From NCBI RefSeq assembly GCF_020531845.1, contig NZ_JAJAVF010000002.1:1461543-1525542 (forward strand): DNA of 64,000 nucleotides, written 5' to 3'. The notes under the pieces are model-generated. The model had not been told where the DNA came from, did not search any database, and worked only from the letters and a program-made list of their open reading frames with translations. The DNA is from Methylobacillus methanolivorans. GTDB taxonomy: Bacteria; Pseudomonadota; Gammaproteobacteria; Burkholderiales; Methylophilaceae. A program made the translations under genes and the position numbers. Numbering within the stretch: position 1 is the stretch's first letter; each line of letters starts with the position of its first letter. Positions 1 to 64,000 of the stretch are shown piece after piece.

Positions 1-567
1 GCCAGCGCGATTGACGCCATGACGCGAGACCGCGTCAAGCGCATCGTCCTAGTGCGCCCTGCTGTGGAAGCGGGCGAGCGACTTGGCTTTTTGCCCGGCG
101 ACCTTTCGCAGAAAGTCGACCCTTACCTGCGCCCACTTTACGATGCGCTATACGACTTAGCCGGCTATGACTCGGTCAACAAGATGTTCGAGCGCGGTGC
201 GATTGAGGTTGCCCCACTGGCTTATATGCGCGGTCGCACCCTGAACCAGAGCTTCATCATCCTGGATGAAGCCCAGAACACAACGCCAGAACAGATGAAG
301 ATGTTCCTCACCCGCATCGGCTTCGGCACCAAGGCGGTGATTACCGGCGATGTCACCCAGATCGACCTCGCACGCGGCCAGAAAAGCGGCCTGGTAGAAG
401 CGCAAAAAGTGCTCAAGGATGTACGCGGTATTGCCTTCTCACAATTCCTTTCAGAAGACGTCGTGCGCCACCCCTTGGTACAAAAGATCATCAATGCCTA
501 CGAGCGCTACGATAGCGAGCGCCATGCACAACCCAATTCCACCAAGCCTGAAGCAAGCAGGGAATAA
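1..567 (+). CDS. ybeZ: PhoH-like ATPase YbeZ, 3' part only
   Basis: This is the C-terminal part of a PhoH-family P-loop ATPase; the reading frame is open to base 1, so the start and the Walker A loop lie outside the window. The visible part contains the family blocks [30 protein letters not shown], the Walker B-like [20 protein letters not shown] and the sensor-like [10 protein letters not shown]. In other bacteria YbeZ works with the endonuclease YbeY on 16S rRNA maturation and ribosome quality control. The ybeY gene follows after 3 bases, so the two are surely co-transcribed. The short tail rich in polar residues after [10 protein letters not shown] is unremarkable. The family call is very secure. 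Confidence 0.95.
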
Positions 568-570
568 GTC

Positions 571-1023
571 ATGCCCAAGCTCGCCATGAGCGTGCAATAC
601 GCCACCGAAAGCAACAACAGCGTCCCCAGCGAGAAGCAATTCCGCAAATGGGCGCGGACCACCTTGCGCGTAGATACCGAAGCGACCTTGCGCATCGTTG
701 ACGAGGAAGAAGGACGCACGCTCAATCGTGATTATCGTGGTAAAGACTACGCGACCAATGTACTGACATTTCCGCTGACGGAAGAACCCTGGCTGATCGG
801 CGACATTATTCTTTGTGCTCCAGTGGTGGAAAAGGAAGCTCAAGAACAAGGCATCAGCCTAGAAGCGCATTATGCACATCTCACCGTGCATGGCATACTG
901 CACATGCACGGCTACGACCACGAAGAAGAGGCGCAGGCGGAACTGATGGAGTCGATAGAATCCTTCATCATGGTGCAGCTTGGCTATGTCGACCCTTATT
1001 TATCAGAAAAACAGAAGTCTTAA
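571..1023 (+). CDS. ybeY: Endoribonuclease YbeY
   Basis: YbeY is a single-domain metal-dependent endoribonuclease needed for maturation of the 16S rRNA 3' end and for 70S ribosome quality control in the cytoplasm. The 150-residue protein carries the diagnostic zinc site HGILHMHGYDH near residues 110-120 (three histidines in the H-x3-H-x5-H arrangement). The length is usual for the family. It sits between ybeZ (3 bases upstream) and corC (9 bases downstream), the standard proteobacterial order, and the spacing implies one operon. The N-terminal 25 residues are poorly conserved, so a start a few codons later cannot be excluded. Confidence 0.95.
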   Translation: MPKLAMSVQYATESNNSVPSEKQFRKWARTTLRVDTEATLRIVDEEEGRTLNRDYRGKDYATNVLTFPLTEEPWLIGDIILCAPVVEKEAQEQGISLEAHYAHLTVHGILHMHGYDHEEEAQAELMESIESFIMVQLGYVDPYLSEKQKS

Positions 1024-1032
1024 CCCATCATC

Positions 1033-1893
1033 ATGGCAGAACCCGACAAACGTAGTTCCAACGACAAACCACACTGGCTGGAACGCCTGACCAACTTCCT
1101 GCTACGCGAACCAGAAGACCGCGAGCAACTCATCGAACAACTCCACACTGCCTACGAAAACAGCCTCCTTGATGCCGACGCCCTTTCCATGATCGAGGGG
1201 GTACTACAGGTTTCCGAGATGCAGGTGCGCGACATCATGATCCCGCGCTCGCAAATGGATGTCATCGACATCACTGACCCGCCTGAGAAATTCATCCCCT
1301 TCGTCATTGAGGCTGCACACTCGCGCTTCCCAGTGATTGACGAAAACAAGGATGACGTCATCGGCATCCTGCTCGCTAAGGATCTACTGCGCTTCTACAG
1401 CGGCAAGGATTTTGACGTACGCGAGATATTGCGCCCCGCCGTCTTCATCCCAGAATCCAAGCGCCTGAATGTGCTCCTGAAGGAATTCCGCAGCAATCGT
1501 AACCATATCGCTATCGTTGTTGATGAGTACGGCGGTGTCGCGGGCATGGTGACGATTGAGGATGTGCTGGAGCAGATCGTTGGTGACATCGAAGACGAAT
1601 TTGACGAAGACGAAAACGAAGACAACATTATTCAGGATGCGCATGGACGCTATCGCGTCAAAGCACTGACCGAAATTGCCGACTTCAATGAGATTCTTGG
1701 TACCTCACTCAGCGATGAAGAGTTTTCTACCATTGGCGGCTTGGTCGTCAGCAAATTCCAGCACATGCCCAAGCGCGGTGAGGAAGTAAGCTTCGATGAT
1801 CTCAACGTCACAGTACTACGCGCGGATAGCCGACGCGTCTACTCTCTACTTATTGAAATCACTCCGCCAACACACACGGAAAATGAGATATAG
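1033..1893 (+). CDS. corC: CorC/HlyC-type CBS-domain protein
   Basis: This cytoplasmic protein belongs to the CorC (YbeX) family, linked to Mg2+/Co2+ homeostasis and, through its operon, to ribosome metabolism. At 286 residues it has the usual length. An N-terminal acidic segment is followed by two CBS domains (about residues 65-125 and 130-190), visible as VRDIMIPRSQMDVI and VVDEYGGVAGMVTIEDVLEQ. A very acidic linker (IEDEFDEDENED) leads into the C-terminal CorC_HlyC (transporter-associated) domain with GRYRVKALTEIADFNEILG. No membrane segment is present, as expected for this soluble branch. In many proteobacteria lnt follows directly; here three other genes have been inserted in between. 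Confidence 0.93.
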   Translation: MAEPDKRSSNDKPHWLERLTNFLLREPEDREQLIEQLHTAYENSLLDADALSMIEGVLQVSEMQVRDIMIPRSQMDVIDITDPPEKFIPFVIEAAHSRFPVIDENKDDVIGILLAKDLLRFYSGKDFDVREILRPAVFIPESKRLNVLLKEFRSNRNHIAIVVDEYGGVAGMVTIEDVLEQIVGDIEDEFDEDENEDNIIQDAHGRYRVKALTEIADFNEILGTSLSDEEFSTIGGLVVSKFQHMPKRGEEVSFDDLNVTVLRADSRRVYSLLIEITPPTHTENEI

Positions 1894-1990
1894 AAAGTTA
1901 CAAATTCAGCTATAACACCTTGTTGAATCAGGAACTTTAGATCAAAACACTTATCAAAATAGACTGATACCCTCGATAGGGAGTAACGTG

Positions 1991-2365
1991 ATGCGCATCG
2001 TGTGGCTTACCCTGTTGTTACCGCTATTTTCTTCCCCGGTGTTGGCAGAGGAGCATCAACCTCAGTCAAACACACCTATACCGACTGCTGAAACTGAGTT
2101 TATCGAGAACATCCATCAGTTTGACAAAGCCTCCATCATTGCCCAGTTTGGCGAGCCCGCTAGCAAGAAGGATTATCATCGTCCAGGTACTGATGAACTG
2201 ATGGCCTCGGTCTGGCAATACCATTACATCAATACCGACTTAGCAGGCAGCTATTACCAGACCACCGAACTCGATTTCGTCGGTGACAATGTCGTGATGG
2301 TAGTTTTCATGAACCATGATGGCAAGGACGCCGCCGCACCCAGCCACTTCACACCTGATCTTTAG
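1991..2365 (+). CDS. Small exported protein of unknown function
   Basis: I do not recognise a family. The protein has a clear Sec signal peptide (MRIVWLTLLLPLFSSPVLAE, cleavage expected after VLA) and a mature part of about 100 residues with a mixed polar sequence and no cysteines. Two start codons are possible: GTG at 1988 and ATG at 1991. The AGGGAG ribosome-binding site at 1978-1983 is 7 bases from the ATG but only 4 from the GTG, so I chose the ATG. The phrase 'IIAQFGEPASKKDYHRPGTD' resembles the start of SmpA/BamE-like folds, where a short helix is followed by a G-x-P turn, but this is only a hint. The gene stands alone, ending at a strong terminator. Confidence 0.75.
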   Translation: MRIVWLTLLLPLFSSPVLAEEHQPQSNTPIPTAETEFIENIHQFDKASIIAQFGEPASKKDYHRPGTDELMASVWQYHYINTDLAGSYYQTTELDFVGDNVVMVVFMNHDGKDAAAPSHFTPDL

Positions 2366-2385
2366 ATCGAATGCCCATTCAATAA

Positions 2386-2410
2386 AAAAGCCGGAATCAA
2401 TCCGGCTTTT
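2386..2410. terminator. Bidirectional intrinsic terminator
   Basis: A perfect 10-bp stem (AAAAGCCGGA / TCCGGCTTTT) with a 5-base loop lies between the convergent exported-protein gene and the chemotaxis receptor gene. A-runs on the left and T-runs on the right let it work for both strands. Confidence 0.85.
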
Positions 2411-2431
2411 GCTTTATCGGGAAAATAATCT

Positions 2432-4147
2432 CTAGAATTCGGTCCACTCATCTCCTGCGACCACAGCCGCTGCACCCGCCCCTGCATTGCCCACTGCTTT
2501 AACAGTAGAGGCAACCAGTTTAGGCTTGGGCTTATGCACAGCCACAGGCTTTGGTCGCGGTTTCGGCGCATGCTCAGTCACGGTTCGAGCTTGCCCACCG
2601 TTCACCTTGAACACACTCACCAATTGCTCCAACTTGTTGGATTGATCCTGCATTGCCTGTGAAGCAGCCGCAGCTTCTTCCACCAGCGCGGCATTCTGCT
2701 GTGTAACCTCATCCATTTGCACCACAGCTTGGTTGATCTGCTCAATACCGGTACTTTGCTCCGCACTTGCAGCGCTGATTTCACTGACGATATCTGTTAC
2801 TCGACGTACGCTTTCCACCACTTCGCTGATCGTCGCTCCAGCCTGTGCCACCAGCTTGCTACCAGCTTCCACACTCTCGACCGAATCTGTTATCAAGCCT
2901 TTAATTTCCTTGGCCGCATTGGCAGAGCGTTGCGCCAAATTCCGCACCTCACTTGCTACCACCGCGAATCCACGCCCCTGCTCTCCTGCACGCGCGGCCT
3001 CTACCGCAGCATTCAATGCCAAGATATTGGTCTGGAAGGCAATACCATCAATCACTCCGATGATGTCAGATATCCGTTTGGAAGACTCGGTGATAGTGCC
3101 CATTGTGCTAATCACCTGATCCACCACTTGCCCACCTTGCACTGCCACACTGGAAGCACTAACAGCGAGCTGGTTAGCCTGCCTTGCATTATCAGCATTC
3201 TGCTTCACGGTAGAGGTCAACTCTTCCATGGCAGACGCCGTTTCCTCCAGTGAACTGGCCTGCTCCTCGGTGCGGGATGACAAATCCAGATTGCCATTGG
3301 CAATTTCACCTGCACTGGTTGCAATAGACTCTGTCCCATGCCGGACATCGGCCACAATCTTGGCCAAGTTATCATTCATCTTGCCCAATGCTTGTAATAA
3401 CTGGCCAATTTCATCCTTGGAGCTCGCCTTGACCGTTGCCGTCAGATCGCCTGATGCCACCGTCTCTGCCAACTTCACTGCATCCGCAATCGGGCGGGTA
3501 ATGCCTTGGGAAAGACGCAACGCGCTGAATATACCTACACCCAAAGCAATCGCCCCCAATATCAGGAACCATAAACTACTGGAGTTTTTCACATCCTGTA
3601 TCTGATTACCGGCAGCATCGATAACACCCCGCTCAAAAGCAACAAAATCCTCAATCGCGGCAAAATAAACCTCACGCGCTGGCAGGAGTTCCATCCTGAT
3701 CCTTTGCTCCATGGTGGCAGCATCAATTGCCCGCTGGTCACGCAAGTTCATCAGCTCATCTCGGCGGCTGGCGAATGCCTTGAATTTTTCCTGGACATCA
3801 GCGAACTTGAGTTTAGCTTCGGGGTTGGAAATAGAGGACTCCAGCTTTCGACTCAGTTCGTTATTGATCTCGACTGTCTCTGCAATCTGCTTTTTATACA
3901 TGTCCACCATGACAGCGTCCTGCATCATCAATGCCGCATAAATGCGGATGCCATTCTGCTTCACATTTGATAGCCACTCTTGTGCCAGTCGCTCTTTTGG
4001 CAATTCGTCCGCCGTCACCTGCTTCGCAGTCTTGCCCACGACAGAGAGTTGCATTACGCCCATCCCAACGATGCTTATCAGCAAGAACAAAATGACTGCA
4101 AACCCCGCGCCTAATCTCGTTCCCACCTTCCAATCCGAAAATTTCAT
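2432..4147 (-). CDS. Methyl-accepting chemotaxis protein
   Basis: This is an inner-membrane chemoreceptor that passes ligand signals to CheA/CheW and so to the flagellar motor. Order: short cytoplasmic tail, TM1 (about residues 12-32), a periplasmic four-helix-bundle sensor of about 155 residues, TM2 (about 190-212), HAMP domain, then the long coiled-coil signalling domain with the hairpin tip [20 protein letters not shown] and [20 protein letters not shown]. The C-terminus ends EWTEF after a Pro/Lys-rich linker, which looks like the pentapeptide tether for the methyltransferase CheR. I moved the start to the ATG at 4147 because GGGAG lies 8 bases upstream; an upstream in-frame ATG at 4183 lacks such a site. 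Ligand unknown. It is an insertion in the usual corC-lnt order. Confidence 0.93.
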
Positions 4148-4388
4148 GCTATGACTCCCATTCTTTTCATATCGCTGGCGCACATTATCAACACAGCATT
4201 TAGCAAATGCTTGCCGGTACTCCCTGCATCAATACCATTTCGCCCTCATGTAGCAAACTGATAAGCGCTAAGTTATTTACTAACCCCATCACCAGGCTCA
4301 TGCAGTCTCTCAATTGGGAACGACGAAAAAGTCGTAATCTTTAATCCCGCCACTGCAATAAAGCAGGCATCCGCCCGTCACGGGCAAT

Positions 4389-4414
4389 AAAAAAGGCGAT
4401 GAAAACATCGCCTT
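4389..4414 (-). terminator. Intrinsic terminator of mscL
   Basis: A 9-bp stem AAGGCGATG / CATCGCCTT with an AAAA loop is followed, on the minus strand, by a run of six T residues, 20 bases after the mscL stop codon. Confidence 0.85.
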
Positions 4415-4435
4415 AGATCACGTACAGAATGAGGA

Positions 4436-4855
4436 TTATTTTTTCAATGCATCACGAATATCACGCAACAGCAGGATATCTTCCGGCGTAGCCGCTGGCG
4501 CAGGCTCTTCAGCTGTCTTAAGCTTATTGATCGCACGAATCAGCAGGAACACAGCAAACGCCACAATGAGGAAACTAACGACGGCATTAATGAACAAACC
4601 ATAATTCAGCGTCACGGCACCCGCAGCATGAGCTGCTGCTACCGAGGCGTAGGGAGGCGCAACTTCAGCGCCATCCTTGAGCACAATAAACAAGTTGCTG
4701 AAATCCACGTTACCGAGCAACAACCCAATCGGCGGCATGATCACATCATCCACCAGAGATTTCACGATAGAGCCAAAAGCCGCGCCGATGATGATACCCA
4801 CCGCCATGTCGACCACATTGCCGCGCATCGCAAACGCTTTGAATTCTTTAAACAT
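4436..4855 (-). CDS. mscL: Large-conductance mechanosensitive channel MscL
   Basis: MscL is the pentameric inner-membrane emergency valve that opens on hypo-osmotic shock. The 139-residue protein begins with the conserved [20 protein letters not shown] (amphipathic N-terminal helix and start of TM1), and TM1 continues through [20 protein letters not shown] with the gate glycines. A periplasmic loop (FIVLKDGA...) leads to TM2 ([20 protein letters not shown]) and a C-terminal cytoplasmic helix ([15 protein letters not shown]). I chose the ATG at 4855, preceded by GGGAG at a good distance, over the in-frame ATG at 4894. It is monocistronic and divergent from lnt. Confidence 0.96.
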
Positions 4856-4980
4856 ATTATCTCCCATCAAAAACAGCCAGTTTGAGTAGCGCATGCATGC
4901 CGCATGCCTGATACCAGTTCGAGCCGCTATAATGCAATAAACAGCAAACTCCCGTCCAGTTTACTACCCCCGAGGCTTAC

Positions 4981-6474
4981 TTGAAACTTCCGCGCTTAGG
5001 CTTAGCTCATTTCCTTGCCCTGCTTGCAGGCGCATTCAGCGTCATTGGCTTTGCGCCTTTCTATGCTTACCCAGCCACGATCGCCGGGATAGCGGGCCTG
5101 ATTTACCTGTGGCATAAATCTGCAACTCCGGCGCAAGCCTGGTGGCTAGGCCTGGCGTTCGGGCTAGGCTTGTTTGGAGTCGGCATCTACTGGATCTATA
5201 TCAGCCTGCATGATTTTGGCGGCATGCCCGCAGCCATGGCAGTATTCGCTACCGTCATGCTGAGCCTGTTCCTGGCCCTGTTTCCCGCCGCTACTGGCTG
5301 GGCAGCCCAGAAACTAGGCAAGCTATGGCTCAGCATCCCGATATTATGGGTATTAAGTGAATGGGTAAGAGGCTGGATATTCACCGGATTTCCCTGGTTG
5401 CTATCAGGTTATTCGCAAATCCCTGGTAGCCCCTTGGCTGGCTTTGCCCCTGTGTTGGGCATCCATGGTGTATCAATAGCCACCGTTATCAGCGCCAGCC
5501 TGCTTGCTTCGATTGTCTTGCATAGGCAACAGCACGTGATGATGGCACGCAGTGCCTCCTTGCTGATCGTGCTATGGCTCGCCGGTGGGCTATTGAAGCT
5601 GCCGCAATGGAGCACACCTACAGGAGCACCGATTTCCGTTGCCTTGCTACAAGGCAATATTACGCAGGACCTTAAATGGGAAAACCAGACGCTACGCGAA
5701 ACCCTGCAACGCTACCTGGACATGACCCTGCAAACCCAGGCAAAACTCATCATCCTGCCCGAAACCGCCTTCCCGCTAATTTCCAGCCAGTTGCCAGCTG
5801 ACTACCTGCAACAATTGGCTGACCATGCACGGCAACAAGGCGGCGACATCCTCATTGGCACAGTTGAACATGAGCATGATCAGTTTTACAACAGCATGCT
5901 GAGCCTGGGCACCTCGCCGCAACAAGCCTACCGCAAGACCCACCTGGTGCCTTTCGGTGAATTCATTCCGCTGAAAAAAGTGTTTGGCTGGGTCTATGAA
6001 AACTGGCTGGACATCCCGCTCACTGATATGTCGCGCGGCGGTTTCCAGCAACGTCCGATGCACATTGCTGGGCAATCCGTTGCGATCAATATTTGTTACG
6101 AAGACGTATTTGGTGAGGAAATCATCCTGCAATTGCCCGAGGCTGGCCTATTGGTGAATACCAGCAACGATGCCTGGTATGGCGATTCGTTCGCTGCCTA
6201 CCAGCATTTGCAGATTGCCCAAGCCCGCGCCATAGAAAGCGCGCGCATGATGCTACGCGCCACCAATACTGGCGCCACCGCCATTATCCGGCCCGATGGC
6301 ACGCTGGCAGCCCATGCCCCCCACTTCACCACCATGATATTGGAAGGTGAAGCACAGAGTTATCAGGGTACGACACCTTATGTCCGCTGGGGTAACTGGC
6401 CAATATTGGTGCTCTTATTTACGGCACTGGGTCTTTTATGGCGCTATCGCGCCCGGCCTTTTGCCGCGCCCTAA
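4981..6474 (+). CDS. lnt: Apolipoprotein N-acyltransferase
   Basis: Lnt is the inner-membrane enzyme that adds the third acyl chain to the N-terminal cysteine of lipoproteins. The 497-residue protein has six to eight N-terminal membrane segments (about residues 5-210) and a periplasmic nitrilase-like domain (about 220-465). The catalytic triad is visible: Glu in IILPETAFP, Lys in YRKTHLVPFGEF, and Cys in INICYEDVFGEE. A last membrane helix and a basic tail close the protein. The start codon appears to be TTG, with GAGG five bases upstream; no better start exists nearby. A TATAAT at 4928-4933 is a plausible -10 element. Usually it sits next to corC; here it is separated by about 3 kb. Confidence 0.94.
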   Translation: MKLPRLGLAHFLALLAGAFSVIGFAPFYAYPATIAGIAGLIYLWHKSATPAQAWWLGLAFGLGLFGVGIYWIYISLHDFGGMPAAMAVFATVMLSLFLALFPAATGWAAQKLGKLWLSIPILWVLSEWVRGWIFTGFPWLLSGYSQIPGSPLAGFAPVLGIHGVSIATVISASLLASIVLHRQQHVMMARSASLLIVLWLAGGLLKLPQWSTPTGAPISVALLQGNITQDLKWENQTLRETLQRYLDMTLQTQAKLIILPETAFPLISSQLPADYLQQLADHARQQGGDILIGTVEHEHDQFYNSMLSLGTSPQQAYRKTHLVPFGEFIPLKKVFGWVYENWLDIPLTDMSRGGFQQRPMHIAGQSVAINICYEDVFGEEIILQLPEAGLLVNTSNDAWYGDSFAAYQHLQIAQARAIESARMMLRATNTGATAIIRPDGTLAAHAPHFTTMILEGEAQSYQGTTPYVRWGNWPILVLLFTALGLLWRYRARPFAAP

Positions 6475-6586
6475 AAAGAAGTAAAATCAAGCCCTTTTGC
6501 ACGCTTTGCTTACGCGATGAACTATTGGCCATCACACACGCTAAAGCGCGCTAACAAACCCAATTCAGACAAATAGTTAATACAAC

Positions 6587-7525
6587 ATGCTGACTTTTCA
6601 ACAGATCATCCTGACCCTGCAGCAATACTGGGACAAACAGGGCTGCGCGCTGCTGCAACCCTATGACATGGAGGTGGGGGCTGGTACTTCACATACCGCC
6701 ACCTTCTTGCGCGCACTTGGCCCGGAGCCATGGAAAGCCGCCTATGTACAGCCCAGCCGCCGCCCCAAGGATGGCCGCTATGGTGAGAACCCAAACCGCC
6801 TGCAACACTATTACCAGTTCCAGGTGGTGCTCAAACCCGCGCCCGACAATATCCTGGAGCTGTACCTGGGCTCACTGGAGGCATTGGGCTTCGATCTGAA
6901 GAAAAACGACATCCGCTTCGTTGAGGACGATTGGGAAAATCCAACGCTGGGTGCTTGGGGCCTGGGCTGGGAAGTCTGGCTCAATGGCATGGAAGTCACG
7001 CAATTCACTTATTTCCAGCAAGTGGGAGGCATCAACTGTCGCCCCATCACAGGGGAAATCACCTATGGTCTGGAGCGCCTGGCCATGTACCTGCAAGGCG
7101 TAGAAAACGTCTACGACCTGATTTATTCCAAGGGTATTAATGGCGCGCCTGATCTCAAATACGGTGATGTTTTCCACCAGAACGAGGTGGAGCAATCCAC
7201 ATATAACTTCGAACACAGCGACGCTGATTTCCTGTTCACCGCCTTCAATGCCCACGAAAAGAAGGCGCAGGAACTCATGGAGCACAAGCTTGCACTACCA
7301 GCCTATGAGCAAGTGCTCAAAGCAGCCCATACCTTCAACCTGCTGGACGCTCGCGGTGCGATTTCTGTCACCGAGCGTGCTGCTTATATCGGCCGCATCC
7401 GTAATCTGGCACGCGCCGTTGCTGCAAGTTATCTCGACAGCCGTGCCCGCCTCGGCTTCCCGATGGCGCCCAAGGAATGGGCAGATGAAGTATTGGCAGA
7501 ACTGGCAAAGAAAGCAGCAGCATGA
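6587..7525 (+). CDS. glyQ: Glycyl-tRNA synthetase alpha subunit
   Basis: This is the catalytic alpha chain of the bacterial alpha2beta2 glycyl-tRNA synthetase, which charges tRNA-Gly in the cytoplasm. The 312-residue sequence is nearly colinear with the family, for example [40 protein letters not shown] (class II motif 2 region) and [20 protein letters not shown] (motif 3). There is no obvious ribosome-binding site before the ATG, which is slightly unusual. The stop codon overlaps the glyS start by 4 bases (ATGA), a translational coupling that keeps the two subunits in balance. Confidence 0.98.
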
Positions 7526-9624
7526 GCAACCTACTCGTAGAATTATTCGTTGAAGAACTGCCTCCCAAGGCCCTGAACAAACTGGGACAAGCATTTTCCC
7601 AAACCCTGTTCGATAGCTTGCAGACCCAAGGGTTGACTGCCGCCAGTTCAGCCATTACCCCTTATGCATCGCCGCGCCGCTTGGCAGTGCATATCACCGA
7701 TGTTGCCGCCAAGGCTGATGACAAGGCTGTAGCACAGAAGCTTATGCCAGCAAGTGTAGGCCTGGATGCTGACGGCAACGCTACACCTGCATTATTGAAA
7801 AAACTGGCTGCACTGGGTGCAGATGCTAGTGTAGTCAATCAACTTAAACGCGAGCACGATGGCAAGGCAGAAGTGCTGTTTCTTGACCTCACCGTTGCCG
7901 GAGCCACCTTGCCCGAAGGCTTGCAGAAGGCATTGGATGAAGCGATTGCCAAGCTGCCTATCCCCAAGGTGATGACTTATCAACTGCAAGATGGCTGGAG
8001 CAACGTCAACTTTGTACGTCCGGCGCATGGCTTGGTCGCATTGCATGGCAGCGAGATTATCCCGCTCAACACCCTGGGCTTGACCGCTGGCAACCAAACC
8101 CAAGGCCATCGTTTTGAAGCCACACAAAACCCCATCATGCTGCGCAATGCTGATAGCTACGCTGAGCAATTACAGCAAGATGGTGCCGTGATTGCCGGGT
8201 TCAAGGAACGCCGCGACGAGATTACACGTCAGCTGGAAGCCGCTGCCAGCAAACTCCATCTGCGCCCGATCGAAGATGAAGCTTTGCTGGACGAAGTCAC
8301 TGCCCTAGTTGAGCGCCCCAATGTGTTGGTCGGCCAGTTTGAAGCCGAATTCCTTGCGGTACCGCAAGAATGTCTGATCTTGACCATGAAGGCTAACCAG
8401 AAGTATTTCCCGCTACTGGATGCGCAAGGCAAGCTCACTAACCAGTTCCTCATTGTCTCCAACATCAGCCCGGCCGACCCCAGCGCCGTCATCGGTGGCA
8501 ATGAGCGTGTGGTGCGCCCACGCCTGGCCGATGCCAAGTTCTTCTTCGAGCAGGATCGCAAGAAAACCCTGGAGTCACGTATTCCCGGCCTGGGCAAGGT
8601 GGTTTATCACAACAAGTTGGGCTCGCAGGGCGAGCGCATCGCCCGCGTTAGCGGTATCGCCAACCTGATCGCCACCGCACTTGGTGACCCTGCACTTGCA
8701 GCGCAAGCCTCACAAGCAGCACAGCTAGCCAAGGCTGACCTCGTCACAGATATGGTGGGGGAATTCCCCGAGCTACAAGGCATCATGGGACGTTACTACG
8801 CCCAGCACGAAGGCTTGAGTGACGACATCGCCTATGCCATTGAGGATCATTACCGGCCGCGTTTTGCTGGCGACGAGTTGCCACGCAATCGCGTTGGCCT
8901 GGTTGTCGCGCTAGCTGACAAGCTGGAAACCCTGGTCGGCATGTTCAGCATTGGTGAAAAACCAACAGGCGAGAAAGATCCATTTGCGCTGCGCCGCCAT
9001 GCGATTGGCATCCTGCGCCTGCTCAATGATGGCAATATTGCGCTTGGGCTAGATACCCTGCTGGCACAAGCCCTGTCAGTGTTCCAGCACCAGTTTGACC
9101 GTGACGCCACCTTACAGGCACTGGATGAATTTATCTATGACCGCCTGGCAGGTAATCTGCGCGATGCAGGCCATAGCGCACAGGAAGTCGAGGCAGTGCT
9201 GGCCTTGAAGCCGCAATTGATCGCAGATATTTTCAAGCGCCTCAATGCCGTGCAAGCCTTTGCAGCGCTAACCGAGGCTCCCAGCCTGGCGGCCGCTAAC
9301 AAGCGTGTCGGCAATATCCTCAAGAAAGCAGAAGGAATTATCGAACCCAACATCAACCCTGCCTTGTTGCAGGAAGATGCAGAGCGGGCATTGGCACAAG
9401 CCCTGGGGCAAGTACAGCCACAGGCACAGCAAGCCTTTGCCGCTGGTAACTATACCGAGTCACTCAAGGCACTGGCAGCGCTAAAGGCCCCTGTGGATGC
9501 CTTCTTTGATCATGTTATGGTCAATGCCGACGACCCAGCCTTGAAGTCCAACCGCCTGGCTATGCTTGCCACCTTGCACCAGGCCATGAATCAGGTAGCC
9601 GATTTGTCCAGGCTCGCGGCATAA
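7522..9624 (+). CDS. glyS: Glycyl-tRNA synthetase beta subunit
   Basis: This is the tRNA-binding beta chain of the heterotetrameric glycyl-tRNA synthetase. It starts with the typical [20 protein letters not shown] and at 700 residues matches the family. Further conserved blocks are [15 protein letters not shown], the HD-like domain around [19 protein letters not shown] and [19 protein letters not shown], and the C-terminal anticodon-binding (DALR-like) region with [20 protein letters not shown]. Translation is coupled to glyQ through the ATGA overlap. gmhB follows after 31 bases and is probably in the same transcript. Confidence 0.98.
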
Positions 9625-9655
9625 TCGTGTCATTGCAGCCTAAGCGGGAACCATC

Positions 9656-10198
9656 ATGAAACTTGTCATTCTTGACCGTGACGGGGTGATCAACCACGAC
9701 AGTGCCCAATTCATCAAGAGTCCGGACGAATGGAAGCCCATCGCTGGCAGCCTAGAGGCTATCGCCCTGCTCAATCAACGCGGCTACCGCGTGGCGCTAG
9801 CCACCAACCAGTCAGGCATCGGGCGTGGCCTGTTCGACATGGCGACGCTCAATGCCATTCACGACAAAATGCACAAAGCACTCGCGCAGTTCGGCGGTCG
9901 CATTGATGCATTGTTTTATTGTCCGCATGCTGCCGATGCCAACTGCAATTGCCGCAAGCCAAAATCCGGCATGATAGAAGAAATCAGCAAGCGCTTCGGC
10001 ATGGACCTCAAAGGCGTTCCCAGCGTGGGAGATTCGCTGCGCGACCTCCAAGCCAGCGCCGCTTTCGGTGCGCAAACCATCTTGGTACGCACCGGCAAAG
10101 GCGAGAAAACCCTGGCTGCCGGTGGCATGCCCGATAACACCTGGGTCTGCGACGACCTGGCCGAGGCTGCGCGCCGCATTACTACCGAACTTGGTTAA
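9656..10198 (+). CDS. gmhB: D-glycero-beta-D-manno-heptose 1,7-bisphosphate 7-phosphatase
   Basis: GmhB removes the 7-phosphate in ADP-heptose synthesis for the LPS inner core. It is a HAD phosphatase: the nucleophile motif ILDRDGVIN sits at residues 4-12, the second motif is ATNQSGIGRG, and the zinc-binding loop is built from CPHAADANCNCRKPKSGM, which separates GmhB from related histidinol phosphatases. The last HAD motif is VGDSLRDLQA. Length (180 residues) is normal. The next gene, plsC, follows after 3 bases, so both envelope genes are likely translated from the glyQS transcript. Confidence 0.96.
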   Translation: MKLVILDRDGVINHDSAQFIKSPDEWKPIAGSLEAIALLNQRGYRVALATNQSGIGRGLFDMATLNAIHDKMHKALAQFGGRIDALFYCPHAADANCNCRKPKSGMIEEISKRFGMDLKGVPSVGDSLRDLQASAAFGAQTILVRTGKGEKTLAAGGMPDNTWVCDDLAEAARRITTELG

Positions 10199-10201
10199 TC
10201 C

Positions 10202-10912
10202 ATGATTTATATTCGATCGTTTCTTTATGCAGTCGGGATGTGGATATTCACCCCTATATTCACCACACTCTCACTACTCACATTTCCCTTACCACGCCGA
10301 ACCCGCTACATCCTCATCAGCGGCTGGGCACGCAGCATGCTCTGGTGGCTACGCATCACCTGCGGTTTGCGCTACCGGGTGATTGGTCGCGAGAATATTC
10401 CAGACCACCCCAGCGTTATCCTCTGCAAACACCAATCCGCCTGGGAAACCCTGGCACTGCAACAGATTTTCCCGCCGCAGGTCTGGGTGCTTAAGCGTGA
10501 GTTACTGTGGATTCCCTTTTTTGGCTGGGGTTTGGCACTCACCTCCCCGATCGCAATTAACCGTGCTGCCGGACGAGAAGCGCTCAAGCAATTGGTCGCC
10601 AAGGGTAAGGAGCGCCTGCAACAAGGATTCTTTGTCGTGATTTTCCCCGAAGGCACCCGCGTCGCTCCAGGTACTCGCGGAAAATACCACATTGGTGGTG
10701 CCTGGCTGGCGACTCATAGCAAGAGCACAGTGGTTCCCGTGGCACACAACGCGGGGGAATACTGGGGCAAAAACTCCTTCCTCAAGCGCCCAGGCACAAT
10801 TACGCTAAGCATAGGCAAGCCTATTGAAACAGCAGGCATCAAGGCTGATGCGCTCAATCAACGTGTCGAGGATTGGATAGAACAGGAAATGTTGTTGCTG
10901 GACCGCAAATAA
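10202..10912 (+). CDS. plsC: 1-acyl-sn-glycerol-3-phosphate acyltransferase
   Basis: PlsC-type membrane enzyme that acylates lysophosphatidic acid to phosphatidic acid in phospholipid synthesis. An N-terminal hydrophobic stretch (residues 5-35) anchors it. The acyltransferase motifs are present: CKHQSAWETLALQ (catalytic histidine block), the arginine-containing SPIAINRAAGREA region, and the phosphate-binding FPEGTR. The first block has Glu where the textbook NHxxxxD has Asp; this HQSxWE form is common among proteobacterial PlsC proteins as far as I know, so I do not read it as loss of function. The stop TAA shares one base with the ATG of the next gene. Confidence 0.93.
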   Translation: MIYIRSFLYAVGMWIFTPIFTTLSLLTFPLPRRTRYILISGWARSMLWWLRITCGLRYRVIGRENIPDHPSVILCKHQSAWETLALQQIFPPQVWVLKRELLWIPFFGWGLALTSPIAINRAAGREALKQLVAKGKERLQQGFFVVIFPEGTRVAPGTRGKYHIGGAWLATHSKSTVVPVAHNAGEYWGKNSFLKRPGTITLSIGKPIETAGIKADALNQRVEDWIEQEMLLLDRK

Positions 10913-11622
10913 TGCAGCACACCCTAGCATTACCCAATGGGGAGAACATCCCCTACCTGCTTGAGCGCCGCGCCCGGCGAACGATTGGCATGAAGATCAC
11001 GACAGATGGCCTGGTTGTGCATGCCCCCTTACGGATCCGCCAGGCTGACCTTGAGGCCTTGCTTCGTAGTAAAGCCCGCTGGATCAGCACCAAGCTCAAG
11101 GCCAGGCAAGCTGCCACCTTGCCTGCATTCAGTTGGCAAGATGGTGCAGAGCTGCAATTACTTGGCCAGCCACTCATCTTGCGTATCCTCCCATCCACAC
11201 GCAATAGCCAGCCCAAGCGTGAGGGCAATACCTTACAAATTGCGACGAGCAACATCCATGACCAAGTCATGATCGCACGCAAGGTCATTCATTGGCTGCA
11301 AAAAGAGGCCATGCTGGACTTTGCTAGGCGTCTGCACATTCTGGCTGCCAAACTTGGCGAACCAACGCCCGCTCTCTTTCTCTCTAATGCGAAGACTCGA
11401 TGGGGCAGCTGCAACTCCAGGCGTGAGGTCAGGCTGAACTGGCGCTTGATACAGGCGCAACCTGCATTAATTAATTATGTCATCGCGCATGAGCTTGCTC
11501 ATTTACGCGAGATGAATCACTCCGCACGCTTCTGGGCTGTTGTCGCCAAGATTTACCCGGACTATCCAGCCGCAGAACAAGGCTTGAAGGACTGCTCTCA
11601 AGCCCTGTATCGCCTTGGCTAA
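10912..11622 (+). CDS. YgjP/SprT-like M48-type metallopeptidase domain protein
   Basis: Protein of the DUF45/YgjP family. The zinc motif HELAHLREMNHSARFW (HExxH followed by a downstream His) lies near residue 190, after the family block TRWGSCNSRREVRLNWRLI. The N-terminal half is a beta-rich basic domain (YLLERRARRTIGMKITTDG). Members were long annotated as metal-dependent hydrolases; a UTP pyrophosphatase role has been proposed for E. coli YgjP, so the substrate here is open. I set the start at 10912, one base into the plsC stop codon, rather than at an in-frame ATG inside plsC, because the protein then begins at the family N-terminus. Likely co-transcribed with plsC. Confidence 0.88.
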   Translation: MQHTLALPNGENIPYLLERRARRTIGMKITTDGLVVHAPLRIRQADLEALLRSKARWISTKLKARQAATLPAFSWQDGAELQLLGQPLILRILPSTRNSQPKREGNTLQIATSNIHDQVMIARKVIHWLQKEAMLDFARRLHILAAKLGEPTPALFLSNAKTRWGSCNSRREVRLNWRLIQAQPALINYVIAHELAHLREMNHSARFWAVVAKIYPDYPAAEQGLKDCSQALYRLG

Positions 11623-11690
11623 GCCAAGCGCTCTGGCCAACTCAGCGCTTGTGTTCCTCCATCAGCCTTTAAATTCTTGCTGCCTTTATT

Positions 11691-11711
11691 GTTGCATATA
11701 AAAATAAACAA
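11691..11711 (+). promoter_or_regulatory. NsrR operator-like site of nsrR
   Basis: The 21 bases starting GTTGCATATAAA and ending TAAACAA match, at 18 of 21 positions, the reverse complement of the site before hmp (12227-12247). A TATACT (11715-11720) lies just downstream. A site common to nsrR and hmp is the expected signature of NsrR autoregulation; binding is inferred. Confidence 0.65.
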
Positions 11712-11727
11712 TCTTATACTGCGTGAC

Positions 11728-12177
11728 ATGCAACTAACAAAATTCACCGATCTTGGCTTACGCGTATTGATGTACGTTTCCCAATATGAACGCGACAAGC
11801 CTATCACCATCAGTGAAATCGCCACGCAATTCAATATTCCGCGTAATCACCTGATCAAGGTCGTCACCTTTCTCAATAAAACTGGCTGGATTCAGACAAC
11901 ACGCGGCCCCAATGGTGGCTTGCGCCTTGGCATCAACCCAGCCTCATTGCGCCTTGGGCAGGCAATCCGAATACTGGAAGGCAGCACTTCGCTGGTGAAC
12001 TGCCAGGAGCCGCCCTGCCCACTCAAAGGTCAATGCGGCCTCAAGCATGCCCTGGACTTAGGATTGAATGCTTTTTACGAACACATGGACACCTATACCC
12101 TCGCAGACGTGATCCACGACCATACCGCCGATGTAATCATCAGGCTACAGCAACATCATTTGGCCGAGTTACATTGA
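11728..12177 (+). CDS. nsrR: Nitric-oxide-sensing Rrf2 repressor NsrR
   Basis: NsrR is a dimeric [Fe-S] repressor that loses DNA binding when its cluster reacts with nitric oxide. The 149-residue protein starts MQLTKFTDLGLRVLMYVSQY, almost the E. coli NsrR N-terminus, carries the winged-helix recognition segment (ISEIATQFNIPRNHLIKVV and GPNGGLRLG), and has the three cluster cysteines in LVNCQEPPCPLKGQCGLKHA (about residues 91-103). I chose the ATG at 11728; the upstream extension is not conserved. A TATACT at 11715-11720 would place transcription start at or next to the ATG, so the message could be leaderless. The target hmp follows 83 bases downstream. Confidence 0.93.
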   Translation: MQLTKFTDLGLRVLMYVSQYERDKPITISEIATQFNIPRNHLIKVVTFLNKTGWIQTTRGPNGGLRLGINPASLRLGQAIRILEGSTSLVNCQEPPCPLKGQCGLKHALDLGLNAFYEHMDTYTLADVIHDHTADVIIRLQQHHLAELH

Positions 12178-12226
12178 TCATGGATAGAAAAAAACTGTGC
12201 GATTGATCGCTTTTTTTCTGCATTAA

Positions 12227-12247
12227 TTGTTTCATTTTATATACAAC
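12227..12247 (-). promoter_or_regulatory. NsrR operator-like site of hmp
   Basis: Reverse complement begins GTTGTATATAAAATG and ends AAACAA, matching the nsrR upstream site at 18 of 21 bases. It covers TATATA/TATACA sequences that could serve as the hmp -10 element, 14 bases before the hmp ATG, so a bound repressor would block transcription. Confidence 0.65.
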
Positions 12248-12260
12248 ATAAGGAGCCACT

Positions 12261-13469
12261 ATGCTTTCTGCCACCGCCCGCCCATATATTGAAGCCAGCG
12301 TCCCAGTGTTACGCGAGCACGGCCTGACGATCACCAAGGCCTTCTATCAGAATATGCTGGGTAGCCACCCAGAACTGCAGAACCTGTTCAATATGGGCAA
12401 CCAGGCCAGCGGCATCCAGCAACAGTCGCTGGCGTCTGCCGTGTTTGCTTATGCTGCCAATATCGACAATCCTGCTGCACTGGCCCCCGTGGTTAAACGC
12501 ATCGTGCACAAACATGCCGCCGTAGGTATCAAGCCTGAACACTACCCCATTGTCGGCGAACACTTGCTGGGGGCTATCAAGCAGGTACTGGGAGATGCTG
12601 CGACGGATGAATTGCTAGCGGCATGGGGCGAGGCTTATTGGTTGCTGGCGAACCTACTCATTGAGGAAGAAAAGACGCTCTACGCCACGACCGCCACCAC
12701 GGCAGGCGCGTTAATGCCACTCAAGGTTGCCCGCAAAGTATTTGAGTCAGAACATATTGTTTCAATTTACTTGCAACATCCAGATGGCCGTAAGCCTGGA
12801 GATTTTCTGCCTGGACAATACGTCAGCGTAGAAATGCAGTTTGACGAAGGTCGTTGCAAACAACTTAGACAATACAGCTTGTCGGATTCCACAGCAGCAC
12901 CATGGTGGCGCATCTCAATCAAGCGTGAGCAAGATACGGGCAAACCACAAGGCCGCCTCTCCAATTGGCTACATGATGAGGTCGAAGTCGGCGACTTGTT
13001 GCAGGTGACACCTGCATTTGGCGACTTCGTGTTAGACCCTATCGCGAGCGAACAACCACTGGTATTGCTCTCCGCGGGCATCGGCATTACCCCTATGCTA
13101 TCCATGCTCAATACCGTCCGCGACTTGGCACCACAGCGCCCAGTGTTCTTCGCTCATGCCACACGTAGCCCAGCTTGGCAAAGCCATGGGTTAGATTTGC
13201 AAGAAACCAAGAGCCGCATGTCCTCACTCTCGACAGCTTTATTCTATGAAACGCTAGAAGGTGCTCATGGTGGCATAGGTGGTGTACATCAGGGACTGAT
13301 GGATATCACCACTTTATGGCCGCAAGTTTTACAAACGGCAGATATCTACATGTGTGGCCCACTCGGGTTCATGCAGGCACAACGCACACAATTACTTAAT
13401 GCTGGCGTGGAACCACAGCGCATACATCGGGAAGTATTTGGACCCGACCTGCTGGATCACTTGCTTTAA
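12261..13469 (+). CDS. hmp: Flavohaemoglobin (nitric oxide dioxygenase) Hmp
   Basis: Cytoplasmic enzyme that oxidises NO to nitrate with NADPH and O2. Three domains: globin (residues about 1-140, proximal histidine in RIVHKHAAVGIKPEHYPIV), FAD-binding (about 150-260, with RQYSLSD), and NAD(P)H-binding (about 265-402, with LLSAGIGITPMLSMLN and MCGPLGFMQAQ). The C-terminal HREVFGPDLL is typical. Length 402 is standard. AGGAG lies before the ATG. It is preceded by its regulator nsrR and by an operator-like site, so NO induction is the natural reading. Confidence 0.96.
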   Translation: MLSATARPYIEASVPVLREHGLTITKAFYQNMLGSHPELQNLFNMGNQASGIQQQSLASAVFAYAANIDNPAALAPVVKRIVHKHAAVGIKPEHYPIVGEHLLGAIKQVLGDAATDELLAAWGEAYWLLANLLIEEEKTLYATTATTAGALMPLKVARKVFESEHIVSIYLQHPDGRKPGDFLPGQYVSVEMQFDEGRCKQLRQYSLSDSTAAPWWRISIKREQDTGKPQGRLSNWLHDEVEVGDLLQVTPAFGDFVLDPIASEQPLVLLSAGIGITPMLSMLNTVRDLAPQRPVFFAHATRSPAWQSHGLDLQETKSRMSSLSTALFYETLEGAHGGIGGVHQGLMDITTLWPQVLQTADIYMCGPLGFMQAQRTQLLNAGVEPQRIHREVFGPDLLDHLL

Positions 13470-13501
13470 GATTGTAAAAAACTCAGGTATTAAATTGACA
13501 T

Positions 13502-13527
13502 CATCGGCGGGAACAATCCTGCCGATG
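13502..13527. terminator. Strong hairpin between hmp and bfd
   Basis: An 11-bp stem (CATCGGCGGGA / TCCTGCCGATG, one G-U pair) with loop ACAA separates the convergent hmp and bfd genes. Neither side has a clear T-run, so it may be a factor-assisted terminator or an mRNA 3' end stabiliser. Confidence 0.5.
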
Positions 13528-13546
13528 CTTTGATGATGACACCTAG

Positions 13547-13744
13547 TCAGGCGAAGCTGATAGGCATGGCAGTATCACCGCCTTGATGGGCCTCACGCAA
13601 GCATTGCTTGGCGCAACTGGCACATTGACCACACTCGGTAGCCACGCCCAATTCACGCCTCAAGTCCTTGAGACTGCTGGCTCCATCCCGGGCGGCCTGC
13701 AGAATTTGGCGATCAGTAACAGCACGACACACACAGACGTACAT
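13547..13744 (-). CDS. bfd: Bacterioferritin-associated ferredoxin Bfd
   Basis: Small [2Fe-2S] ferredoxin that docks on bacterioferritin and reduces stored Fe3+ so that iron can leave the cage. The 65-residue protein begins MYVCVCRAVTDRQI and has the four cluster cysteines as C-x-C (residues 4 and 6) and C-x2-C in ATECGQCASC. I placed the start at 13744, the family N-terminus, instead of the longer in-frame ORF; no strong ribosome-binding site is visible for either. A near-perfect Fur-type box lies about 50 bases upstream, fitting induction under iron limitation. The bacterioferritin genes follow on the same strand upstream. Confidence 0.92.
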   Translation of the reverse strand: MYVCVCRAVTDRQILQAARDGASSLKDLRRELGVATECGQCASCAKQCLREAHQGGDTAMPISFA

Positions 13745-13790
13745 ATGAAGCGACCAGATACTTTCTCTTGCTAAATCAAGATGCGTTAAC

Positions 13791-13811
13791 AAACGATAAC
13801 CATTATCGTTT
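13791..13811. promoter_or_regulatory. Fur-type box upstream of bfd
   Basis: AAACGATAA-CCA-TTATCGTTT is a perfect 9-bp inverted repeat; its core GATAACCATTATC matches the Fur consensus half GATAATCATTATC at 12 of 13 bases. It lies 47 bases upstream of the bfd start. Confidence 0.75.
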
Positions 13812-13878
13812 TTAAGTCATTTACTTGTCAAGAAAAATTCCTGCCCAGCGTATCATCCCGATCTCACTCGCGCGTGCA

Positions 13879-13909
13879 TAAAAAAACCGCAGGGTAAGCT
13901 GCGGTTTTT
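13879..13909 (-). terminator. Intrinsic terminator of the bacterioferritin operon
   Basis: Stem AAAAACCGCAG / CTGCGGTTTTT with a 6-base loop, followed on the minus strand by a T-run, 20 bases after the stop codon of the last bacterioferritin gene. Confidence 0.85.
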
Positions 13910-13928
13910 CAGAAAAATAGGGGCAATC

Positions 13929-14408
13929 TCAGTCTGCCACTTCCATATGCGTTTGCAGATAGTTGGGCAATGTTACATCGGCAATCAGGCTGTGCTGAGT
14001 TTCCAACCAATCAATGGCGGCCTCGCTTTTTTCCAACAACTCTTCCAGCAAGTCGCGGCTGACATAATCTTGGAGCTCTTCGCACAACGCAATAGCCTCG
14101 ATCAACAAGGGACGATGAATTTCCCTCTCATACTTGAGATCGCCCTGCAAGCATTCCACGACATTTTCACCAATCAGCAATTTGCCGAGGTTTTGTAGAT
14201 TAGGCAAACCATCCAGGAACAGAATACGCTCAATCAACTCATCCGCTTCTTTCATCACGCGAATGGATTGCTTGTATTGGTAGTCGTTGAGCTTTTCCAG
14301 GCCCCAGTTACGGAACATACGGGCATGCAGGAAGTATTGATTGATGGAAGTCAACTCATTCTTCAGCACCTTGTTCAGGATGTCGATTATCTTTTTATCG
14401 CCCTTCAT
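13929..14408 (-). CDS. bfr: Bacterioferritin subunit, haem-binding type with degenerate ferroxidase site
   Basis: Subunit of the 24-mer iron-storage cage. It begins [20 protein letters not shown] and aligns with E. coli Bfr over its full 159 residues. The haem ligand Met52 is kept (in SIRVMKEAD). Of the di-iron residues, Glu18 and Glu94 remain, but Glu51 is Val, His54 is Glu, Glu127 aligns with Ser and His130 with Ala. So this chain should bind haem but not oxidise iron. Start at 14408 is set by the family N-terminus and AAGGAG upstream. The partner subunit lies 10 bases upstream in the same operon and has the opposite pattern, as in two-subunit bacterioferritins of Neisseria and some pseudomonads. 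Confidence 0.93.
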
Positions 14409-14418
14409 CACTTTCTCC

Positions 14419-14907
14419 TTATACAGATGCCGCGTCAGAACCCATCTGACTTTGCAGGTAATTTTCCAAGCCAACCATCCCAATCAGGCGTAATTGTTTT
14501 TCAAGCCAGTAGGCATGATCAACTTCTGTATCATCCAGTTGCAATAGCAACATGTCGCGCGTGACATAGTCACCCGTCTTTTCGCATTGCGCCATGGCAG
14601 CCTTGAGATCACTCACCACCTTGTATTCCAGTGCCAGATCAGATTTGAGCATCTCGGTCACGGTTTTTCCTGTCGTCAGGCCATGACGCTTCTCCAGATT
14701 AGGCTTACCCTCCAAGAACAAGATACGCTGAATGATGGCACGCGCATGCTGACGCTCATGGTCGGATTCATGCAAGGTTTTCTGCGCTAGATGCCCAAGG
14801 CCAAAATCCGCATACATCTCGCCATGCAGCAGGTATTGATCCACTGCCGTTAGCTCCCCTGCCAGCAATTCATTCAGGGTATCAATGATTTTTTTATCGC
14901 CTTTCAT
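14419..14907 (-). CDS. bfr: Bacterioferritin subunit, ferroxidase type without haem ligand
   Basis: First gene of the bacterioferritin pair. The 162-residue chain starts [20 protein letters not shown]. The di-iron ligands are kept: Glu18, Glu51 and His54 (in [12 protein letters not shown]), Glu94 (SDLALEYK), and an ExxH pair (TEVDHAYW) one residue displaced relative to E. coli Glu127/His130. At the haem position 52 it has Arg instead of Met. It should therefore oxidise iron without binding haem, complementing the downstream subunit. I chose the ATG at 14907, with GGAG upstream, over earlier in-frame starts. The upstream 200 bases are AT-rich and hold a possible Fur-like palindrome. Confidence 0.93.
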
Positions 14908-15026
14908 CGCGCACTCCATAAGCGGTTTCTTAATGGAAGGCATCATACCCAAGGCATGAATAAAAAGATAGCAATATTTTATATAAATTATTGATTTTTA
15001 ATGATTTTATAAAGAAAAATACCAAC

Positions 15027-15039
15027 AAGAATCATTCTT
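15027..15039. promoter_or_regulatory. Possible Fur-like palindrome upstream of bacterioferritin operon
   Basis: AAGAATCATTCTT is a perfect 6-1-6 palindrome located about 120 bases upstream of the first bacterioferritin start, in an AT-rich stretch. It resembles a Fur half-site array but is short; a role for another dimeric regulator is as likely. Confidence 0.35.
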
Positions 15040-15110
15040 CGTATTAGCCGAAAACAAGTCACTTTCGCGACAGGGGCAAGAGAACATACCGCAGCAGGTG
15101 GAAAGCTACG

Positions 15111-17531
15111 CTATCGCAAGCGCAATGCGTTGAGGATGACGATCAAGGAGCTGACAGACATACCAATGGCCGCCATCCATGGTGCGATCAAGCCAGTGGC
15201 GGCAAATGGCAATGCCACGGCGTTATATACCAATGCCCAAGTAAAGTTTTGGCGTACTACACTGACGGTAAATCGACCGGTCACCAGGGCATGCTCTATC
15301 TCTTGCAGGCTCTCACCCAGCAGTACGATATCCCCAGAAGCCCTTGCCATTTGCGTGCCGTTACCCATAGCAAACGATACCTGGGCACCAGCCAATACCG
15401 GGGCATCGTTGATGCCATCACCTACCATCGCCACGACATCGCCACGCTGCTGCATATCGCGCAGGGCCGCCAACTTGCCTTCTGGCGTCAAGCCTGCCTG
15501 CCAATCGCCAATTCCCGCGACAGCAGCAAAGTGCTGTACGCTGGAGGCCGTATCCCCACTCAATATTGACACGGCAATCTTGCGCGCCTTGAGATGATCA
15601 ATCAGCGCAGTGACACCTGGCCGCATAGTATCGGCCAACACAAATGCTGCCAGCAACTGCTGCGCATCACTCAACCATACAATACTGGCTCCCGGCTCCA
15701 GGCCTGCAATCTCCGGATAGATCAATGTAGAATTGAGCGCCATGTTGCCAATAAAGTAGCGCTGGCCAAGCACTTCTCCACTCAAGCCACGCCCAGGCTG
15801 ATTATTGGCCTCCAGCACGATAGAACGCTCTGCGGCAGGTACGGCATCCGTGAAACTACGCGCCAGCGGATGCTCCGAGGCCTGCTCCAGGCTTGCCGCA
15901 ATACGCAGCATCTCACTGGCATCCGCGCCTTGATAGGTAATGATATTGGTAATACGCGGATGCCCCATGGTCAATGTGCCCGTCTTATCGAACACCACAT
16001 GCGTGACCCTAGCCAGCGATTCCAGCGCATGGCCCCGTGTCAACAATACCCCGCGACCAACCAAATGTGACCCGGCGGCGGCAAATGCCGCAGGTGCCGC
16101 TAACGATAACGCGCATGGGCAACTGACGACCAGCACCGCCAGGATAATTTCAAAACAACGCTCAGGCGCAATCCACCACCAAGCCAACCCGATCACGATG
16201 ACAGCCAGTAAGAGAACGCTGGTGAAATAGACGGCCACTTGATCTGCCACTCTTGCCAGTCGTGGCTTTTCAGCCTGCGCCCTATCCAGAAGGCGCGCAA
16301 TGCCTGCAATCACCGTTTGCTCACCGAGGCCTGTGATCTTTATCTGTAGCGGGCTTTCATAATTGACGCTGCCAGCATAGACATAAGTCCCAGGCTGCTT
16401 GGGAACCGGATGGCTTTCGCCGGTCAGCAGGGCTTCGTCCACCTGGCTTTCGCCTTGTGTTACGACACCATCCCCGGCAATGGCCTCTCCCGGCTTGATT
16501 AACAAGGTGTCTCCCATGCGCAAATCATGTAAAGGCACAATACTCGCTTGCTGCTGCTCATCCAGCCTGGTAGCCATGGGAGGAATCAGGCGATGCAGGT
16601 TTTCTGCCGCCTCTACAGATTTTTCGCGCGCATGCCGCTCCAGATAGCGTGTCGCCAATAGAAAGAAAATCAGCATGGTCAGCGTGTCGTAATAGACGAT
16701 ACCCTGCCCCTGGAACGTCACCCAGACGCTGCCAATAAAACCAGTCACTAGGCCTAGGCTGATCGGCACATCCATGCCTACGGTACGATGCGTGATGCTG
16801 CGCCAGGCTGACTGATAAAAAGGCCAGGCTGAATAGATCATCGCTGGCAGGGTCATCACCAAGCTGAACCAGCGCAGCAATTGTTCGGTGGCGGGCTCCA
16901 GACCTTGTGCAGGTCCAGCATAGAATGCAACCGCCACCATCATAACTTGTGCGGCAGACAGGCCCGCAATCGCCAATCGGCGAAAATCCTGCCGACGTTG
17001 TTGCTCACGCACGGCTTCTTGTTGCTGAGCGCTGAATGGATGGGCGTGATAGCCCAATTTACGTATCTCTGTCAGGATATGGCTCAGGCGGATTTTGCGG
17101 TCATCCCAACGTACTCGCGCGCGATGGGACGAGTAATTGATGGAAGCGGATACAACGCCATCTAACTGCTGTAAATGACGCTCGTTAAGCCAGATGCAAG
17201 CTGCACAGGTAATGCCTTCCAGAATCAGCGAGGCTTCCAATACATCACCAGACTCATCATGCACAAAGCTTTTCTGCACTTCTGGATGATCATAGAGTTC
17301 AAGCTGGCGTAGCTCTTCAGGCACCAATTCATCAGCAGTTTTGGGCAGCTCGGTACGATGCTGGTAATAGCTTTCCAAGCCATTCTCAACAATAGATTCC
17401 GCCACAGCCTGGCAACCATGGCAGCACATCCGTCGGCGCTCACCCAGGATGCTAGCGTGGAAATGACTGTTGCCTGGAACAGGCAACCCGCAATGGTAGC
17501 AAGCTGCCTCCATGTCCTGCGGCTTATTCAT
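15111..17531 (-). CDS. ccoI: Copper-translocating P-type ATPase CcoI/FixI
   Basis: Inner-membrane P1B-type ATPase that exports Cu+ for assembly of the CuB centre of cbb3 oxidase. An N-terminal zinc-ribbon-like YHCGLPVPG and CCHGC segment is followed by a heavy-metal-associated domain with GITCAACIWLNE. The transmembrane metal site is SCPCALSLA, the phosphorylation motif is FDKTGTLT, the actuator motif is TGES, and the hinge is MVGDGINDAPVLA. The position at the end of the cco cluster and the extra N-terminal cysteines separate it from general CopA. I set the start at 17531, which overlaps the ccoH stop by 8 bases and gives translational coupling; an earlier in-frame start is less likely. Confidence 0.95.
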   Translation of the reverse strand: MNKPQDMEAACYHCGLPVPGNSHFHASILGERRRMCCHGCQAVAESIVENGLESYYQHRTELPKTADELVPEELRQLELYDHPEVQKSFVHDESGDVLEASLILEGITCAACIWLNERHLQQLDGVVSASINYSSHRARVRWDDRKIRLSHILTEIRKLGYHAHPFSAQQQEAVREQQRRQDFRRLAIAGLSAAQVMMVAVAFYAGPAQGLEPATEQLLRWFSLVMTLPAMIYSAWPFYQSAWRSITHRTVGMDVPISLGLVTGFIGSVWVTFQGQGIVYYDTLTMLIFFLLATRYLERHAREKSVEAAENLHRLIPPMATRLDEQQQASIVPLHDLRMGDTLLIKPGEAIAGDGVVTQGESQVDEALLTGESHPVPKQPGTYVYAGSVNYESPLQIKITGLGEQTVIAGIARLLDRAQAEKPRLARVADQVAVYFTSVLLLAVIVIGLAWWWIAPERCFEIILAVLVVSCPCALSLAAPAAFAAAGSHLVGRGVLLTRGHALESLARVTHVVFDKTGTLTMGHPRITNIITYQGADASEMLRIAASLEQASEHPLARSFTDAVPAAERSIVLEANNQPGRGLSGEVLGQRYFIGNMALNSTLIYPEIAGLEPGASIVWLSDAQQLLAAFVLADTMRPGVTALIDHLKARKIAVSILSGDTASSVQHFAAVAGIGDWQAGLTPEGKLAALRDMQQRGDVVAMVGDGINDAPVLAGAQVSFAMGNGTQMARASGDIVLLGESLQEIEHALVTGRFTVSVVRQNFTWALVYNAVALPFAATGLIAPWMAAIGMSVSSLIVILNALRLR

Positions 17532-18321
17532 CGCCGATGAATAGCGACTCCTGCTTGCGATAGCGTTGGTCACCCTGCTTGACTAACACCTCGGCAACCC
17601 AGCGGCCCGAGTCGGGTAGCAGCACATCTGCCGCATACTCGCCCCCAGCCTGCTCTACAAGCGGGTAAACCTTGTCATCACGGCTATTGGCCATGCGCCA
17701 GAAATTCAGCGTGACTTCGGCCTGCGTCACGGCATTGCCATGCTCGTCGCGCACTTGCACCGACATCTGCTGCTGCTTGCCTGGGCTCAAGGTATCCGCA
17801 CCAATCAACTTTAATTGCCAGCCTAAAGCCTGCTGCTGCTGCAATTGCTCAAGATGGGGTTGATAACTCTTGTTGCGGTCATGAGGCATGATGCCAGGAA
17901 AGGCAGTATGCACACGCTGATTCTCCGGACTGGGTAAGAACATGGAGGTCAGGCTTTGCGGCAAGCCACGTCCAGCGACAGACAGTAAGATAGCATTGGA
18001 AATCACCAAGCAGATAAAGAAGCCAATAATGATTTTAGGCCCCCAATGCATGGTTTGCTTGTTCTGTTTCATGCTACCAAACACGCCCATCAAGCCGGCA
18101 TTCGCCAAGAACACCGCAAAGTGGATGGCCAGCACATCGCCCCCTGCCCAATGCTGGGTGCTATAGACGATATACAGGACAAACGGAATAGCACCACTGA
18201 GCACAGCGGCCCAGAAATTGGCAACCCTGAGAACACGCAGCAGGAAGTAAAGCCCAATGGCAGAAATCAGGCCGCCGAACAAGGTTTCGGCGATGGATAA
18301 CACAGGAATCAGCTTAAGCAT
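17524..18321 (-). CDS. ccoH: FixH/CcoH-type assembly protein with extra N-terminal membrane domain
   Basis: Assembly factor of cbb3 cytochrome oxidase. The C-terminal 115 residues form the FixH periplasmic domain (GKQQQMSVQVRDEHGNAVTQ, GEYAADVLLPDSGRWVAEVL). Ordinary FixH has one membrane helix and about 160-190 residues. Here the usual helix (WGPKIIIGFFICLVISN) is preceded by about 85 additional residues with three hydrophobic segments (roughly 8-30, 36-54 and 62-83), giving 265 residues. The fusion looks intact, with no frameshift. It sits in the order ccoG-ccoH-ccoI, 3 bases after ccoG, so it belongs to the maturation operon. What the extra domain does is unknown to me. Confidence 0.86.
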   Translation of the reverse strand: MLKLIPVLSIAETLFGGLISAIGLYFLLRVLRVANFWAAVLSGAIPFVLYIVYSTQHWAGGDVLAIHFAVFLANAGLMGVFGSMKQNKQTMHWGPKIIIGFFICLVISNAILLSVAGRGLPQSLTSMFLPSPENQRVHTAFPGIMPHDRNKSYQPHLEQLQQQQALGWQLKLIGADTLSPGKQQQMSVQVRDEHGNAVTQAEVTLNFWRMANSRDDKVYPLVEQAGGEYAADVLLPDSGRWVAEVLVKQGDQRYRKQESLFIGDE

Positions 18322-18324
18322 GTA

Positions 18325-19761
18325 TCAATGACTATTGAAATTAGTTTTCACCACAACGGGCTCGGCATCTGCGATCGTCGGGATAATGACAAACGAGAAC
18401 TCTTTAGTATTACGCGCGATTTCGCTGGCTAGGTCAACCTTGGCATTCAAGCTCAAGCTCTTACCTGCACGCACGCGGATTTCCGGGATATTGCCAAGAT
18501 CTAGCGCAGCCGCAGGAATACCCTGCACCTTGAGCTCATAACGTTGCTCAAACTCAGTCTTGTTGGCGATATTGATCTGGTAACGATTGCGCACACTACC
18601 ATCAGACAACATGACAAATAGCGGCTGCCTGATTTGCTGCACATTCGCCTCGGTATCATTGCGAGTGCCAATGTTGTAGAACAAGATGATTGTGGCCACC
18701 ACTAGTGCTGAAGCGTATCCCAATACCTTCGGACGCTTCCACTCTAGGCGCGGCTTGTGCGGCACGGGACTAGCGATATTCTGCTCGGAATCATAACGGA
18801 TCAGACCTCGCGGAGAACCGATGGAGTCCATAATGTTATTGCATGCATCAATACACAGGCCACAAGAGATACATTGATACTGCAAACCATCGCGTATATC
18901 GATACCCGTTGGGCAAACCTGTACACAAAAACCACAGTCAATACAATCTCCATGCCCTGCTGCTTGACGCTCCTCGCGTGTACGCAAGCCCTTGGCAGGC
19001 GCCTTGCGGCCAGCGCTACCTTCCCCGCGCCGCGTATCATAGGCAACAGCCAGCGTATCCTGCTCATACATCACACCCTGGAACCTGGCATATGGGCAAG
19101 CCAATGTACAAATGTGCTCTCGTGACAAACCCGCAGCGACATAAGTCGTGATGGTCAGGACAATGACCGTGATATATCCGGCTTCAGCAGCCGTGCCGCT
19201 GAACAAGCGTGGTATGAAATCGGGGGCATAGGTGAAATAACAGGCAAACGTCACCCCAGTCCAGAACGAAATCAGTATCATCAGCCCATGCGAGCTACCC
19301 ATCTTGAGGATTTTCTCGACGTTCCAAGGCTGCTTTAGCAAGCGCAAGCGTGCAGGACGCTCTCCCTGGATCATGCGCTCAATCATGATGAAAAGATCTG
19401 TCCACAAGGTCTGGAAGCAGAAATAGCCGCACCATGCCCTACCGATCAAGCCTGTAGTAAAGAATAACAATGCGGCAGCAATGAATAACAGCACGGCCAG
19501 CCAGAAGATATCCTGTGGATACACTACCAAGTTGAAAATGAAGAAACGACGTGATTCCAGGTCAAATAACACTGCCTGGCTTGCGGCGCTGTTGCGCGAC
19601 CACGGCAACCACGGCAACAGGAAATACACTGAATAGGCAATCACCATCACCGCGGTCTTGAAGGTACGGAACTTACCTTTCACCGAACGCGTGACAATCG
19701 GGATCTGCCGGTTTAGAAGCGGGGATTTGTTAGTACTGCTGGTCGAACTGGTTGCTTCCAT
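18325..19761 (-). CDS. ccoG: cbb3 oxidase accessory protein CcoG (RdxA/FixG)
   Basis: Membrane-bound iron-sulfur protein that reduces copper during cbb3 oxidase assembly. The 478-residue sequence has four to five membrane helices in the first 230 residues (including GRAWCGYFCFQTLWTD), a further cysteine motif REHICTLACPYARFQ, then two [4Fe-4S] ferredoxin motifs DCIDCGFCVQVCPTGIDI and CISCGLCIDACNNIM (about residues 265-310), another helix, and a C-terminal immunoglobulin-like periplasmic domain. It lies 91 bases after ccoP with a terminator-like hairpin in between, so it may be transcribed partly on its own. Family call is secure. Confidence 0.95.
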   Translation of the reverse strand: MEATSSTSSTNKSPLLNRQIPIVTRSVKGKFRTFKTAVMVIAYSVYFLLPWLPWSRNSAASQAVLFDLESRRFFIFNLVVYPQDIFWLAVLLFIAAALLFFTTGLIGRAWCGYFCFQTLWTDLFIMIERMIQGERPARLRLLKQPWNVEKILKMGSSHGLMILISFWTGVTFACYFTYAPDFIPRLFSGTAAEAGYITVIVLTITTYVAAGLSREHICTLACPYARFQGVMYEQDTLAVAYDTRRGEGSAGRKAPAKGLRTREERQAAGHGDCIDCGFCVQVCPTGIDIRDGLQYQCISCGLCIDACNNIMDSIGSPRGLIRYDSEQNIASPVPHKPRLEWKRPKVLGYASALVVATIILFYNIGTRNDTEANVQQIRQPLFVMLSDGSVRNRYQINIANKTEFEQRYELKVQGIPAAALDLGNIPEIRVRAGKSLSLNAKVDLASEIARNTKEFSFVIIPTIADAEPVVVKTNFNSH

Positions 19762-19805
19762 AACGCTGGTGACACATCACCCCTCAAAAATGCAACTCTC
19801 CAAGA

Positions 19806-19837
19806 AATAAAGGCCCACGCAACCGTGAGCCTTTATT
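19806..19837 (-). terminator. Hairpin terminator after ccoP
   Basis: Stem AATAAAGGC-x-CACG / CGTG-x-GCCTTTATT with loop CAAC, 16 bases after the ccoP stop on the minus strand, followed by TTTATTTC. It may reduce read-through from the oxidase genes into ccoGHI. Confidence 0.65.
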
Positions 19838-19852
19838 CAAACTCCATCCGCC

Positions 19853-20794
19853 TTAACGGCCACCACCTAGGCTGTCATGCACATAGACAGTCAAGAGCTT
19901 GATTTGTTCTGGCTTCAAGCGACCACCCCAGGCTGGCATGACACCACGATCCAAACCAGCAGTAATGACACGCTTAACTTCAGCTAACTTGGCTTCTTGA
20001 CCAGTCTTGCCACCCACATCAGCCCAGAGCCAAATCTTGTCTGTCAGGTTAGCGGAACCCATCTGGGTATTGCCCTTGGCATCGGCACCATGGCAATAGT
20101 AGCAACCAGCTTCCTCACTCTTGAACAACTGCGCACCAGCTGTTGCCTGGCTCGCATCGTGAGGCTCGCCAGACAAGCTCAATACGTAATTGGCAAGTTG
20201 GGTAATTTGCTGCTCGTTCAGCACTTCCTTGAACGCAGGCATGAAACCGCGACGTCCATGGTCAATGGTCTGATTGATTTCAGCGTAAGTACCGCCAAAC
20301 TGCCAATGGTCATCGGTCAGGTTAGGAGAAAAACCAATCTTGCCCTGGCCGCCAGACTGATGGCAAGGCGCGCAGTTATCAGAAAACAATGTCTTACCCG
20401 CAGAGTTCACGAACTGCATCAACTCAGCATCCTTGGATACGTCCTCAAAGGGCATCGCAGCTACCTTGTCGAACCATTGCTTCTGGGTTGCTTGCATCTC
20501 GTTCATTTCATGCATGAACTTGGCACGCATGTTCCAGTGAGAAGTCTTCTCCACTTCCTTGCCATCCACCGTAGTAGCAGTATAGGTAATGGTATGCAGC
20601 CCCGGAACCCCCTTGGTGAACTTGTCGCCAATCGGCCATGCTGGATAGAGCAACCAGTAAACCACTGTAAAAATGAAAGTAATGTAAAAACCCCAAATCC
20701 ACCACGACGGCAACGGGTTGGTGTACTCCTCAATCCCATCCCAGCTATGGCCAGTGGTTTTTGGTGTTGTCGTAGTAGCCTTATCCTGACTCAT
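19853..20794 (-). CDS. ccoP: cbb3-type cytochrome c oxidase subunit III (CcoP)
   Basis: Dihaem c-type cytochrome subunit that feeds electrons into the cbb3 terminal oxidase. An N-terminal segment GIEEYTNPLPSWWIWGF and one membrane helix (about residues 30-52) anchor it. Two cytochrome c domains face the periplasm with haem motifs CAPCH (about residue 141) and CYYCH (about 232). Conserved Met ligands are in RRGFMPAF and RGVMPAWGG. Length 313 is usual. The gene lies in the order ccoN-ccoO-ccoQ-ccoP, separated from ccoQ by 13 bases. Confidence 0.97.
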   Translation of the reverse strand: MSQDKATTTTPKTTGHSWDGIEEYTNPLPSWWIWGFYITFIFTVVYWLLYPAWPIGDKFTKGVPGLHTITYTATTVDGKEVEKTSHWNMRAKFMHEMNEMQATQKQWFDKVAAMPFEDVSKDAELMQFVNSAGKTLFSDNCAPCHQSGGQGKIGFSPNLTDDHWQFGGTYAEINQTIDHGRRGFMPAFKEVLNEQQITQLANYVLSLSGEPHDASQATAGAQLFKSEEAGCYYCHGADAKGNTQMGSANLTDKIWLWADVGGKTGQEAKLAEVKRVITAGLDRGVMPAWGGRLKPEQIKLLTVYVHDSLGGGR

Positions 20795-20807
20795 AATGCT
20801 TTCCTAA

Positions 20808-20975
20808 CTAGATTTCGTCATCTTGCAGCGGAATATTCTTGTGGCTTTCCAGCCTCTCGCCACGCTTTTTGCTTCCGAAGACATAGAACAAGATGCCGCA
20901 GAACACGAGGAAGAAAATCGCCAAGGACAAAGGCTTGGTGTTTTCGAAACGAGTGAACCATAGCAACCATTCCAT
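20808..20975 (-). CDS. ccoQ: cbb3 oxidase subunit CcoQ
   Basis: A 55-residue membrane protein reading MEWLLWFTRFENTKPLSLAI at its start, then a single hydrophobic helix (IFFLVFCGILFYVFG) and a basic tail KKRGERLESHKNIPLQDDEI. Size, topology and position between ccoO and ccoP identify it as CcoQ, which stabilises the cbb3 complex. The start ATG is preceded by GGGGTAAAG. It is 12 bases from ccoO and 13 from ccoP. Confidence 0.93.
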   Translation of the reverse strand: MEWLLWFTRFENTKPLSLAIFFLVFCGILFYVFGSKKRGERLESHKNIPLQDDEI

Positions 20976-20987
20976 CGTCTTTACCCC

Positions 20988-21722
20988 TTAGCGGAACTTG
21001 ACGAAATAATCGTCATCGTATTTCTTGAAATCAACCATGGTACCCAGCACCTGCAAGTAGGCCACCAAGGCATCCATTTCGGTGATATTGCTAGGGTCGG
21101 TATCATAATTACCCAATTGCGCCTGGGCGACCAGATTCTTCTCTGCATCAGGGATGTGCAACTGCTTAGCGACAGTCTCACCGAACTCCTTCACATTGCG
21201 CTCGTACTCCACCTGGCTGTTGGAGTAAGGAACACCAACACGACGCAAAGCCTTCATCCGATCCTGGATATCGTCGTACTTGAGTTCGTTACTTGCCAGC
21301 CATGGGTAGTTAGGCATCACAGACTGGGGTACCAGCGAACGTGGCGCAATCAAATGCTGTGTATGCCAATCATTGGAATACTTGCCGCCAACACGTGCCA
21401 AGTCTGGACCGGTACGCTTGGAGCCCCATTGAAACGGATGGTCATACTTGGACTCAGCAGCCAGGGAATAGTGACCGTAACGCAATGCTTCATCACGGAA
21501 AGGGCGAATCATCTGCGAATGGCAGAGATAGCAACCTTCACGGGTATAAATATCACGGCCGCGCTGCTCAAGAGGGGTATAAGGGCGCACGCCTTCCACC
21601 TTTTCCACTGTCTCCTTGATGAAAAACAGTGGGATGATCTCCACCATGCCGCCTGCACTAATGGCCAGCATGGTAAACACCAGCAAGATACCTAGGTTGC
21701 GCTCAATTTTGTCATGCTTCAT
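20988..21722 (-). CDS. ccoO: cbb3-type cytochrome c oxidase subunit II (CcoO)
   Basis: Monohaem cytochrome c subunit of the cbb3 oxidase. It begins MKHDKIERNLGILLVFTMLA, an N-terminal membrane anchor typical of CcoO, and has one haem motif CYLCH (about residue 63) in EGCYLCHSQMIRPFRDEALR. The conserved methionine ligand region is SVMPNYPWL. Length 244 is slightly above average because of a C-terminal extension ending VDFKKYDDDYFVKFR. Placed between ccoN (39 bases) and ccoQ, as in the canonical operon. Confidence 0.97.
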   Translation of the reverse strand: MKHDKIERNLGILLVFTMLAISAGGMVEIIPLFFIKETVEKVEGVRPYTPLEQRGRDIYTREGCYLCHSQMIRPFRDEALRYGHYSLAAESKYDHPFQWGSKRTGPDLARVGGKYSNDWHTQHLIAPRSLVPQSVMPNYPWLASNELKYDDIQDRMKALRRVGVPYSNSQVEYERNVKEFGETVAKQLHIPDAEKNLVAQAQLGNYDTDPSNITEMDALVAYLQVLGTMVDFKKYDDDYFVKFR

Positions 21723-21761
21723 GAATAACTCCAGTAACTCGTCTTTACAATCAAGCGCCGA

Positions 21762-23219
21762 TTAGGCAGCCGCTACATTGAGGCCTGCGTGGGCAGCCGT
21801 ACTGCCCTGACGGATGGTCCTGAACATGTTGTAGCACATGATGATCATGCCAGTCAGGAAGAACACCCCACCCAATGCACGCATGACGTAGAACGGATGC
21901 ATCTGAGCAACAGATTCCACGAAGGAATACTGCAAATTGCCGAAGTCATCAAAAGCACGCCACATCAGACCCTGCATGATGCCGGAGATCCACATCGCAG
22001 TGATGTAAAGCAGCACACCGATAGTAGCCAGCCAGAAATGGACATTGATCAGGCGCAAGCTGTACATCTGTGTGTTCCAGATACGTGGAACCAAATGGTA
22101 CATACTGCCGAAAGTAATCATCGCAACCCAGCCCAATGCACCAGAGTGCACGTGACCTACAGTCCAATCAGTATAGTGAGATAGTGCATTCACATCCTTG
22201 AGCGACATCATCGGGCCTTCAAAGGTAGACATACCGTAGAAGGACAATGCCACGATGAGGAAGCGGATCACAGGATCTGTACGCAGTTTGTCCCAAGCAC
22301 CAGACAAGGTCATGATGCCGTTGATCATACCGCCCCAGGATGGCAACAACAGCATGATGGAGAAGGTCGCAGCAAGCGTACCAGTCCAATCAGGCAAAGC
22401 TGTCCAATGCAAGTGGTGCGCACCGGCCCACATGTAGAGGAAGATAATTGCCCAGAAGTGCAAGATGGACAAGCGATAGGAATACACTGGACGACCAGCC
22501 TGCTTCGGAACGAAGTAGTACATCATGCCCAAGAACGCCGCAGTCAGGAAAAAGCCCACTGCATTGTGACCATACCACCACTGGGTCATCGCATCCTGAG
22601 TGCCAGAGAACAAGCTATAGGATTCCAGGGAGAACAACTTCACAGGCACTTGCAGGTTATTGAAAATGTGCAGCAATGCCGTTGCAAGGATGAAAGCCAG
22701 GTAGAACCAGTTGGCAACATAGATGTGAGGCTGCTTACGCTTGAGCAAGGTGCCGACATAGATGGCTAGGTATGCTACCCAGACGAACAGGATCAGCAAA
22801 TCGACTGGCCATGTCATTTCGGCATACTCACGCGCTTGCGTATAGCCGAACATATATCCGAGTGCAGACAACGCCACCGCTGCTTGCCAGCCCCAGAAAG
22901 TGAAATTAGCTAAGCCTTCACCGCCGAACAGTCGGGCCTGACAGGTGCGCTGAACAACATAATAAGAAGTGGCGAACAAGGCACTACCACCGAAACCAAA
23001 GATCACACCGCTGGTATGCACTGGGCGCAAGCGACCAAATGTGATGTATGGGCTATCAAAATTCAGGAACGGAAAGGCTAGTTCGGAGGCGATATACACA
23101 CCAACGAACATACCAATCGCACCCCAGATCAAGGTCATGATGGCGAACTTGCGAATAATATCGTAGTTATATTGCTCGCTAGTACCAACACCAGCAGACG
23201 CAATGCTTGCCGTTGCCAT
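21762..23219 (-). CDS. ccoN: cbb3-type cytochrome c oxidase subunit I (CcoN)
   Basis: Catalytic haem-copper subunit of the high-affinity cbb3 oxidase, used for respiration at low oxygen. The 485-residue protein has twelve or so membrane helices. The six haem/CuB histidines are in family context: [14 protein letters not shown] (low-spin haem), [23 protein letters not shown] (CuB pair) and [16 protein letters not shown]. Start at 23219 is preceded by GAGGAG at a good distance. A promoter with TTGTCC and TATAAT lies just upstream. I found no FNR-type TTGAT-N4-ATCAA palindrome, so oxygen control is not evident from sequence. Confidence 0.97.
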
Positions 23220-23263
23220 GGTCGCACTCCTCATCTAAAAGTCTATTTGTAAAAAACCGCAAA

Positions 23264-23293
23264 ATTATATTCTTTATCCAAGCCCCTGGACAA
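23264..23293 (-). promoter_or_regulatory. Putative sigma-70 promoter of ccoNOQP
   Basis: On the minus strand, TTGTCC (-35, 23288-23293) and TATAAT (-10, 23264-23269) are separated by 18 bases, upstream of the ccoN ribosome-binding site. Confidence 0.6.
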
Positions 23294-23301
23294 GAAAAAC
23301 C

Positions 23302-23886
23302 CTAAAAAAATTGGGTAATATCATGCGCCAGCTGCTCAGGCGTTTCATCATGTTTCAAGTAGGCACGTACTTTTCCTGCGCGATCAACCACATACACCCC
23401 CGCACTATGATCCATAGTATAAGCATCTCCCGCATCAGCCTGTCGCTTAGCATATACCACCTTGTAATTTCTGGCGGCGTGCTTCAACTGCTCAGGCGTT
23501 CCATACAGCCCTATAAAGCGGTTATCAAAGAACGGTACATACTCAGCCAACACCGCTTGCGTATCGCGCTCGGGATCAACAGTCACGAACAGCACCTGCA
23601 CCTCCCCTGCATCCTTACCCAGCAACTTCATCGCATTAGCCATGGAAAGCATGGTAGTTGGGCAAACATCCGGGCAATGCGTATATCCAAAAAATACGGC
23701 AACCACCTTTCCCTTGAAGTCATCAAGATGGCGCACATTGCCTTCATGATCCGTCAAGGTAAATGCCCCGGTCAGCGCCCTACCGCTAATATCCGTACCG
23801 AACAAATCCAAATCACGCTGATCCTGCCCGCATCCAGCCAACAGTAAGAAAAACGCGAACAAACAATATCTCAACATCATCCACAT
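23302..23886 (-). CDS. SCO1/SenC-type copper chaperone lipoprotein
   Basis: Thioredoxin-fold protein that delivers copper to cytochrome oxidase. A lipoprotein signal peptide ends in LLLAGC, so it is anchored in the membrane facing the periplasm. The copper site is complete: CPDVC in FFGYTHCPDVCPTTML and the distal His in MDHSAGVYVVD. Two extra cysteines are in the signal peptide. The start is uncertain: a longer TTG start (23901) and two later ATGs are possible; I prefer ATG at 23886 because it gives a normal signal sequence. It lies immediately upstream of the ccoN promoter, on the same strand, fitting a joint role in cbb3 assembly. Confidence 0.92.
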   Translation of the reverse strand: MWMMLRYCLFAFFLLLAGCGQDQRDLDLFGTDISGRALTGAFTLTDHEGNVRHLDDFKGKVVAVFFGYTHCPDVCPTTMLSMANAMKLLGKDAGEVQVLFVTVDPERDTQAVLAEYVPFFDNRFIGLYGTPEQLKHAARNYKVVYAKRQADAGDAYTMDHSAGVYVVDRAGKVRAYLKHDETPEQLAHDITQFF

Positions 23887-23972
23887 ACCTATAGCCGACA
23901 ATCCATAGGATTATCGGCCATCAGGCAAGTTATGCCAAACCGCGCATCAGGCATTGATGCGCAAGTAGGCTT

Positions 23973-24635
23973 TTAGAAGCGCTTACCAAAACCAAAACCG
24001 ATGACCCATGGATTAATATCCAGACTATCAATCTTGGGGCCATTCTTCAGCTTCACATCGGTATCAATCCACAAATACTTCACATCAGCATTCAGCAACC
24101 AACCATCCTTGAGATTGATATCGAAACCAGCTTGCAGGGCAGGACCCCAACTATTGCGCTCGACACGGATATCGCCCACTTGATTAGAGTGCAGGCCGTT
24201 GTCCATAAAGCGGGTATAGTTGACACCAGCACCGACATAGGGATCAAAAGTTTGGTCAGGACGGAAGTGCCATTGAGCAGTCAATGTGGGCGGCAGCAGA
24301 TTCACAGAACCCAGATTCTCACTCGCTACACCATTAGCGCCCTTAATGCTGACGTCATGACGGGTACCCAAGGCAAGCACCAGCTCCAGCGCAATATTCT
24401 TGGTGACATAGTAAGAAATATCCAACTCGGGGATCACTTGATCATTGACTTCCAGCTTGGAGCCAGCACCAGCAGCGCCACCAGTCATCCCATTCAAATA
24501 CTTGCCCAGATCACTACTCTCATTAGGGCTGACATTAACCGCACGTGCACGAACCACCCAATCTCCTGCTTCTGCCATTGCAGCCAAAGGAGACAACAAG
24601 GCACATACCAATAGAACACTTTGCTTCAGTTTCAT
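23973..24635 (-). CDS. ompW: Outer membrane protein of the OmpW family
   Basis: Eight-stranded outer-membrane beta-barrel with a narrow hydrophobic channel. A Sec signal peptide (MKLKQSVLLVCALLSPLAAM, then AEA) precedes the mature start GDWVVRARAVNVSPNE, which is the OmpW hallmark. Further family blocks are ITKNIALELVLALGTRHD-like (YVTKNIALELVLALG), TLTAQWHF and DPYVGAGVNYTRF, and the C-terminus ends GFGFGKRF with terminal Phe for BAM recognition. Two ATGs lie side by side (24638, 24635); the spacing from GAGAG favours the second. Monocistronic, divergent from ilvE. Confidence 0.94.
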   Translation of the reverse strand: MKLKQSVLLVCALLSPLAAMAEAGDWVVRARAVNVSPNESSDLGKYLNGMTGGAAGAGSKLEVNDQVIPELDISYYVTKNIALELVLALGTRHDVSIKGANGVASENLGSVNLLPPTLTAQWHFRPDQTFDPYVGAGVNYTRFMDNGLHSNQVGDIRVERNSWGPALQAGFDINLKDGWLLNADVKYLWIDTDVKLKNGPKIDSLDINPWVIGFGFGKRF

Positions 24636-24884
24636 CATATCTCTCGCTTTATTATTAACCACAAAAAATTTATGGAATTTATTTTACCCCCATTACCCAT
24701 AATTTAAAAGTGGTTAATAACCTATCAATTTACTCAACTTATTTAGGAGCCATATTATCCAACTGCATCCTTCCCAAACCACTGTGTACCATGGCAACAA
24801 AATCAGAAAACCCGCTATTCAAATACAAGGCCTTGCGCGTACAATGGACGTTTTTTGACAGTACTTGGTAACGGAGAAGCAAAG

Positions 24885-25805
24885 ATGTCGATGGCCGACC
24901 GCGATGGTCTGATTTGGTATGATGGAAAAATGGTCCCCTGGCGCGATGCCACCACACATGTACTGACCCATACATTGCACTATGGCATGGGCGTCTTTGA
25001 GGGTGTACGCGCCTATAAAACAGACAAAGGCACTGCGATCTTCCGCCTGCAGGATCATACTGATCGCCTATTCCGTTCCGCCCACATCCTGGGCATGAAG
25101 ATGCCTTTCGACAAGGCAACTCTGCTGGAAGCGCAAAAAGCCGCGATCCGCGAAAACAATCTTGAATCAGGCTACATGCGCCCGATGGCATTTTATGGCG
25201 CAGAAGCCATGGGCATTTCCGCCAAGACTCTCTCCACCCATGTGATCGTAGCTGCATGGAAATGGGGCGCCTATATGGGCGATGACGCCATCAAACATGG
25301 TATCCGCGTCAAGACTTCGTCCTTTGCCCGCCACCATGTCAACATTCACATGTGTAAGGCAAAAGCCAACGGCAACTACATGAACTCCATCCTGGCACAT
25401 CAGGAAGCCGCTCAAGATGGCTACGATGAAGCTTTGTTACTTGATGTCGATGGCTTTGTTGCCGAGGGTTCTGGCGAAAATATTTTCATCATCCGCAACA
25501 ACAAAATCTACACGCCAGATTTAACCAGCGCGCTGGAAGGCATTACACGGGATACTGTTGTGCAATTGGCTAACGAGTTTGGTTACCAGATCATTGAGAA
25601 ACGCATCACGCGTGATGAAGTCTACTCTGCCGACGAAGCATTCTTCACTGGCACTGCAGCAGAAGTTACGCCAATCCGTGAACTAGACAACCGCGCCATT
25701 GGTGCAGGCACACGCGGCCCGATCACGGAAAAACTACAATCGAAATATTTCGATGTGGTGCACGGTCGCTCTCCAGAGCATATTGGCTGGCTTACCCTGG
25801 TTTAA
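24885..25805 (+). CDS. ilvE: Branched-chain amino acid aminotransferase
   Basis: PLP enzyme for the last step of valine, leucine and isoleucine synthesis and the first step of their breakdown. At 306 residues it is a fold-type IV aminotransferase: DGLIWYDGKMVPWRDATTHV, HYGMGVFEGVRAYKT, the PLP-lysine block HMCKAKANGNYMNSILA, and the phosphate-binding EGSGENIFII. The C-terminal FFTGTAAEVTPIRELDNRAI is typical of IlvE. I set the start at 24885 with GGAGA 8 bases upstream. A zinc-finger gene follows after 20 bases and is probably co-transcribed. Confidence 0.96.
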   Translation: MSMADRDGLIWYDGKMVPWRDATTHVLTHTLHYGMGVFEGVRAYKTDKGTAIFRLQDHTDRLFRSAHILGMKMPFDKATLLEAQKAAIRENNLESGYMRPMAFYGAEAMGISAKTLSTHVIVAAWKWGAYMGDDAIKHGIRVKTSSFARHHVNIHMCKAKANGNYMNSILAHQEAAQDGYDEALLLDVDGFVAEGSGENIFIIRNNKIYTPDLTSALEGITRDTVVQLANEFGYQIIEKRITRDEVYSADEAFFTGTAAEVTPIRELDNRAIGAGTRGPITEKLQSKYFDVVHGRSPEHIGWLTLV

Positions 25806-25825
25806 CGAACAGAAAAGAGTGCATC

Positions 25826-26017
25826 ATGGCAACAGATATCAAGGAAATCGAGGTCACTGCAAAAGACTTACCCCTGCACTGCCCAACCAAGGAAGTGGCA
25901 CTCTGGTGTTCACATCCAAGGGTTTTTCTTGATATTGCCGCGAATGGACACGCTGCCTGCCCCTATTGTGGGACTAAATATAAATTGAAGGCTGGCGAAA
26001 CCGTCGCCCACCACTAA
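25826..26017 (+). CDS. CHCC-type zinc-finger protein
   Basis: A 63-residue protein of the zf-CHCC family (related to the zinc domain of NADH dehydrogenase subunit NDUFS6). Metal ligands are visible as C in LHCPTKEVALWC, H in SHPRVFLDI and the pair CPYC near the end. Its function in bacteria is not known. The family often sits beside ilvE in betaproteobacteria as far as I recall, and here it lies 20 bases after ilvE and ends in the bidirectional terminator. Confidence 0.88.
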   Translation: MATDIKEIEVTAKDLPLHCPTKEVALWCSHPRVFLDIAANGHAACPYCGTKYKLKAGETVAHH

Positions 26018-26053
26018 ATGAAATAAAGCCGGACATGTCCGGCTTTATTTCAT
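26018..26053. terminator. 36-bp perfect palindrome acting as bidirectional terminator
   Basis: The sequence from ATGAAATAAAGCCGGACA onwards is its own reverse complement over 36 bases, centred on GGACATGTCC. T-rich ends on both strands allow termination of the zinc-finger gene and of the convergent murI, whose stop codon lies inside the stem. Confidence 0.85.
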
Positions 26054-26898
26054 TCCAGCACTGAAACCGTTTGATGCGTCAGAGCCTCAATCACAATAGG
26101 CTCCCCATGCAATCGCTCAATCAGTTGCACAGCATGAGTTGAAGGACTATTAGTCCAGCAATGCACGCCTCCCAATCCTTGAGTACCAGCCAGCAAACCT
26201 CGCTCATACAATCGATGGCGAAGCTGCCTAGCCACAGCCTCTCCTGTATCGATTAACACAATATCCGGCCCGGCAATCTCGGCAATCAATGATTTGACAA
26301 ACGGATAGTGCGTACACCCGAGCACAATAGTGTCAGCACCAGCCTGAATAAGCGGCAATACATAGTCGGCCACCAGCGACCGCGCTGTGTCAGAAGCCAA
26401 TTCCCCACGCTCTATGCACTCCACCAAGCCAATACATGCCTGAGTCACCACCTGAATATTCTTGCCATAATTTTCAAGCAAGGCGGAAAATTGCGCACTT
26501 TGTAATGTTCCAGTCGTGGCCAACACGCCTACCACACCATTACGTGTGGCAGCAGCAGCAGGTTTCACTGCGGGTTCCATTCCGATAATCGGCAAATCAA
26601 GCTCTTGCCTGAGCGTCTTGATCGCAGCAGCTGTTGCCGTATTGCATGCCACGACGATTGCTTTCGCCCCCTGCTCTATCAGGAATCGCGCAATGCTGCG
26701 CGAGCGATCAATAATAAAAGCCTGGGATTTAGGTCCATAGGGAGCATGCAGGGAGTCCGCAAAGTAAAGTAGCGACTCCGCCGGAAGCTGCTCATGAATA
26801 TGTCGTAGTACGCTCAACCCTCCAACGCCGGAATCAAAGATCCCAATCGCAGGCCGCAGGTCTTGCTTTCCCGCTATCAATACTGATGAATTAGGCAC
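26050..26898 (-). CDS. murI: Glutamate racemase
   Basis: Converts L-glutamate to D-glutamate for peptidoglycan. The 282-residue protein shows both catalytic cysteines in context: AIVVACNTATAAA (first cysteine, about residue 85) and TIVLGCTHYPFVKSL (second, about residue 197). The N-terminal IGIFDSGVGGLSVLRHI and the substrate motif ADSLHAPYGPKSQ are diagnostic. Monocistronic, convergent with the ilvE transcript. Confidence 0.97.
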   Translation of the reverse strand: MPNSSVLIAGKQDLRPAIGIFDSGVGGLSVLRHIHEQLPAESLLYFADSLHAPYGPKSQAFIIDRSRSIARFLIEQGAKAIVVACNTATAAAIKTLRQELDLPIIGMEPAVKPAAAATRNGVVGVLATTGTLQSAQFSALLENYGKNIQVVTQACIGLVECIERGELASDTARSLVADYVLPLIQAGADTIVLGCTHYPFVKSLIAEIAGPDIVLIDTGEAVARQLRHRLYERGLLAGTQGLGGVHCWTNSPSTHAVQLIERLHGEPIVIEALTHQTVSVLE

Positions 26899-27003
26899 GA
26901 TCTACAAAATAAGTGAATACATGGGCAGTTTACCCAAGCATGCGCTGAGGAGCCAGCAGTCACATGTTTTACAATACGCATGATGATTTCAGCGAGAATG
27001 AAC

Positions 27004-27570
27004 ATGGGTAACCGCTTAAGCAAGATATATACGCGTACCGGCGACGATGGCACAACTGGCCTTGGCGATGGCAGTCGTATTGAAAAAGATAGCCTACGGG
27101 TCGAAGCGATGGGTTGCGTTGATGAGCTTAACGCAGCCCTTGGAGTGCTACTTGCGGAAGCATTACCTGAACAGATAACGCATTACCTCATACAAATCCA
27201 GCATGATCTTTTTGATTTGGGAGGAGAAATCTCCATTCCGAACTTCCAATTACTACCACCCAATCGAGCCCAAGAGCTGGAGCAAGTGCTGGATATGCTC
27301 AATACGAATCTCCCGCCACTCAAGGAATTTATTCTCCCTGGCGGCAGCCGGCCTGCAGCACTCTGCCATTTGGCACGCACCATATGCCGCCGTACAGAAC
27401 GCGTATTGCTGACCCTGCATCGGCAACATCCAACCTCGCCCGCCACATTGCCTTACATTAACCGCCTATCTGACCTGCTATTTGTCATCGCTCGCCATCT
27501 CAATCAAGCAACTGGACAAAGTGACGTACTGTGGCAACGACATCGCGCCGAGACCAATATCAAGAAATAG
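27004..27570 (+). CDS. ATP:cob(I)alamin adenosyltransferase, PduO type
   Basis: Makes adenosylcobalamin from cob(I)alamin and ATP. The 188-residue helical-bundle protein has the N-terminal ATP loop SKIYTRTGDDGTTGLGDGSR, the block VEAMGCVDELNAALGVLLAE, FILPGGSRPAALCHLARTIC, the RRTERVLL segment and the terminal RLSDLLFVIARHLNQ. All are normal for PduO/MMAB. Three ATGs are close together; I chose 27004 because GCGAGA lies 6 bases before it and the family N-terminus (MGNRLSKIYTRTG) follows. No other B12 gene is near. Confidence 0.94.
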   Translation: MGNRLSKIYTRTGDDGTTGLGDGSRIEKDSLRVEAMGCVDELNAALGVLLAEALPEQITHYLIQIQHDLFDLGGEISIPNFQLLPPNRAQELEQVLDMLNTNLPPLKEFILPGGSRPAALCHLARTICRRTERVLLTLHRQHPTSPATLPYINRLSDLLFVIARHLNQATGQSDVLWQRHRAETNIKK

Positions 27571-27571
27571 A

Positions 27572-27625
27572 ATAAAAATATAGGAAAAAAGTATTTTTAA
27601 CTATTAAAAACCATTGCTAAAGTGC
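27572..27625 (+). promoter_or_regulatory. Sulfur-island promoter element A (porin)
   Basis: A 54-base AT-rich element 44/54 identical to the one at 29551-29604. It holds ATAAAAATATA, then TATTTTT, 16 bases, and an extended -10-like TGCTAAAGTGC. The same TATTTTT-N16-TGnTA spacing recurs before cysT. I read it as an activator (CysB-like) site plus extended -10 promoter; the regulator is an inference. A stem-loop (GCTAT ctttcaa ATAGC) follows at 27630-27646. Confidence 0.6.
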
Positions 27626-27666
27626 GAGCTATCTTTCAAATAGCACTTTTAAAGAACCTCTACACC

Positions 27667-27750
27667 ATGTCGATATTAGCCTTGGCATTTGCATTAGGTC
27701 TTATCCGCTGTCGAGGCAGTTATCGGGCATGTCAAACCCGACCAGAATAA
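27667..27750 (+). CDS. Possible short leader ORF with two Cys codons
   Basis: ATG to TAA, 27 codons, inside the 320-base gap before the porin. The peptide starts MSILALAFALGLIRC and contains Cys at positions 15 and 22, both TGT. No good ribosome-binding site is visible, so it may be chance. The rest of the 27571-27891 gap, apart from promoter element A, shows nothing I recognise. Confidence 0.25.
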   Translation: MSILALAFALGLIRCRGSYRACQTRPE

Positions 27751-27891
27751 AGGTCATATTGCGACATCCCATGATTTTCTAATCAACTTTAATACCTACT
27801 GTATCACCAGCGGTTACACATCAACACTTGTTCATAAGCAAGGTTCGCTTGCCAGTCCACTGGAAGCAACACAACATCAGGGAGACTTATC

Positions 27892-29469
27892 TTGTTCAAT
27901 AAAACTGGGCTTATCCAGCTATTGATTGCCAGCGGCATTGTCCTCACGGCAGGCCTCAGCTATGCCGCCGAAGAAACGGCAAACACGGCATTATCAGCGG
28001 AAGAAATTGACCAACAAGAACGCATCAAGGCACGCAAGGCAGAGATTGCAGCAGAAGCTGCTTTGGCCAAGAAAGCTGAAAAAGGCTATTGGGTAGCGCC
28101 ACGCGCTTATGGAACACAACGTGAGACAGAGCCACCTCGTTTTGTTAAGCCAATAGAAAAAACCTGGCTGAAGGAATACACAGATATCGATTGGCTGGAC
28201 GTGGGGGCAGACTATCGCTTCCGCTACGAAAACCGTGAAAACGACTTCCGCCGTGGCGTGAATGTGACTGACGAACCTTTCCTGTTACGTTCACGTATTT
28301 ATGTTGCCGTGCGCAATAAATTCGATCCATTACGTTTCACGCTGGAAGCCGAAGATGCGCGTCGCAACCACAGCAATTTTGCCCGTGATAATCGCGACGT
28401 CGACTTGGCAGAACCTATCCAGGCTTATGCAGAACTATTCTTCAAGGATGGCTTGGGCAAGGATGATCTCGGTAATGATCGTCCGGTAAGTCTCAAGGCT
28501 GGCCGTATGGCGTTTGAACAGCTTGATCGCCGCCTGATTGCCCGTAATGAATGGCGCAACACGACCAATACATTCCAAGGTGTTCGTGCCACATTTGGTC
28601 AACACAAAAATGATTGGGAATTGGACTTGCTTGCTTTACAGCCCATCGTGCGCCTGACTGAGCAACTCAACCAGCGTGACAAATCGCAATGGTTTTATGG
28701 GGCTATTTTCGATTGGCGCAAGTGGTCCGATATCGTGACTTTGTCCCCCTCCTATTTCTACCTGAAACAAGATGGTGATGAAGTAAAGTATACATCCAGC
28801 GGTAGCCTTGCTACTGCCGCCCAGCGCCTAGATCGCTCAATCCATACTGCCGGCCTCCGTGGCTACGGCCTTATTGGAAAAACTGGCTTGGACTATGACC
28901 TCAGCTATTACCGCCAGTGGGGTGAAGAGGACAGAACACTGACAGCAAAGCGGGATCACCGTGCCTATTCGTATATTGCTGAAATCGGTTATACAGCCGA
29001 CCATGAGTGGAAACCACGTTTCAGCGCCAATTATGGTGTTGCCAGCGGAAACAAAGCCTCAAGCACGGGAACTCAAGAACGTTTTGACCGTTTGTTCGGG
29101 TTTGCGCGACCATGGTCCAGCAACGATTACATCCAGATGGAAAATATCAACGCCACCAAGGTACGAGCGGAATTCAGTCCTTTCACAGGAGTGAATATAG
29201 ATACTGGATACAGTTGGTACAAACTGGACAGCGCGACTGATCGCTGGGGTGCGGGCAATAACCTTGTTGATGCCACAGGTCGCAGCGGCCGTGACTTAGG
29301 CGAAGAATGGGATATCCGCGTACGCTTCCCTGTTGTAGATAAAGTATCTGCTAACGTAGGTTATGCCTACTTCAAAGGTGGTGACTTTATTAAGAATGCC
29401 CCTGCAACACTTGGTCGCAAAGACACCTCCAACTTCTTCTATGTTGAACTGACGGTCAGCGCTTTCTAG
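27892..29469 (+). CDS. Large outer-membrane porin, alginate-export (AlgE) type fold
   Basis: A signal peptide (FNKTGLIQLLIASGIVLTAG ... LSYAAE) is followed by a charged helical linker of about 45 residues (QQERIKARKAEIAAEAALA) and a long barrel domain with DVGADYRFRYENRENDF, FRLRSRIYV-like strands, GRMAFEQLDRRLIARNEW and a C-terminal ...FFYVELTVSAF ending in Phe. This pattern fits the 18-stranded alginate-export/OprE-like porins, which admit varied anionic solutes. Start is TTG with GGGAG six bases upstream. Its promoter element is shared with the sulfur genes, so the inferred cargo is a sulfonate, sulfate ester or similar sulfur source. It ends in a strong terminator. Confidence 0.82.
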   Translation: MFNKTGLIQLLIASGIVLTAGLSYAAEETANTALSAEEIDQQERIKARKAEIAAEAALAKKAEKGYWVAPRAYGTQRETEPPRFVKPIEKTWLKEYTDIDWLDVGADYRFRYENRENDFRRGVNVTDEPFLLRSRIYVAVRNKFDPLRFTLEAEDARRNHSNFARDNRDVDLAEPIQAYAELFFKDGLGKDDLGNDRPVSLKAGRMAFEQLDRRLIARNEWRNTTNTFQGVRATFGQHKNDWELDLLALQPIVRLTEQLNQRDKSQWFYGAIFDWRKWSDIVTLSPSYFYLKQDGDEVKYTSSGSLATAAQRLDRSIHTAGLRGYGLIGKTGLDYDLSYYRQWGEEDRTLTAKRDHRAYSYIAEIGYTADHEWKPRFSANYGVASGNKASSTGTQERFDRLFGFARPWSSNDYIQMENINATKVRAEFSPFTGVNIDTGYSWYKLDSATDRWGAGNNLVDATGRSGRDLGEEWDIRVRFPVVDKVSANVGYAYFKGGDFIKNAPATLGRKDTSNFFYVELTVSAF

Positions 29470-29497
29470 CACTATCGTTCAGGTATACCTCCACTCA

Positions 29498-29526
29498 ACC
29501 GGGAGCCAATGGCTTCCGGTTTTTTT
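29498..29526 (+). terminator. Intrinsic terminator of the porin gene
   Basis: Ten-bp stem ACCGGGAGCC / GGCTTCCGGT (one G-U pair), loop AAT, then seven T residues. Confidence 0.9.
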
Positions 29527-29550
29527 ACGCCCACATATTCCAAAATATAT

Positions 29551-29604
29551 ATAAAAATATAAAAACAAATTATTTTTAACTATTTAATAACCTTGTTACA
29601 GTGC
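29551..29604 (+). promoter_or_regulatory. Sulfur-island promoter element B (sbp operon)
   Basis: Second copy of the 54-base element: ATAAAAATATA, TATTTTT (29571-29577), 16 bases, TGTTACAGTGC (from 29594). It lies 33 bases before the YezD-like gene and should drive that gene, sbp and the two small genes after it. Confidence 0.65.
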
Positions 29605-29636
29605 ACTCATTCATTGAACACTGCCAAGGCAAACGT

Positions 29637-29840
29637 ATGTCACACGAATCCAAACCGAAACCTAACGATGAAGTGATCCAGGAAATTATCCGCTCCATTG
29701 ACCTACTGCGTTTTGGCTCAATTGAAATCACGGTACACGATGGTCGGGTCACCCAAATAGAACGTAGGGAAAAAGTACGTTTCAACCATGATGCCCCAAA
29801 AATAAAACAAACCCTACAACGCGTGGTTATCAACCACTAA
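29637..29840 (+). CDS. YezD-like DUF2292 small protein
   Basis: A 67-residue protein with the DUF2292 signature [20 protein letters not shown] followed by REKVRF. The family (Bacillus YezD) is small, of unknown biochemical function, and is found repeatedly beside sulfate and cysteine genes, which matches this location: sbp follows 26 bases downstream. I chose the ATG at 29637, where the family N-terminus begins and AAGG lies upstream. It is the first gene behind promoter element B. Confidence 0.85.
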
Positions 29841-29866
29841 CTTTCAAATCATCCAAGGATTGTTGC

Positions 29867-30877
29867 ATGAAACGTTTTTTACCCCAGATCGCCAGTTTGA
29901 TCACATTAACCGCCCTGAGTAGCTCACTGACAGCGCTGGCTGCGGATATCACCCTGTTGAATGTTTCCTATGACCCAACCCGAGAACTCTATCAGGAGTA
30001 CAACAGCGCCTTCGCCAAATACTGGCAGGCCAAGACTGGTGACAAGGTCACGATCAAAGCCTCTCATGGCGGCTCGGGCAAGCAAGCCCGCTCTGTGATT
30101 GATGGCTTGCAGGCTGACGTCGTCACCCTGGCATTGGCATACGATGTAGATGCACTCTATGAAAAAGGCAAACTGGTAAATAAGGACTGGATCAAACGCC
30201 TACCTGACAACAGCTCACCCTACACTTCCACTATCGTGTTCCTGGTACGCAAAGGCAACCCTAAGAACATCAAGGATTGGGATGACCTGATCAAGCCTGG
30301 CATCAAAGTAGTCACCCCTAATCCCAAAACATCCGGCGGCGCTCGCTGGAACTACCTGGCAGCCTGGGCATATGGTCAAAAGAAGTTCAACAATGATGAA
30401 GCCAAGACTCGTGAATTCATTGGCAAAATCCTGAAGAATGTCCCTGTCCTTGATTCTGGCGCACGCGGTGCTACTACCACCTTTGTTGAAAGAGGCATTG
30501 GTGATGTATTGCTCGCCTGGGAAAACGAAGCTTTTCTTGCACAAAAGGAACTTGGTCCAGACAAATTCGAGATCGTGGCTCCATCTCTCTCGATCCTGGC
30601 TGAGCCATCCGTATCTGTCGTCGATAAAGTCGTAGACAAACGTGGCACTCGCAAGGTTGCCGAGGCCTATCTGGAATACCTTTACAGTGAGGCAGGCCAG
30701 GAGCTTGCAGCCCAGAACTACTACCGCCCACGTTTAGAATCCGTAGCCAAGAAGTATGAAAAGACTTTCCCGCATCTCAGCCTGGTCACAGTAGATTCAG
30801 CATTTGGTGGTTGGCAAAAAGCGCAAAAAACGCACTTTGCTGATGGCGGTACCTTTGATCAGATTTACCAACAATAA
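29867..30877 (+). CDS. sbp: Periplasmic sulfate-binding protein (first copy)
   Basis: Solute-binding component of the sulfate ABC importer. A 25-residue signal peptide ends SLTALAA before [20 protein letters not shown]. Sulfate-binding family blocks follow: [80 protein letters not shown] and the C-terminal [20 protein letters not shown]. Length 336 is normal. The permease and ATPase (cysTWA) are 7 kb away in a different transcript, and a second sbp lies beside them. The two differ clearly (YDVDAL versus NDIDIL at the mouth), so affinity or substrate may differ. Confidence 0.95.
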
Positions 30878-30898
30878 ACCTTAATTTCTTGATTAACA

Positions 30899-30927
30899 GG
30901 CGGCGCCAGGCACAACCTGGCACCGCC
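30899..30927 (+). repeat. Strong intercistronic stem-loop
   Basis: Stem GGCGG-C-GCCAGG / CCTGGC-A-CCGCC with loop CACAA, between sbp and the DUF2325 gene. No T-run follows, so it more likely protects the sbp mRNA 3' end and lowers expression of the downstream genes than terminates. Confidence 0.6.
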
Positions 30928-30950
30928 AGCAGCCAAAGGAGACTCTCATC

Positions 30951-31304
30951 ATGAGTACTGCGTTAATTGTAGGCGGCGACCAGATTGAAGGCATCAAGCA
31001 AGAGCTATCCAATTTTGGTGTTACGCATATCAACCACTGGTCAGGCCGTAAAGTTGGTGATGGCAAGAAAGTCATTCCCCAAGACACCGACCTCATCGTA
31101 TTGGTGACTGACTGGATCAGTCATACATTCACTCACAAGATCAAGCAGAGCGCAGCTAAACGCGGCGTCAGGATTGTATATACGCCGAATGGCCCCAGTG
31201 CATTGCGCATACGCCTGAAGCAAATCAATCCAGACTACGTTCAGGAGAGTGAGTGTAGCAGCCAATACCAAAGCCAGCGGCAAGCGCGCCACTCACTGAA
31301 TTAA
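30951..31304 (+). CDS. DUF2325 family protein
   Basis: A 117-residue protein with the DUF2325 pattern: TALIVGGDQIEGIKQELSNF (a nucleotide-binding-like first strand and turn), INHWSGRKVGD, DTDLIVLVTDWISHTFTHKI and GVRIVYTPNGPSALRIRL. The fold is predicted Rossmann-like; no reaction is known. AAAGGAG precedes the ATG. It lies between sbp and the molbindin-like gene, so it should be expressed under sulfur limitation; a role in sensing or handling oxyanions is possible but speculative. The polar tail (ECSSQYQSQRQARHSLN) looks disordered. Confidence 0.82.
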   Translation: MSTALIVGGDQIEGIKQELSNFGVTHINHWSGRKVGDGKKVIPQDTDLIVLVTDWISHTFTHKIKQSAAKRGVRIVYTPNGPSALRIRLKQINPDYVQESECSSQYQSQRQARHSLN

Positions 31305-31343
31305 CCAGCAATCACGATTTGATGTAGCAAAAGGAGTTTTATC

Positions 31344-31559
31344 ATGGCAATTCACGCAATTAATGTCCGTAACCAATTTCGCGGCAGGATCAAGGAAATC
31401 GTCCTGGGGCCAGTGGTCTCTGAAGTAGATGTTGAAACCCCGGTAGGTATAGTCACCTCTGTCATCACCACTCGCTCAGTCAATGAACTGAACCTGCAGA
31501 TTGGGACTGAAGTTCTGGCGCTGATCAAGGCAACTGAGGTATCTCTCGCCAAGGTTTAG
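31344..31559 (+). CDS. Molbindin-like TOBE-domain protein
   Basis: A 71-residue single TOBE/Mop domain (VRNQFRGRIKEIVLGPVVSE, VDVETPVGIVTSVITTRSV, LGIGTEVLALIKATEVSLAK-like end). Proteins of this type form hexamers that bind molybdate or tungstate in the cytoplasm. AAGGAG precedes the ATG. Its position at the end of the sulfate-binding operon suggests that it buffers molybdate that enters through the sulfate importer, or that it binds sulfate-like oxyanions; both are inference. A terminator follows. Confidence 0.85.
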   Translation: MAIHAINVRNQFRGRIKEIVLGPVVSEVDVETPVGIVTSVITTRSVNELNLQIGTEVLALIKATEVSLAKV

Positions 31560-31608
31560 CTAGCCGCGCTCAGGTGCAACGCAAGCCTGATCTCATCCTC
31601 ATCAATCA

Positions 31609-31636
31609 AAAGGCCAGGGATTGCTCCCTGGCCTTT
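31609..31636. terminator. Bidirectional terminator
   Basis: Perfect 12-bp stem AAAGGCCAGGGA / TCCCTGGCCTTT with loop TTGC, between the convergent TOBE gene and the desulfurase gene. Confidence 0.85.
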
Positions 31637-31666
31637 CGTGTTAGCACTTTGCCAAGTGTTAATAGA

Positions 31667-33538
31667 TTAACGCTTGGCAGATGCCAGTCTCAGTAGCACC
31701 CCTTGCAGCACATCCACTTCTGCATATGTATTGTAGAAAGCCAAGGACGGCCTGACCGTGGTTTCCACGCCAAAACGGCGCAGAATGGGCTGCGCGCAAT
31801 GATGACCAGAGCGTACGGCAATCCCTTCCTGGTTCAACGCTGCGCCAACTTCCTCACTCTTGTACCCATGCAGGTTGAATGACAATACACTGGCTTTATT
31901 CTGGGCAGTGCCTATCAAGCGCAAGCCCGGCACTTTGTGCAGCGCGGCTGTCGCATAGACCAGTAGTTCATGCTCGTAGTGCGCAATATTTTCTATGCCC
32001 AGACGCTCAACATACTCGAGTGCAGCGCCCATCCCAACAGCATCAGCAATATTGCCAGTACCGGCCTCAAACTTGGCCGGCGCAGCGTGATAGACAGTTT
32101 TCTCGAAGGTGACGTCTTGAATCATGTTGCCGCCACCTTGCCAGGCTGGCATATCCTCCAGCACCGCTGCCTTACCGTACAAAGCACCTATGCCGGTCGG
32201 GCCAAAAATCTTGTGCCCGGAGAACACCAGGAAGTCGCAATCCAGCAACTGCACATCGGTACGCATATGCGACACGGATTGAGCACCGTCAAGCAGCACT
32301 TTTGCACCCACGGCATGCGCCATGGCGATCATCTGCTGTGCAGGTGTCACCGTCCCTAATGCATTGGAAACCTGGGTAAAGGAAACCAGCTTGGTGTGTG
32401 AAGTCAGCAGCTTCTGGTACTCGTCCAGCAACACCTGGCCACTATCATCCACGGGTACCACTTTCAACTTGGCACCAGTCTCCTGGCATAACTGCTGCCA
32501 GGGCACGATATTGGCATGATGCTCCAGGTTGGTGACCACAATCTCGTCACCTTCGCCCAGGTGCTTCTTGCCCCAAGTCTTGGCTACCAGGTTGATCGCT
32601 TCTGTCGTACCGCGCACGAAGACGATATTTTCCACCGAAGGTGCATTGATGAAGCGCCGCACGGTTTCACGCGCCCCTTCGTAGGCATCCGTCGCACGTG
32701 CCGCCAACTCATGCGCTGCACGATGGATATTGGAGTTTTCATGCTGGTAGAAATAGGACAAGCGATCAATCACTACTTGTGGCTTCTGGGTAGTCGCTGC
32801 GTTATCCAGCCAGATCAACGGCCTGCCGTTGACCAACTCACGCAAGATCGGGAAATCCTTGCGTACCAGATTGACGTCAAACGGTGGATGCGCAGAATCT
32901 GCAACATCGGGTACTCGCGGTGATTCGGCAAGGAAATAGAACGGCGACGACGCCTTGCTGTTGGCAGCTTTGCCTGAACCTGCAGCACTAGCAGGAACAC
33001 CGCTAAACGGTGATGCCAGCAAACCCAGATCCATAGCATAAGGAATGTCGAGCCCACCCAGCAAGCCACTGATATCCAGGCCAGGTAAAGTAGGAACAGA
33101 CCCCACAGCATCAACGCGCTCCTGGCTGAATTCTGGTGGCAAATCAGACGGCGACACTCCGAAGCTGGGAGACCTGACTGGCAAAGTTTCAGCGCCCGGC
33201 ACCACGTTAGTGGCAGCTGGCAAGCCCGTAGGCACCGCAGAAACGATGGAAGGAGCTGCAGGCACAGGAGCACCAATAGTCGGACTGCCTGCCCCATAAG
33301 GTGCGGCGGAATCCGAGAGCGACGTCACCGACGGGGCATCTTGTGGCAAACGAGGAAACCCCTCCGCATACAGCTCATTGGCTATGCGGGTAAGCTCATC
33401 AACATCCAGGTGACCACCTGATTGCGCTTCACGACCCACGGCCAATGCAGCCGCCATGCGTGGATGCTCACCAGGCAAAGAGGCCAGAATGGCTTCGGGT
33501 TCAAAAGAAGACAGATCGTTGAGGTTACTTGTAGTCAT
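31667..33538 (-). CDS. Cysteine desulfurase with N-terminal encapsulin-targeting domain
   Basis: SufS-like (class II) PLP enzyme that releases sulfur from cysteine as a persulfide. The catalytic domain starts near residue 222 (FDVNLVRKDFPILRELVNG) and holds WLDNAATTQKP, TNLEHHANIVPW, the PLP-lysine block FSGHKIFGPTGIGALYG and the catalytic cysteine in VRSGHHCAQP. In front lies an extra 220-residue Pro/Ala/Ser/Gly-rich, presumably disordered domain with a short helical part (VDELTRIANELYAEGF), a motif GLDISGLLGGLDIPYAMDLG and SPFYFLAES. Such N-domains direct desulfurases into family 2A encapsulin shells. The start lies 14 bases inside the encapsulin gene just upstream, so cargo and shell are translationally coupled. 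Confidence 0.93.
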   Translation of the reverse strand: MTTSNLNDLSSFEPEAILASLPGEHPRMAAALAVGREAQSGGHLDVDELTRIANELYAEGFPRLPQDAPSVTSLSDSAAPYGAGSPTIGAPVPAAPSIVSAVPTGLPAATNVVPGAETLPVRSPSFGVSPSDLPPEFSQERVDAVGSVPTLPGLDISGLLGGLDIPYAMDLGLLASPFSGVPASAAGSGKAANSKASSPFYFLAESPRVPDVADSAHPPFDVNLVRKDFPILRELVNGRPLIWLDNAATTQKPQVVIDRLSYFYQHENSNIHRAAHELAARATDAYEGARETVRRFINAPSVENIVFVRGTTEAINLVAKTWGKKHLGEGDEIVVTNLEHHANIVPWQQLCQETGAKLKVVPVDDSGQVLLDEYQKLLTSHTKLVSFTQVSNALGTVTPAQQMIAMAHAVGAKVLLDGAQSVSHMRTDVQLLDCDFLVFSGHKIFGPTGIGALYGKAAVLEDMPAWQGGGNMIQDVTFEKTVYHAAPAKFEAGTGNIADAVGMGAALEYVERLGIENIAHYEHELLVYATAALHKVPGLRLIGTAQNKASVLSFNLHGYKSEEVGAALNQEGIAVRSGHHCAQPILRRFGVETTVRPSLAFYNTYAEVDVLQGVLLRLASAKR

Positions 33539-34442
33539 AGTAGTTGCCTACGTCTACATTCTCCAGCACGGCAATCGCATCTTCGGTCAGTACCGCCAGC
33601 GAGCAATAAAGTGAAACCAAGTATGAAGCAATCGCCTTGTGGTTGATACCCATGAAGCGTACGGAAAGCCCCATGCTTTGTTGACCCGGCAGGTTAGGTT
33701 GATACAGGCCTACAACACCTTGACGGCTTTCGCCTGTGCGCAACAGCAGAATGTTGGTCTTGCCCTTGGTCACGCGCAGCTTGTCACACGGAATCAAGGG
33801 GATGCCACGCCATGTGATGAACTGTGAGCCAAACATGCTGACAGTAGGAGGTGGTACGCCGCGACGAGTGCATTCACGCCCAAACGCAGCAATCGCCTGT
33901 GGGTGTGCCAGGAAAAATGCAGGCTCTTTCCACACGCGGGAAATCAACTCATCAAAATCATCTGGTGTGGGAAATCCGGTGCGCGACTTAACCTTTTGGC
34001 CATCTGCCACGTTGTGCAGCAAGCCGTATTCCTTGTTATTGATTAGTTCGCTTTCCTGGCGTTCCTTGACGGTTTCGATGGTCAGGCGCAACTGCTCGCG
34101 AATCTGGTTGTGCGGGCTACTGTAGAGATCGGAAATACGGGTATGGACATCAACCACAGTATTCACTGCATTCAGCACATACTCACGGCCCCACTCTTCA
34201 TAATCCACAAAAGTAGCAGGCAACTCACGCTCATCCTTGGCAGAGCAATCCACCTCGACATTGTGGTTGTCTTTCACCTTATTGACACGGTAGATACCCG
34301 CCTCAACCGGCACCCATTGCAGCAGGTGTACTAGCCAACGTGGTGTGATAGACCCAAGCATGGGGACTGTTTTGGTCGCATTGGCAAGCGTGCGCGCTGC
34401 AACATCCCCTAATGCGGTATGGGCCTGATGAATATCTGACAT
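33525..34442 (-). CDS. Family 2A encapsulin shell protein (SrpI-like)
   Basis: HK97-fold protein that assembles into an icosahedral protein shell. The 305-residue chain matches the SrpI/family 2A group: LANATKTVPMLGSITPRWLV, LLQWVPVEAGIYRVNKVKD, a long E-loop/spine helix region (VDVHTRISDLYSSPHNQIRE, LRLTIETVKERQESELINN), TPDDFDELISRVWKEPAFFL, RRGVPPPTVSMFGSQFITWR and SMGLSVRFMGINHKAIASYL. It lacks features of phage assembly genes, and the neighbours (acetyltransferase upstream, desulfurase cargo downstream) are those described for this encapsulin family, which in cyanobacteria is induced by sulfur starvation. AGGAG lies 7 bases before the ATG. Confidence 0.93.
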   Translation of the reverse strand: MSDIHQAHTALGDVAARTLANATKTVPMLGSITPRWLVHLLQWVPVEAGIYRVNKVKDNHNVEVDCSAKDERELPATFVDYEEWGREYVLNAVNTVVDVHTRISDLYSSPHNQIREQLRLTIETVKERQESELINNKEYGLLHNVADGQKVKSRTGFPTPDDFDELISRVWKEPAFFLAHPQAIAAFGRECTRRGVPPPTVSMFGSQFITWRGIPLIPCDKLRVTKGKTNILLLRTGESRQGVVGLYQPNLPGQQSMGLSVRFMGINHKAIASYLVSLYCSLAVLTEDAIAVLENVDVGNYYDYK

Positions 34443-34497
34443 GAAAGCTCTCCTAAAAAATTACCAATCAATGGCAGGCAAATGCCTGCCCTATTCA

Positions 34498-35460
34498 CTA
34501 CTGAACTGCCGGATGACTCACAGCGCCATTAGAATGGCCTGTAGATGTCCCCTCCTTCATCTGTATCTGGGTAATATTGCTATTCGGGGGAACGCTATAT
34601 GTAAGCCAGACATTGCCACCAATCACCGAGCCGCGACCAATCGTAATACGGCCGAGAATCGTCGCGCCGGCATAAATGACGACATCGTCCTCGACAATTG
34701 GGTGTCGTTCATTGCCCTTCACCAAACTGCCATCGGCATCCTGCGGGAAACGCTTGGCGCCAAGAGTCACAGCTTGGTACAACCTGACATGCCTCCCAAT
34801 AATGCTGGTTTCCCCGATCACGACCCCGGTGCCATGGTCAATGAAAAATCCCTCATCGATCTGAGCGCCCGGGTGAATATCAATACCCGTGGCAGAGTGA
34901 GCGATCTCAGTGATCATGCGCGCAATTAATGGCACGCCAAGTTTGTGCAGCAAGTGGGCAATACGATAGTGGATCATAGCGTTGATGCCCGGATAACAAA
35001 CCAGCACCTCATCTACGCTGCGTGCTGCCGGGTCGCCTTCATAGGCAGCACGTATATCGCTATCCAACAAGTGACGTACTGCTGGCAACTGAGCAGCAAA
35101 CTTGCGCACTAAATCCGTGGCACGTTCACGCACTGCTGCCAACGCTGATGTTTCTGCGACGAAGCTCAACTCCAGGCGCACCTGAACCACCAACTCCCGC
35201 AATGCAACGTCCAGCGTATTGCCGACAAAATAATCGATCCCTTCCTCTCGCAAATCCGGCAAGCCGAGACGATTGGGAAACAAGGCAGCACCCAGCCCCT
35301 CCACCACATCCGCTAGCGCCTTGCGTGCTGGCAGTTTGGGAGGTCGGTTCAAGCGATTCCGGTGTTCCAGCGAGGTGAGCCTAACCTCACGCAGCTTGCC
35401 TACAATCTGGCTAATTCCCAGTTCGTCGCCCAACTCAATATTTTTTTCATGCTGACTCAT
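34498..35460 (-). CDS. Serine O-acetyltransferase (EpsC type)
   Basis: Makes O-acetylserine, the carbon acceptor for cysteine synthesis. An N-terminal helical domain (residues about 1-165, with LADVVEGLGAALFPNRLG and LLDSDIRAAYEGDPAARSVD) precedes the left-handed beta-helix of hexapeptide repeats: IDIHPGAQIDEGFFIDHGTG, VVIGETSIIGRHVRLYQAVT, LGAKRF and GNERHPIVEDDVVIYAGATI. The catalytic Asp-His and His pairs are in place. The C-terminal 20 residues are a polar tail (KEGTSTGHSNGAVSHPAVQ). Start at ATG 35460. First gene of the acetyltransferase - encapsulin - desulfurase operon, preceded by a leader with a terminator. Confidence 0.94.
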   Translation of the reverse strand: MSQHEKNIELGDELGISQIVGKLREVRLTSLEHRNRLNRPPKLPARKALADVVEGLGAALFPNRLGLPDLREEGIDYFVGNTLDVALRELVVQVRLELSFVAETSALAAVRERATDLVRKFAAQLPAVRHLLDSDIRAAYEGDPAARSVDEVLVCYPGINAMIHYRIAHLLHKLGVPLIARMITEIAHSATGIDIHPGAQIDEGFFIDHGTGVVIGETSIIGRHVRLYQAVTLGAKRFPQDADGSLVKGNERHPIVEDDVVIYAGATILGRITIGRGSVIGGNVWLTYSVPPNSNITQIQMKEGTSTGHSNGAVSHPAVQ

Positions 35461-35490
35461 CAAGTCCTACCCACAAGTGACCTTGTAAAA

Positions 35491-35546
35491 ACAAAAAAGC
35501 CAGCCCCTCTCAAGAGAGGAGCTGGCTTCCGGTTGTCCGGTCAGCT
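35491..35546 (-). promoter_or_regulatory. Candidate attenuator in the leader of the encapsulin operon
   Basis: On the minus strand a terminator stem (AAGCCAGC, wobble, CCTCTC paired with GAGAGG, GCTGGCTT; 35497-35528) followed by TTTTTTGTTTTT stands about 30 bases before the acetyltransferase ATG. Its 5' arm can instead pair upstream: AGCTG-A-CCGG-ACAA-CCGG-AAGC-CAGCT (35520-35546). The two folds exclude each other. The stop codon of a 21-codon leader ORF touches the upstream arm. Structure is read from sequence; switching is inferred. Confidence 0.6.
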
Positions 35547-35611
35547 TACGCTAACGATGTATGGAAATGCTGTACTGAAATTAATTCAAGTTCACAATGC
35601 TTGTTGTCCAT
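35546..35611 (-). CDS. Candidate leader peptide ORF
   Basis: A 21-codon ORF beginning MDNKHCELELISVQ and ending HFHTSLA, with one Cys codon (TGT, codon 6) and stop TAA at the edge of the antiterminator arm. An in-frame ATG three codons earlier (35620) is also possible. No clear ribosome-binding site is visible, which is the main weakness. The other parts of the 35461-35812 gap hold the attenuator, an inverted repeat and the promoter of the second sbp. Confidence 0.4.
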   Translation of the reverse strand: MDNKHCELELISVQHFHTSLA

Positions 35612-35669
35612 ACTGAACATGGTGCAACAAACATATCACGTCGGGAAGACTACCACATATTCAATTAAC

Positions 35670-35683
35670 TTCTATACATAGAA
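35670..35683. promoter_or_regulatory. Inverted repeat between divergent sulfur operons
   Basis: TTCTAT-AC-ATAGAA, a perfect 6-bp inverted repeat with a 2-base spacer, midway between the encapsulin operon (minus) and sbp2 (plus). Candidate binding site for a regulator of both. Confidence 0.4.
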
Positions 35684-35749
35684 CTATAAAATATATTAAT
35701 TCCCACCCATTAAATAACCAATAAATTTAATTATATTCCACTATATTCT

Positions 35750-35778
35750 TTTACATTATTACAATAATTTCTTATAGT
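35750..35778 (+). promoter_or_regulatory. Sigma-70 promoter of second sbp
   Basis: TTTACA (-35), exactly 17 bases, TATAGT (-10); each hexamer is one base off consensus. Transcription start expected near 35785, 28 bases before the sbp2 ATG. Upstream is very AT-rich and contains ATTAAATAACC, a motif also seen in element B. Confidence 0.7.
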
Positions 35779-35812
35779 ACCGCACATTCCCTCCCATCTC
35801 TCCGAGGCCTAC

Positions 35813-36802
35813 ATGCTAAGAAAAATAGTGGCAATCAGTCTTTTTGCCGTCGCAGGAATTGTTCATGCAGATACCACACTACTCAACGTTTCGTATGATG
35901 TAACACGCGAATTCTACAAAGACTTTAATCCCGCCTTCAGTAAATTCTGGAAACAAAAAACTGGTGAATCCGTCACCATCAATCAATCACATGGCGGTTC
36001 CAGCAAGCAGGCCAGAGCCGTAGCAGATGGCTTGCAGGCTGACATCATCTCCATGAACCAGAGCAATGATATTGATATCTTGTTCGAGCGCGGCAAGCTG
36101 ATTCCCGCTGACTGGCAGAAACGTCTGCCCAATGCCAGCTCACCCACCACATCCACCACCGTCTTTCTCGTGCGTAAAGGCAACCCCAAGAACATCAAGG
36201 ATTGGGACGACCTCATTAAACCTGGCGTCGGTGTCGTGATCCCTAACCCCAAGACCTCGGGCAATGGACGCTATAGCTATCTTGCCGCCTGGGGCGCGGT
36301 TATCAAGAAAGGTGGGGATGAAGCCAAAGCACGTGATTTTGTCGCTCGCTTATTTAAGAACGTTCCTGTCCTGGATGCAGGTGGACGCGGTGCCACTACG
36401 ACATTTATTCAGCGTGGCATTGGTGACGTATTGCTCACGTTTGAGAATGAGGTATTTCTCATCAATAAAGAGTTAGGTAACAATAACTTCGACGTGGTGT
36501 ATCCATCTTCCAGCATCCTGGCAGAAAATCCCATCGCACTGGTTGACAAGGTGGTAGACAAGCGCAAGACACGCCAAATTGCACAAGCCTACCTGGAGTT
36601 TCATTACTCACCAGAAGGCCAGGAAATCGCCGCACGGCATTACCTGCGCCCACGTTCTGCGGAAGTATTGGCTGCACACAAGGACGATTTCAGGCCACTG
36701 CAACTCTTTACCGTAGATGAGACATTTGGCGGCTGGCAAAAAGCCCAAAAAACGCACTTTGCTGATGGCGGCATATTTGACCAGATTTACGTCAATAAAT
36801 AA
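35813..36802 (+). CDS. sbp: Periplasmic sulfate-binding protein (second copy)
   Basis: Second sulfate ABC solute-binding protein, 329 residues. Signal peptide MLRKIVAISLFAVAGIVHA, then [20 protein letters not shown]. It shares the family blocks [60 protein letters not shown] and [20 protein letters not shown] with the copy at 29.9 kb. GAGG precedes the ATG. It has its own good promoter and is followed after 12 bases by the EAL gene; cysTWA lie beyond that behind a further promoter. This is the more likely partner of the adjacent permease. Confidence 0.95.
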   Translation: MLRKIVAISLFAVAGIVHADTTLLNVSYDVTREFYKDFNPAFSKFWKQKTGESVTINQSHGGSSKQARAVADGLQADIISMNQSNDIDILFERGKLIPADWQKRLPNASSPTTSTTVFLVRKGNPKNIKDWDDLIKPGVGVVIPNPKTSGNGRYSYLAAWGAVIKKGGDEAKARDFVARLFKNVPVLDAGGRGATTTFIQRGIGDVLLTFENEVFLINKELGNNNFDVVYPSSSILAENPIALVDKVVDKRKTRQIAQAYLEFHYSPEGQEIAARHYLRPRSAEVLAAHKDDFRPLQLFTVDETFGGWQKAQKTHFADGGIFDQIYVNK

Positions 36803-36814
36803 GCGGCCACAATC

Positions 36815-37699
36815 ATGACCAAGCAAAACGTCTCCACATCCATCGCTATAGAGCAATTGAAAGCCCAGTTGCGAGAATCGCTTTATCTCGACCTTGATGA
36901 ATATGGGCTAGAAGAACAGTCTTCGGGAGAGTTCAATAGCTCATTCCTGGGACTGCAACTCAACAGTGCCTTCCAGCCTATCTACGATAGTGAAGCAGGC
37001 GATTTGTTTGGTCATGAAGCGTTTATCCGCCCCTCGCTCGGTGGCCAACAAGCCATTAATCCAGAGTTTGCCTTCAGCTTTGCCGGGCAAGTTGGCAAGC
37101 TGGTAAAGTTTGATCGCGTTGTCCGCACGCTTCATGTACTGAACTTCCGTCAGATTTATGCAGAAAATGGCTTGTTGTTCCTCAATGTACACCCCAATTT
37201 GCTGATGAGCGTCAACGCGCACGGTAAAGTATTCGAGCGCATCCTGCATGCGAACTCTGTTCCCACCCATCGCGTCGTCATTGAAATACAGGAAAGTGTC
37301 GTCGAGCATGAGCATCAACTGGCAGATGCCATTGAAAACTACACAGAACGAGGCTACCGCATCGCGATTGGCAACTTTGGCAGCAAGCACTCCCATCTGG
37401 AACGGCTATGGAAACTTGCCCCCGAGTTTGTCAAACTTGATATTGGCCTGATCAAAGAAGCCGAGCGTAATACCCGCATGCGCAAGATATTGCCGCGCTT
37501 GATCCAGCTCATCCATGACATCGGTGCGCAACCTGTGATTACCGGCATCGAGTCTCAAACCGGCCTCGACATTGCAGTGGAATCTGGTACTACTCTGCTG
37601 CAAGGATACTTCCTAGGCAAACCGGTGACTGCCAAGGAGCTTCAACCCACGCAAGCACTCAAGCCTTCATTGCAGTTGAACAAACGAGCAGCCGCGTGA
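36815..37699 (+). CDS. Degenerate EAL-domain protein in the sulfate operon
   Basis: A 294-residue soluble protein whose residues about 45-285 form an EAL (c-di-GMP phosphodiesterase-type) domain. Kept: Glu of GHEAFIR, Asn of FLNVHPNLL, Glu of VIEIQES, Lys of FVKLDI, Glu of TGIES and Gln of LLQGYFLGKP. Lost: the metal-binding Asp pair of DDFGTG, which reads GNFGSK here. So it probably does not cleave c-di-GMP and may bind it, or act by protein contacts. The 45-residue N-terminus is acidic and unlike known sensors. Only 12 bases separate it from sbp2, so it is part of a sulfate-uptake transcript. Its job there is unknown. Confidence 0.85.
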   Translation: MTKQNVSTSIAIEQLKAQLRESLYLDLDEYGLEEQSSGEFNSSFLGLQLNSAFQPIYDSEAGDLFGHEAFIRPSLGGQQAINPEFAFSFAGQVGKLVKFDRVVRTLHVLNFRQIYAENGLLFLNVHPNLLMSVNAHGKVFERILHANSVPTHRVVIEIQESVVEHEHQLADAIENYTERGYRIAIGNFGSKHSHLERLWKLAPEFVKLDIGLIKEAERNTRMRKILPRLIQLIHDIGAQPVITGIESQTGLDIAVESGTTLLQGYFLGKPVTAKELQPTQALKPSLQLNKRAAA

Positions 37700-37739
37700 T
37701 GCCGCAGCACATAGAAAAATAACCCCGAGCTATATCGTT

Positions 37740-37785
37740 ATAAAAACATATTATTTTTTGCGCGCAGCCACTTCTGCTACATTGC
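37740..37785 (+). promoter_or_regulatory. Sulfur-island promoter element C (cysTWA)
   Basis: Contains ATAAAAACATA, then TATTTTT (37752-37758), exactly 16 bases, and TGCTACATTGC (37775-37785), the same layout and spacing as elements A and B. It lies 38 bases before the cysT ATG. Confidence 0.6.
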
Positions 37786-37823
37786 AGCGGCCTTGCTCCA
37801 GCCACACACACTAAATTCACAAT

Positions 37824-38663
37824 ATGGCAAAAAAACACAAACCACATAACGTATTGCCTGGCTTTAACTTATCTCTTGGCTATACCTTGTTATACCTGAG
37901 CCTGATAGTACTGATTCCATTATCAGCTGCCTTTTTCAAGACGACAGAGTTAAGCCTTGCAGAGTTTTGGCACACTGTCACCACACCCAGAGTGATCGCT
38001 TCATACAAGCTCACTTTCGGCGCATCCTTGTTTGCAGCGCTGATCAATGCAGTGTTCGGTTTGCTTACTGCCTGGGTGCTGACCCGCTATACATTTCCCG
38101 GGAAGAAGCTGGTAGACGCATTGGTGGACTTACCATTCGCCCTGCCTACCGCAGTGGCTGGCATTGCACTGACAGCAGTCTACTCAGGCAATGGCTGGAT
38201 TGGCAGCCTGATCGAGCCATATGGCCTCAAGGTAGCCTTTACTCCGTTAGGCGTCGTCGTGGCCTTGACATTTATTGGGCTACCCTTCGTTGTCCGCACC
38301 GTACAACCTGTGCTGGAAGACCTAGAAGCAGAAACTGAGGAAGCTGCAGCCAGCTTAGGCGCAAATCGTTGGCAGACCTTTCATCGCGTTATCCTACCAG
38401 CCCTCTGGCCAGCCCTGCTCACTGGATTTGCACTCGCGTTTGCCCGTGCAGTGGGTGAGTATGGCTCCGTGATTTTCATCGCTGGCAATATGCCGATGAT
38501 TTCCGAGATCACACCGCTCATCATCATCACCAAACTCGAACAATACGACTACACCGGCGCAACTGCAGTTGCCGTAGTCATGCTGGTCATCTCTTTCCTA
38601 CTATTGCTCACCATCAACGGCCTGCAGTGGTGGAGCAGCAGCCGCAACAGCGCATCGCGATAG
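37824..38663 (+). CDS. cysT: Sulfate ABC transporter permease CysT (CysU)
   Basis: One of two inner-membrane channel subunits of the sulfate/thiosulfate importer. Six membrane helices are visible in 279 residues; the start PGFNLSLGYTLLYLSLIVLI is typical of CysT. The ATPase-contact (EAA) loop reads EAAASLGANRWQTFHRVILP near residue 175. The C-terminal helix ends with a short polar tail. Promoter element C lies upstream, and cysW follows 11 bases after the stop codon. Confidence 0.96.
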   Translation: MAKKHKPHNVLPGFNLSLGYTLLYLSLIVLIPLSAAFFKTTELSLAEFWHTVTTPRVIASYKLTFGASLFAALINAVFGLLTAWVLTRYTFPGKKLVDALVDLPFALPTAVAGIALTAVYSGNGWIGSLIEPYGLKVAFTPLGVVVALTFIGLPFVVRTVQPVLEDLEAETEEAAASLGANRWQTFHRVILPALWPALLTGFALAFARAVGEYGSVIFIAGNMPMISEITPLIIITKLEQYDYTGATAVAVVMLVISFLLLLTINGLQWWSSSRNSASR

Positions 38664-38674
38664 GAATACACCTT

Positions 38675-39571
38675 ATGTCAACCACTGTTTCCCAATTCGC
38701 CCGTTACAATGCCAAGGTAGCACGCAATCGTGCCACCTCCGAGCCAGCCTGGGTACGCTGGACGCTGATTATTTCTGCGCTGCTGTTTCTCAGCCTATTC
38801 CTGTTTGTTCCCTTGGCAGCCGTATTTACTGAAGCATTACGCAAGGGCTTCGACACTTACCTTGCTGCCCTGATTGAGCCCGATGCCGTTTCCGCGATCA
38901 AGCTCACGCTCATCGCAGCCGCCATCTCGCTACCGCTTAACTTGGTATTCGGTATTGCAGCCGCCTGGGCCATTGCCAAATTCGAGTTCAAGGGCAAAAG
39001 CATTCTGATCACCCTGATTGACCTGCCATTTGCAGTCTCCCCGGTCATTGCAGGCTTGATCTATGTATTGATCTTTGGATTGCAAGGCTGGTTTGGCGAG
39101 TGGCTAATTGATCATGATTACAAAGTCATTTTCGCCATCCCCGGCATCGTCCTCGCCACGATCTTCGTTACATTCCCCTTCATTGCACGTGAATTAATCC
39201 CACTCATGCAAGCTCAAGGTAAGGAAGAAGAAGAGGCAGGCTTGGTATTGGGTGCTTCAGGCTGGCAAATCCTCTGGCACATCACCCTGCCAAATATCAA
39301 ATGGGGCTTGCTGTATGGCGTCATCCTCACCAATGCCCGTGCCATGGGCGAATTTGGCGCTGTCTCGGTGGTATCAGGCCATATTCGCGGGCTCACCAAC
39401 ACCATGCCGCTCCATGTGGAAATCCTCTACAACGAATATAACTATGCCGCGGCCTTTGCTGTCGCCTCGCTACTGGCCTTCCTAGCGTTAATAACACTGG
39501 CACTCAAGTCATACATTGAGTGGCAAAGTGGCCGTAGCGCCAGCGCACGTGAAAAAGCCTCTGACCAATAA
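38675..39571 (+). CDS. cysW: Sulfate ABC transporter permease CysW
   Basis: Second channel subunit of the sulfate importer, 298 residues with six membrane helices. The EAA loop reads EEEAGLVLGASGWQILWHIT and the family segment ARAMGEFGAVSVVSGHIRGL follows. An N-terminal cytoplasmic extension of about 30 residues precedes the first helix (LIISALLFLSLFLFVPLAAV). I set the start at 38675, with AGGA upstream, rather than at an ORF start inside cysT. cysA follows after 35 bases. Confidence 0.96.
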   Translation: MSTTVSQFARYNAKVARNRATSEPAWVRWTLIISALLFLSLFLFVPLAAVFTEALRKGFDTYLAALIEPDAVSAIKLTLIAAAISLPLNLVFGIAAAWAIAKFEFKGKSILITLIDLPFAVSPVIAGLIYVLIFGLQGWFGEWLIDHDYKVIFAIPGIVLATIFVTFPFIARELIPLMQAQGKEEEEAGLVLGASGWQILWHITLPNIKWGLLYGVILTNARAMGEFGAVSVVSGHIRGLTNTMPLHVEILYNEYNYAAAFAVASLLAFLALITLALKSYIEWQSGRSASAREKASDQ

Positions 39572-39606
39572 CGTACTGACCGCACCACCGTCACAAGGAT
39601 GACATC

Positions 39607-40683
39607 ATGAGTATCGAAATCCGCAATATCAAAAAAGAATTTGGCAGTTTTACCGCACTAGGAGACGTCAGCCTTGATGTTCCCAGCGGCGAACTTGTCG
39701 CCCTGCTTGGTCCTTCAGGATGCGGTAAAACTACACTATTGCGCATCATCGCGGGCCTGGAATCTCCCGATTCTGGCAGCATACATTTCCATGGTGAAGA
39801 AGCCACAAACCGCGACGTACGTGAACGCGAAGTGGGCTTCGTATTCCAGCATTACGCCTTGTTCCGCCACATGACAGTGTTTGAGAATGTCGCGTTTGGC
39901 TTACGTGTTCGCCCTAAAAAGACACGCCCCACAGAGGCCGAAATCCACCGTCGCGTTCACCAGCTCTTAAGCCTGGTGCAACTGGACTGGCTGGCCGACC
40001 GTTATCCACCACAACTTTCCGGTGGCCAGCGCCAACGCATCGCACTCGCCCGCGCTTTGGCCGTTGAGCCCAAAGTTTTGTTACTGGATGAACCCTTTGG
40101 AGCCTTGGACGCCAAGGTGCGTAAAGACCTGCGTCGCTGGCTGCGCCGACTGCACGACGAACTGCACATCACCAGCGTCTTCGTCACTCATGATCAGGAA
40201 GAAGCGCTCGAAGTCGCAGATCGCATCGTCGTCATGAACCAGGGCAAGATCGAGCAAATAGGCTCTCCGCAAGAAGTGTACGACAGCCCGGCCTCACCAT
40301 TCGTCTATCAATTCCTCGGCAACGTCAACCAGTTCCACAGCCGCGTAGATCAAGGCCAAGCGCATATCGGCGACATCAGCCTCGCACTGGACGAGCACCA
40401 CACCGTACAGAACAGCGATGCTCTTGCCTACGTACGTCCACACGACATCGACATCTATACCGAGCAAAACGGCAGCCCCGCATTACAAGCCGTGGTCAGC
40501 TACATCCATGCGGCTGGCCCACTTGTCAGGCTTGAACTACAGCCTACCAACAATGCCGACATCATCGAAGCAGAAATCACCCGTGAACGCTTCCGCGAGC
40601 TCGCCATCCGCCAGGGCAGCGCAGTATTCCTCAAGCCACGCAGCGTACAAGTTTTTCTTCAAGGTAGTAGCACTGCCAGTTGA
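39607..40683 (+). CDS. cysA: Sulfate ABC transporter ATPase CysA
   Basis: ATPase that powers sulfate/thiosulfate import, cytoplasmic face. Walker A is GPSGCGKTT (residues 36-44), the signature is [19 protein letters not shown], Walker B is [11 protein letters not shown], and the switch His is in [16 protein letters not shown]. The C-terminal 110 residues form the TOBE-like regulatory domain ([16 protein letters not shown]). Length 358 is usual. It closes the cysTWA operon, and a strong terminator lies 44 bases downstream. Confidence 0.96.
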
Positions 40684-40726
40684 GCACTGATTAGCGTTAT
40701 CAACAACCAGCCGACCCGACCACAGG

Positions 40727-40760
40727 AGGCCCGCGTGATGAAAATCCCGCGGGCCTTTTT
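40727..40760 (+). terminator. Intrinsic terminator after cysA
   Basis: Stem AGGCCCGCG / CGCGGGCCT with a 12-base loop, then a run of five T residues. Confidence 0.85.
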
Positions 40761-40787
40761 ATTTACAGCCCACACAAGGAGCACTCC

Positions 40788-42065
40788 ATGCAGAAACTCA
40801 AACCCGCTTTGACTGCGCTCGCACTGGCAGTAATCTCCCCTCTGGCGTCCACCCAAGCCCTCGCCACGGACGGATACTTTTCCCATGGCTATGGCATACG
40901 CTCGCAAGGTGCAGGCGGCGTCGGCATCGCCTTGCCGCAAGACAGCCTGGTAGCAGCCAGCAATCCCGCCGGACTCTCCCTGGTGGGTGATCGCCTCGAC
41001 ATCGGCGCCTCCTGGTTTCGCCCACAACGCGAAGCCGAAATAGAAAATAGCCCAGCGCCATCCGCCAATGGCAAATACTCCGGCAACGAACGCGAACACT
41101 TCATCATTCCGGAAATTGGCTACAGCAAACGCGTCAGCGACGTCACCACTGCAGGCATCAGCGTCTATGGCAATGGCGGCATGAACACCGCCTATGATCG
41201 CGCCATTCCCCTGCTGGGCGATAGACGTGCAGGCGTCGACCTGATCCAGATATTCGTCAAACCCACTCTGTCATGGCAATTGACGCCAACCCAATACGTA
41301 GGCGTAGGCCTTAACATTGCCTACCAGCGCTTTGAAGCAAAAGGCCTGTCGAATTTCACCGCCACCGGGCTGGGCCAGGTTTCCCAATCACCCAACAACG
41401 TCTCTGACCGCGGCCACGACTCCTCCTATGGCATCGGGCTACACCTGGGCTGGCTGGGTCAATTCATTGACCAGCGCCTCACCCTGGGCGCAAGCTACCA
41501 AAGTAAAATCTCCACCACAGACTTCGACAAATATCGCGGCCTGTTTGCAGAAGACGGCAGCTTTGACATCCCAGAGAATTATGGCCTGGGCATCGCATTC
41601 AAACTCACCCCATCCTGGACCATCGCCAGCGACATCCAGCGCATCCGCTACAGCGACGTCAACTCAGTGGGCAACTCCTTGAACAGACTCCTCTCCGGAC
41701 AAGCCCTTGGCTCAGATCAAGGCCCAGGATTCGGCTGGCGCGACGTCACTGTATACAAACTCGGCACCGTCTTTGCCGTCAACGACCAACTCACCCTACG
41801 GGCCGGCTACAACCACACCACCCAACCCATCCCGCGAAGCGAAACCCTCTTCAACATCCTGGCCCCCGCCGTCGTACAAGACCACATCACCCTAGGCGCC
41901 ACCTGGAAACTCGCCAACAACAACGAACTCTCATTTAGCTATGCCCACGCCTTCGAAAATACCGTCAAAGGCAACAACTCCATCCCCACATTATTTGGCG
42001 GCGGAGACGTGAACCTGAAAATGCATCAAGATACGTTTGGGGTTGCGTATAGCTGGATACTGTAG
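40788..42065 (+). CDS. FadL/OmpP1/TodX-family outer-membrane transporter
   Basis: Outer-membrane barrel for hydrophobic compounds such as long-chain fatty acids. Signal peptide (MQKLKPALTALALAVISPLA ... ALA), mature start TDGYFSHGYGIRSQGAGGVG, and the diagnostic SNPAGLSLVGDRLDIGASWF of the plug domain. The rest is barrel strands ending in FGVAYSWIL. Length 425 is standard. The 3' half is unusually rich in CC-dinucleotide codons, but the frame is intact. AAGGAG precedes the ATG. The next 106 bases up to the CRISPR array hold no gene. Confidence 0.9.
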   Translation: MQKLKPALTALALAVISPLASTQALATDGYFSHGYGIRSQGAGGVGIALPQDSLVAASNPAGLSLVGDRLDIGASWFRPQREAEIENSPAPSANGKYSGNEREHFIIPEIGYSKRVSDVTTAGISVYGNGGMNTAYDRAIPLLGDRRAGVDLIQIFVKPTLSWQLTPTQYVGVGLNIAYQRFEAKGLSNFTATGLGQVSQSPNNVSDRGHDSSYGIGLHLGWLGQFIDQRLTLGASYQSKISTTDFDKYRGLFAEDGSFDIPENYGLGIAFKLTPSWTIASDIQRIRYSDVNSVGNSLNRLLSGQALGSDQGPGFGWRDVTVYKLGTVFAVNDQLTLRAGYNHTTQPIPRSETLFNILAPAVVQDHITLGATWKLANNNELSFSYAHAFENTVKGNNSIPTLFGGGDVNLKMHQDTFGVAYSWIL

Positions 42066-42171
42066 TGACCATCGCCACGCCTATCTAGAGCATGGGAGCC
42101 CAAGACGAGCAACAGTGACTTTGTCCACCTCTTACTCTGGTCAAGTCTAAATAGTCTTTGGTGGAGTTAAG

Positions 42172-45100
42172 GTGCCTAGACTCCACCATCGGAATGCCTG
42201 ATAAACTCAGCGCGGTGCTTTCCACGCCGTTCACCTTCGTTCCGATACCCCACCATCGGAATGCCTGATAAACTCTCAAAGCAATCCCGCATTGATGCGC
42301 TGAGTGTTCCGATACCCCACCATCGGAATGCCTGATAAACTCCAGCGCCGGGGTCGCGAGACGATCCGGGTAGTTCCGATACCCCACCATCGGAATGCCT
42401 GATAAACTCGCGGAGGTTTTGGCTATGCCAACCACACTAGTTCCGATACCCCACCATCGGAATGCCTGATAAACTCGCGTGCGGAGCAAACCATGTTACC
42501 TTGCCAGTTCCGATACCCCACCATCGGAATGCCTGATAAACTCGTTCTCCAACTCCGCTATGCGGGATAGGAGGTTCCGATACCCCACCATCGGAATGCC
42601 TGATAAACTCTTGCTACCACGTTACTGGCTGACGCTTGAGGTTCCGATACCCCACCATCGGAATGCCTGATAAACTCGATGCGCTGAGTAAGGAGCTGTC
42701 TGCCCATGTTCCGATACCCCACCATCGGAATGCCTGATAAACTCTCAACCGGGTAACATGAGGTTACGGGCATGGTTCCGATACCCCACCATCGGAATGC
42801 CTGATAAACTCGAGCTGAGACATCTAAATCTGCCACAGATGGTTCCGATACCCCACCATCGGAATGCCTGATAAACTCACCCTCGGAAGCGGTTATCGAG
42901 GCTAACCAGTTCCGATACCCCACCATCGGAATGCCTGATAAACTCCACCGAGTTGCCAGGGATGAGTTTAGCGAGGTTCCGATACCCCACCATCGGAATG
43001 CCTGATAAACTCTTATACCTCTGCAAAGTGGTGTGATTCTTGGTTCCGATACCCCACCATCGGAATGCCTGATAAACTCCAGCCAGACGTGGTGCAAACC
43101 TCGCCTGTTGTTCCGATACCCCACCATCGGAATGCCTGATAAACTCACAGCAACTACCTGAGACTGCGTGAGCAGTGTTCCGATACCCCACCATCGGAAT
43201 GCCTGATAAACTCCCAGCCATATGGCGGCATGGCGTGACCAACGTTCCGATACCCCACCATCGGAATGCCTGATAAACTCGGGTGCTGGGTGATGCCCCG
43301 GAGGAAATCCGTTCCGATACCCCACCATCGGAATGCCTGATAAACTCAAGCGGGGATTTTGCCGTATGACGGTAGGAGTTCCGATACCCCACCATCGGAA
43401 TGCCTGATAAACTCGCGGAGGAACGACGCTGTACCGGTTTTGAAGTTCCGATACCCCACCATCGGAATGCCTGATAAACTCAGCGTTGAACGTGGCGTAA
43501 ATGAAACTGCTGTTCCGATACCCCACCATCGGAATGCCTGATAAACTCATGGGGTCTCAGTTTGATGTGGTCGTATCAGTTCCGATACCCCACCATCGGA
43601 ATGCCTGATAAACTCTTGGGCAGCATGCCAGCCGTCAAGGGTACCGTTCCGATACCCCACCATCGGAATGCCTGATAAACTCCCCATAGTCAGAACGGAG
43701 CCATCAAACTGAGTTCCGATACCCCACCATCGGAATGCCTGATAAACTCTTTCTATCCCAGCTGGAACTAAGAACGAAGGTTCCGATACCCCACCATCGG
43801 AATGCCTGATAAACTCTCGCTTCCCACTCTTAATAAGTCTTTCATAGTTCCGATACCCCACCATCGGAATGCCTGATAAACTCACAGTGGAGTGACAATA
43901 ACATTATTTTTGAGTTCCGATACCCCACCATCGGAATGCCTGATAAACTCTGGGCAGCATGCCAGCCGTCAAGGGTTCCGGTTCCGATACCCCACCATCG
44001 GAATGCCTGATAAACTCCTCGCCCCTTAGTGCCTTCCGCCAGGACTCGTTCCGATACCCCACCATCGGAATGCCTGATAAACTCGTAGGTACGCAGTTAA
44101 CGAAGTCAGAATTAGTTCCGATACCCCACCATCGGAATGCCTGATAAACTCTCCTGCCTGAAAGCCTGGAGAGGCTTAAAGGTTCCGATACCCCACCATC
44201 GGAATGCCTGATAAACTCGTTAATTCTGCTCTTATGGCTAAAAATATAGTTCCGATACCCCACCATCGGAATGCCTGATAAACTCTCAATGTATTCGCCA
44301 TAGGTAGAGTGCGTGGTTCCGATACCCCACCATCGGAATGCCTGATAAACTCTTGCAGGGCCAGTAGTAGACATTGTGGTCAGTTCCGATACCCCACCAT
44401 CGGAATGCCTGATAAACTCACGACCATAAATTCTACGCATTGTGTTATAGTTCCGATACCCCACCATCGGAATGCCTGATAAACTCCTGTATTGCGCTAT
44501 TTGGACAAGCCCTTACGTTCCGATACCCCACCATCGGAATGCCTGATAAACTCTTTGAAATTGCCTTGTATGTATTGGTTAGAGTTCCGATACCCCACCA
44601 TCGGAATGCCTGATAAACTCATAGCTACGCCTTCGGCTATCTGAGCACTAGTTCCGATACCCCACCATCGGAATGCCTGATAAACTCTTTGAAGCGCTTG
44701 AGCGGCTTGCATGGCTAGTTCCGATACCCCACCATCGGAATGCCTGATAAACTCACGCCACGGGCTTTCCCCATGACTACGTTGGTTCCGATACCCCACC
44801 ATCGGAATGCCTGATAAACTCTCGACACTAGCTCACCTAGCCGTAGCGGTAGTTCCGATACCCCACCATCGGAATGCCTGATAAACTCCTGGCGTTGGGC
44901 AGTGCGTCAACTGGCAGAGTTCCGATACCCCACCATCGGAATGCCTGATAAACTCTTAGGCCAGCGAACAAGGATAGATCATTGAGTTCCGATACCCCAC
45001 CATCGGAATGCCTGATAAACTCGGAGCTGATACCAGTAACGTCGTACACATCGTTCCGATACCCCACCATCGGAATGCCTGATAAACTCGCACGTCCTCG

Positions 45101-45357
45101 CATGCCGAGATCGTGTCCAGTTCCGATACCCCACCATCGGAATGCCTGATAAACTCTGACGAGGTGATGATATGAGTTGTGCCTAAGTTCCGATACCCCA
45201 CCATCGGAATGCCTGATAAACTCTGATCGGCGTCAGGGAAAGTGATTCTGGTAGTTCCGATACCCCACCATCGGAATGCCTGATAAACTCGTGGCAGGCT
45301 TGAAAGCGATGATCCGGGCAGTTCCGATACCCCACCATCGGAATGCCTGATAAACTC
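42172..45357 (+). CRISPR. Type II-C CRISPR array, 48 repeats and 47 spacers
   Basis: A 37-base repeat, starting GTTCCGATACCCCACC and ending GCCTGATAAACTC on the plus strand, recurs every 67 bases without exception; all spacers are 30 bases. The first repeat (42172-42208) is degenerate at 4 of its first 11 positions, marking the old end; all others I checked are identical. New spacers should enter at the 45357 end, next to cas2. The tracrRNA anti-repeat complements the plus-strand repeat, so crRNAs are read towards the cas genes. The repeat contains an inverted repeat TTCCGAT / ATCGGAA, and its end TGATAAACT resembles an extended -10 promoter. Confidence 0.98.
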
Positions 45358-45374
45358 TAGTTGTTCGCAACTAG
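45357..45374 (+). repeat. Hairpin at the leader-side end of the array
   Basis: CTAGTTG-TTCG-CAACTAG, a perfect 7-bp stem with a stable TTCG tetraloop, starts with the last base of the final repeat and is followed by TTAATTTATAAA. It may end array transcripts or mark the integration site. Confidence 0.6.
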
Positions 45375-45396
45375 TTAATTTATAAAGAAGTAACTA

Positions 45397-45729
45397 TTAA
45401 AAAAGCTCAACTTGCTCAGGCATGTTGGGCTTTTTCTTTGTGGGTTTGGTACCAAAAAACTCTTTAGTCATACCGTATTGTTTGTCTGTAACAATAAAAA
45501 ATGCCACTTGTGCATCCTTAGGAATAAGGGGGCGGAGCCTCACTATCGTCGCCTCACCTACCGCAATCGTCGGAAAATGATGCACATATAGCGAATTTTG
45601 CAATTGCACAAAATTTTCTTGCAAAAGACTGCGTCGAAACACGCTGTAGTCATGCCGAGCCTCAGAATCAATCATTGGACAGTCATATACGCATATCACC
45701 CACATCACGCGCCACCCATTTATTCCCAT
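45397..45729 (-). CDS. cas2: CRISPR-associated protein Cas2
   Basis: Small subunit of the Cas1-Cas2 integrase that inserts new spacers. The 110-residue protein begins GWRVMWVICVYDCPM, the first strand of the ferredoxin-like fold with the conserved Asp, continues FRRSLLQENFVQLQNSLYVH, and ends in a basic Pro/Lys-rich tail. Similar type II Cas2 proteins also have 6-8 residues before MWxxVxxD, so I kept the ATG at 45729, which overlaps the cas1 stop by 10 bases; an in-frame ATG at 45705 is the alternative. It is the last cas gene, 40 bases from the array. Confidence 0.93.
   Translation of the reverse strand: MGINGWRVMWVICVYDCPMIDSEARHDYSVFRRSLLQENFVQLQNSLYVHHFPTIAVGEATIVRLRPLIPKDAQVAFFIVTDKQYGMTKEFFGTKPTKKKPNMPEQVELF
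45399..45436. terminator. Bidirectional terminator at the end of cas2
   Basis: AAAAGCTCAAC pairs with GTTGGGCTTTT across a 12-base loop (one mismatch), with T-runs on both strands. It overlaps the last codons of cas2 and can stop both the cas operon and plus-strand array transcripts. Confidence 0.7.
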
Positions 45730-46640
45730 GGATATTCTTCATTTCTTTGTAGCAGTGCATCTTGCGGCAATTGTAAGTATTCCCCACGACCATCTAAGAC
45801 TCTTACAAAGCTAGCAACACTCTCGTTAATTGCAGCAGGCAATCGATACCCCGCACCATTAAGTTTTATTTCTTGCTCTACGAACCTCAAAATCTCTTTA
45901 CGCGCTTTACCGTCAAACTCCCCCGATGGTCCAAGAGCCACATGCCGCTCAACGACAAACCGATAAGGTTCTATAAAATCATCTGCCAGATTAAAAGGGT
46001 TCTCCATATTGCTATGTCCTAGACCAAGTGCTGGATTTAAACCAGCCATGACGAGTGAGCGCGCCACCATAGAGCGCAAAACCGCATAGCCAAAATTGAG
46101 CCGAGAATTAATAGCATCTCCCGCTCCCTCTTTTTCACGTTTGAAATCTTCATCAAACAAATAGGCCCAGTAGTGCTTGGCACCCTGGCCTTCACATTTC
46201 GTTTTATCTGCCGGTTGAACTTCCTTTGCCAGTCGCTCAAGCCTCAATGCACCTCTCCGATTCAAGACTCGTAAATTTGCAGCTTGAGTACTTAATCGGG
46301 CTTGGACGATAGCCTGCCAGAGTTTGCCTTTGGCAACACTGCTATCCAAGGCCATCTGCTGTCGCAAACGGCGAACCAAATCCCCATTACCCACTTGTGG
46401 CAACAACCATGCACACGGATGATGAAACTCATCTGTCACCAATACACTAGCGCCTGCGTCAGCCAATACTCGTAAAGCTTGCACAGATATTTGTATCGTA
46501 TAGTGATGCAGACATAAAACAGCTATATCTTTCGGTGGTACAAAATTATCGTCAAAACCATCCCGCCTAATCCGCAATCTGCCTAAATCTACGGACAGAG
46601 AAGCAGGATTTTCGATGAGCAGGATGCGATGGTCAGACAT
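45720..46640 (-). CDS. cas1: CRISPR-associated endonuclease Cas1
   Basis: Catalytic integrase of spacer acquisition, 306 residues, in the normal range for type II systems. The N-terminal beta domain (HRILLIENPASLSVDLGRLR, VPPKDIAVLCLHH) precedes the helical catalytic domain. Active-site elements are visible: NSRLNFGYAVLRSMVARSLV, the His block MAGLNPALGLGHSN and the acidic block NLADDFIEPYRFVVERHVAL. It starts 2 bases after cas9 and overlaps cas2, so cas9-cas1-cas2 is one translationally linked operon. No csn2 or cas4 is present, which defines subtype II-C. Confidence 0.96.
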   Translation of the reverse strand: MSDHRILLIENPASLSVDLGRLRIRRDGFDDNFVPPKDIAVLCLHHYTIQISVQALRVLADAGASVLVTDEFHHPCAWLLPQVGNGDLVRRLRQQMALDSSVAKGKLWQAIVQARLSTQAANLRVLNRRGALRLERLAKEVQPADKTKCEGQGAKHYWAYLFDEDFKREKEGAGDAINSRLNFGYAVLRSMVARSLVMAGLNPALGLGHSNMENPFNLADDFIEPYRFVVERHVALGPSGEFDGKARKEILRFVEQEIKLNGAGYRLPAAINESVASFVRVLDGRGEYLQLPQDALLQRNEEYPWE

Positions 46641-46642
46641 TG

Positions 46643-49600
46643 TTAGTTAGTGATCTTGAGTCTAAAAGCTTGACTGAAAGCCAACGATTTCTTGCCTGAG
46701 TTTGGCTCCTCAATGGCGTTGTAAGCTCGAGGATCAGTGATAGGTACAAGAAAAAAACCTCCTGCTGCTTTAAACATACCAATTCTGTAAACTTTTCCAT
46801 CTTTACTATCAAACACAGTATCGCCTTTATAAAAACGAATAATGCCTTCTTTAGGTGAGATTTTTTTATGTTTCATAGCCTGCTGAATTTTAACCAGTGT
46901 AGGCTGTCCAACAAGTCGTCCATCTGTCACTTCAGTCTCAAGATAAGCATACCCCGCATTTGGCAGACGCTTCAGATGTTCACGCCCATCCTTACTAGTG
47001 TGGCTGATGATCGCAACATCATCAGCATACTTATCTGTAAAACACCTTACCTTTTTAACCTCTATATGCTGACCATACAATGTTTGGAAGATCGGCTGCA
47101 CCAAGGCATCGGAGGCAGATATTCCACTTGCAACTCTACTATCAAAGGTTTTAGCCACAATCTCCCTGACATGATCACTGACGATATTCTGAATTGCTTT
47201 CCTAGCTTGCTCTACCGTCCCTTTTTTGCGATCTATCAAATCGGCGACCTTAATGCGCAGAGTCAAACGCGATTTCTCTTCCCCTTCTTTCAACGCGATG
47301 CCATATGCTGTTTCTTGAAAAATTGCACCATCTGGATAACGATCAGGCTTGATCGACAGTGGGCATTCCTTCACCGCCGCCAAAGCCAATTCGCGTACAT
47401 TTTTCAGTGGCAACGCTTCGCCGATTCGTAACCTCGGTTTTTCGCCTGCACCAACCCGTTCACTATCCAGCTTGTATTGCCTTGCCATCTGTTGAAACAA
47501 GGCACGCGAAGTCAACGCAATGGTAATGGCATCAATCAAATGGTGTCTGTGGTCTATACGCTTATCCAGTTTCCGATCAGTGTGACGTGATTTATCCAGT
47601 TTGCCATGGACATCAAGCACTCTGTGACCTTCCCATACATCTCGGTATCTTGCAAACTCCTCTGGGCTAACGACCTGCCCCTCTTCGTCTAGCAGCGGCA
47701 AGCCTTCTGCTATCCTTGCTTGGGGTATGACAGTTTCCAACTTCCATTTACGGCGCAAACCAGCCGTCATTTCTCCGCGCGAAACCGAGACTGGTGTTTT
47801 GCAGATACTTTGCAGCCACTGTGCTGCCTCTTTGGCAATCCATGAAGTCTGGTGAAATTGACGGTCAGCAAAACCATCTATGGATTCATCGGTAAGCACC
47901 TCTTGCTCAAAATCTTCCAACAACAAAAGCTTGGCTTTTCGGAAACATTTGTTATCAGCAAAGTATTTAGCACGTACTTGAATCACTTGCCAACGCTCAG
48001 CATACTGTCCCCATGTTTGGTAAGGGGTACGATTACCTTTATCCTGATTGCAGCTACGATGAGCGAGCACAATTTCACTGCGTTTCAGGCCAACCTGAGT
48101 GAGTGAGCGTGGCAAGATATGTTCGTACTCAGTTTCAGCTCCACTTAATGCATCCGCCAAAGTAATCGTCTTGCTGCAATATGGGCAGTGTCCTGCCCCC
48201 TGTTCTTTCCATAGCAAATAACGACGAATTCTAGAGGGGGTAACGGTAACCCCATGTGAGCGAATTTGCTCTTCTGCCGCTAACCGCATCTTGCGATTTC
48301 TGGCATTTTCACTTTCTCGCTCATTACGTTTAGTCAAACCAACGCTCAAATCCCGAGCCATCTCCACCACAATCTGTTCAGGTATCGTGCCTAACTCCTG
48401 AATCATACGATTCACCACATAGCGAATCTGCCGTAAAGAACCATCAACCACGGCATTACCGGTAACAGGTGGCTTATCCAAACGAGCCTGCAAAGCAACT
48501 TTTCCGTTCACTGAATGAGGATAGCAAACTCGAGTTGCAGCCTCTTCGTCTGGACGCATATCGCCTTGCGGATTGTCTGGCCACCACGGGGATTCCAACC
48601 AATCTGTCAGCGTTTTTAATGCCTTGATGGAATAGGATGCTCGACCACCCTCAAAACCCATCTTGCTTAAGCGGTCAAACTTTTCATTGGTTTTCAACTC
48701 ATTGATAAAAGCAACGAATGTATCAGGCAGTTTGCGTGGAGTACCATCAGCCTTTGCAAACCGCGTATGCCACACAGGATCATCCAATTGCTCTGGCGAT
48801 CCCAAATCCGCTAAAAAGTTAATCACTTGAATTTTCGTTCGCTCATCCAGAGCACGCCAAGTGTCATCCATACCGAGCTTGCGGAATACATGGTTAGTTT
48901 TATTGCCAGGAATTTCATCACGACTGAGACGATCAAGATTCAATCCTTTGGTTTCTGGTTTAGAACAACCAGCAACAGCAAGTGCTTTATAGATAGCCTC
49001 AAATTTCACCACTTCTTTCTCATCGCAAAGCTGACGGATAACAGCTTTTTGCTTTGGCGTGAGTTTCTCTGCCCGCTTACCTGCTCCCCAACGCAAATCA
49101 GCTAATGTTTTCTCAATGCGGAATCGTTGAAAAGCCAACTGAGCACGAGGAGCACGAGGTAGTGTGGGCTCAAGGCTGCATTGCCCCACCATTCCCCCAA
49201 CTGCTTTTAATGGACGTTGATGAAAAATGGCCTGGCGAAAAATTTCCTTGAGAGCTTCTCCCCGAGACTCTGTCGACAAAACTGGGTAGAACACCGATTG
49301 TGTTTGCCAAATTTGCTCGAACTCAGCCTCAAGCTGACTGCGAAGTGCATAAAGATTTTTATCCGTGGCGGTTTTATCATCAGACTCTTTGATCTTCAGC
49401 TTGGTAGGCTTCCCATCCAGCCACCGTTGATAAAGAAACTCTCCCAAAGTAACGGACTCTAGACCTTTAGCTTGCGCCAGAGCCCCCATTTCAACTTTTA
49501 AATCGTTACTCCCACCTTCAACTTCACCAAGCTTCGCTCCTTCTTTTTTCTGCTTGAACTCACCGGCGTAGCCGCGCCGCTTCCCGATACGGATAAAAAT

Positions 49601-49948
49601 GCGGATCAGGTCGGACAGACTCACTTTTTGCCGAGCAGCATTGGCACGCAATTCTAGAAGAGTGCGTCCACTATCTGGCGATGGCTCAATACAAATACCG
49701 AGCAAAGGTACTAATAGCGCGATATGCTTGGTACGCCCCAAGCGACGATCATGCTGCCGACGCTGCATCCGTGCCGCACGACGCCCTGCTTTTTTAGATT
49801 TAAGCCCTGTCTGGCTTTTTTCCAAGGGCTCGTCAAAAATCCGCACATGCTTCCAAACTAAGTCAATTGGATTATTTGCTTCATCCAATGAAAAAGCTGC
49901 CACCCCCAAAGATGCTGTTCCCACATCCAAGCCAGCCCGATACCGCAT
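46643..49948 (-). CDS. cas9: RNA-guided endonuclease Cas9, subtype II-C
   Basis: Dual-RNA-guided DNA nuclease, 1101 residues, the compact size of II-C. RuvC-I is MRYRAGLDVGTASLGVAAF with Asp8; the Arg-rich bridge helix (SKKAGRRAARMQRRQHDRRL) follows at about 50-70; RuvC-II is IVVEMARDLS (Glu near 528); the HNH centre is YEHILPRSL with His near 611 plus AHRSCNQDKGNRTP; RuvC-III is HRHHLIDAITIALTS (about 797-812). Zinc-like CPYC sits just before HNH. All catalytic residues are present, so it should be active. The C-terminal 250 residues form the PAM-interacting region and are divergent. GAGG lies 8 bases before the ATG. The cas genes are less GC-rich than the flanks, suggesting transfer. Confidence 0.97.
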   Translation of the reverse strand: MRYRAGLDVGTASLGVAAFSLDEANNPIDLVWKHVRIFDEPLEKSQTGLKSKKAGRRAARMQRRQHDRRLGRTKHIALLVPLLGICIEPSPDSGRTLLELRANAARQKVSLSDLIRIFIRIGKRRGYAGEFKQKKEGAKLGEVEGGSNDLKVEMGALAQAKGLESVTLGEFLYQRWLDGKPTKLKIKESDDKTATDKNLYALRSQLEAEFEQIWQTQSVFYPVLSTESRGEALKEIFRQAIFHQRPLKAVGGMVGQCSLEPTLPRAPRAQLAFQRFRIEKTLADLRWGAGKRAEKLTPKQKAVIRQLCDEKEVVKFEAIYKALAVAGCSKPETKGLNLDRLSRDEIPGNKTNHVFRKLGMDDTWRALDERTKIQVINFLADLGSPEQLDDPVWHTRFAKADGTPRKLPDTFVAFINELKTNEKFDRLSKMGFEGGRASYSIKALKTLTDWLESPWWPDNPQGDMRPDEEAATRVCYPHSVNGKVALQARLDKPPVTGNAVVDGSLRQIRYVVNRMIQELGTIPEQIVVEMARDLSVGLTKRNERESENARNRKMRLAAEEQIRSHGVTVTPSRIRRYLLWKEQGAGHCPYCSKTITLADALSGAETEYEHILPRSLTQVGLKRSEIVLAHRSCNQDKGNRTPYQTWGQYAERWQVIQVRAKYFADNKCFRKAKLLLLEDFEQEVLTDESIDGFADRQFHQTSWIAKEAAQWLQSICKTPVSVSRGEMTAGLRRKWKLETVIPQARIAEGLPLLDEEGQVVSPEEFARYRDVWEGHRVLDVHGKLDKSRHTDRKLDKRIDHRHHLIDAITIALTSRALFQQMARQYKLDSERVGAGEKPRLRIGEALPLKNVRELALAAVKECPLSIKPDRYPDGAIFQETAYGIALKEGEEKSRLTLRIKVADLIDRKKGTVEQARKAIQNIVSDHVREIVAKTFDSRVASGISASDALVQPIFQTLYGQHIEVKKVRCFTDKYADDVAIISHTSKDGREHLKRLPNAGYAYLETEVTDGRLVGQPTLVKIQQAMKHKKISPKEGIIRFYKGDTVFDSKDGKVYRIGMFKAAGGFFLVPITDPRAYNAIEEPNSGKKSLAFSQAFRLKITN

Positions 49949-49990
49949 ATCGCTTACCTCGCGTTGAAACTATTCATTGTTGTGTTACAG

Positions 49991-49997
49991 TAATAAT
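49991..49997 (+). promoter_or_regulatory. Putative -10 element of tracrRNA
   Basis: TAATAAT lies just before the anti-repeat on the plus strand, divergent from cas9. A -35 hexamer is not convincing. Confidence 0.4.
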
Positions 49998-49999
49998 CG

Positions 50000-50093
50000 T
50001 ATCAGGTATTCCGATGGTGGGGACTATCGGTAACAAGGGGAAGTTGAAAAACAACCCCACCGATATAAAAGGCAGACTTCGGTCTGCCTTTTT
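50000..50093 (+). ncRNA. tracrRNA of the type II-C system
   Basis: Plus-strand RNA, divergent from cas9. The anti-repeat (50000-50034) is complementary to the plus-strand CRISPR repeat with only one wobble and two small bulges (AC at 50023-50024 and T at 50031): TATCAGG, then ATTCCGATGGTGGGG, TATCGG and AAC. A nexus-type stem follows: ATCGGT (50026-50031) with ACCGAT (50059-50064), GGG with CCC, and GTTG with CAAC around an AAAAA loop. It ends in a perfect terminator AAGGCAGAC-TTCG-GTCTGCCTT plus T5 (50069-50093). The 5' end is approximate. Confidence 0.92.
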
Positions 50094-50130
50094 CAATTCT
50101 GTCACCATCATGATAAATCCAGCTTTCGGT

Positions 50131-50136
50131 TATAAT
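50131..50136 (+). promoter_or_regulatory. Putative -10 element of pcnB
   Basis: A consensus TATAAT lies 45 bases before the pcnB ATG, downstream of the tracrRNA terminator. No good -35 is seen at the usual distance. Confidence 0.4.
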
Positions 50137-50180
50137 TCATCAATTCTGCTCTTAAACTAGACGCTCAGGCTCTACCTCTA

Positions 50181-51539
50181 ATGATTAAAAAACTGCTGCA
50201 ACGCGTTTTTAAACCCTCAAAAAAATCCGCATCTTTGCCCGCAGCCAAACCGAATCAGCCCGCCACTCGTATTACTGCCAAGGCCCACCACATCAACCGC
50301 AAGCTGATCAGCCATGCTGCGATCAAGACGACGGAAGGATTGCAGAAAGCCGGTTTTGAGGCGTTTATCGTGGGAGGCGCGGTGCGTGATCTCTTGCTGA
50401 AAAAACGGCCCAAGGATTTCGATGTGGCGACGAATGCCACGCCAGAGCAAGTGAACCGGATTTTCCGCCGCTCTCGTATTATTGGCCGACGCTTCCGGCT
50501 GGTGCACGTGATGTTTGGCGATGAAACGATTGAGGTCTCGACCTTTCGTGGTAGCCATTTGAATGATCAAGGTGACGCCAAGGTCGCCGATACCGGGCGT
50601 ATCTTGCGCGACAATGTTTTTGGCTCGCAGGAAGAAGATGCGGTAAGGCGCGACTTTACGGCCAATGCGCTCTATTACGATCCAGCGACCGAAGAAGTGC
50701 TGGATTTCCACAATGGCGTCCCTGATATCCAGGCAGGCGTGCTACGCATGATTGGTGACCCAGAAATTCGTTATCGTGAAGACCCTGTACGCATGCTGCG
50801 TGCCGTGCGTCTATCGGCAAAACTTGGGCTGAAGCTGGATAAGAAAACCGAACAGCCGATTTCCGAGTTGGCAGAACTACTGCACGATGTGCCACCTTCA
50901 CGGCTCTTCGACGAGATGCTCAAGATGTTTCTCTCCGGCCATGCGATCGAAAGTGCCAATGCCTTGCGCGAGCATGGCCTGCACCATGGCTTGCTGCCTT
51001 TGCTGGATGTGGTGCTGGAACAGCCAATGGGTGAGCGTTTCGTCAAGCTGGCATTAAAAAATACCGATGAGCGCGTATTGGCAGATAAGCCCGTCTCTCC
51101 TGGATTTCTATTTGCCACGCTGCTGTGGCACGAAGTCCTGTTGGCCTGGAAAAAATTTGAGCAGCAAGGCAATAAGCCTATCCCCGCCTTGTTTATGGCA
51201 ATGGATGAAGTCTGTGACATCCAGGCCGAGAAAATGGCGATCAACAAGCGCTATAGCGTGACGATGCGCGAAATCTGGAGCTTACAGCCTCGCTTTGAGC
51301 AACGTGCGGGCAAGCGCCCCTATAGCTTGTTGGAAAACCCGCGCTATCGCGCTGGCTATGATTTCCTCTTGTTGCGTTGTGAGTCTGGTGAGCTGCCCGC
51401 AGAGCTTGGTCAATGGTGGACTGACTTTGCTAATGCCGATGGTGAAAAACGCCAAACCATGTTGCTGCCTGATTCCACGCCACGCAAACGCAGACGCCGT
51501 CGCACCAAAAAGCCAGCGACCGCAGCCGCAGGAGAATAA
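50181..51539 (+). CDS. pcnB: Poly(A) polymerase I
   Basis: Adds poly(A) tails that promote RNA decay. The nucleotidyltransferase domain begins after a basic N-terminal tail of about 60 residues and shows AFIVGGAVRDLLLKKRPKDF and DVATNATPEQVNRIFRRSRI, with the two catalytic Asp; the longer N-tail and RRFRLVHVMFG separate PcnB from CCA-adding enzymes. The RNA-binding motif EDPVRMLRAVRLSAKLGLKL is present, and the C-terminus ends in a very basic PRKRRRRRTKKPA tail. Length 452. First gene of the pcnB-folK-kinase-panB-panC run, with folK 2 bases downstream. Confidence 0.95.
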   Translation: MIKKLLQRVFKPSKKSASLPAAKPNQPATRITAKAHHINRKLISHAAIKTTEGLQKAGFEAFIVGGAVRDLLLKKRPKDFDVATNATPEQVNRIFRRSRIIGRRFRLVHVMFGDETIEVSTFRGSHLNDQGDAKVADTGRILRDNVFGSQEEDAVRRDFTANALYYDPATEEVLDFHNGVPDIQAGVLRMIGDPEIRYREDPVRMLRAVRLSAKLGLKLDKKTEQPISELAELLHDVPPSRLFDEMLKMFLSGHAIESANALREHGLHHGLLPLLDVVLEQPMGERFVKLALKNTDERVLADKPVSPGFLFATLLWHEVLLAWKKFEQQGNKPIPALFMAMDEVCDIQAEKMAINKRYSVTMREIWSLQPRFEQRAGKRPYSLLENPRYRAGYDFLLLRCESGELPAELGQWWTDFANADGEKRQTMLLPDSTPRKRRRRRTKKPATAAAGE

Positions 51540-51541
51540 GC

Positions 51542-52033
51542 ATGGCGCGTGCTTATATTGCCTTAGGCAGCAACCTGCGTGACCCGGTGCAGGAAGTACG
51601 CCAAGCCATGGTTGAGCTCGGCACCCTGCCAGGAACTCGTGTGGTTCGCACCTCTTCACTCTATCGCACCGCACCGCTTGGCTATGATGATCAACCCGAC
51701 TTCATCAATGCCGTCGCCGAGATTGAGACCAGCCTGGAGCCGATGGCCTTGTTACGCGCTATCCTCGCACTGGAAACCCTGCATGGCCGCGAGCGCCCTT
51801 TTCCCAATGCCCCGCGGGTGTTGGATCTGGACCTGTTGTTGTACGATCAAGTGTCCATGAATAGCCAAGAATTAACCTTGCCCCATCCACGCATGCATCA
51901 ACGTGGCTTTGTGTTGCTGCCGCTCGCGGAGATTGCTCCAGACCTGCAGCTTGCTGACCACGGTAAAGTGATGGATTTGGCCGCACAATGTGCAGACCAA
52001 GGCGTTGCCTTGTTGCAGGAAGATCAGGCATGA
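51542..52033 (+). CDS. folK: Hydroxymethyldihydropterin pyrophosphokinase FolK
   Basis: Transfers pyrophosphate from ATP to 6-hydroxymethyl-dihydropterin in folate synthesis. The 163-residue protein shows AYIALGSNLRDPVQEVRQAM at the start, TSSLYRTAPLGYDDQPDFIN and NAPRVLDLDLLLYDQ with the metal-binding Asp pair, then LPHPRMHQRGFVLLPLAEIA. All are diagnostic. The stop overlaps the next ATG by 4 bases. Confidence 0.97.
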   Translation: MARAYIALGSNLRDPVQEVRQAMVELGTLPGTRVVRTSSLYRTAPLGYDDQPDFINAVAEIETSLEPMALLRAILALETLHGRERPFPNAPRVLDLDLLLYDQVSMNSQELTLPHPRMHQRGFVLLPLAEIAPDLQLADHGKVMDLAAQCADQGVALLQEDQA

Positions 52034-52677
52034 GTATTTTTGATCGCTTTCATTACATCGTCATTGAAGGGCCGATTGGCAGCGGCAAAACCACGCTGGC
52101 AAAAAAGCTGGCCGATATGTTCCCCGTCAATCTCCTGCTGGAAAACGCGGGTGCCAATCCGTTCCTGCCCAAGTTTTATCAGGATGCACCACGCTATGCC
52201 TTGCCTACGCAAATGTTTTTCCTGTTCCAGCGTGTTGAGCTGATTCGGGACTTATGCCAGCGGGATATGTTCAACCAAGCGACCATTGCCGATTTTTTCC
52301 TGGAAAAAGACCCATTATTTGCTCAGCTAAACCTCAATGATGAGGAATATGCGCTGTATCGCCAGATGTACAAGCACCTGCATGTACAAGTGCCAACGCC
52401 AGATTTGGTGATCTACCTGCAATCGCCCGTGGAAACCTTGCATGAGCGCGTTAACCAGCGCGGTACCTCATATGAACAGGAAATCCCGCGCGAATATCTT
52501 TCGCGTCTATCAGATGCCTACAGCAATTTCTTTCACCAGTACGATGGCGCACCTGTGCTCATCGTGAATAATGAAAAACTCGACATCACCGAAAATGATG
52601 CCGCCATGACCATGCTGCTTGATCGCGTGATGCAGATGCGTGGCCGTCGTGAGTTCTTCAACCCCAACCTGGAGTAA
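52030..52677 (+). CDS. Deoxynucleoside kinase
   Basis: Salvage kinase of the dCK/dGK family, 215 residues. P-loop [20 protein letters not shown] at residues 10-29, the substrate ERS-like block appears as [18 protein letters not shown], and the lid/LID-like [20 protein letters not shown] follows. Substrate (dA, dG or dC) cannot be decided by eye. I placed the start at 52030 within the folK stop (ATGA), where the conserved N-terminus begins. Conserved position between folk and panB genes in betaproteobacteria. Confidence 0.9.
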
Positions 52678-52681
52678 AGCC

Positions 52682-53470
52682 ATGAACCTGCTTGCATTGC
52701 AGCAACTCAAGGAGCGTGGCGAAAAGATCGCCGTACTGACCAGCTATGACGCCAGCTTTGCCGCGCTCAGTGATAAAGCAGGAGTAGACGTGCTGCTGGT
52801 TGGCGACTCGCTGGGCATGACCATTCAAGGCTATACCAGCACATTGCCCGTATCCTTACGTGATATGGAATATCACACGCGCTGTGTTGCCAAGGGCGTA
52901 CAACAAGCCTTTATCGTCACCGACATGCCTTTCGGCAGCTACCAGATTAACCCTGAACAGGCTTTCGAAAATGCAGCCTTGCTGATGGCTGCGGGAGCAC
53001 AAATGGTCAAAGTGGAAGGTGGCAGCATCATGCTGGATACCGTGCGCTTTCTGGTGGAACGTGGCATTCCTGTCTGTGGTCACTTGGGGCTAACACCACA
53101 ATCAGTACATCAATTTGGCGGCTATCGCGTACAAGCACGTGATGAGGCGGCTGCCCGTCAATTGCTTGATGATGCCAAAGCCCTGGCAACTGCGGGTGCA
53201 GGCATGTTGGTACTGGAAATGGTGCCAACTGCCCTGGCAGCGGCAGTGAGCCAAGCAATCAAGATTCCTGTTATTGGTATTGGGGCGGGCAAATACTGCG
53301 ATGGCCAGGTACTGGTCTTGCAGGATATGCTGGGTATTTACGCAGGCAAATCACCACGCTTTGTGCGCAATTTCATGCAAGGTGCCACCAGCATTCAACA
53401 AGCGATCAGCGACTATGTGGCTGCCGTCAAGGCGCAAACTTTTCCTGATACCGAACATAGCTTTGAATAA
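52682..53470 (+). CDS. panB: 3-methyl-2-oxobutanoate hydroxymethyltransferase
   Basis: First committed enzyme of pantothenate synthesis; adds a hydroxymethyl group from 5,10-methylene-THF to ketoisovalerate. The 262-residue TIM barrel has [40 protein letters not shown], the metal ligands in [10 protein letters not shown] and [26 protein letters not shown] and [20 protein letters not shown]. Start at 52682, 4 bases after the kinase stop. panC follows after 3 bases. Confidence 0.97.
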
Positions 53471-53473
53471 GCC

Positions 53474-54325
53474 ATGCCATTAGACATCATCCCTGACATT
53501 GCAACACTGCGCGCTCGGCTAAAAGTAGCACCCAGCATTGCCTTTGTGCCTACCATGGGTAACCTGCATGCCGGACATATCCATTTGGTTAAGCTAGCCC
53601 GACAACAAGCTGACTGTGTGGTCGTCAGTATTTTCGTTAATCCGCTGCAATTCGGCGCCAACGAAGACCTCGCAAGCTATCCACGCACGCTTGCGGAGGA
53701 TTGTGAAAAACTGCAGGCTGCGGGCGCAGACATCGTTTTCACGCCATCAGTCGCCGAAATGTACCCAGCGGCGCAAACCATGCGCATCACACCCCCACCA
53801 ATTGCCAATGAACTCTGTGGCGCTGCACGACCAGGGCATTTTGATGGGGTAGCAACTGTGGTGATGAAGCTGTTTAATATCGTACAGCCGCAAATTGCCT
53901 TATTCGGCAAGAAGGATTATCAGCAGCTTTTCATCATCCGCGAGTTGGTAAAACAGTTCAACTTGCCTATTGACATCATCGCTGGCGAAACCCAGCGTGA
54001 AGAAAGTGGCCTTGCCCTAAGTTCACGCAATGGCTACCTGAGCAGCGCACAGAAACTGGAAGCACAACGCCTCTATCGCACCCTTAACATGATTGTCGAC
54101 AATGTGCAGAAGGGGCACCATGACTATGCCGCTATTGAAGCCCAATCCAGCCAATACCTCACCCAGCTAGGCTGGATTGTAGACTACATCTCTATCCGCT
54201 CCGCAGCCACGCTGTTACCTGCCGGCGCAACAGACACTGAGCTAGTCGTGCTTGCTGCGGCACGGCAAGGCAATACCCGCCTAATCGACAATATAGAATT
54301 CACACGATCACTTGCCTCAAACTGA
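53474..54325 (+). CDS. panC: Pantothenate synthetase
   Basis: Joins pantoate and beta-alanine with ATP to give pantothenate. The 283-residue protein has the nucleotidyl motif FVPTMGNLHAGHIHLVKLAR, IFVNPLQFGANEDLASYPRT, RPGHFDGVATVVMKLFNIVQ, LFGKKDYQQLFIIRELVKQF and the KMSKS-like LALSSRNGYLS. Directly after panB, ending the operon. The 157 bases to the next gene contain a weak hairpin (GCTGA / TCAGC near 54364) but no clear terminator. Confidence 0.97.
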   Translation: MPLDIIPDIATLRARLKVAPSIAFVPTMGNLHAGHIHLVKLARQQADCVVVSIFVNPLQFGANEDLASYPRTLAEDCEKLQAAGADIVFTPSVAEMYPAAQTMRITPPPIANELCGAARPGHFDGVATVVMKLFNIVQPQIALFGKKDYQQLFIIRELVKQFNLPIDIIAGETQREESGLALSSRNGYLSSAQKLEAQRLYRTLNMIVDNVQKGHHDYAAIEAQSSQYLTQLGWIVDYISIRSAATLLPAGATDTELVVLAAARQGNTRLIDNIEFTRSLASN

Positions 54326-54482
54326 CTTTACAGCAATGTCATGAGGGTAGACCATAGAGAACGCTGAAAGATACTCTCAGCATTTATACCTTCTTCAGTC
54401 GCAATATCAGCCCAACCAACTACAATTAAGAAGCATTATTATTTATAATAAGCACTTACTTAATACTGGCTGGTTTGCACGC

Positions 54483-54989
54483 GTGCTACCCAACTCATCC
54501 ACTCCTCCCATCCTTGTCTCTTTGGTTCGGCATTACGACGACCTGGTGGATTATGTCCGGCGACGCTTTGGCTGCAAGATGTTTGCTCGCGAAATAGTGC
54601 ATGACGTTTGCGTACACCTGCTGGAAAAACCAGCCATTGAAGCGCGACAACCGATTGCCCTGCTCAAGCGCATCTCGCACAACATGGCGGTGAATGAATG
54701 CCGTTCCGAAAGCGTACGCACCCGCTTGATCGAATCCATGGCCGAGCTGCCGGATACCGCCAGCGTTCCCGACCATGCTGCCGCGCTGGATGCCCAGCGC
54801 GAGGTGCAACTGCTGGCGCAAGCCATCGAACAACTGCCGCCGCGCTGCAAGCAAGTGTTCATCATGCACAAGGTTCATGGCTTGCCCCAATCCGAGGTGG
54901 CCGCGCAACTCGGCATTTCCGTCAAGATGGTCGAACGCCATACCCGCCTGGGGCTGGCTGCCTGCAAAAAACAACTCGGACGCGATTAA
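54483..54989 (+). CDS. FecI-like ECF sigma factor (module 1)
   Basis: ECF RNA polymerase sigma factor of the iron-starvation group, 168 residues. Region 2 is VDYVRRRFGCKMFAREIVHD and VCVHLLEKP; region 4 is IEQLPPRCKQVFIMHKVHGL followed by PQSEVAAQLGISVKMVERHT. Start appears to be GTG at 54483; no ATG is available and no clear ribosome-binding site is seen. fecR-like and receptor genes follow at once, so it should control the receptor gene. TATAAT at 54444-54449 could be its -10, in an AT-rich imperfect palindrome that might be a weak Fur site. This module is more GC-rich than the genes before it. Confidence 0.9.
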   Translation: MLPNSSTPPILVSLVRHYDDLVDYVRRRFGCKMFAREIVHDVCVHLLEKPAIEARQPIALLKRISHNMAVNECRSESVRTRLIESMAELPDTASVPDHAAALDAQREVQLLAQAIEQLPPRCKQVFIMHKVHGLPQSEVAAQLGISVKMVERHTRLGLAACKKQLGRD

Positions 54990-54995
54990 GCATCT

Positions 54996-55835
54996 ATGTC
55001 GCAGCAAAATCCCCCGCCCGGTAAAGAGCAACACAGTGCAGAAGACGCACTGGCACAGCACCGCGACACTCTGAAAGAGCTATTCCCGCTGCCGGAAATC
55101 AAGAAGCCGCGCAAGAAGAAAACCGCCGCGAACGCAACGCTGCTGCTCGCCGTGATCGCCGCAGGCTTGCTATGGCTGGACCCGGCCTACAGGAGCGAAC
55201 AGCATGCTACCGTCATCGGGCAGCGCGCCGACATTACACTGGCAGACGGCAGCAAGCTCACGCTCAATACCGATACGCAAGTTGAGGTTTCCTGGCACCT
55301 GCGCTCGCGCCGCGTGGCATTGCATCAGGGCCAAGCGCTGTTCTCCGTCGCCAAGGCCACCTACCGTCCATTCACCGTGGCGGCGGGCAAGGCAGACATC
55401 AGGGTGGTAGGCACAATGTTCGACGTCTACCGTCAGCAAGACCATGTGACGGTGACGGTGGAAGAAGGCAAGGTGCAGGTCACCAGCCGGGCAGCCAACG
55501 GCTATATGCGCACCATGCTCACCGCCAACCAGCAGGCCACCATATCGGCGGACGGCACATTGCAGTCGGCGCGCGACGTCAATCCTGCCAGGAGCCTCGC
55601 CTGGCGCGACGGCAAGCTGGTATTCGAGCAAACACCGCTCAGCCAGGCCATCGTCGAAATCCAGCGCTACCGCCGTGGACCCATCCATCTGCAAGCGCCG
55701 GCGCTAGGCAATTTGAGGTTCTCCGGCGTGTTCGCCATCGACAATATAGACAAGCTGCTGCAATTGCTGCCGGATATCCTGCCGGTCAACGTAGAAGAAC
55801 AGGAAGACGGCAGCCTGCTGATTAGCAAAAAATAA
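54996..55835 (+). CDS. FecR-type anti-sigma/sigma regulator (module 1)
   Basis: Inner-membrane protein that carries the signal from the outer-membrane receptor to the sigma factor. The 279-residue chain has a cytoplasmic N-terminus of about 45 residues (short and lacking the usual DUF4880 segment), one membrane helix (NATLLLAVIAAGLLWLDPAY), and a periplasmic FecR domain with ITLADGSKLTLNTDTQVEVS, RRVALHQGQALFSVAK and DIRVVGTMFDVYRQQDHVTV. A C-terminal STN-like part (PLSQAIVEIQRYRRGPIHLQ) should contact the receptor. It lies 6 bases after the sigma gene. Confidence 0.9.
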   Translation: MSQQNPPPGKEQHSAEDALAQHRDTLKELFPLPEIKKPRKKKTAANATLLLAVIAAGLLWLDPAYRSEQHATVIGQRADITLADGSKLTLNTDTQVEVSWHLRSRRVALHQGQALFSVAKATYRPFTVAAGKADIRVVGTMFDVYRQQDHVTVTVEEGKVQVTSRAANGYMRTMLTANQQATISADGTLQSARDVNPARSLAWRDGKLVFEQTPLSQAIVEIQRYRRGPIHLQAPALGNLRFSGVFAIDNIDKLLQLLPDILPVNVEEQEDGSLLISKK

Positions 55836-55961
55836 GCAGTCAAATCACTCAAAGAAAAAATAATCAAAAAAATTCTCATTCCCAGGTTGGGACAAACCTT
55901 CTGCCAAACGGCTAACTTCCTGTAGGTCATCAGAATCGTTTACAGAAGGGGAGTTTTTACC

Positions 55962-58361
55962 GTGTCACATCACTACGCACTCGAGCAGGCCGCCATTGCC
56001 ATCAGCCTGTTATTTGCCGCATCCATCCATGCCGACACCGGCAAGCTGGCGTTCGATATCCCGGCAGAGCCGCTGGAACAGGCCGTCAACCGCATCGCCA
56101 AGCAAGCCGACGTGCAGGTGCTGCTCGCCAGCAGCCTGGCCAGCGGCAAGACCAGCCCGGCCCTCAAGGGCCAATACACAGCGCGCGAAGCGCTGGAAAA
56201 ACTGCTGGCCGGCTCCGGCCTGACCATCCAGGACAAGGGCGGCAACAGCTTCATCATCACGGTGGCACCGCAAAAAGAATCCGTGCTGCCGGAGGTCGCC
56301 GTCAAAACGGCAGCGGAACGCAACCTGACCACGGAAGGCACCGGCTCTTACGCAGCCAAGGGCGCCAGCCTCATGAAGGGCACGCAGTCGCTCAAGGATA
56401 TCCCGCAGTCCGTCACTGTCATGACGCGCCAGCAAATGGACGACCAGCGACTGGATACGTTGACTACTGCGCTGGCCAACACGCCAGGCATTACGCTGGT
56501 CACCCGCCCCAACGGCGGCAGCGACATCTACTCGCGCGGATTCCTGACAGACACGCTGCAATACGACGGCGTACCGCTATCGCGCTATCACAGCTTTGGA
56601 AATGATTTGTCCGCCAGTGCAGTACACCTTGACCGCATCGAAGTGATGCGTGGCGCGCAAGGACTGCTGGAGGGAGCAGGCAGCCCAGCCGGCGCTGTCA
56701 ACCTGGTGCGCAAGCGCGGCCTGGCAGAAACCGCTGTTATGCTCGAAGGACGCGCCGGCTCGTGGGACAATTACGGCGCACGCCTGGATATGGGCGGCGC
56801 GCTGAACACAGAAGGCACACTGCGGGGCCGCGCCGTCATCGACTACGAAGACAAGAATTCTTTCCTCGATACGGTGTGGGACCGCAACCTGAATGCCTAT
56901 GCCGCCATCGATTTCGACCTGTCGCCTGATACCACTATCGGCCTTGGCATTGCACACTCCCGCCTGGACGGCAACAGCGTGCTCTATAACGGCGTACCCC
57001 GCTATGCGGACGGCCGCTCTCTCGGACTCTCCCGCTCCGCCAATATCGGTGCAAACTGGCAGGAGGCCAACCGCCGTGAAACACAGGTATTCCTGGACTT
57101 GGAACACCGTATTAACGATAACTGGAAAATCAAGGCTGCAACCGCTTTCGCCCAGGATGATTGGGATGCCATCACATCCAAAGGCAATGGCATCGTGGCG
57201 CTGGGCGGCAGCACGGTTCCCGGCCCTGGTTTTACTTATGACAACGCATCCAACAGCAAAGGCCTGGATATCCACGCGGATGGCAAGTTCCAAGCATTGG
57301 GGATGGCGCATGAAGTGGTGTTGGGCGCCAACTACTCGCGGCAAAAACGGGATGACAGTTATTCCCAATATTGGAATTACACCACCTACGACGTGTTCAA
57401 CCCTAACCACAACGCCCCGCGCTTCAACACGCCCAGCGATATCTGGGACCAGACATCGACTACAACCCAAAAAGGCATTTATGCCTTGCTACGCAGCCAT
57501 TTGACCGAGCACACCACTTTGGTACTGGGAGGCAGGACCAACTGGTACGACTTCCATTCGCATGGCTCGAGCAGAATCGATGGCTACGAAGAGACCACCG
57601 AACGCAAGGAAACCGGGGAATTCATCCCATATGGCGGCCTGGTGTATGCGTTGACGCCGCAATGGTCGGCCTATGCCAGCTACGCAGAGATTTTCAACCC
57701 GCAGAGCGCCACCGACACCCTGCGGAAAGTGCTGCCGCCGATGACGGGCAAATCCTACGAGACCGGGATCAAGGGAGAACTGTTCAACGGCGCGTTAAAT
57801 GCCTCGCTGGCGGTGTTCCGCGTCGACCAGAAAAATCGCGCAGTGCTGGATTACAGTTCCCCGATGACATGCAACGGATGGTATTGCTCCCGCGCCGCAG
57901 GCGAAGTACGTAGCGAGGGTTTCGAGGCTGAAGCGCATGGGCAATTGGCACCAGGCCTGCAAGTCAGCGGCGGCTATACCTACACCAAGAACAAATACCT
58001 GGAAGATACCGACGAAAGCCTGGTCGGCAAGCCGTTCAACTACCTTATCCCAAGGCATATGCTGCGCCTGTGGTCGAACTACCAGTTGCCTGGCGAGCTG
58101 AACAAGTGGCGCGTCGGCCTTGGCGTCAATTACCGTAGCGAGCAGAAAACCACCAGCGACACCATGCTCAACCCGGTACAAGGGGGCTATGCGATATGGA
58201 ATGCACGCATCGGCTATGACATTGACAAGCACTGGTCGGCGGCATTGAACGTCGACAACCTCTTCGACAAACGCTACTACTCCTTCATTTCGGACAATTA
58301 CTTCTACAGCTACGCAGGCGAGCCGCGCAAAGTGCTGCTGACGCTGCGCTGGCAATATTAA
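55962..58361 (+). CDS. TonB-dependent siderophore receptor with signalling domain (module 1)
   Basis: Outer-membrane receptor for a ferric siderophore, 799 residues. After the signal peptide an STN domain (LAFDIPAEPLEQAVNRIAKQ to SFIITVAP, about residues 28-103) signals to FecR. The plug follows (LKDIPQSVTVMTRQQMDDQR, DIYSRGFLTDTLQYDGVPLS, IEVMRGAQGLLEGAGSPAGA), then the barrel with a C-terminal Tyr-containing LLTLRWQY. The STN and the pattern of the plug are of the FpvA/FhuE/FecA type; the ligand is unknown. Start is GTG with GGGGAG 8 bases upstream. Two cysteines (MTCNGWYC) sit in an outer loop. Confidence 0.93.
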   Translation: MSHHYALEQAAIAISLLFAASIHADTGKLAFDIPAEPLEQAVNRIAKQADVQVLLASSLASGKTSPALKGQYTAREALEKLLAGSGLTIQDKGGNSFIITVAPQKESVLPEVAVKTAAERNLTTEGTGSYAAKGASLMKGTQSLKDIPQSVTVMTRQQMDDQRLDTLTTALANTPGITLVTRPNGGSDIYSRGFLTDTLQYDGVPLSRYHSFGNDLSASAVHLDRIEVMRGAQGLLEGAGSPAGAVNLVRKRGLAETAVMLEGRAGSWDNYGARLDMGGALNTEGTLRGRAVIDYEDKNSFLDTVWDRNLNAYAAIDFDLSPDTTIGLGIAHSRLDGNSVLYNGVPRYADGRSLGLSRSANIGANWQEANRRETQVFLDLEHRINDNWKIKAATAFAQDDWDAITSKGNGIVALGGSTVPGPGFTYDNASNSKGLDIHADGKFQALGMAHEVVLGANYSRQKRDDSYSQYWNYTTYDVFNPNHNAPRFNTPSDIWDQTSTTTQKGIYALLRSHLTEHTTLVLGGRTNWYDFHSHGSSRIDGYEETTERKETGEFIPYGGLVYALTPQWSAYASYAEIFNPQSATDTLRKVLPPMTGKSYETGIKGELFNGALNASLAVFRVDQKNRAVLDYSSPMTCNGWYCSRAAGEVRSEGFEAEAHGQLAPGLQVSGGYTYTKNKYLEDTDESLVGKPFNYLIPRHMLRLWSNYQLPGELNKWRVGLGVNYRSEQKTTSDTMLNPVQGGYAIWNARIGYDIDKHWSAALNVDNLFDKRYYSFISDNYFYSYAGEPRKVLLTLRWQY

Positions 58362-58494
58362 TACCCGTCACGACAGGCGCATCCATGGGATGCGCCGCCC
58401 AAACCCTCTTCCTCAAGATTTACCTGGATTAACAACCAAGCCACGCCTGAGCATCTACAATTTGGAGTACCGCAATCGCATTAAAGGAACGAGC

Positions 58495-58641
58495 ATGTTA
58501 CGCAAAAGCTTTCTGTTGATCGTCATTTCCGCCTTGCTGCTGGGCGGCTGCTGCGGCTTCGGCCCGTATGGCGGCCATGGCGGAGGCCCGGGCAACTCCG
58601 AGCGAGGACAGGGCAGCGACAGGACCGCGCCTGGACGTTAA
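58495..58641 (+). CDS. Very small glycine-rich lipoprotein
   Basis: A 48-residue peptide with a lipoprotein signal MLRKSFLLIVISALLLGGCC; the lipobox LGGC is followed by a second Cys. The mature part, CCGFGPYGGHGGGPGNSERG, is Gly-rich and probably unstructured. GGA lies upstream of the ATG. A terminator follows. I do not recognise a family; the GC-rich composition matches the receptor gene before it, so it may belong to iron module 1. Confidence 0.6.
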   Translation: MLRKSFLLIVISALLLGGCCGFGPYGGHGGGPGNSERGQGSDRTAPGR

Positions 58642-58659
58642 GCGACTTGTCAAAAAGAA

Positions 58660-58684
58660 AAAGCCGGCATCTGCCGGCTTTTTA
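58660..58684. terminator. Bidirectional intrinsic terminator
   Basis: Stem AAAGCCGGC / GCCGGCTTT with loop ATCT and T-rich ends on both strands, between the small lipoprotein and the convergent ypfJ remnant. Confidence 0.85.
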
Positions 58685-58686
58685 CA

Positions 58687-59528
58687 TCATCCCTTGCTGA
58701 AAGTATCACAGGCTTCCACCTTGCCGCTCTTGTAGCCGGTATTGAACCATTGCATGCGCTGGGCGCTGCTGCCATGGGTGAAGCTTTCCGGCACCACGTA
58801 GCCCTGCCCACGCTTTTGCAGGTTGTCGTCGCCGATCTGCGAAGCCGCATTCAACGCGGATTCGATATCCCCGGCTTCCACGATGCGGTACTGCGCATCG
58901 GCATGGTGAGCCCACACCCCGGCCAGGCAATCGGCCTGCAACTCCTGCAGCACGGAAAGCTGGTTGGCTTCCGCCTCGCGCGCGCGGGAGCGCAGTTGAT
59001 CCACCTTGGGCAGCACGCCAAGCAGGTTCTGCACGTGGTGCCCGACCTCGTGGGCGATCACGTAGGCCCGCGCGAACTCGCCCGGCGCGCCGAGCTGCCT
59101 TTCCAGCGTGTCATAGAAGCCGAGGTCGATATAGGCGGTGCGGTCGAGGGAGCAATAGAACGGCCCCATGGCGCTCTGCCCCACACCACACCCTGTCTGC
59201 GTAGTATTGCTGCCCCCACCAAACAGCACCAGCTTGGGCTCCTGATACGTCCTACCCGCCTCACTGAACAGCCTGGCCCACAGCTAGCCAACACAGTGGC
59301 TACAAACATGGCCTGGCGATCGTTAGTCGGCGGCGTAGCCCCTTGCCGGGTGGCAACAGGAGGATTCGCGCCATCCAGCAAGCCTAAAATGGTGAGCGGA
59401 TTCACTCCGAATATCCAGCCCGCCACCAGCGCCACGACCACCGCTCCAAGGCCCAGCTTACCGGTCCCAGTCGCTATGCCACGCCTATCTTCCACATTAC
59501 CGGAACGACGATATCCATCCCATTTCAT
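58687..59528 (-). pseudogene. ypfJ: Frameshifted YpfJ-type zinc metalloprotease
   Basis: Two frames together give one YpfJ (KPN_02809) protein. The N-terminal frame (from 59528) reads MKWDGYRRSGNVEDRRG, a membrane anchor and NDRQAMFVATVLA. The C-terminal frame picks up at [20 protein letters not shown] and continues [20 protein letters not shown], the zinc motif [17 protein letters not shown] and [15 protein letters not shown]. The join is near 59285: compared with the family about ten bases are missing between VLA and the Trp, and a TAG blocks the second frame upstream. The protease half is otherwise intact. Either a recent loss of function or a sequencing error; the catalytic domain could only be made from an internal start (ATG or similar near 59229). 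Confidence 0.85.
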
Positions 59529-59635
59529 GATGTGCTTTCTAAAGCTTTGCGATAGTTTTCATCATACGCTCATCTATTCACAGAATTACGCCCAACTGAT
59601 CTCCCCATTGTAGAAGAATGCGCCAAGATTTAGAA

Positions 59636-59650
59636 TGAGAATAATTATCA
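59636..59650. promoter_or_regulatory. Fur box of iron module 2
   Basis: TGAGAATAATTATCA matches the 7-1-7 Fur consensus TGATAATnATTATCA at all but one position and lies 18 bases before the sigma-factor ATG. Confidence 0.85.
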
Positions 59651-59668
59651 TATAAATCAGTATTTCTC

Positions 59669-60190
59669 ATGCATTCTCCCCAGCATTTTTCCGTGGCAGA
59701 GATATATACGGCACATCGCGGCTGGTTATTCGGCTGGCTCTACAAAAAGCTGGGATGCCCCCACAATGCGGCTGATCTGACACAGGATGCCTTTGTCCGG
59801 CTGCTATTGAAACATGAGTCGCTGAGGGATATCAGCACCCCGCGCGCCTACCTTGTGAAAGTAGCCAAGGGCCTGATAATTGATCAATGGCGACGCCAGG
59901 AGTTGGAACAACGCTATCTTGATGCCTTGGACCTCTACGATGGTCAATCCGCTGCCTCGCAAGAATTGCAGGCCATGGTGATCGAAACCCTGCTAGAAAT
60001 TGACACCATGCTCAATCGCCTCAATCCCAAGGCTAGGCAAGCCTTCTTGCTCGCACAGATTGATGGGCTGACCTACCTGGAAATCGCCCAGCAACTTGCG
60101 GTTTCAGAACGCATGGTGAAGAAATACATGGCTACCGCCATGATGCATTGCCTGCTGTTGCGCCGTGAACTCAACGATGCACAGGCATGA
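59669..60190 (+). CDS. FecI-like ECF sigma factor (module 2)
   Basis: ECF sigma factor of 173 residues, closer to E. coli FecI than the first copy: region 2 HRGWLFGWLYKKLGCPHNAA, DLTQDAFVRLLL, YLVKVAKGLIIDQWRRQELE; region 4 LNPKARQAFLLAQIDGLTYL, EIAQQLAVSERMVKKYM. A strong Fur box covers its promoter region, so it is expressed on iron starvation. Its stop overlaps the fecR-like start by 4 bases (ATGA). Confidence 0.94.
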   Translation: MHSPQHFSVAEIYTAHRGWLFGWLYKKLGCPHNAADLTQDAFVRLLLKHESLRDISTPRAYLVKVAKGLIIDQWRRQELEQRYLDALDLYDGQSAASQELQAMVIETLLEIDTMLNRLNPKARQAFLLAQIDGLTYLEIAQQLAVSERMVKKYMATAMMHCLLLRRELNDAQA

Positions 60191-61167
60191 GTAAGGGTGA
60201 CGAACTCACGGCATTGCAGCAAGCAGCGGAGTGGTTTGCTGTCTTGCGCGATGAACAGGCTGAGGAAAACGATAAAATCGCTTGGCAAGCCTGGCTTAAG
60301 GCCAGCCCGCTGCATCAATCAGCGTGGGCAGAAGTTGAATCCATCCATACCCCATTCCAAGAATTGACCAGTATTGCCCATAAACCTGCCGCCCATCAGG
60401 CCCTGAGCCGCCCAACATCCCGGCGCCAGGCCTTGAAGTTACTAGGCTTTGGGAGCATAGCCTTTGCCAGTGGCATGCTGCTGAAACGCTTCAGCCCCTG
60501 GCAGGACTGGATCACCACACTCACTGCACAAGCAGACATCCATCGCCCTGAGCCAGGTAAAACAGGCATCGTCACACTGGCAGATGGCGGCAAGCTCTGG
60601 CTGAATGCCGGTAGCCTCGCCACGGTGGAATATGGCTACAGCTTGCGGCGCATTACCCTCGCTGCCGGAGAAATCCTGGTGCAGTCAGGCCATGACACCA
60701 CGTCCCCGGCGCGCCCGCTGGTGGTTGATACCCGACATGGGCGCATGACCGCCCTTGGCACCCGCTTTACCGTGCAACAACAAGCTGAACATACCTTGCT
60801 TGCCGTCTATGAGGGCCAGGTCGCCATCAGCCCGAAACACGCTTCCCCGATTGTCATCAGCGCAGGCTGGCAAACACAGTTTGATGCCCACCGAGTTTCC
60901 CACCCTACCAAGGCATCAGCCGCGCGAGAAGCCTGGACACGCGGCATCCTGATCGCAGATAACCGCAGGCTGGATGACTTCATTCAGGAGCTTGGGCTGT
61001 ATTATCCGGGCAAGCTGAGTGTGTCACCGGCCGTCGCACACTTGCGGCTCATGGGAGCATATCCATTTAACGATGTACATCTCGTATTAGACGAAATCAC
61101 CAACACCCTGCCTGTACAAATACAGGAGTCAGGCAAAGACTCTATTGTGTTGATGCCACGGCATTAA
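60187..61167 (+). CDS. FecR-type anti-sigma/sigma regulator (module 2)
   Basis: Transmembrane signal relay of 326 residues. Unlike copy 1 it has the full N-terminal DUF4880-type cytoplasmic segment (AAEWFAVLRDEQAEENDKIA, WQAWLKASPLHQSAWAEVE), then a hydrophobic stretch around residue 90 (LLGFGSIAFASGMLL), and the periplasmic FecR domain (VTLADGGKLWLNAGSLATVE, RRITLAAGEILVQ, GRMTALGTRFTVQQQAEHT). The C-terminal part with LRLMGAYPFNDVHLVLDEIT resembles an STN fold. Coupled to the sigma gene; the receptor gene follows after about 100 bases. Confidence 0.93.
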   Translation: MSKGDELTALQQAAEWFAVLRDEQAEENDKIAWQAWLKASPLHQSAWAEVESIHTPFQELTSIAHKPAAHQALSRPTSRRQALKLLGFGSIAFASGMLLKRFSPWQDWITTLTAQADIHRPEPGKTGIVTLADGGKLWLNAGSLATVEYGYSLRRITLAAGEILVQSGHDTTSPARPLVVDTRHGRMTALGTRFTVQQQAEHTLLAVYEGQVAISPKHASPIVISAGWQTQFDAHRVSHPTKASAAREAWTRGILIADNRRLDDFIQELGLYYPGKLSVSPAVAHLRLMGAYPFNDVHLVLDEITNTLPVQIQESGKDSIVLMPRH

Positions 61168-61270
61168 GCTCAAGACATTCGCAGTATTTTTATGGCTTCC
61201 AGTTCCCTTTTTTGAGTTTGGTTCGGTTTAGGAAATGAAGCAGCCTCATTCCAACCACTCAGGGAACCAT

Positions 61271-63682
61271 ATGAACACCGATCTATTTTGCAAGCGTGCA
61301 ATACGCCTGCGCCTCTGCGTAATCTCGCTCACAATCGCTCTAGGCAGCACATTCGACATCACCACATTACAGGCTGCCGAGCCTGATAGTGCACTGCACG
61401 AGTACCACATTCCTGCCGGACCATTAAGTCAGGTGCTTAGCCAGTTTGCAGCAGGTGCAGGCATTCTGCTCTCTGCCGATGCCTCTCTGGCCGATGGAAA
61501 AACCAGCGCAGGATTGAATGGACGCTATAGTGTTGAATCCGCTTTTGAAATCCTGCTGGCAGGTTCAGGCCTCAGCGTGCAACGACGAGATCACCAACGC
61601 TATACGATTGTGGCAAAAGAAAAAATCTCTGAAATATTGCCAGAACTCAAGGTCAGTGCTGGAGACCAGAACATCAACCTTCTACCTGCACCATATGCCG
61701 GTGAACAGATTGCAAAAGGTGTACGGCTCGGCGTGTTGGGTAACACCTCCAACATGCGCGCACCATTCAGTACAACCAGTTATACATCCGCCGCAATCCA
61801 GAACCAACAAGCAAGAACCATTGCAGAATCCATCAATCGCGACCCATCCGTGCGCTATACAGTCGCTCCTGGTGGCAATGTGGACAATCTATACATACGC
61901 GGCTTTCCAATCTGGGAGGGAAACTCAGGAGAAATCGCCTTTGATGGTATTTATGGTATTGCGCCCAATTACCGTGTCAGGACAGAGTATGTGGAACGCA
62001 TTGAGGTCATTAAGGGGCCGGGGGCATTATTATTTGGCATCTCGCCCAATGGTTCGGTTGGCGGCGTCATTAATATTGCCCCTAAGCGAGCTAATAAAGA
62101 TGTCACCACCCTCACCACATCCCTGATCAGCAATAACCAAGCAGGCGCTCACTTGGATGTTGGCAGGCGCTTCGGCACAGATAGTCAGTTTGGTATCCGT
62201 TTCAATGGGAGCTACTACAATGGTGATACTGCTATCGATAAACAATCTACGGAAGGGCATACGGGTGCATTGGCATTAGATTATGAAGGAGAGCGCTTCC
62301 GGTCCACGCTGGATATCATCCTGCAGAAAGAACATATTAATGCGCCCACCCGCCCACTGATGCCTTCCGGCATTAGCCGGATGCCCGGCGCACCAGATGG
62401 CAAACGTAATGTCACCCAGCCCTGGGAATGGTCAGATAACAAAGAGCAAGCCATCCTGTTACGCACGGAATATGATTTCAATGAGCACTTATCATTATTT
62501 GCCAATGCGGGTACGTCCTCAGCCGACGTCTCCCGTGTGTACGACTCGGCTCCTCGATTAGTGAGTGAGCAAGGCACTACACAGATCACACCGACCTACG
62601 GCGTGTTTGAGGTCGCCCGCAAGACCTATGATGCTGGCCTGCGCAGCAAATTCCGCACTGGCTCAATACAGCACTCTGTCACATTCCAAACCAGTGTTTA
62701 TCGCGACCAACTAGATAGGGCCCTGCTTGCCGGCACCGCAGTGACCTCGAATATTTACGATACGATGGACTACGCAAAACAGTATCTTGCCAAGCCTAGC
62801 AATATTCCGCGCATATACAACAACCAGAACACCAGCTTTGCATTGGTCGACACCATGTCCATGTTGGACGACAGGCTACATATCTCACTGGGGCTTCGTC
62901 ACCAGCGCATCAAAACGACCAATCACAATGTGCTTAGTGCCAGTAACAACAATAATTATGACCGCAGTGTCTCAACCCCTGCTATTGGTATCGTTGTACA
63001 ACCGATCAAGCATTTATCGCTGTATGCCAACTATATCGAGGGGCTGAGCAAGGGAGACATTGCTCCTCCTGCTGCCGTTAACTATGGTGAAGTTCTGGCA
63101 CCATACAAGAGCAAACAATATGAAACAGGCATCAAGTATGATGCAGGCCACTTCATGACTACCGTGGCCGTGTTCCAGATCGAGAAACCCAGCGGAGGAC
63201 TGGACAATGGTGTATTTTCCGCTAATGGTGAACAGCGCAATCGCGGCGTTGAGCTATATGGTTACGGCACTCTATTACCCAGCCTGAGGGCAATGGGTGG
63301 CATCACCTTGATAGACAGTGAAATCACCAGCGCAGCAACATCTAGCTTGATAGGCAATCGACCAATCGGCACCAGCAAGCAACAGGCAAACTTGGGATTG
63401 GAATGGGACTCTGCCTTCATTCCGGACATGACATTAACCGCCGATCTTGTCTATACCGGCAGCCAATATGTCAACCAGGCCAACACACTGCACATCCCCT
63501 CCTGGACGCGCATTGACGTTGGAGCACGCTACCAAACCAGCATTGCTGGCCGCCATACTACCTTGCGAGCCACCATCCAGAATCTCACAGACCGCGCATA
63601 TTGGTCCGGCATTACCTCTTGGGGTGCAGTTTCTCCCGCGATTCCACGCACTTTTGTATTATCTGCATCCTTCGATTTCTAA
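61271..63682 (+). CDS. TonB-dependent siderophore receptor with signalling domain (module 2)
   Basis: Outer-membrane ferric-siderophore receptor of about 803 residues. Signal peptide, then an STN domain (YHIPAGPLSQVLSQFAAGAG, ILLSADASLADGKTSAGLNG), a plug (ESINRDPSVRYTVAPGGNVD, LYIRGFPIWEGNSGEIAFDG, IEVIKGPGALLFGISPNGSV) and a barrel ending in VLSASFDF. The plug spacing recalls hydroxamate-type (FhuE/FoxA-like) and ferrichrome-type receptors; ligand unknown. I set the start at 61271, where AGGGAA lies 4 bases before the ATG, rather than at the ATG 12 codons earlier, which has GGA directly abutting it. Confidence 0.93.
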   Translation: MNTDLFCKRAIRLRLCVISLTIALGSTFDITTLQAAEPDSALHEYHIPAGPLSQVLSQFAAGAGILLSADASLADGKTSAGLNGRYSVESAFEILLAGSGLSVQRRDHQRYTIVAKEKISEILPELKVSAGDQNINLLPAPYAGEQIAKGVRLGVLGNTSNMRAPFSTTSYTSAAIQNQQARTIAESINRDPSVRYTVAPGGNVDNLYIRGFPIWEGNSGEIAFDGIYGIAPNYRVRTEYVERIEVIKGPGALLFGISPNGSVGGVINIAPKRANKDVTTLTTSLISNNQAGAHLDVGRRFGTDSQFGIRFNGSYYNGDTAIDKQSTEGHTGALALDYEGERFRSTLDIILQKEHINAPTRPLMPSGISRMPGAPDGKRNVTQPWEWSDNKEQAILLRTEYDFNEHLSLFANAGTSSADVSRVYDSAPRLVSEQGTTQITPTYGVFEVARKTYDAGLRSKFRTGSIQHSVTFQTSVYRDQLDRALLAGTAVTSNIYDTMDYAKQYLAKPSNIPRIYNNQNTSFALVDTMSMLDDRLHISLGLRHQRIKTTNHNVLSASNNNNYDRSVSTPAIGIVVQPIKHLSLYANYIEGLSKGDIAPPAAVNYGEVLAPYKSKQYETGIKYDAGHFMTTVAVFQIEKPSGGLDNGVFSANGEQRNRGVELYGYGTLLPSLRAMGGITLIDSEITSAATSSLIGNRPIGTSKQQANLGLEWDSAFIPDMTLTADLVYTGSQYVNQANTLHIPSWTRIDVGARYQTSIAGRHTTLRATIQNLTDRAYWSGITSWGAVSPAIPRTFVLSASFDF

Positions 63683-63696
63683 CAACCTCTGAAGCT

Positions 63697-63728
63697 GGCA
63701 GCAGTCAATCACACTGCTGCCTTTATTG
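63697..63728 (+). terminator. Intrinsic terminator of iron module 2
   Basis: Stem GGCAGCAG / CTGCTGCC with a 9-base loop and a short T-rich tail, 14 bases after the receptor stop. Confidence 0.7.
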
Positions 63729-64000
63729 CTCCTCCACCTGGTATTTCATATCCCCTACCCATAGATCACGCCAGGTATTGGGCTTGGCAGAGAAATCGAG
63801 GGTGTCTAGTTCGCGTCGTATATTGTCGGCGCTTAACGCATCCATATGCTTGCCTGTCAGCCGGCCGACCACTTTCCATACACCCTGCACTTTGGAAAAG
63901 ATACAGCTGCTATACCCGCTCAGCAGCACCAACTCCTGCTCGCCATCGTCATTCAGGTCTAGCATTAACACCGGGCAGGGCTTGTTAGCGCTGCAATTGA
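63723..64000 (-). CDS. C-terminal fragment of an unknown protein
   Basis: The frame is open to the end of the window, so only the last 91 residues are seen. The segment CPVLMLDLNDDGEQELVLLS looks like a calcium-loop of the FG-GAP/VCBS kind (D-x-N-x-D-G-x-x-E-L), and the rest (VWKVVGRLTGKHMDALSADN, DLWVGDMKYQVEEQ) is unfamiliar. Several cysteines (two just before the loop, one after) may form disulfides, consistent with an exported or periplasmic C-terminal domain. I cannot assign a family or function. Confidence 0.6.
   Translation of the reverse strand, partial: NCSANKPCPVLMLDLNDDGEQELVLLSGYSSCIFSKVQGVWKVVGRLTGKHMDALSADNIRRELDTLDFSAKPNTWRDLWVGDMKYQVEEQ

Follow-up and report, generated by a model that had tools for sequence, protein, structure and literature searches.

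Genes for a serine acetyltransferase (SAT), a family 2A encapsulin shell and a cysteine desulfurase lie together in a minus-strand operon (31667-35460) of the methylotroph Methylobacillus methanolivorans. We studied this operon within a window of 64,000 nt (GCF_020531845.1, NZ_JAJAVF010000002.1, positions 1,461,543 to 1,525,542 of the forward strand), to which all coordinates refer. By itself, the encapsulin operon would be another case of a well-described kind and would add little to knowledge; the new part is a leader RNA upstream of the SAT gene. Our main reading, to which as a whole explanation we assign a probability of roughly three in four, is that the encapsulin and SAT operon stands under a transcription attenuator formed by this leader RNA, within a sulfur regulon.

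The sequence-only reading had described a tight operon, and its coordinates hold, including an overlap of exactly 14 bases between the shell and desulfurase genes (Table 1). Among 80 related shell loci that we fetched, a desulfurase ORF was found in 78, and in 68 of these a desulfurase-frame start codon occurs at the same 14-base overlap, which is therefore not due to chance. The host had been called betaproteobacterial, and Methylophilaceae (betaproteobacterial in traditional taxonomy) is indeed right, since its shell protein shares 98% identity with the Methylobacillus caricis shell and 97% with that of M. rhizosphaerae. The idea that family 2A would be unusual in such a host did not stand, since 813 of the 1281 family 2A desulfurase systems catalogued in 2021 belong to Proteobacteria (PMC8346489, in its accessible part).

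Table 1. Positions of the operon, leader RNA and neighbouring features in the window
Feature	Position	Strand	Basis or remark
Sulfate-binding protein gene, second of two	29867..30877	+	NF008022, 573.9 bits, cut-off 288
Cargo cysteine desulfurase, SufS type	31667..33538	-	623 aa; NF041166; 224-residue N-terminal cargo region
Cargo-domain motif 2, SSPFYFLAES	32921..32950	-	corresponds to published AASPYYFLDG (PMC8049743, accessible part)
Cargo-domain motif 1, LTRIANELY	33368..33394	-	corresponds to published LARLANEFFS (PMC8049743, accessible part)
Family 2A encapsulin shell protein	33525..34442	-	305 aa; NF041162; identity to SrpI 6x8m
SAT, first gene of the operon	34498..35460	-	320 aa from ATG; NF041874
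Leader RNA element, core hairpin and terminator	35482..35548	-	covariance model R1; degenerate pattern
Intrinsic terminator, 16 pairs then U run	35495..35530	-	longest stem among terminator-like sites
Core hairpin, GCU-GA-CCGG-ACAA-CCGG-A-AGC	35525..35545	-	covarying pairs, 54 distinct cores
Divergent sulfate-uptake genes (sulfate-binding protein, EAL protein, cysT, cysW, cysA)	35813..40683	+	NCBIfam; Pfam for EAL
Sulfate-binding protein gene	35813-36802	+	NCBIfam
CysT, CysW and CysA genes	37824-40683	+	each over curated sulfate-transporter cut-off
Second, weaker leader-element copy	40707..40771	+	17 nt upstream of FadL-type gene; R1 40.2 bits, E 5e-9
FadL/TodX-type outer-membrane protein, candidate regulon member	40788..42065	+	PF03349, 119.9 bits

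The shell scores 542 bits against the family 2A model NF041162 (cut-off 380) and is also above the cut-off of the family 2B model, with a lower score than for 2A (425, cut-off 400). Its sole Pfam match is PF19307 (SrpI-like, 355 bits), so it has no cNMP-binding domain. An AlphaFold model of the shell was poor (pLDDT 43, from a shallow alignment of 12 sequences), and the best Foldseek matches of this model, 6x8m and 8t6r, were sequence-driven, with a TM of 0.40. As this confidence was too low, the fold was judged from identity to SrpI (PDB 6x8m), which amounts to 231 of 298 residues (77.5%) in a gap-free alignment and makes the HK97 fold near certain by homology. The desulfurase reaches 896 bits against NF041166, the model for family 2A cargo desulfurases (cut-off 800), and its SGHK lysine and GHHC cysteine, which we take to be the catalytic residues, align with SufS structures. 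The claimed long disordered N-terminal cargo domain was borne out, with disorder judged from amino-acid composition: the region is of low complexity, 54% of its residues are P/A/S/T/G/Q, and it carries both published loading motifs. The mechanical ORF of SAT begins at a TTG at 35463; the protein passes NF041874 EpsC (165.5, cut-off 150) and stays under the cut-off of TIGR01172 cysE (169.1, cut-off 210.65), and a SAT gene was found at 73 of the 80 shell loci. In this organism, shell assembly, cargo loading and desulfurase chemistry are predicted from these sequence comparisons.

Sulfate-uptake genes had been claimed on both sides of the operon and are present there (Table 1), and the earlier reading of shell family, cargo family, cargo domain, operon structure and sulfur context is supported overall. 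EAL-like ORFs lie near 30 of the 80 shell loci, mostly with degenerate forms of what we take to be the active-site motifs. In the 11 regions around close EAL orthologs, all of which are outside shell loci, a sulfate-binding-protein gene occurs within about 2.1 kb in nine, while one of the remaining two has an adjoining cysT and the other (L103) has neither gene. The EAL protein was rejected as an encapsulin accessory, its orthologs tracking sulfate uptake and not encapsulin.

Sulfur storage is presumably the task of the family 2A compartment of Acinetobacter baumannii. The Methylobacillus shell is homologous over its full length to the cargo-loaded encapsulin of that species (PDB 8t6r, 492 bits). 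The closest described counterpart is the SrpI/CyD encapsulin of Synechococcus elongatus PCC 7942 (PMC8049743), which is alike in its shell, in a SufS-type cargo with both N-terminal motifs and in its sulfur context, and for which induction by sulfate starvation has already been shown, according to the accessible part of that paper. In contrast, the Methylobacillus operon includes SAT and a leader RNA, and the same part of PMC8049743 makes no mention of a leader RNA.

Just beyond the coordinates 31667-35460, to which the sequence-only reading was confined, lies a conserved leader RNA that it overlooked. Against covariance model R1, trained on 42 sequences with the window copy among them, the element scores 72.3 bits (E 6e-18 within the window), and a degenerate leader pattern has one exact match in the window, where 0.07 would be expected even at 3 mismatches. 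It consists of a small core hairpin (consensus GCU-GA-CCGG-ACNA-CCGG-A-AGC) and an intrinsic terminator that ends about 34 nt upstream of the SAT start, and the 5' arm of the terminator includes the AGC from the 3' strand of the core hairpin. The leader has a folding z of -4.9, with energies in the window of -8.1 kcal/mol for the core hairpin and -25.0 kcal/mol for the terminator. Covariation supports both parts: 51 double-changed cells were counted, against a shuffled mean of 11.5 (none of 500 shuffles as high), and 16 double changes in the core hairpin, against a maximum of 8 among 500 shuffles (54 distinct cores). The GCU/AGC pairs covary in part, one of them being U-A in 41 of the 54 cores, C-G in 5, U-G in 4 and a C-A mismatch in 4, and the standard core is not folded at 9 of 105 sites. 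The minimum-energy fold of the window sequence holds a 4-pair hairpin and the terminator together; competition is limited to the three outer pairs. A longer antiterminator (GCUG/CAGY) fits fully at 79 of 105 sites, but was set aside, as double changes are absent from its own helix.

The distribution of the element ties it to sulfur genes as well as to the encapsulin. In a set of genomes taken from Methylophilaceae, 49 of the 54 with a shell gene have a strong match, always upstream of the shell and on the same strand; among those without a shell gene, a strong match occurs in 2 of 96, both ahead of a SAT-like gene. The encapsulin does not need the element, because 5 of the 54 genomes have no strong match and 35 of the 80 shell loci have no element within 4.5 kb upstream. 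In one order of methanotrophs, the first recognised gene behind 74 strong matches is cysK in 36, SAT in 9, shell in 10, cysJI in 3, a FadL-type gene in 3 and a sigma-54 activator in 8; no recognised sulfur gene follows in 4, of which 2 precede a PKD-protein gene and 2 nothing recognised. In addition, the window itself holds a second copy (Table 1), and relatives L121-L123 carry a copy at the same place.

An ordinary family 2A locus, whose leader element does no switching and is just a terminator kept by conservation or a small RNA's end, would account for some of these observations: the terminator dominates every strand fold, 11 of the 15 modelled pairs are terminator pairs, and between 27500 and 41000, where 13.5 terminator-like sites are expected by chance, 18 occur, the leader terminator having the longest stem. 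However, this would leave unexplained the covariation in the core hairpin, the conservation of a 22-nt block beyond the variable stem and the same-strand recurrence before cysK, SAT, shell, cysJI and FadL genes, and we consider a plain terminator unlikely. The block could instead be a DNA operator, an inverted repeat recognised by a sulfur regulator and placed before a terminator by chance, as CCGG-N4-CCGG forms a dyad, which double changes would keep intact in DNA as well. Yet the outer GCU/AGC pairs are placed asymmetrically (GA versus A), and an operator would not require a terminator directly after it in the same gene-relative orientation, as is found at 103 of the 105 sites with a recognised gene (one exception lies at a contig edge); such an operator appears quite improbable. 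Even less credible is leader-peptide attenuation, in which ribosome stalling at Cys codons of a short upstream ORF would control the terminator. Two short overlapping ORFs with one Cys codon each do lie just upstream in the window, but the short-ORF listing of other loci shows no common leader ORF, for which reason this candidate was rejected, and the sequence 5' of the core is not common to loci beyond Methylophilaceae.

Switches of the RAT/LicT-BglG type use a small internal-loop hairpin that overlaps an intrinsic terminator in its 5' arm. On paper the leader element would work alike, while it differs in sequence and in its sulfur-gene targets. A BglG-type antiterminator was rejected as the factor, its RNA-binding domain PF03123 being found in none of 20 genomes by a search that, as a control, detected it in 4 of 14 genomes already known. 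In Rfam, leaders of amino-acid operons such as Thr_leader (RF00506) likewise place a hairpin before a terminator, and on the operon strand Thr_leader ranked first among the Rfam matches below significance (20.9 bits, E 0.12; gathering score 55); this match falls mostly within the terminator, and the leader element lacks a conserved leader peptide. At gathering score, Rfam 15 gave no matches in positions 24000-43000 of the window or in six element-carrying loci. Among the titles and abstract openings listed by a literature search, with most subscription papers and all preprints outside its scope, none concerned the leader RNA or a Methylobacillus encapsulin.

For the leader-RNA attenuator, we propose that by default the nascent leader would fold the strong terminator before the SAT gene and transcription would stop, whereas a factor holding the core hairpin would occupy the AGC of the 5' arm, block the terminator and turn the operon on. 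A candidate factor is an RNA-binding protein or a small molecule that reports sulfur status. For this organism, attenuation, its trigger, the direction of control and a response to sulfur starvation are all predictions from sequence. Because the same element precedes cysK, cysJI, a FadL-type porin and a sigma-54 activator, the encapsulin would be part of a coordinated sulfur regulon. In the expressed operon, SAT would provide O-acetylserine for cysteine synthesis, and the N-terminal region would draw the desulfurase into the shell, where it would remove sulfur from cysteine, the sulfur then being stored or passed on.

A bolder and rather doubtful extension would take the core hairpin as the aptamer of a riboswitch class, new and very small, which would respond to a sulfur metabolite and set the methylotroph sulfur regulon, encapsulin included; cysteine, O-acetylserine, sulfide and persulfide may be candidate ligands. 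If this were true, the sulfur regulon would include a compartment that takes sulfur from cysteine. The leader element would be a regulatory RNA with a defined structure that Rfam 15 does not contain. Being common to the encapsulin and to cysteine- and sulfite-pathway genes, it provides a reporter-ready assay for the signal and a regulatory handle on the question of when cells make family 2A encapsulins, and for what reason.

Taken by itself, the encapsulin operon of the window belongs to an already known kind. The sequence-only reading had described a complete family 2A encapsulin operon for cysteine sulfur amid sulfate-uptake genes; this observation was confirmed and its interpretation supported, but in the form given it was already known biology. 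Earlier studies report 1281 family 2A desulfurase operons, 813 of them in Proteobacteria, among whose accessories serine acetyltransferase (SAT) and rhodanese are the most strongly enriched (PMC8346489), as well as induction of the system by sulfate starvation, an N-terminal domain responsible for cargo loading and a structure solved by cryo-EM (PMC8049743). All three genes lie on the minus strand where they had been placed, and the 14-base overlap of the shell and desulfurase genes is real and recurs among related loci. Among the best 80 of 577 confirmed shell loci in the genome collection (loci examined here carry L numbers), a desulfurase ORF was observed in 78, and 68 of these 78 have an in-frame start codon that gives precisely the same overlap; SAT was found in 73 and a sulfate-binding or sulfate-permease gene in 52 (32 of the 42 loci having nearly full 8-kb flanks). 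DUF2325 and TOBE proteins, which adjoin each other in the window, were present in 20 and 8 of these 80 loci. In three Nitrosomonas loci (L015, L018 and L020), genes for a sulfate-binding protein, DUF2325, EAL, shell, desulfurase, cysT, cysW, cysA and SAT follow on one strand, and this gene order makes common transcripts for encapsulin and sulfate uptake probable.

Features of the window discussed in the text
Feature	Coordinates	Strand	Remark
DUF2325 protein, then single TOBE/Mop molybdopterin-binding-type protein	30951-31304 and 31344-31559	+	between first sulfate-binding protein and operon
Desulfurase	31667-33538	-	
Shell	33525-34442	-	
SAT	34498-35460	-	
Leader element	35482-35548	-	ahead of SAT
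Intrinsic terminator	35530-35495	-	16 pairs
Extra hairpin GTTAGC-N4-GCTGAC	35540-35555	-	just upstream of core, overlapping it
EAL-domain protein	36815-37699	+	between sulfate-binding protein and cysT
Repeat-rich region, then Cas1 and Cas9	42085-49948	-	directly behind FadL-type gene
Siderophore receptors	55962-58361 and 61235-63682	+	

Both shell and cargo scored above the curated family 2A cut-offs, in agreement with the family assignment. The shell aligned without gaps to SrpI of Synechococcus elongatus PCC 7942 (structure 6x8m) over 298 residues, 231 of them identical, and the desulfurase domain aligned with SufS structures. The SGHK lysine and GHHC cysteine, the catalytic residues of SufS-type desulfurases, are both part of that alignment. 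The long N-terminal cargo domain was likewise found, with 224 residues (54% P/A/S/T/G/Q) and both reported loading-domain motifs; of 74 cargo regions (the window and 73 loci; five others lacked a clear boundary and were excluded), 47 and 17 had loose forms of the two motifs, versus shuffled means of 1.2 and 0.3. The encapsulin SAT/desulfurase pair is a specialised extra set, since other parts of the two nearest genomes contain a further SAT that passes the cysE cut-off, along with two additional desulfurase-like genes that score far under the SufS cut-off. CysE binds CysK through its C-terminal isoleucine; as the window SAT ends in SHPAVQ, versus GGAGI or similar in many Methylococcales homologues, it may be unable to assemble into the usual cysteine synthase complex.

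The EAL-domain protein has GNFG and ITGIE in place of DDFG and AEGVE, the usual forms of these motifs, and is thus probably not an active phosphodiesterase. Close orthologs away from encapsulins had a sulfate-binding-protein gene nearby in 9 of 11 regions, a pattern that points to a sensor linked with sulfate uptake. In addition, the window contains a repeat-rich region yielding recurring peptides on translation, apparently a CRISPR array, with type II Cas1 (TIGR03639) and Cas9 (TIGR01865) behind it, and two TonB-dependent siderophore receptors that exceed the TIGR01783 cut-off.

Ahead of SAT lies a candidate for a new cis-regulatory RNA that would tie the encapsulin to a sulfur regulon, composed of a core hairpin and an intrinsic terminator; no Rfam 15 match at the gathering score was obtained in window positions 24000-43000 or six element-bearing loci. 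The terminator stem is the longest of 18 terminator-like sites between 27500 and 41000, and only its strength and place count, since 13.5 such sites are expected by chance. The leader fold lies 4.9 standard deviations below shuffles. Immediately ahead of the terminator is the block GCTGACCGGACAACCGGAAGCC, common to many of 24 upstream sequences inspected. Its degenerate pattern had one exact match in the window, with 0.07 expected even at 3 mismatches, and a single match in each of 13 of 24 shell-bearing genomes; the reversed pattern had none. When up to 2 mismatches were allowed and a T run had to follow, 45 of the best 80 of 577 loci had the block ahead of the shell, at a distance of 0.1-2.5 kb that varies with which gene (shell, SAT or cysK) leads; none of the five Nitrosomonas loci had it within 4.5 kb upstream.

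The window and all of these 45 loci except L029, L031, L034 and L046 provided 42 sites for alignment (41 from the loci). The alignment supported a hairpin of 4 pairs with a terminator stem of 11 pairs behind it; 96.7% of cells were paired and 9 of 15 pairs showed double changes. Double-changed cells numbered 51 versus 11.5 in shuffles, and 0 of 500 shuffles reached as high, counts that, like those for the cores below, are not probabilities because the sites share descent; the signal was lost on sliding the pairing partner. When the 25-nt core was folded, 96 of 105 sites gained GCU/AGC pairs that lengthen the hairpin. Across 54 distinct cores from 111 sites (these 105 with at most 2 mismatches and 6 FadL leaders with 3-5), the 7 pairs were kept in 97.4% of cells and double changes numbered 16, compared with 3.1 on average and at most 8 after shuffling. 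At the third outer position, U-A occurred in 41 cores, C-G in 5, U-G in 4 and C-A in 4. Because the pattern selected most sites, the invariance of the core is overstated. As AGC also lies within the terminator 5' arm, the full core hairpin and full terminator are predicted to be mutually exclusive, the inner four pairs being compatible with the terminator. The extra hairpin, found in several Methylophilaceae leaders and in none of the Methylococcales leaders inspected, would rival the core hairpin for GCU.

The covariance model was trained solely on sites ahead of encapsulin operons, so training did not predispose it to the cysJI, FadL and sigma-54 contexts. In the order of Methylomonas genome G162, 59 of 151 genomes had a match at E 1e-5, and all 74 listed matches of at least 45 bits (55 genomes) were surveyed, genes being recognised via similarity to a small reference set built from the same loci. 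The first recognised same-strand gene was cysK in 36, shell in 10, SAT in 9, a sigma-54 activator in 8, cysJI in 3, FadL-type in 3 and a PKD-domain protein in 2; two matches had no recognised gene (L158, L182) and one met a contig edge (L180). For example, cysK of L128 scored 451 bits for TIGR01139 (cut-off 351), cysJ and cysI of L159 scored 773 for TIGR01931 (668) and 876 for TIGR02041 (757), the activators of L141 and L142 matched PF00158, and FadL of L122 and L129 matched PF03349; a small membrane protein behind FadL weakly resembled sulfur transport PF04143 (19.4 bits, cut-off of 27 not reached). A second window copy (40.2 bits) lies between cysA and the FadL-type gene, as in relatives L121-L123. 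Other arrangements were tandem elements 78 nt apart ahead of a PKD-domain protein (L145, 1365-1512, +), one element followed by two consecutive shell-like ORFs (L148), and one element ahead of cysK-SAT with another ahead of the shell (L157).

Of 150 genomes drawn from the family to which the M. caricis genome belongs, 54 had the shell and 51 the element at 45 bits or more, a line of our own choice that leaves matches at 26-43 bits uncounted, some of them real second copies. Of the 54 genomes with the shell, 49 had the element, compared with 2 of the 96 lacking the shell (Fisher p 4e-31, uncorrected for kinship). In all 49 the element precedes the shell on its strand at a distance of 89-1217 nt, and the two shell-less genomes that have it (G021, G148) carry it ahead of a SAT-like gene (L124, L125). 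A class draw of 369 genomes gave strong matches only in G001 and G323 and one weak match (33.9 bits); matches in a 300-genome order draw were confined to G001, G004, G012, G019 and G021, all also in the family draw.

The hairpin is conserved, covarying, overlapping the terminator and sited ahead of sulfur genes. We propose that leader transcription would terminate by default, and that a factor holding the core hairpin would cause antitermination. A starvation response fits the company of cysK, cysJI and sulfate uptake, and storage under sulfur excess would fit a compartment drawing sulfur from cysteine. A BglG-type factor was rejected, PF03123 occurring in 0 of 20 genomes; on the boldest reading, the core hairpin would bind a metabolite. 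It is this candidate leader RNA that raises the interest of the encapsulin locus, as it would link the encapsulin with a sulfur regulon.
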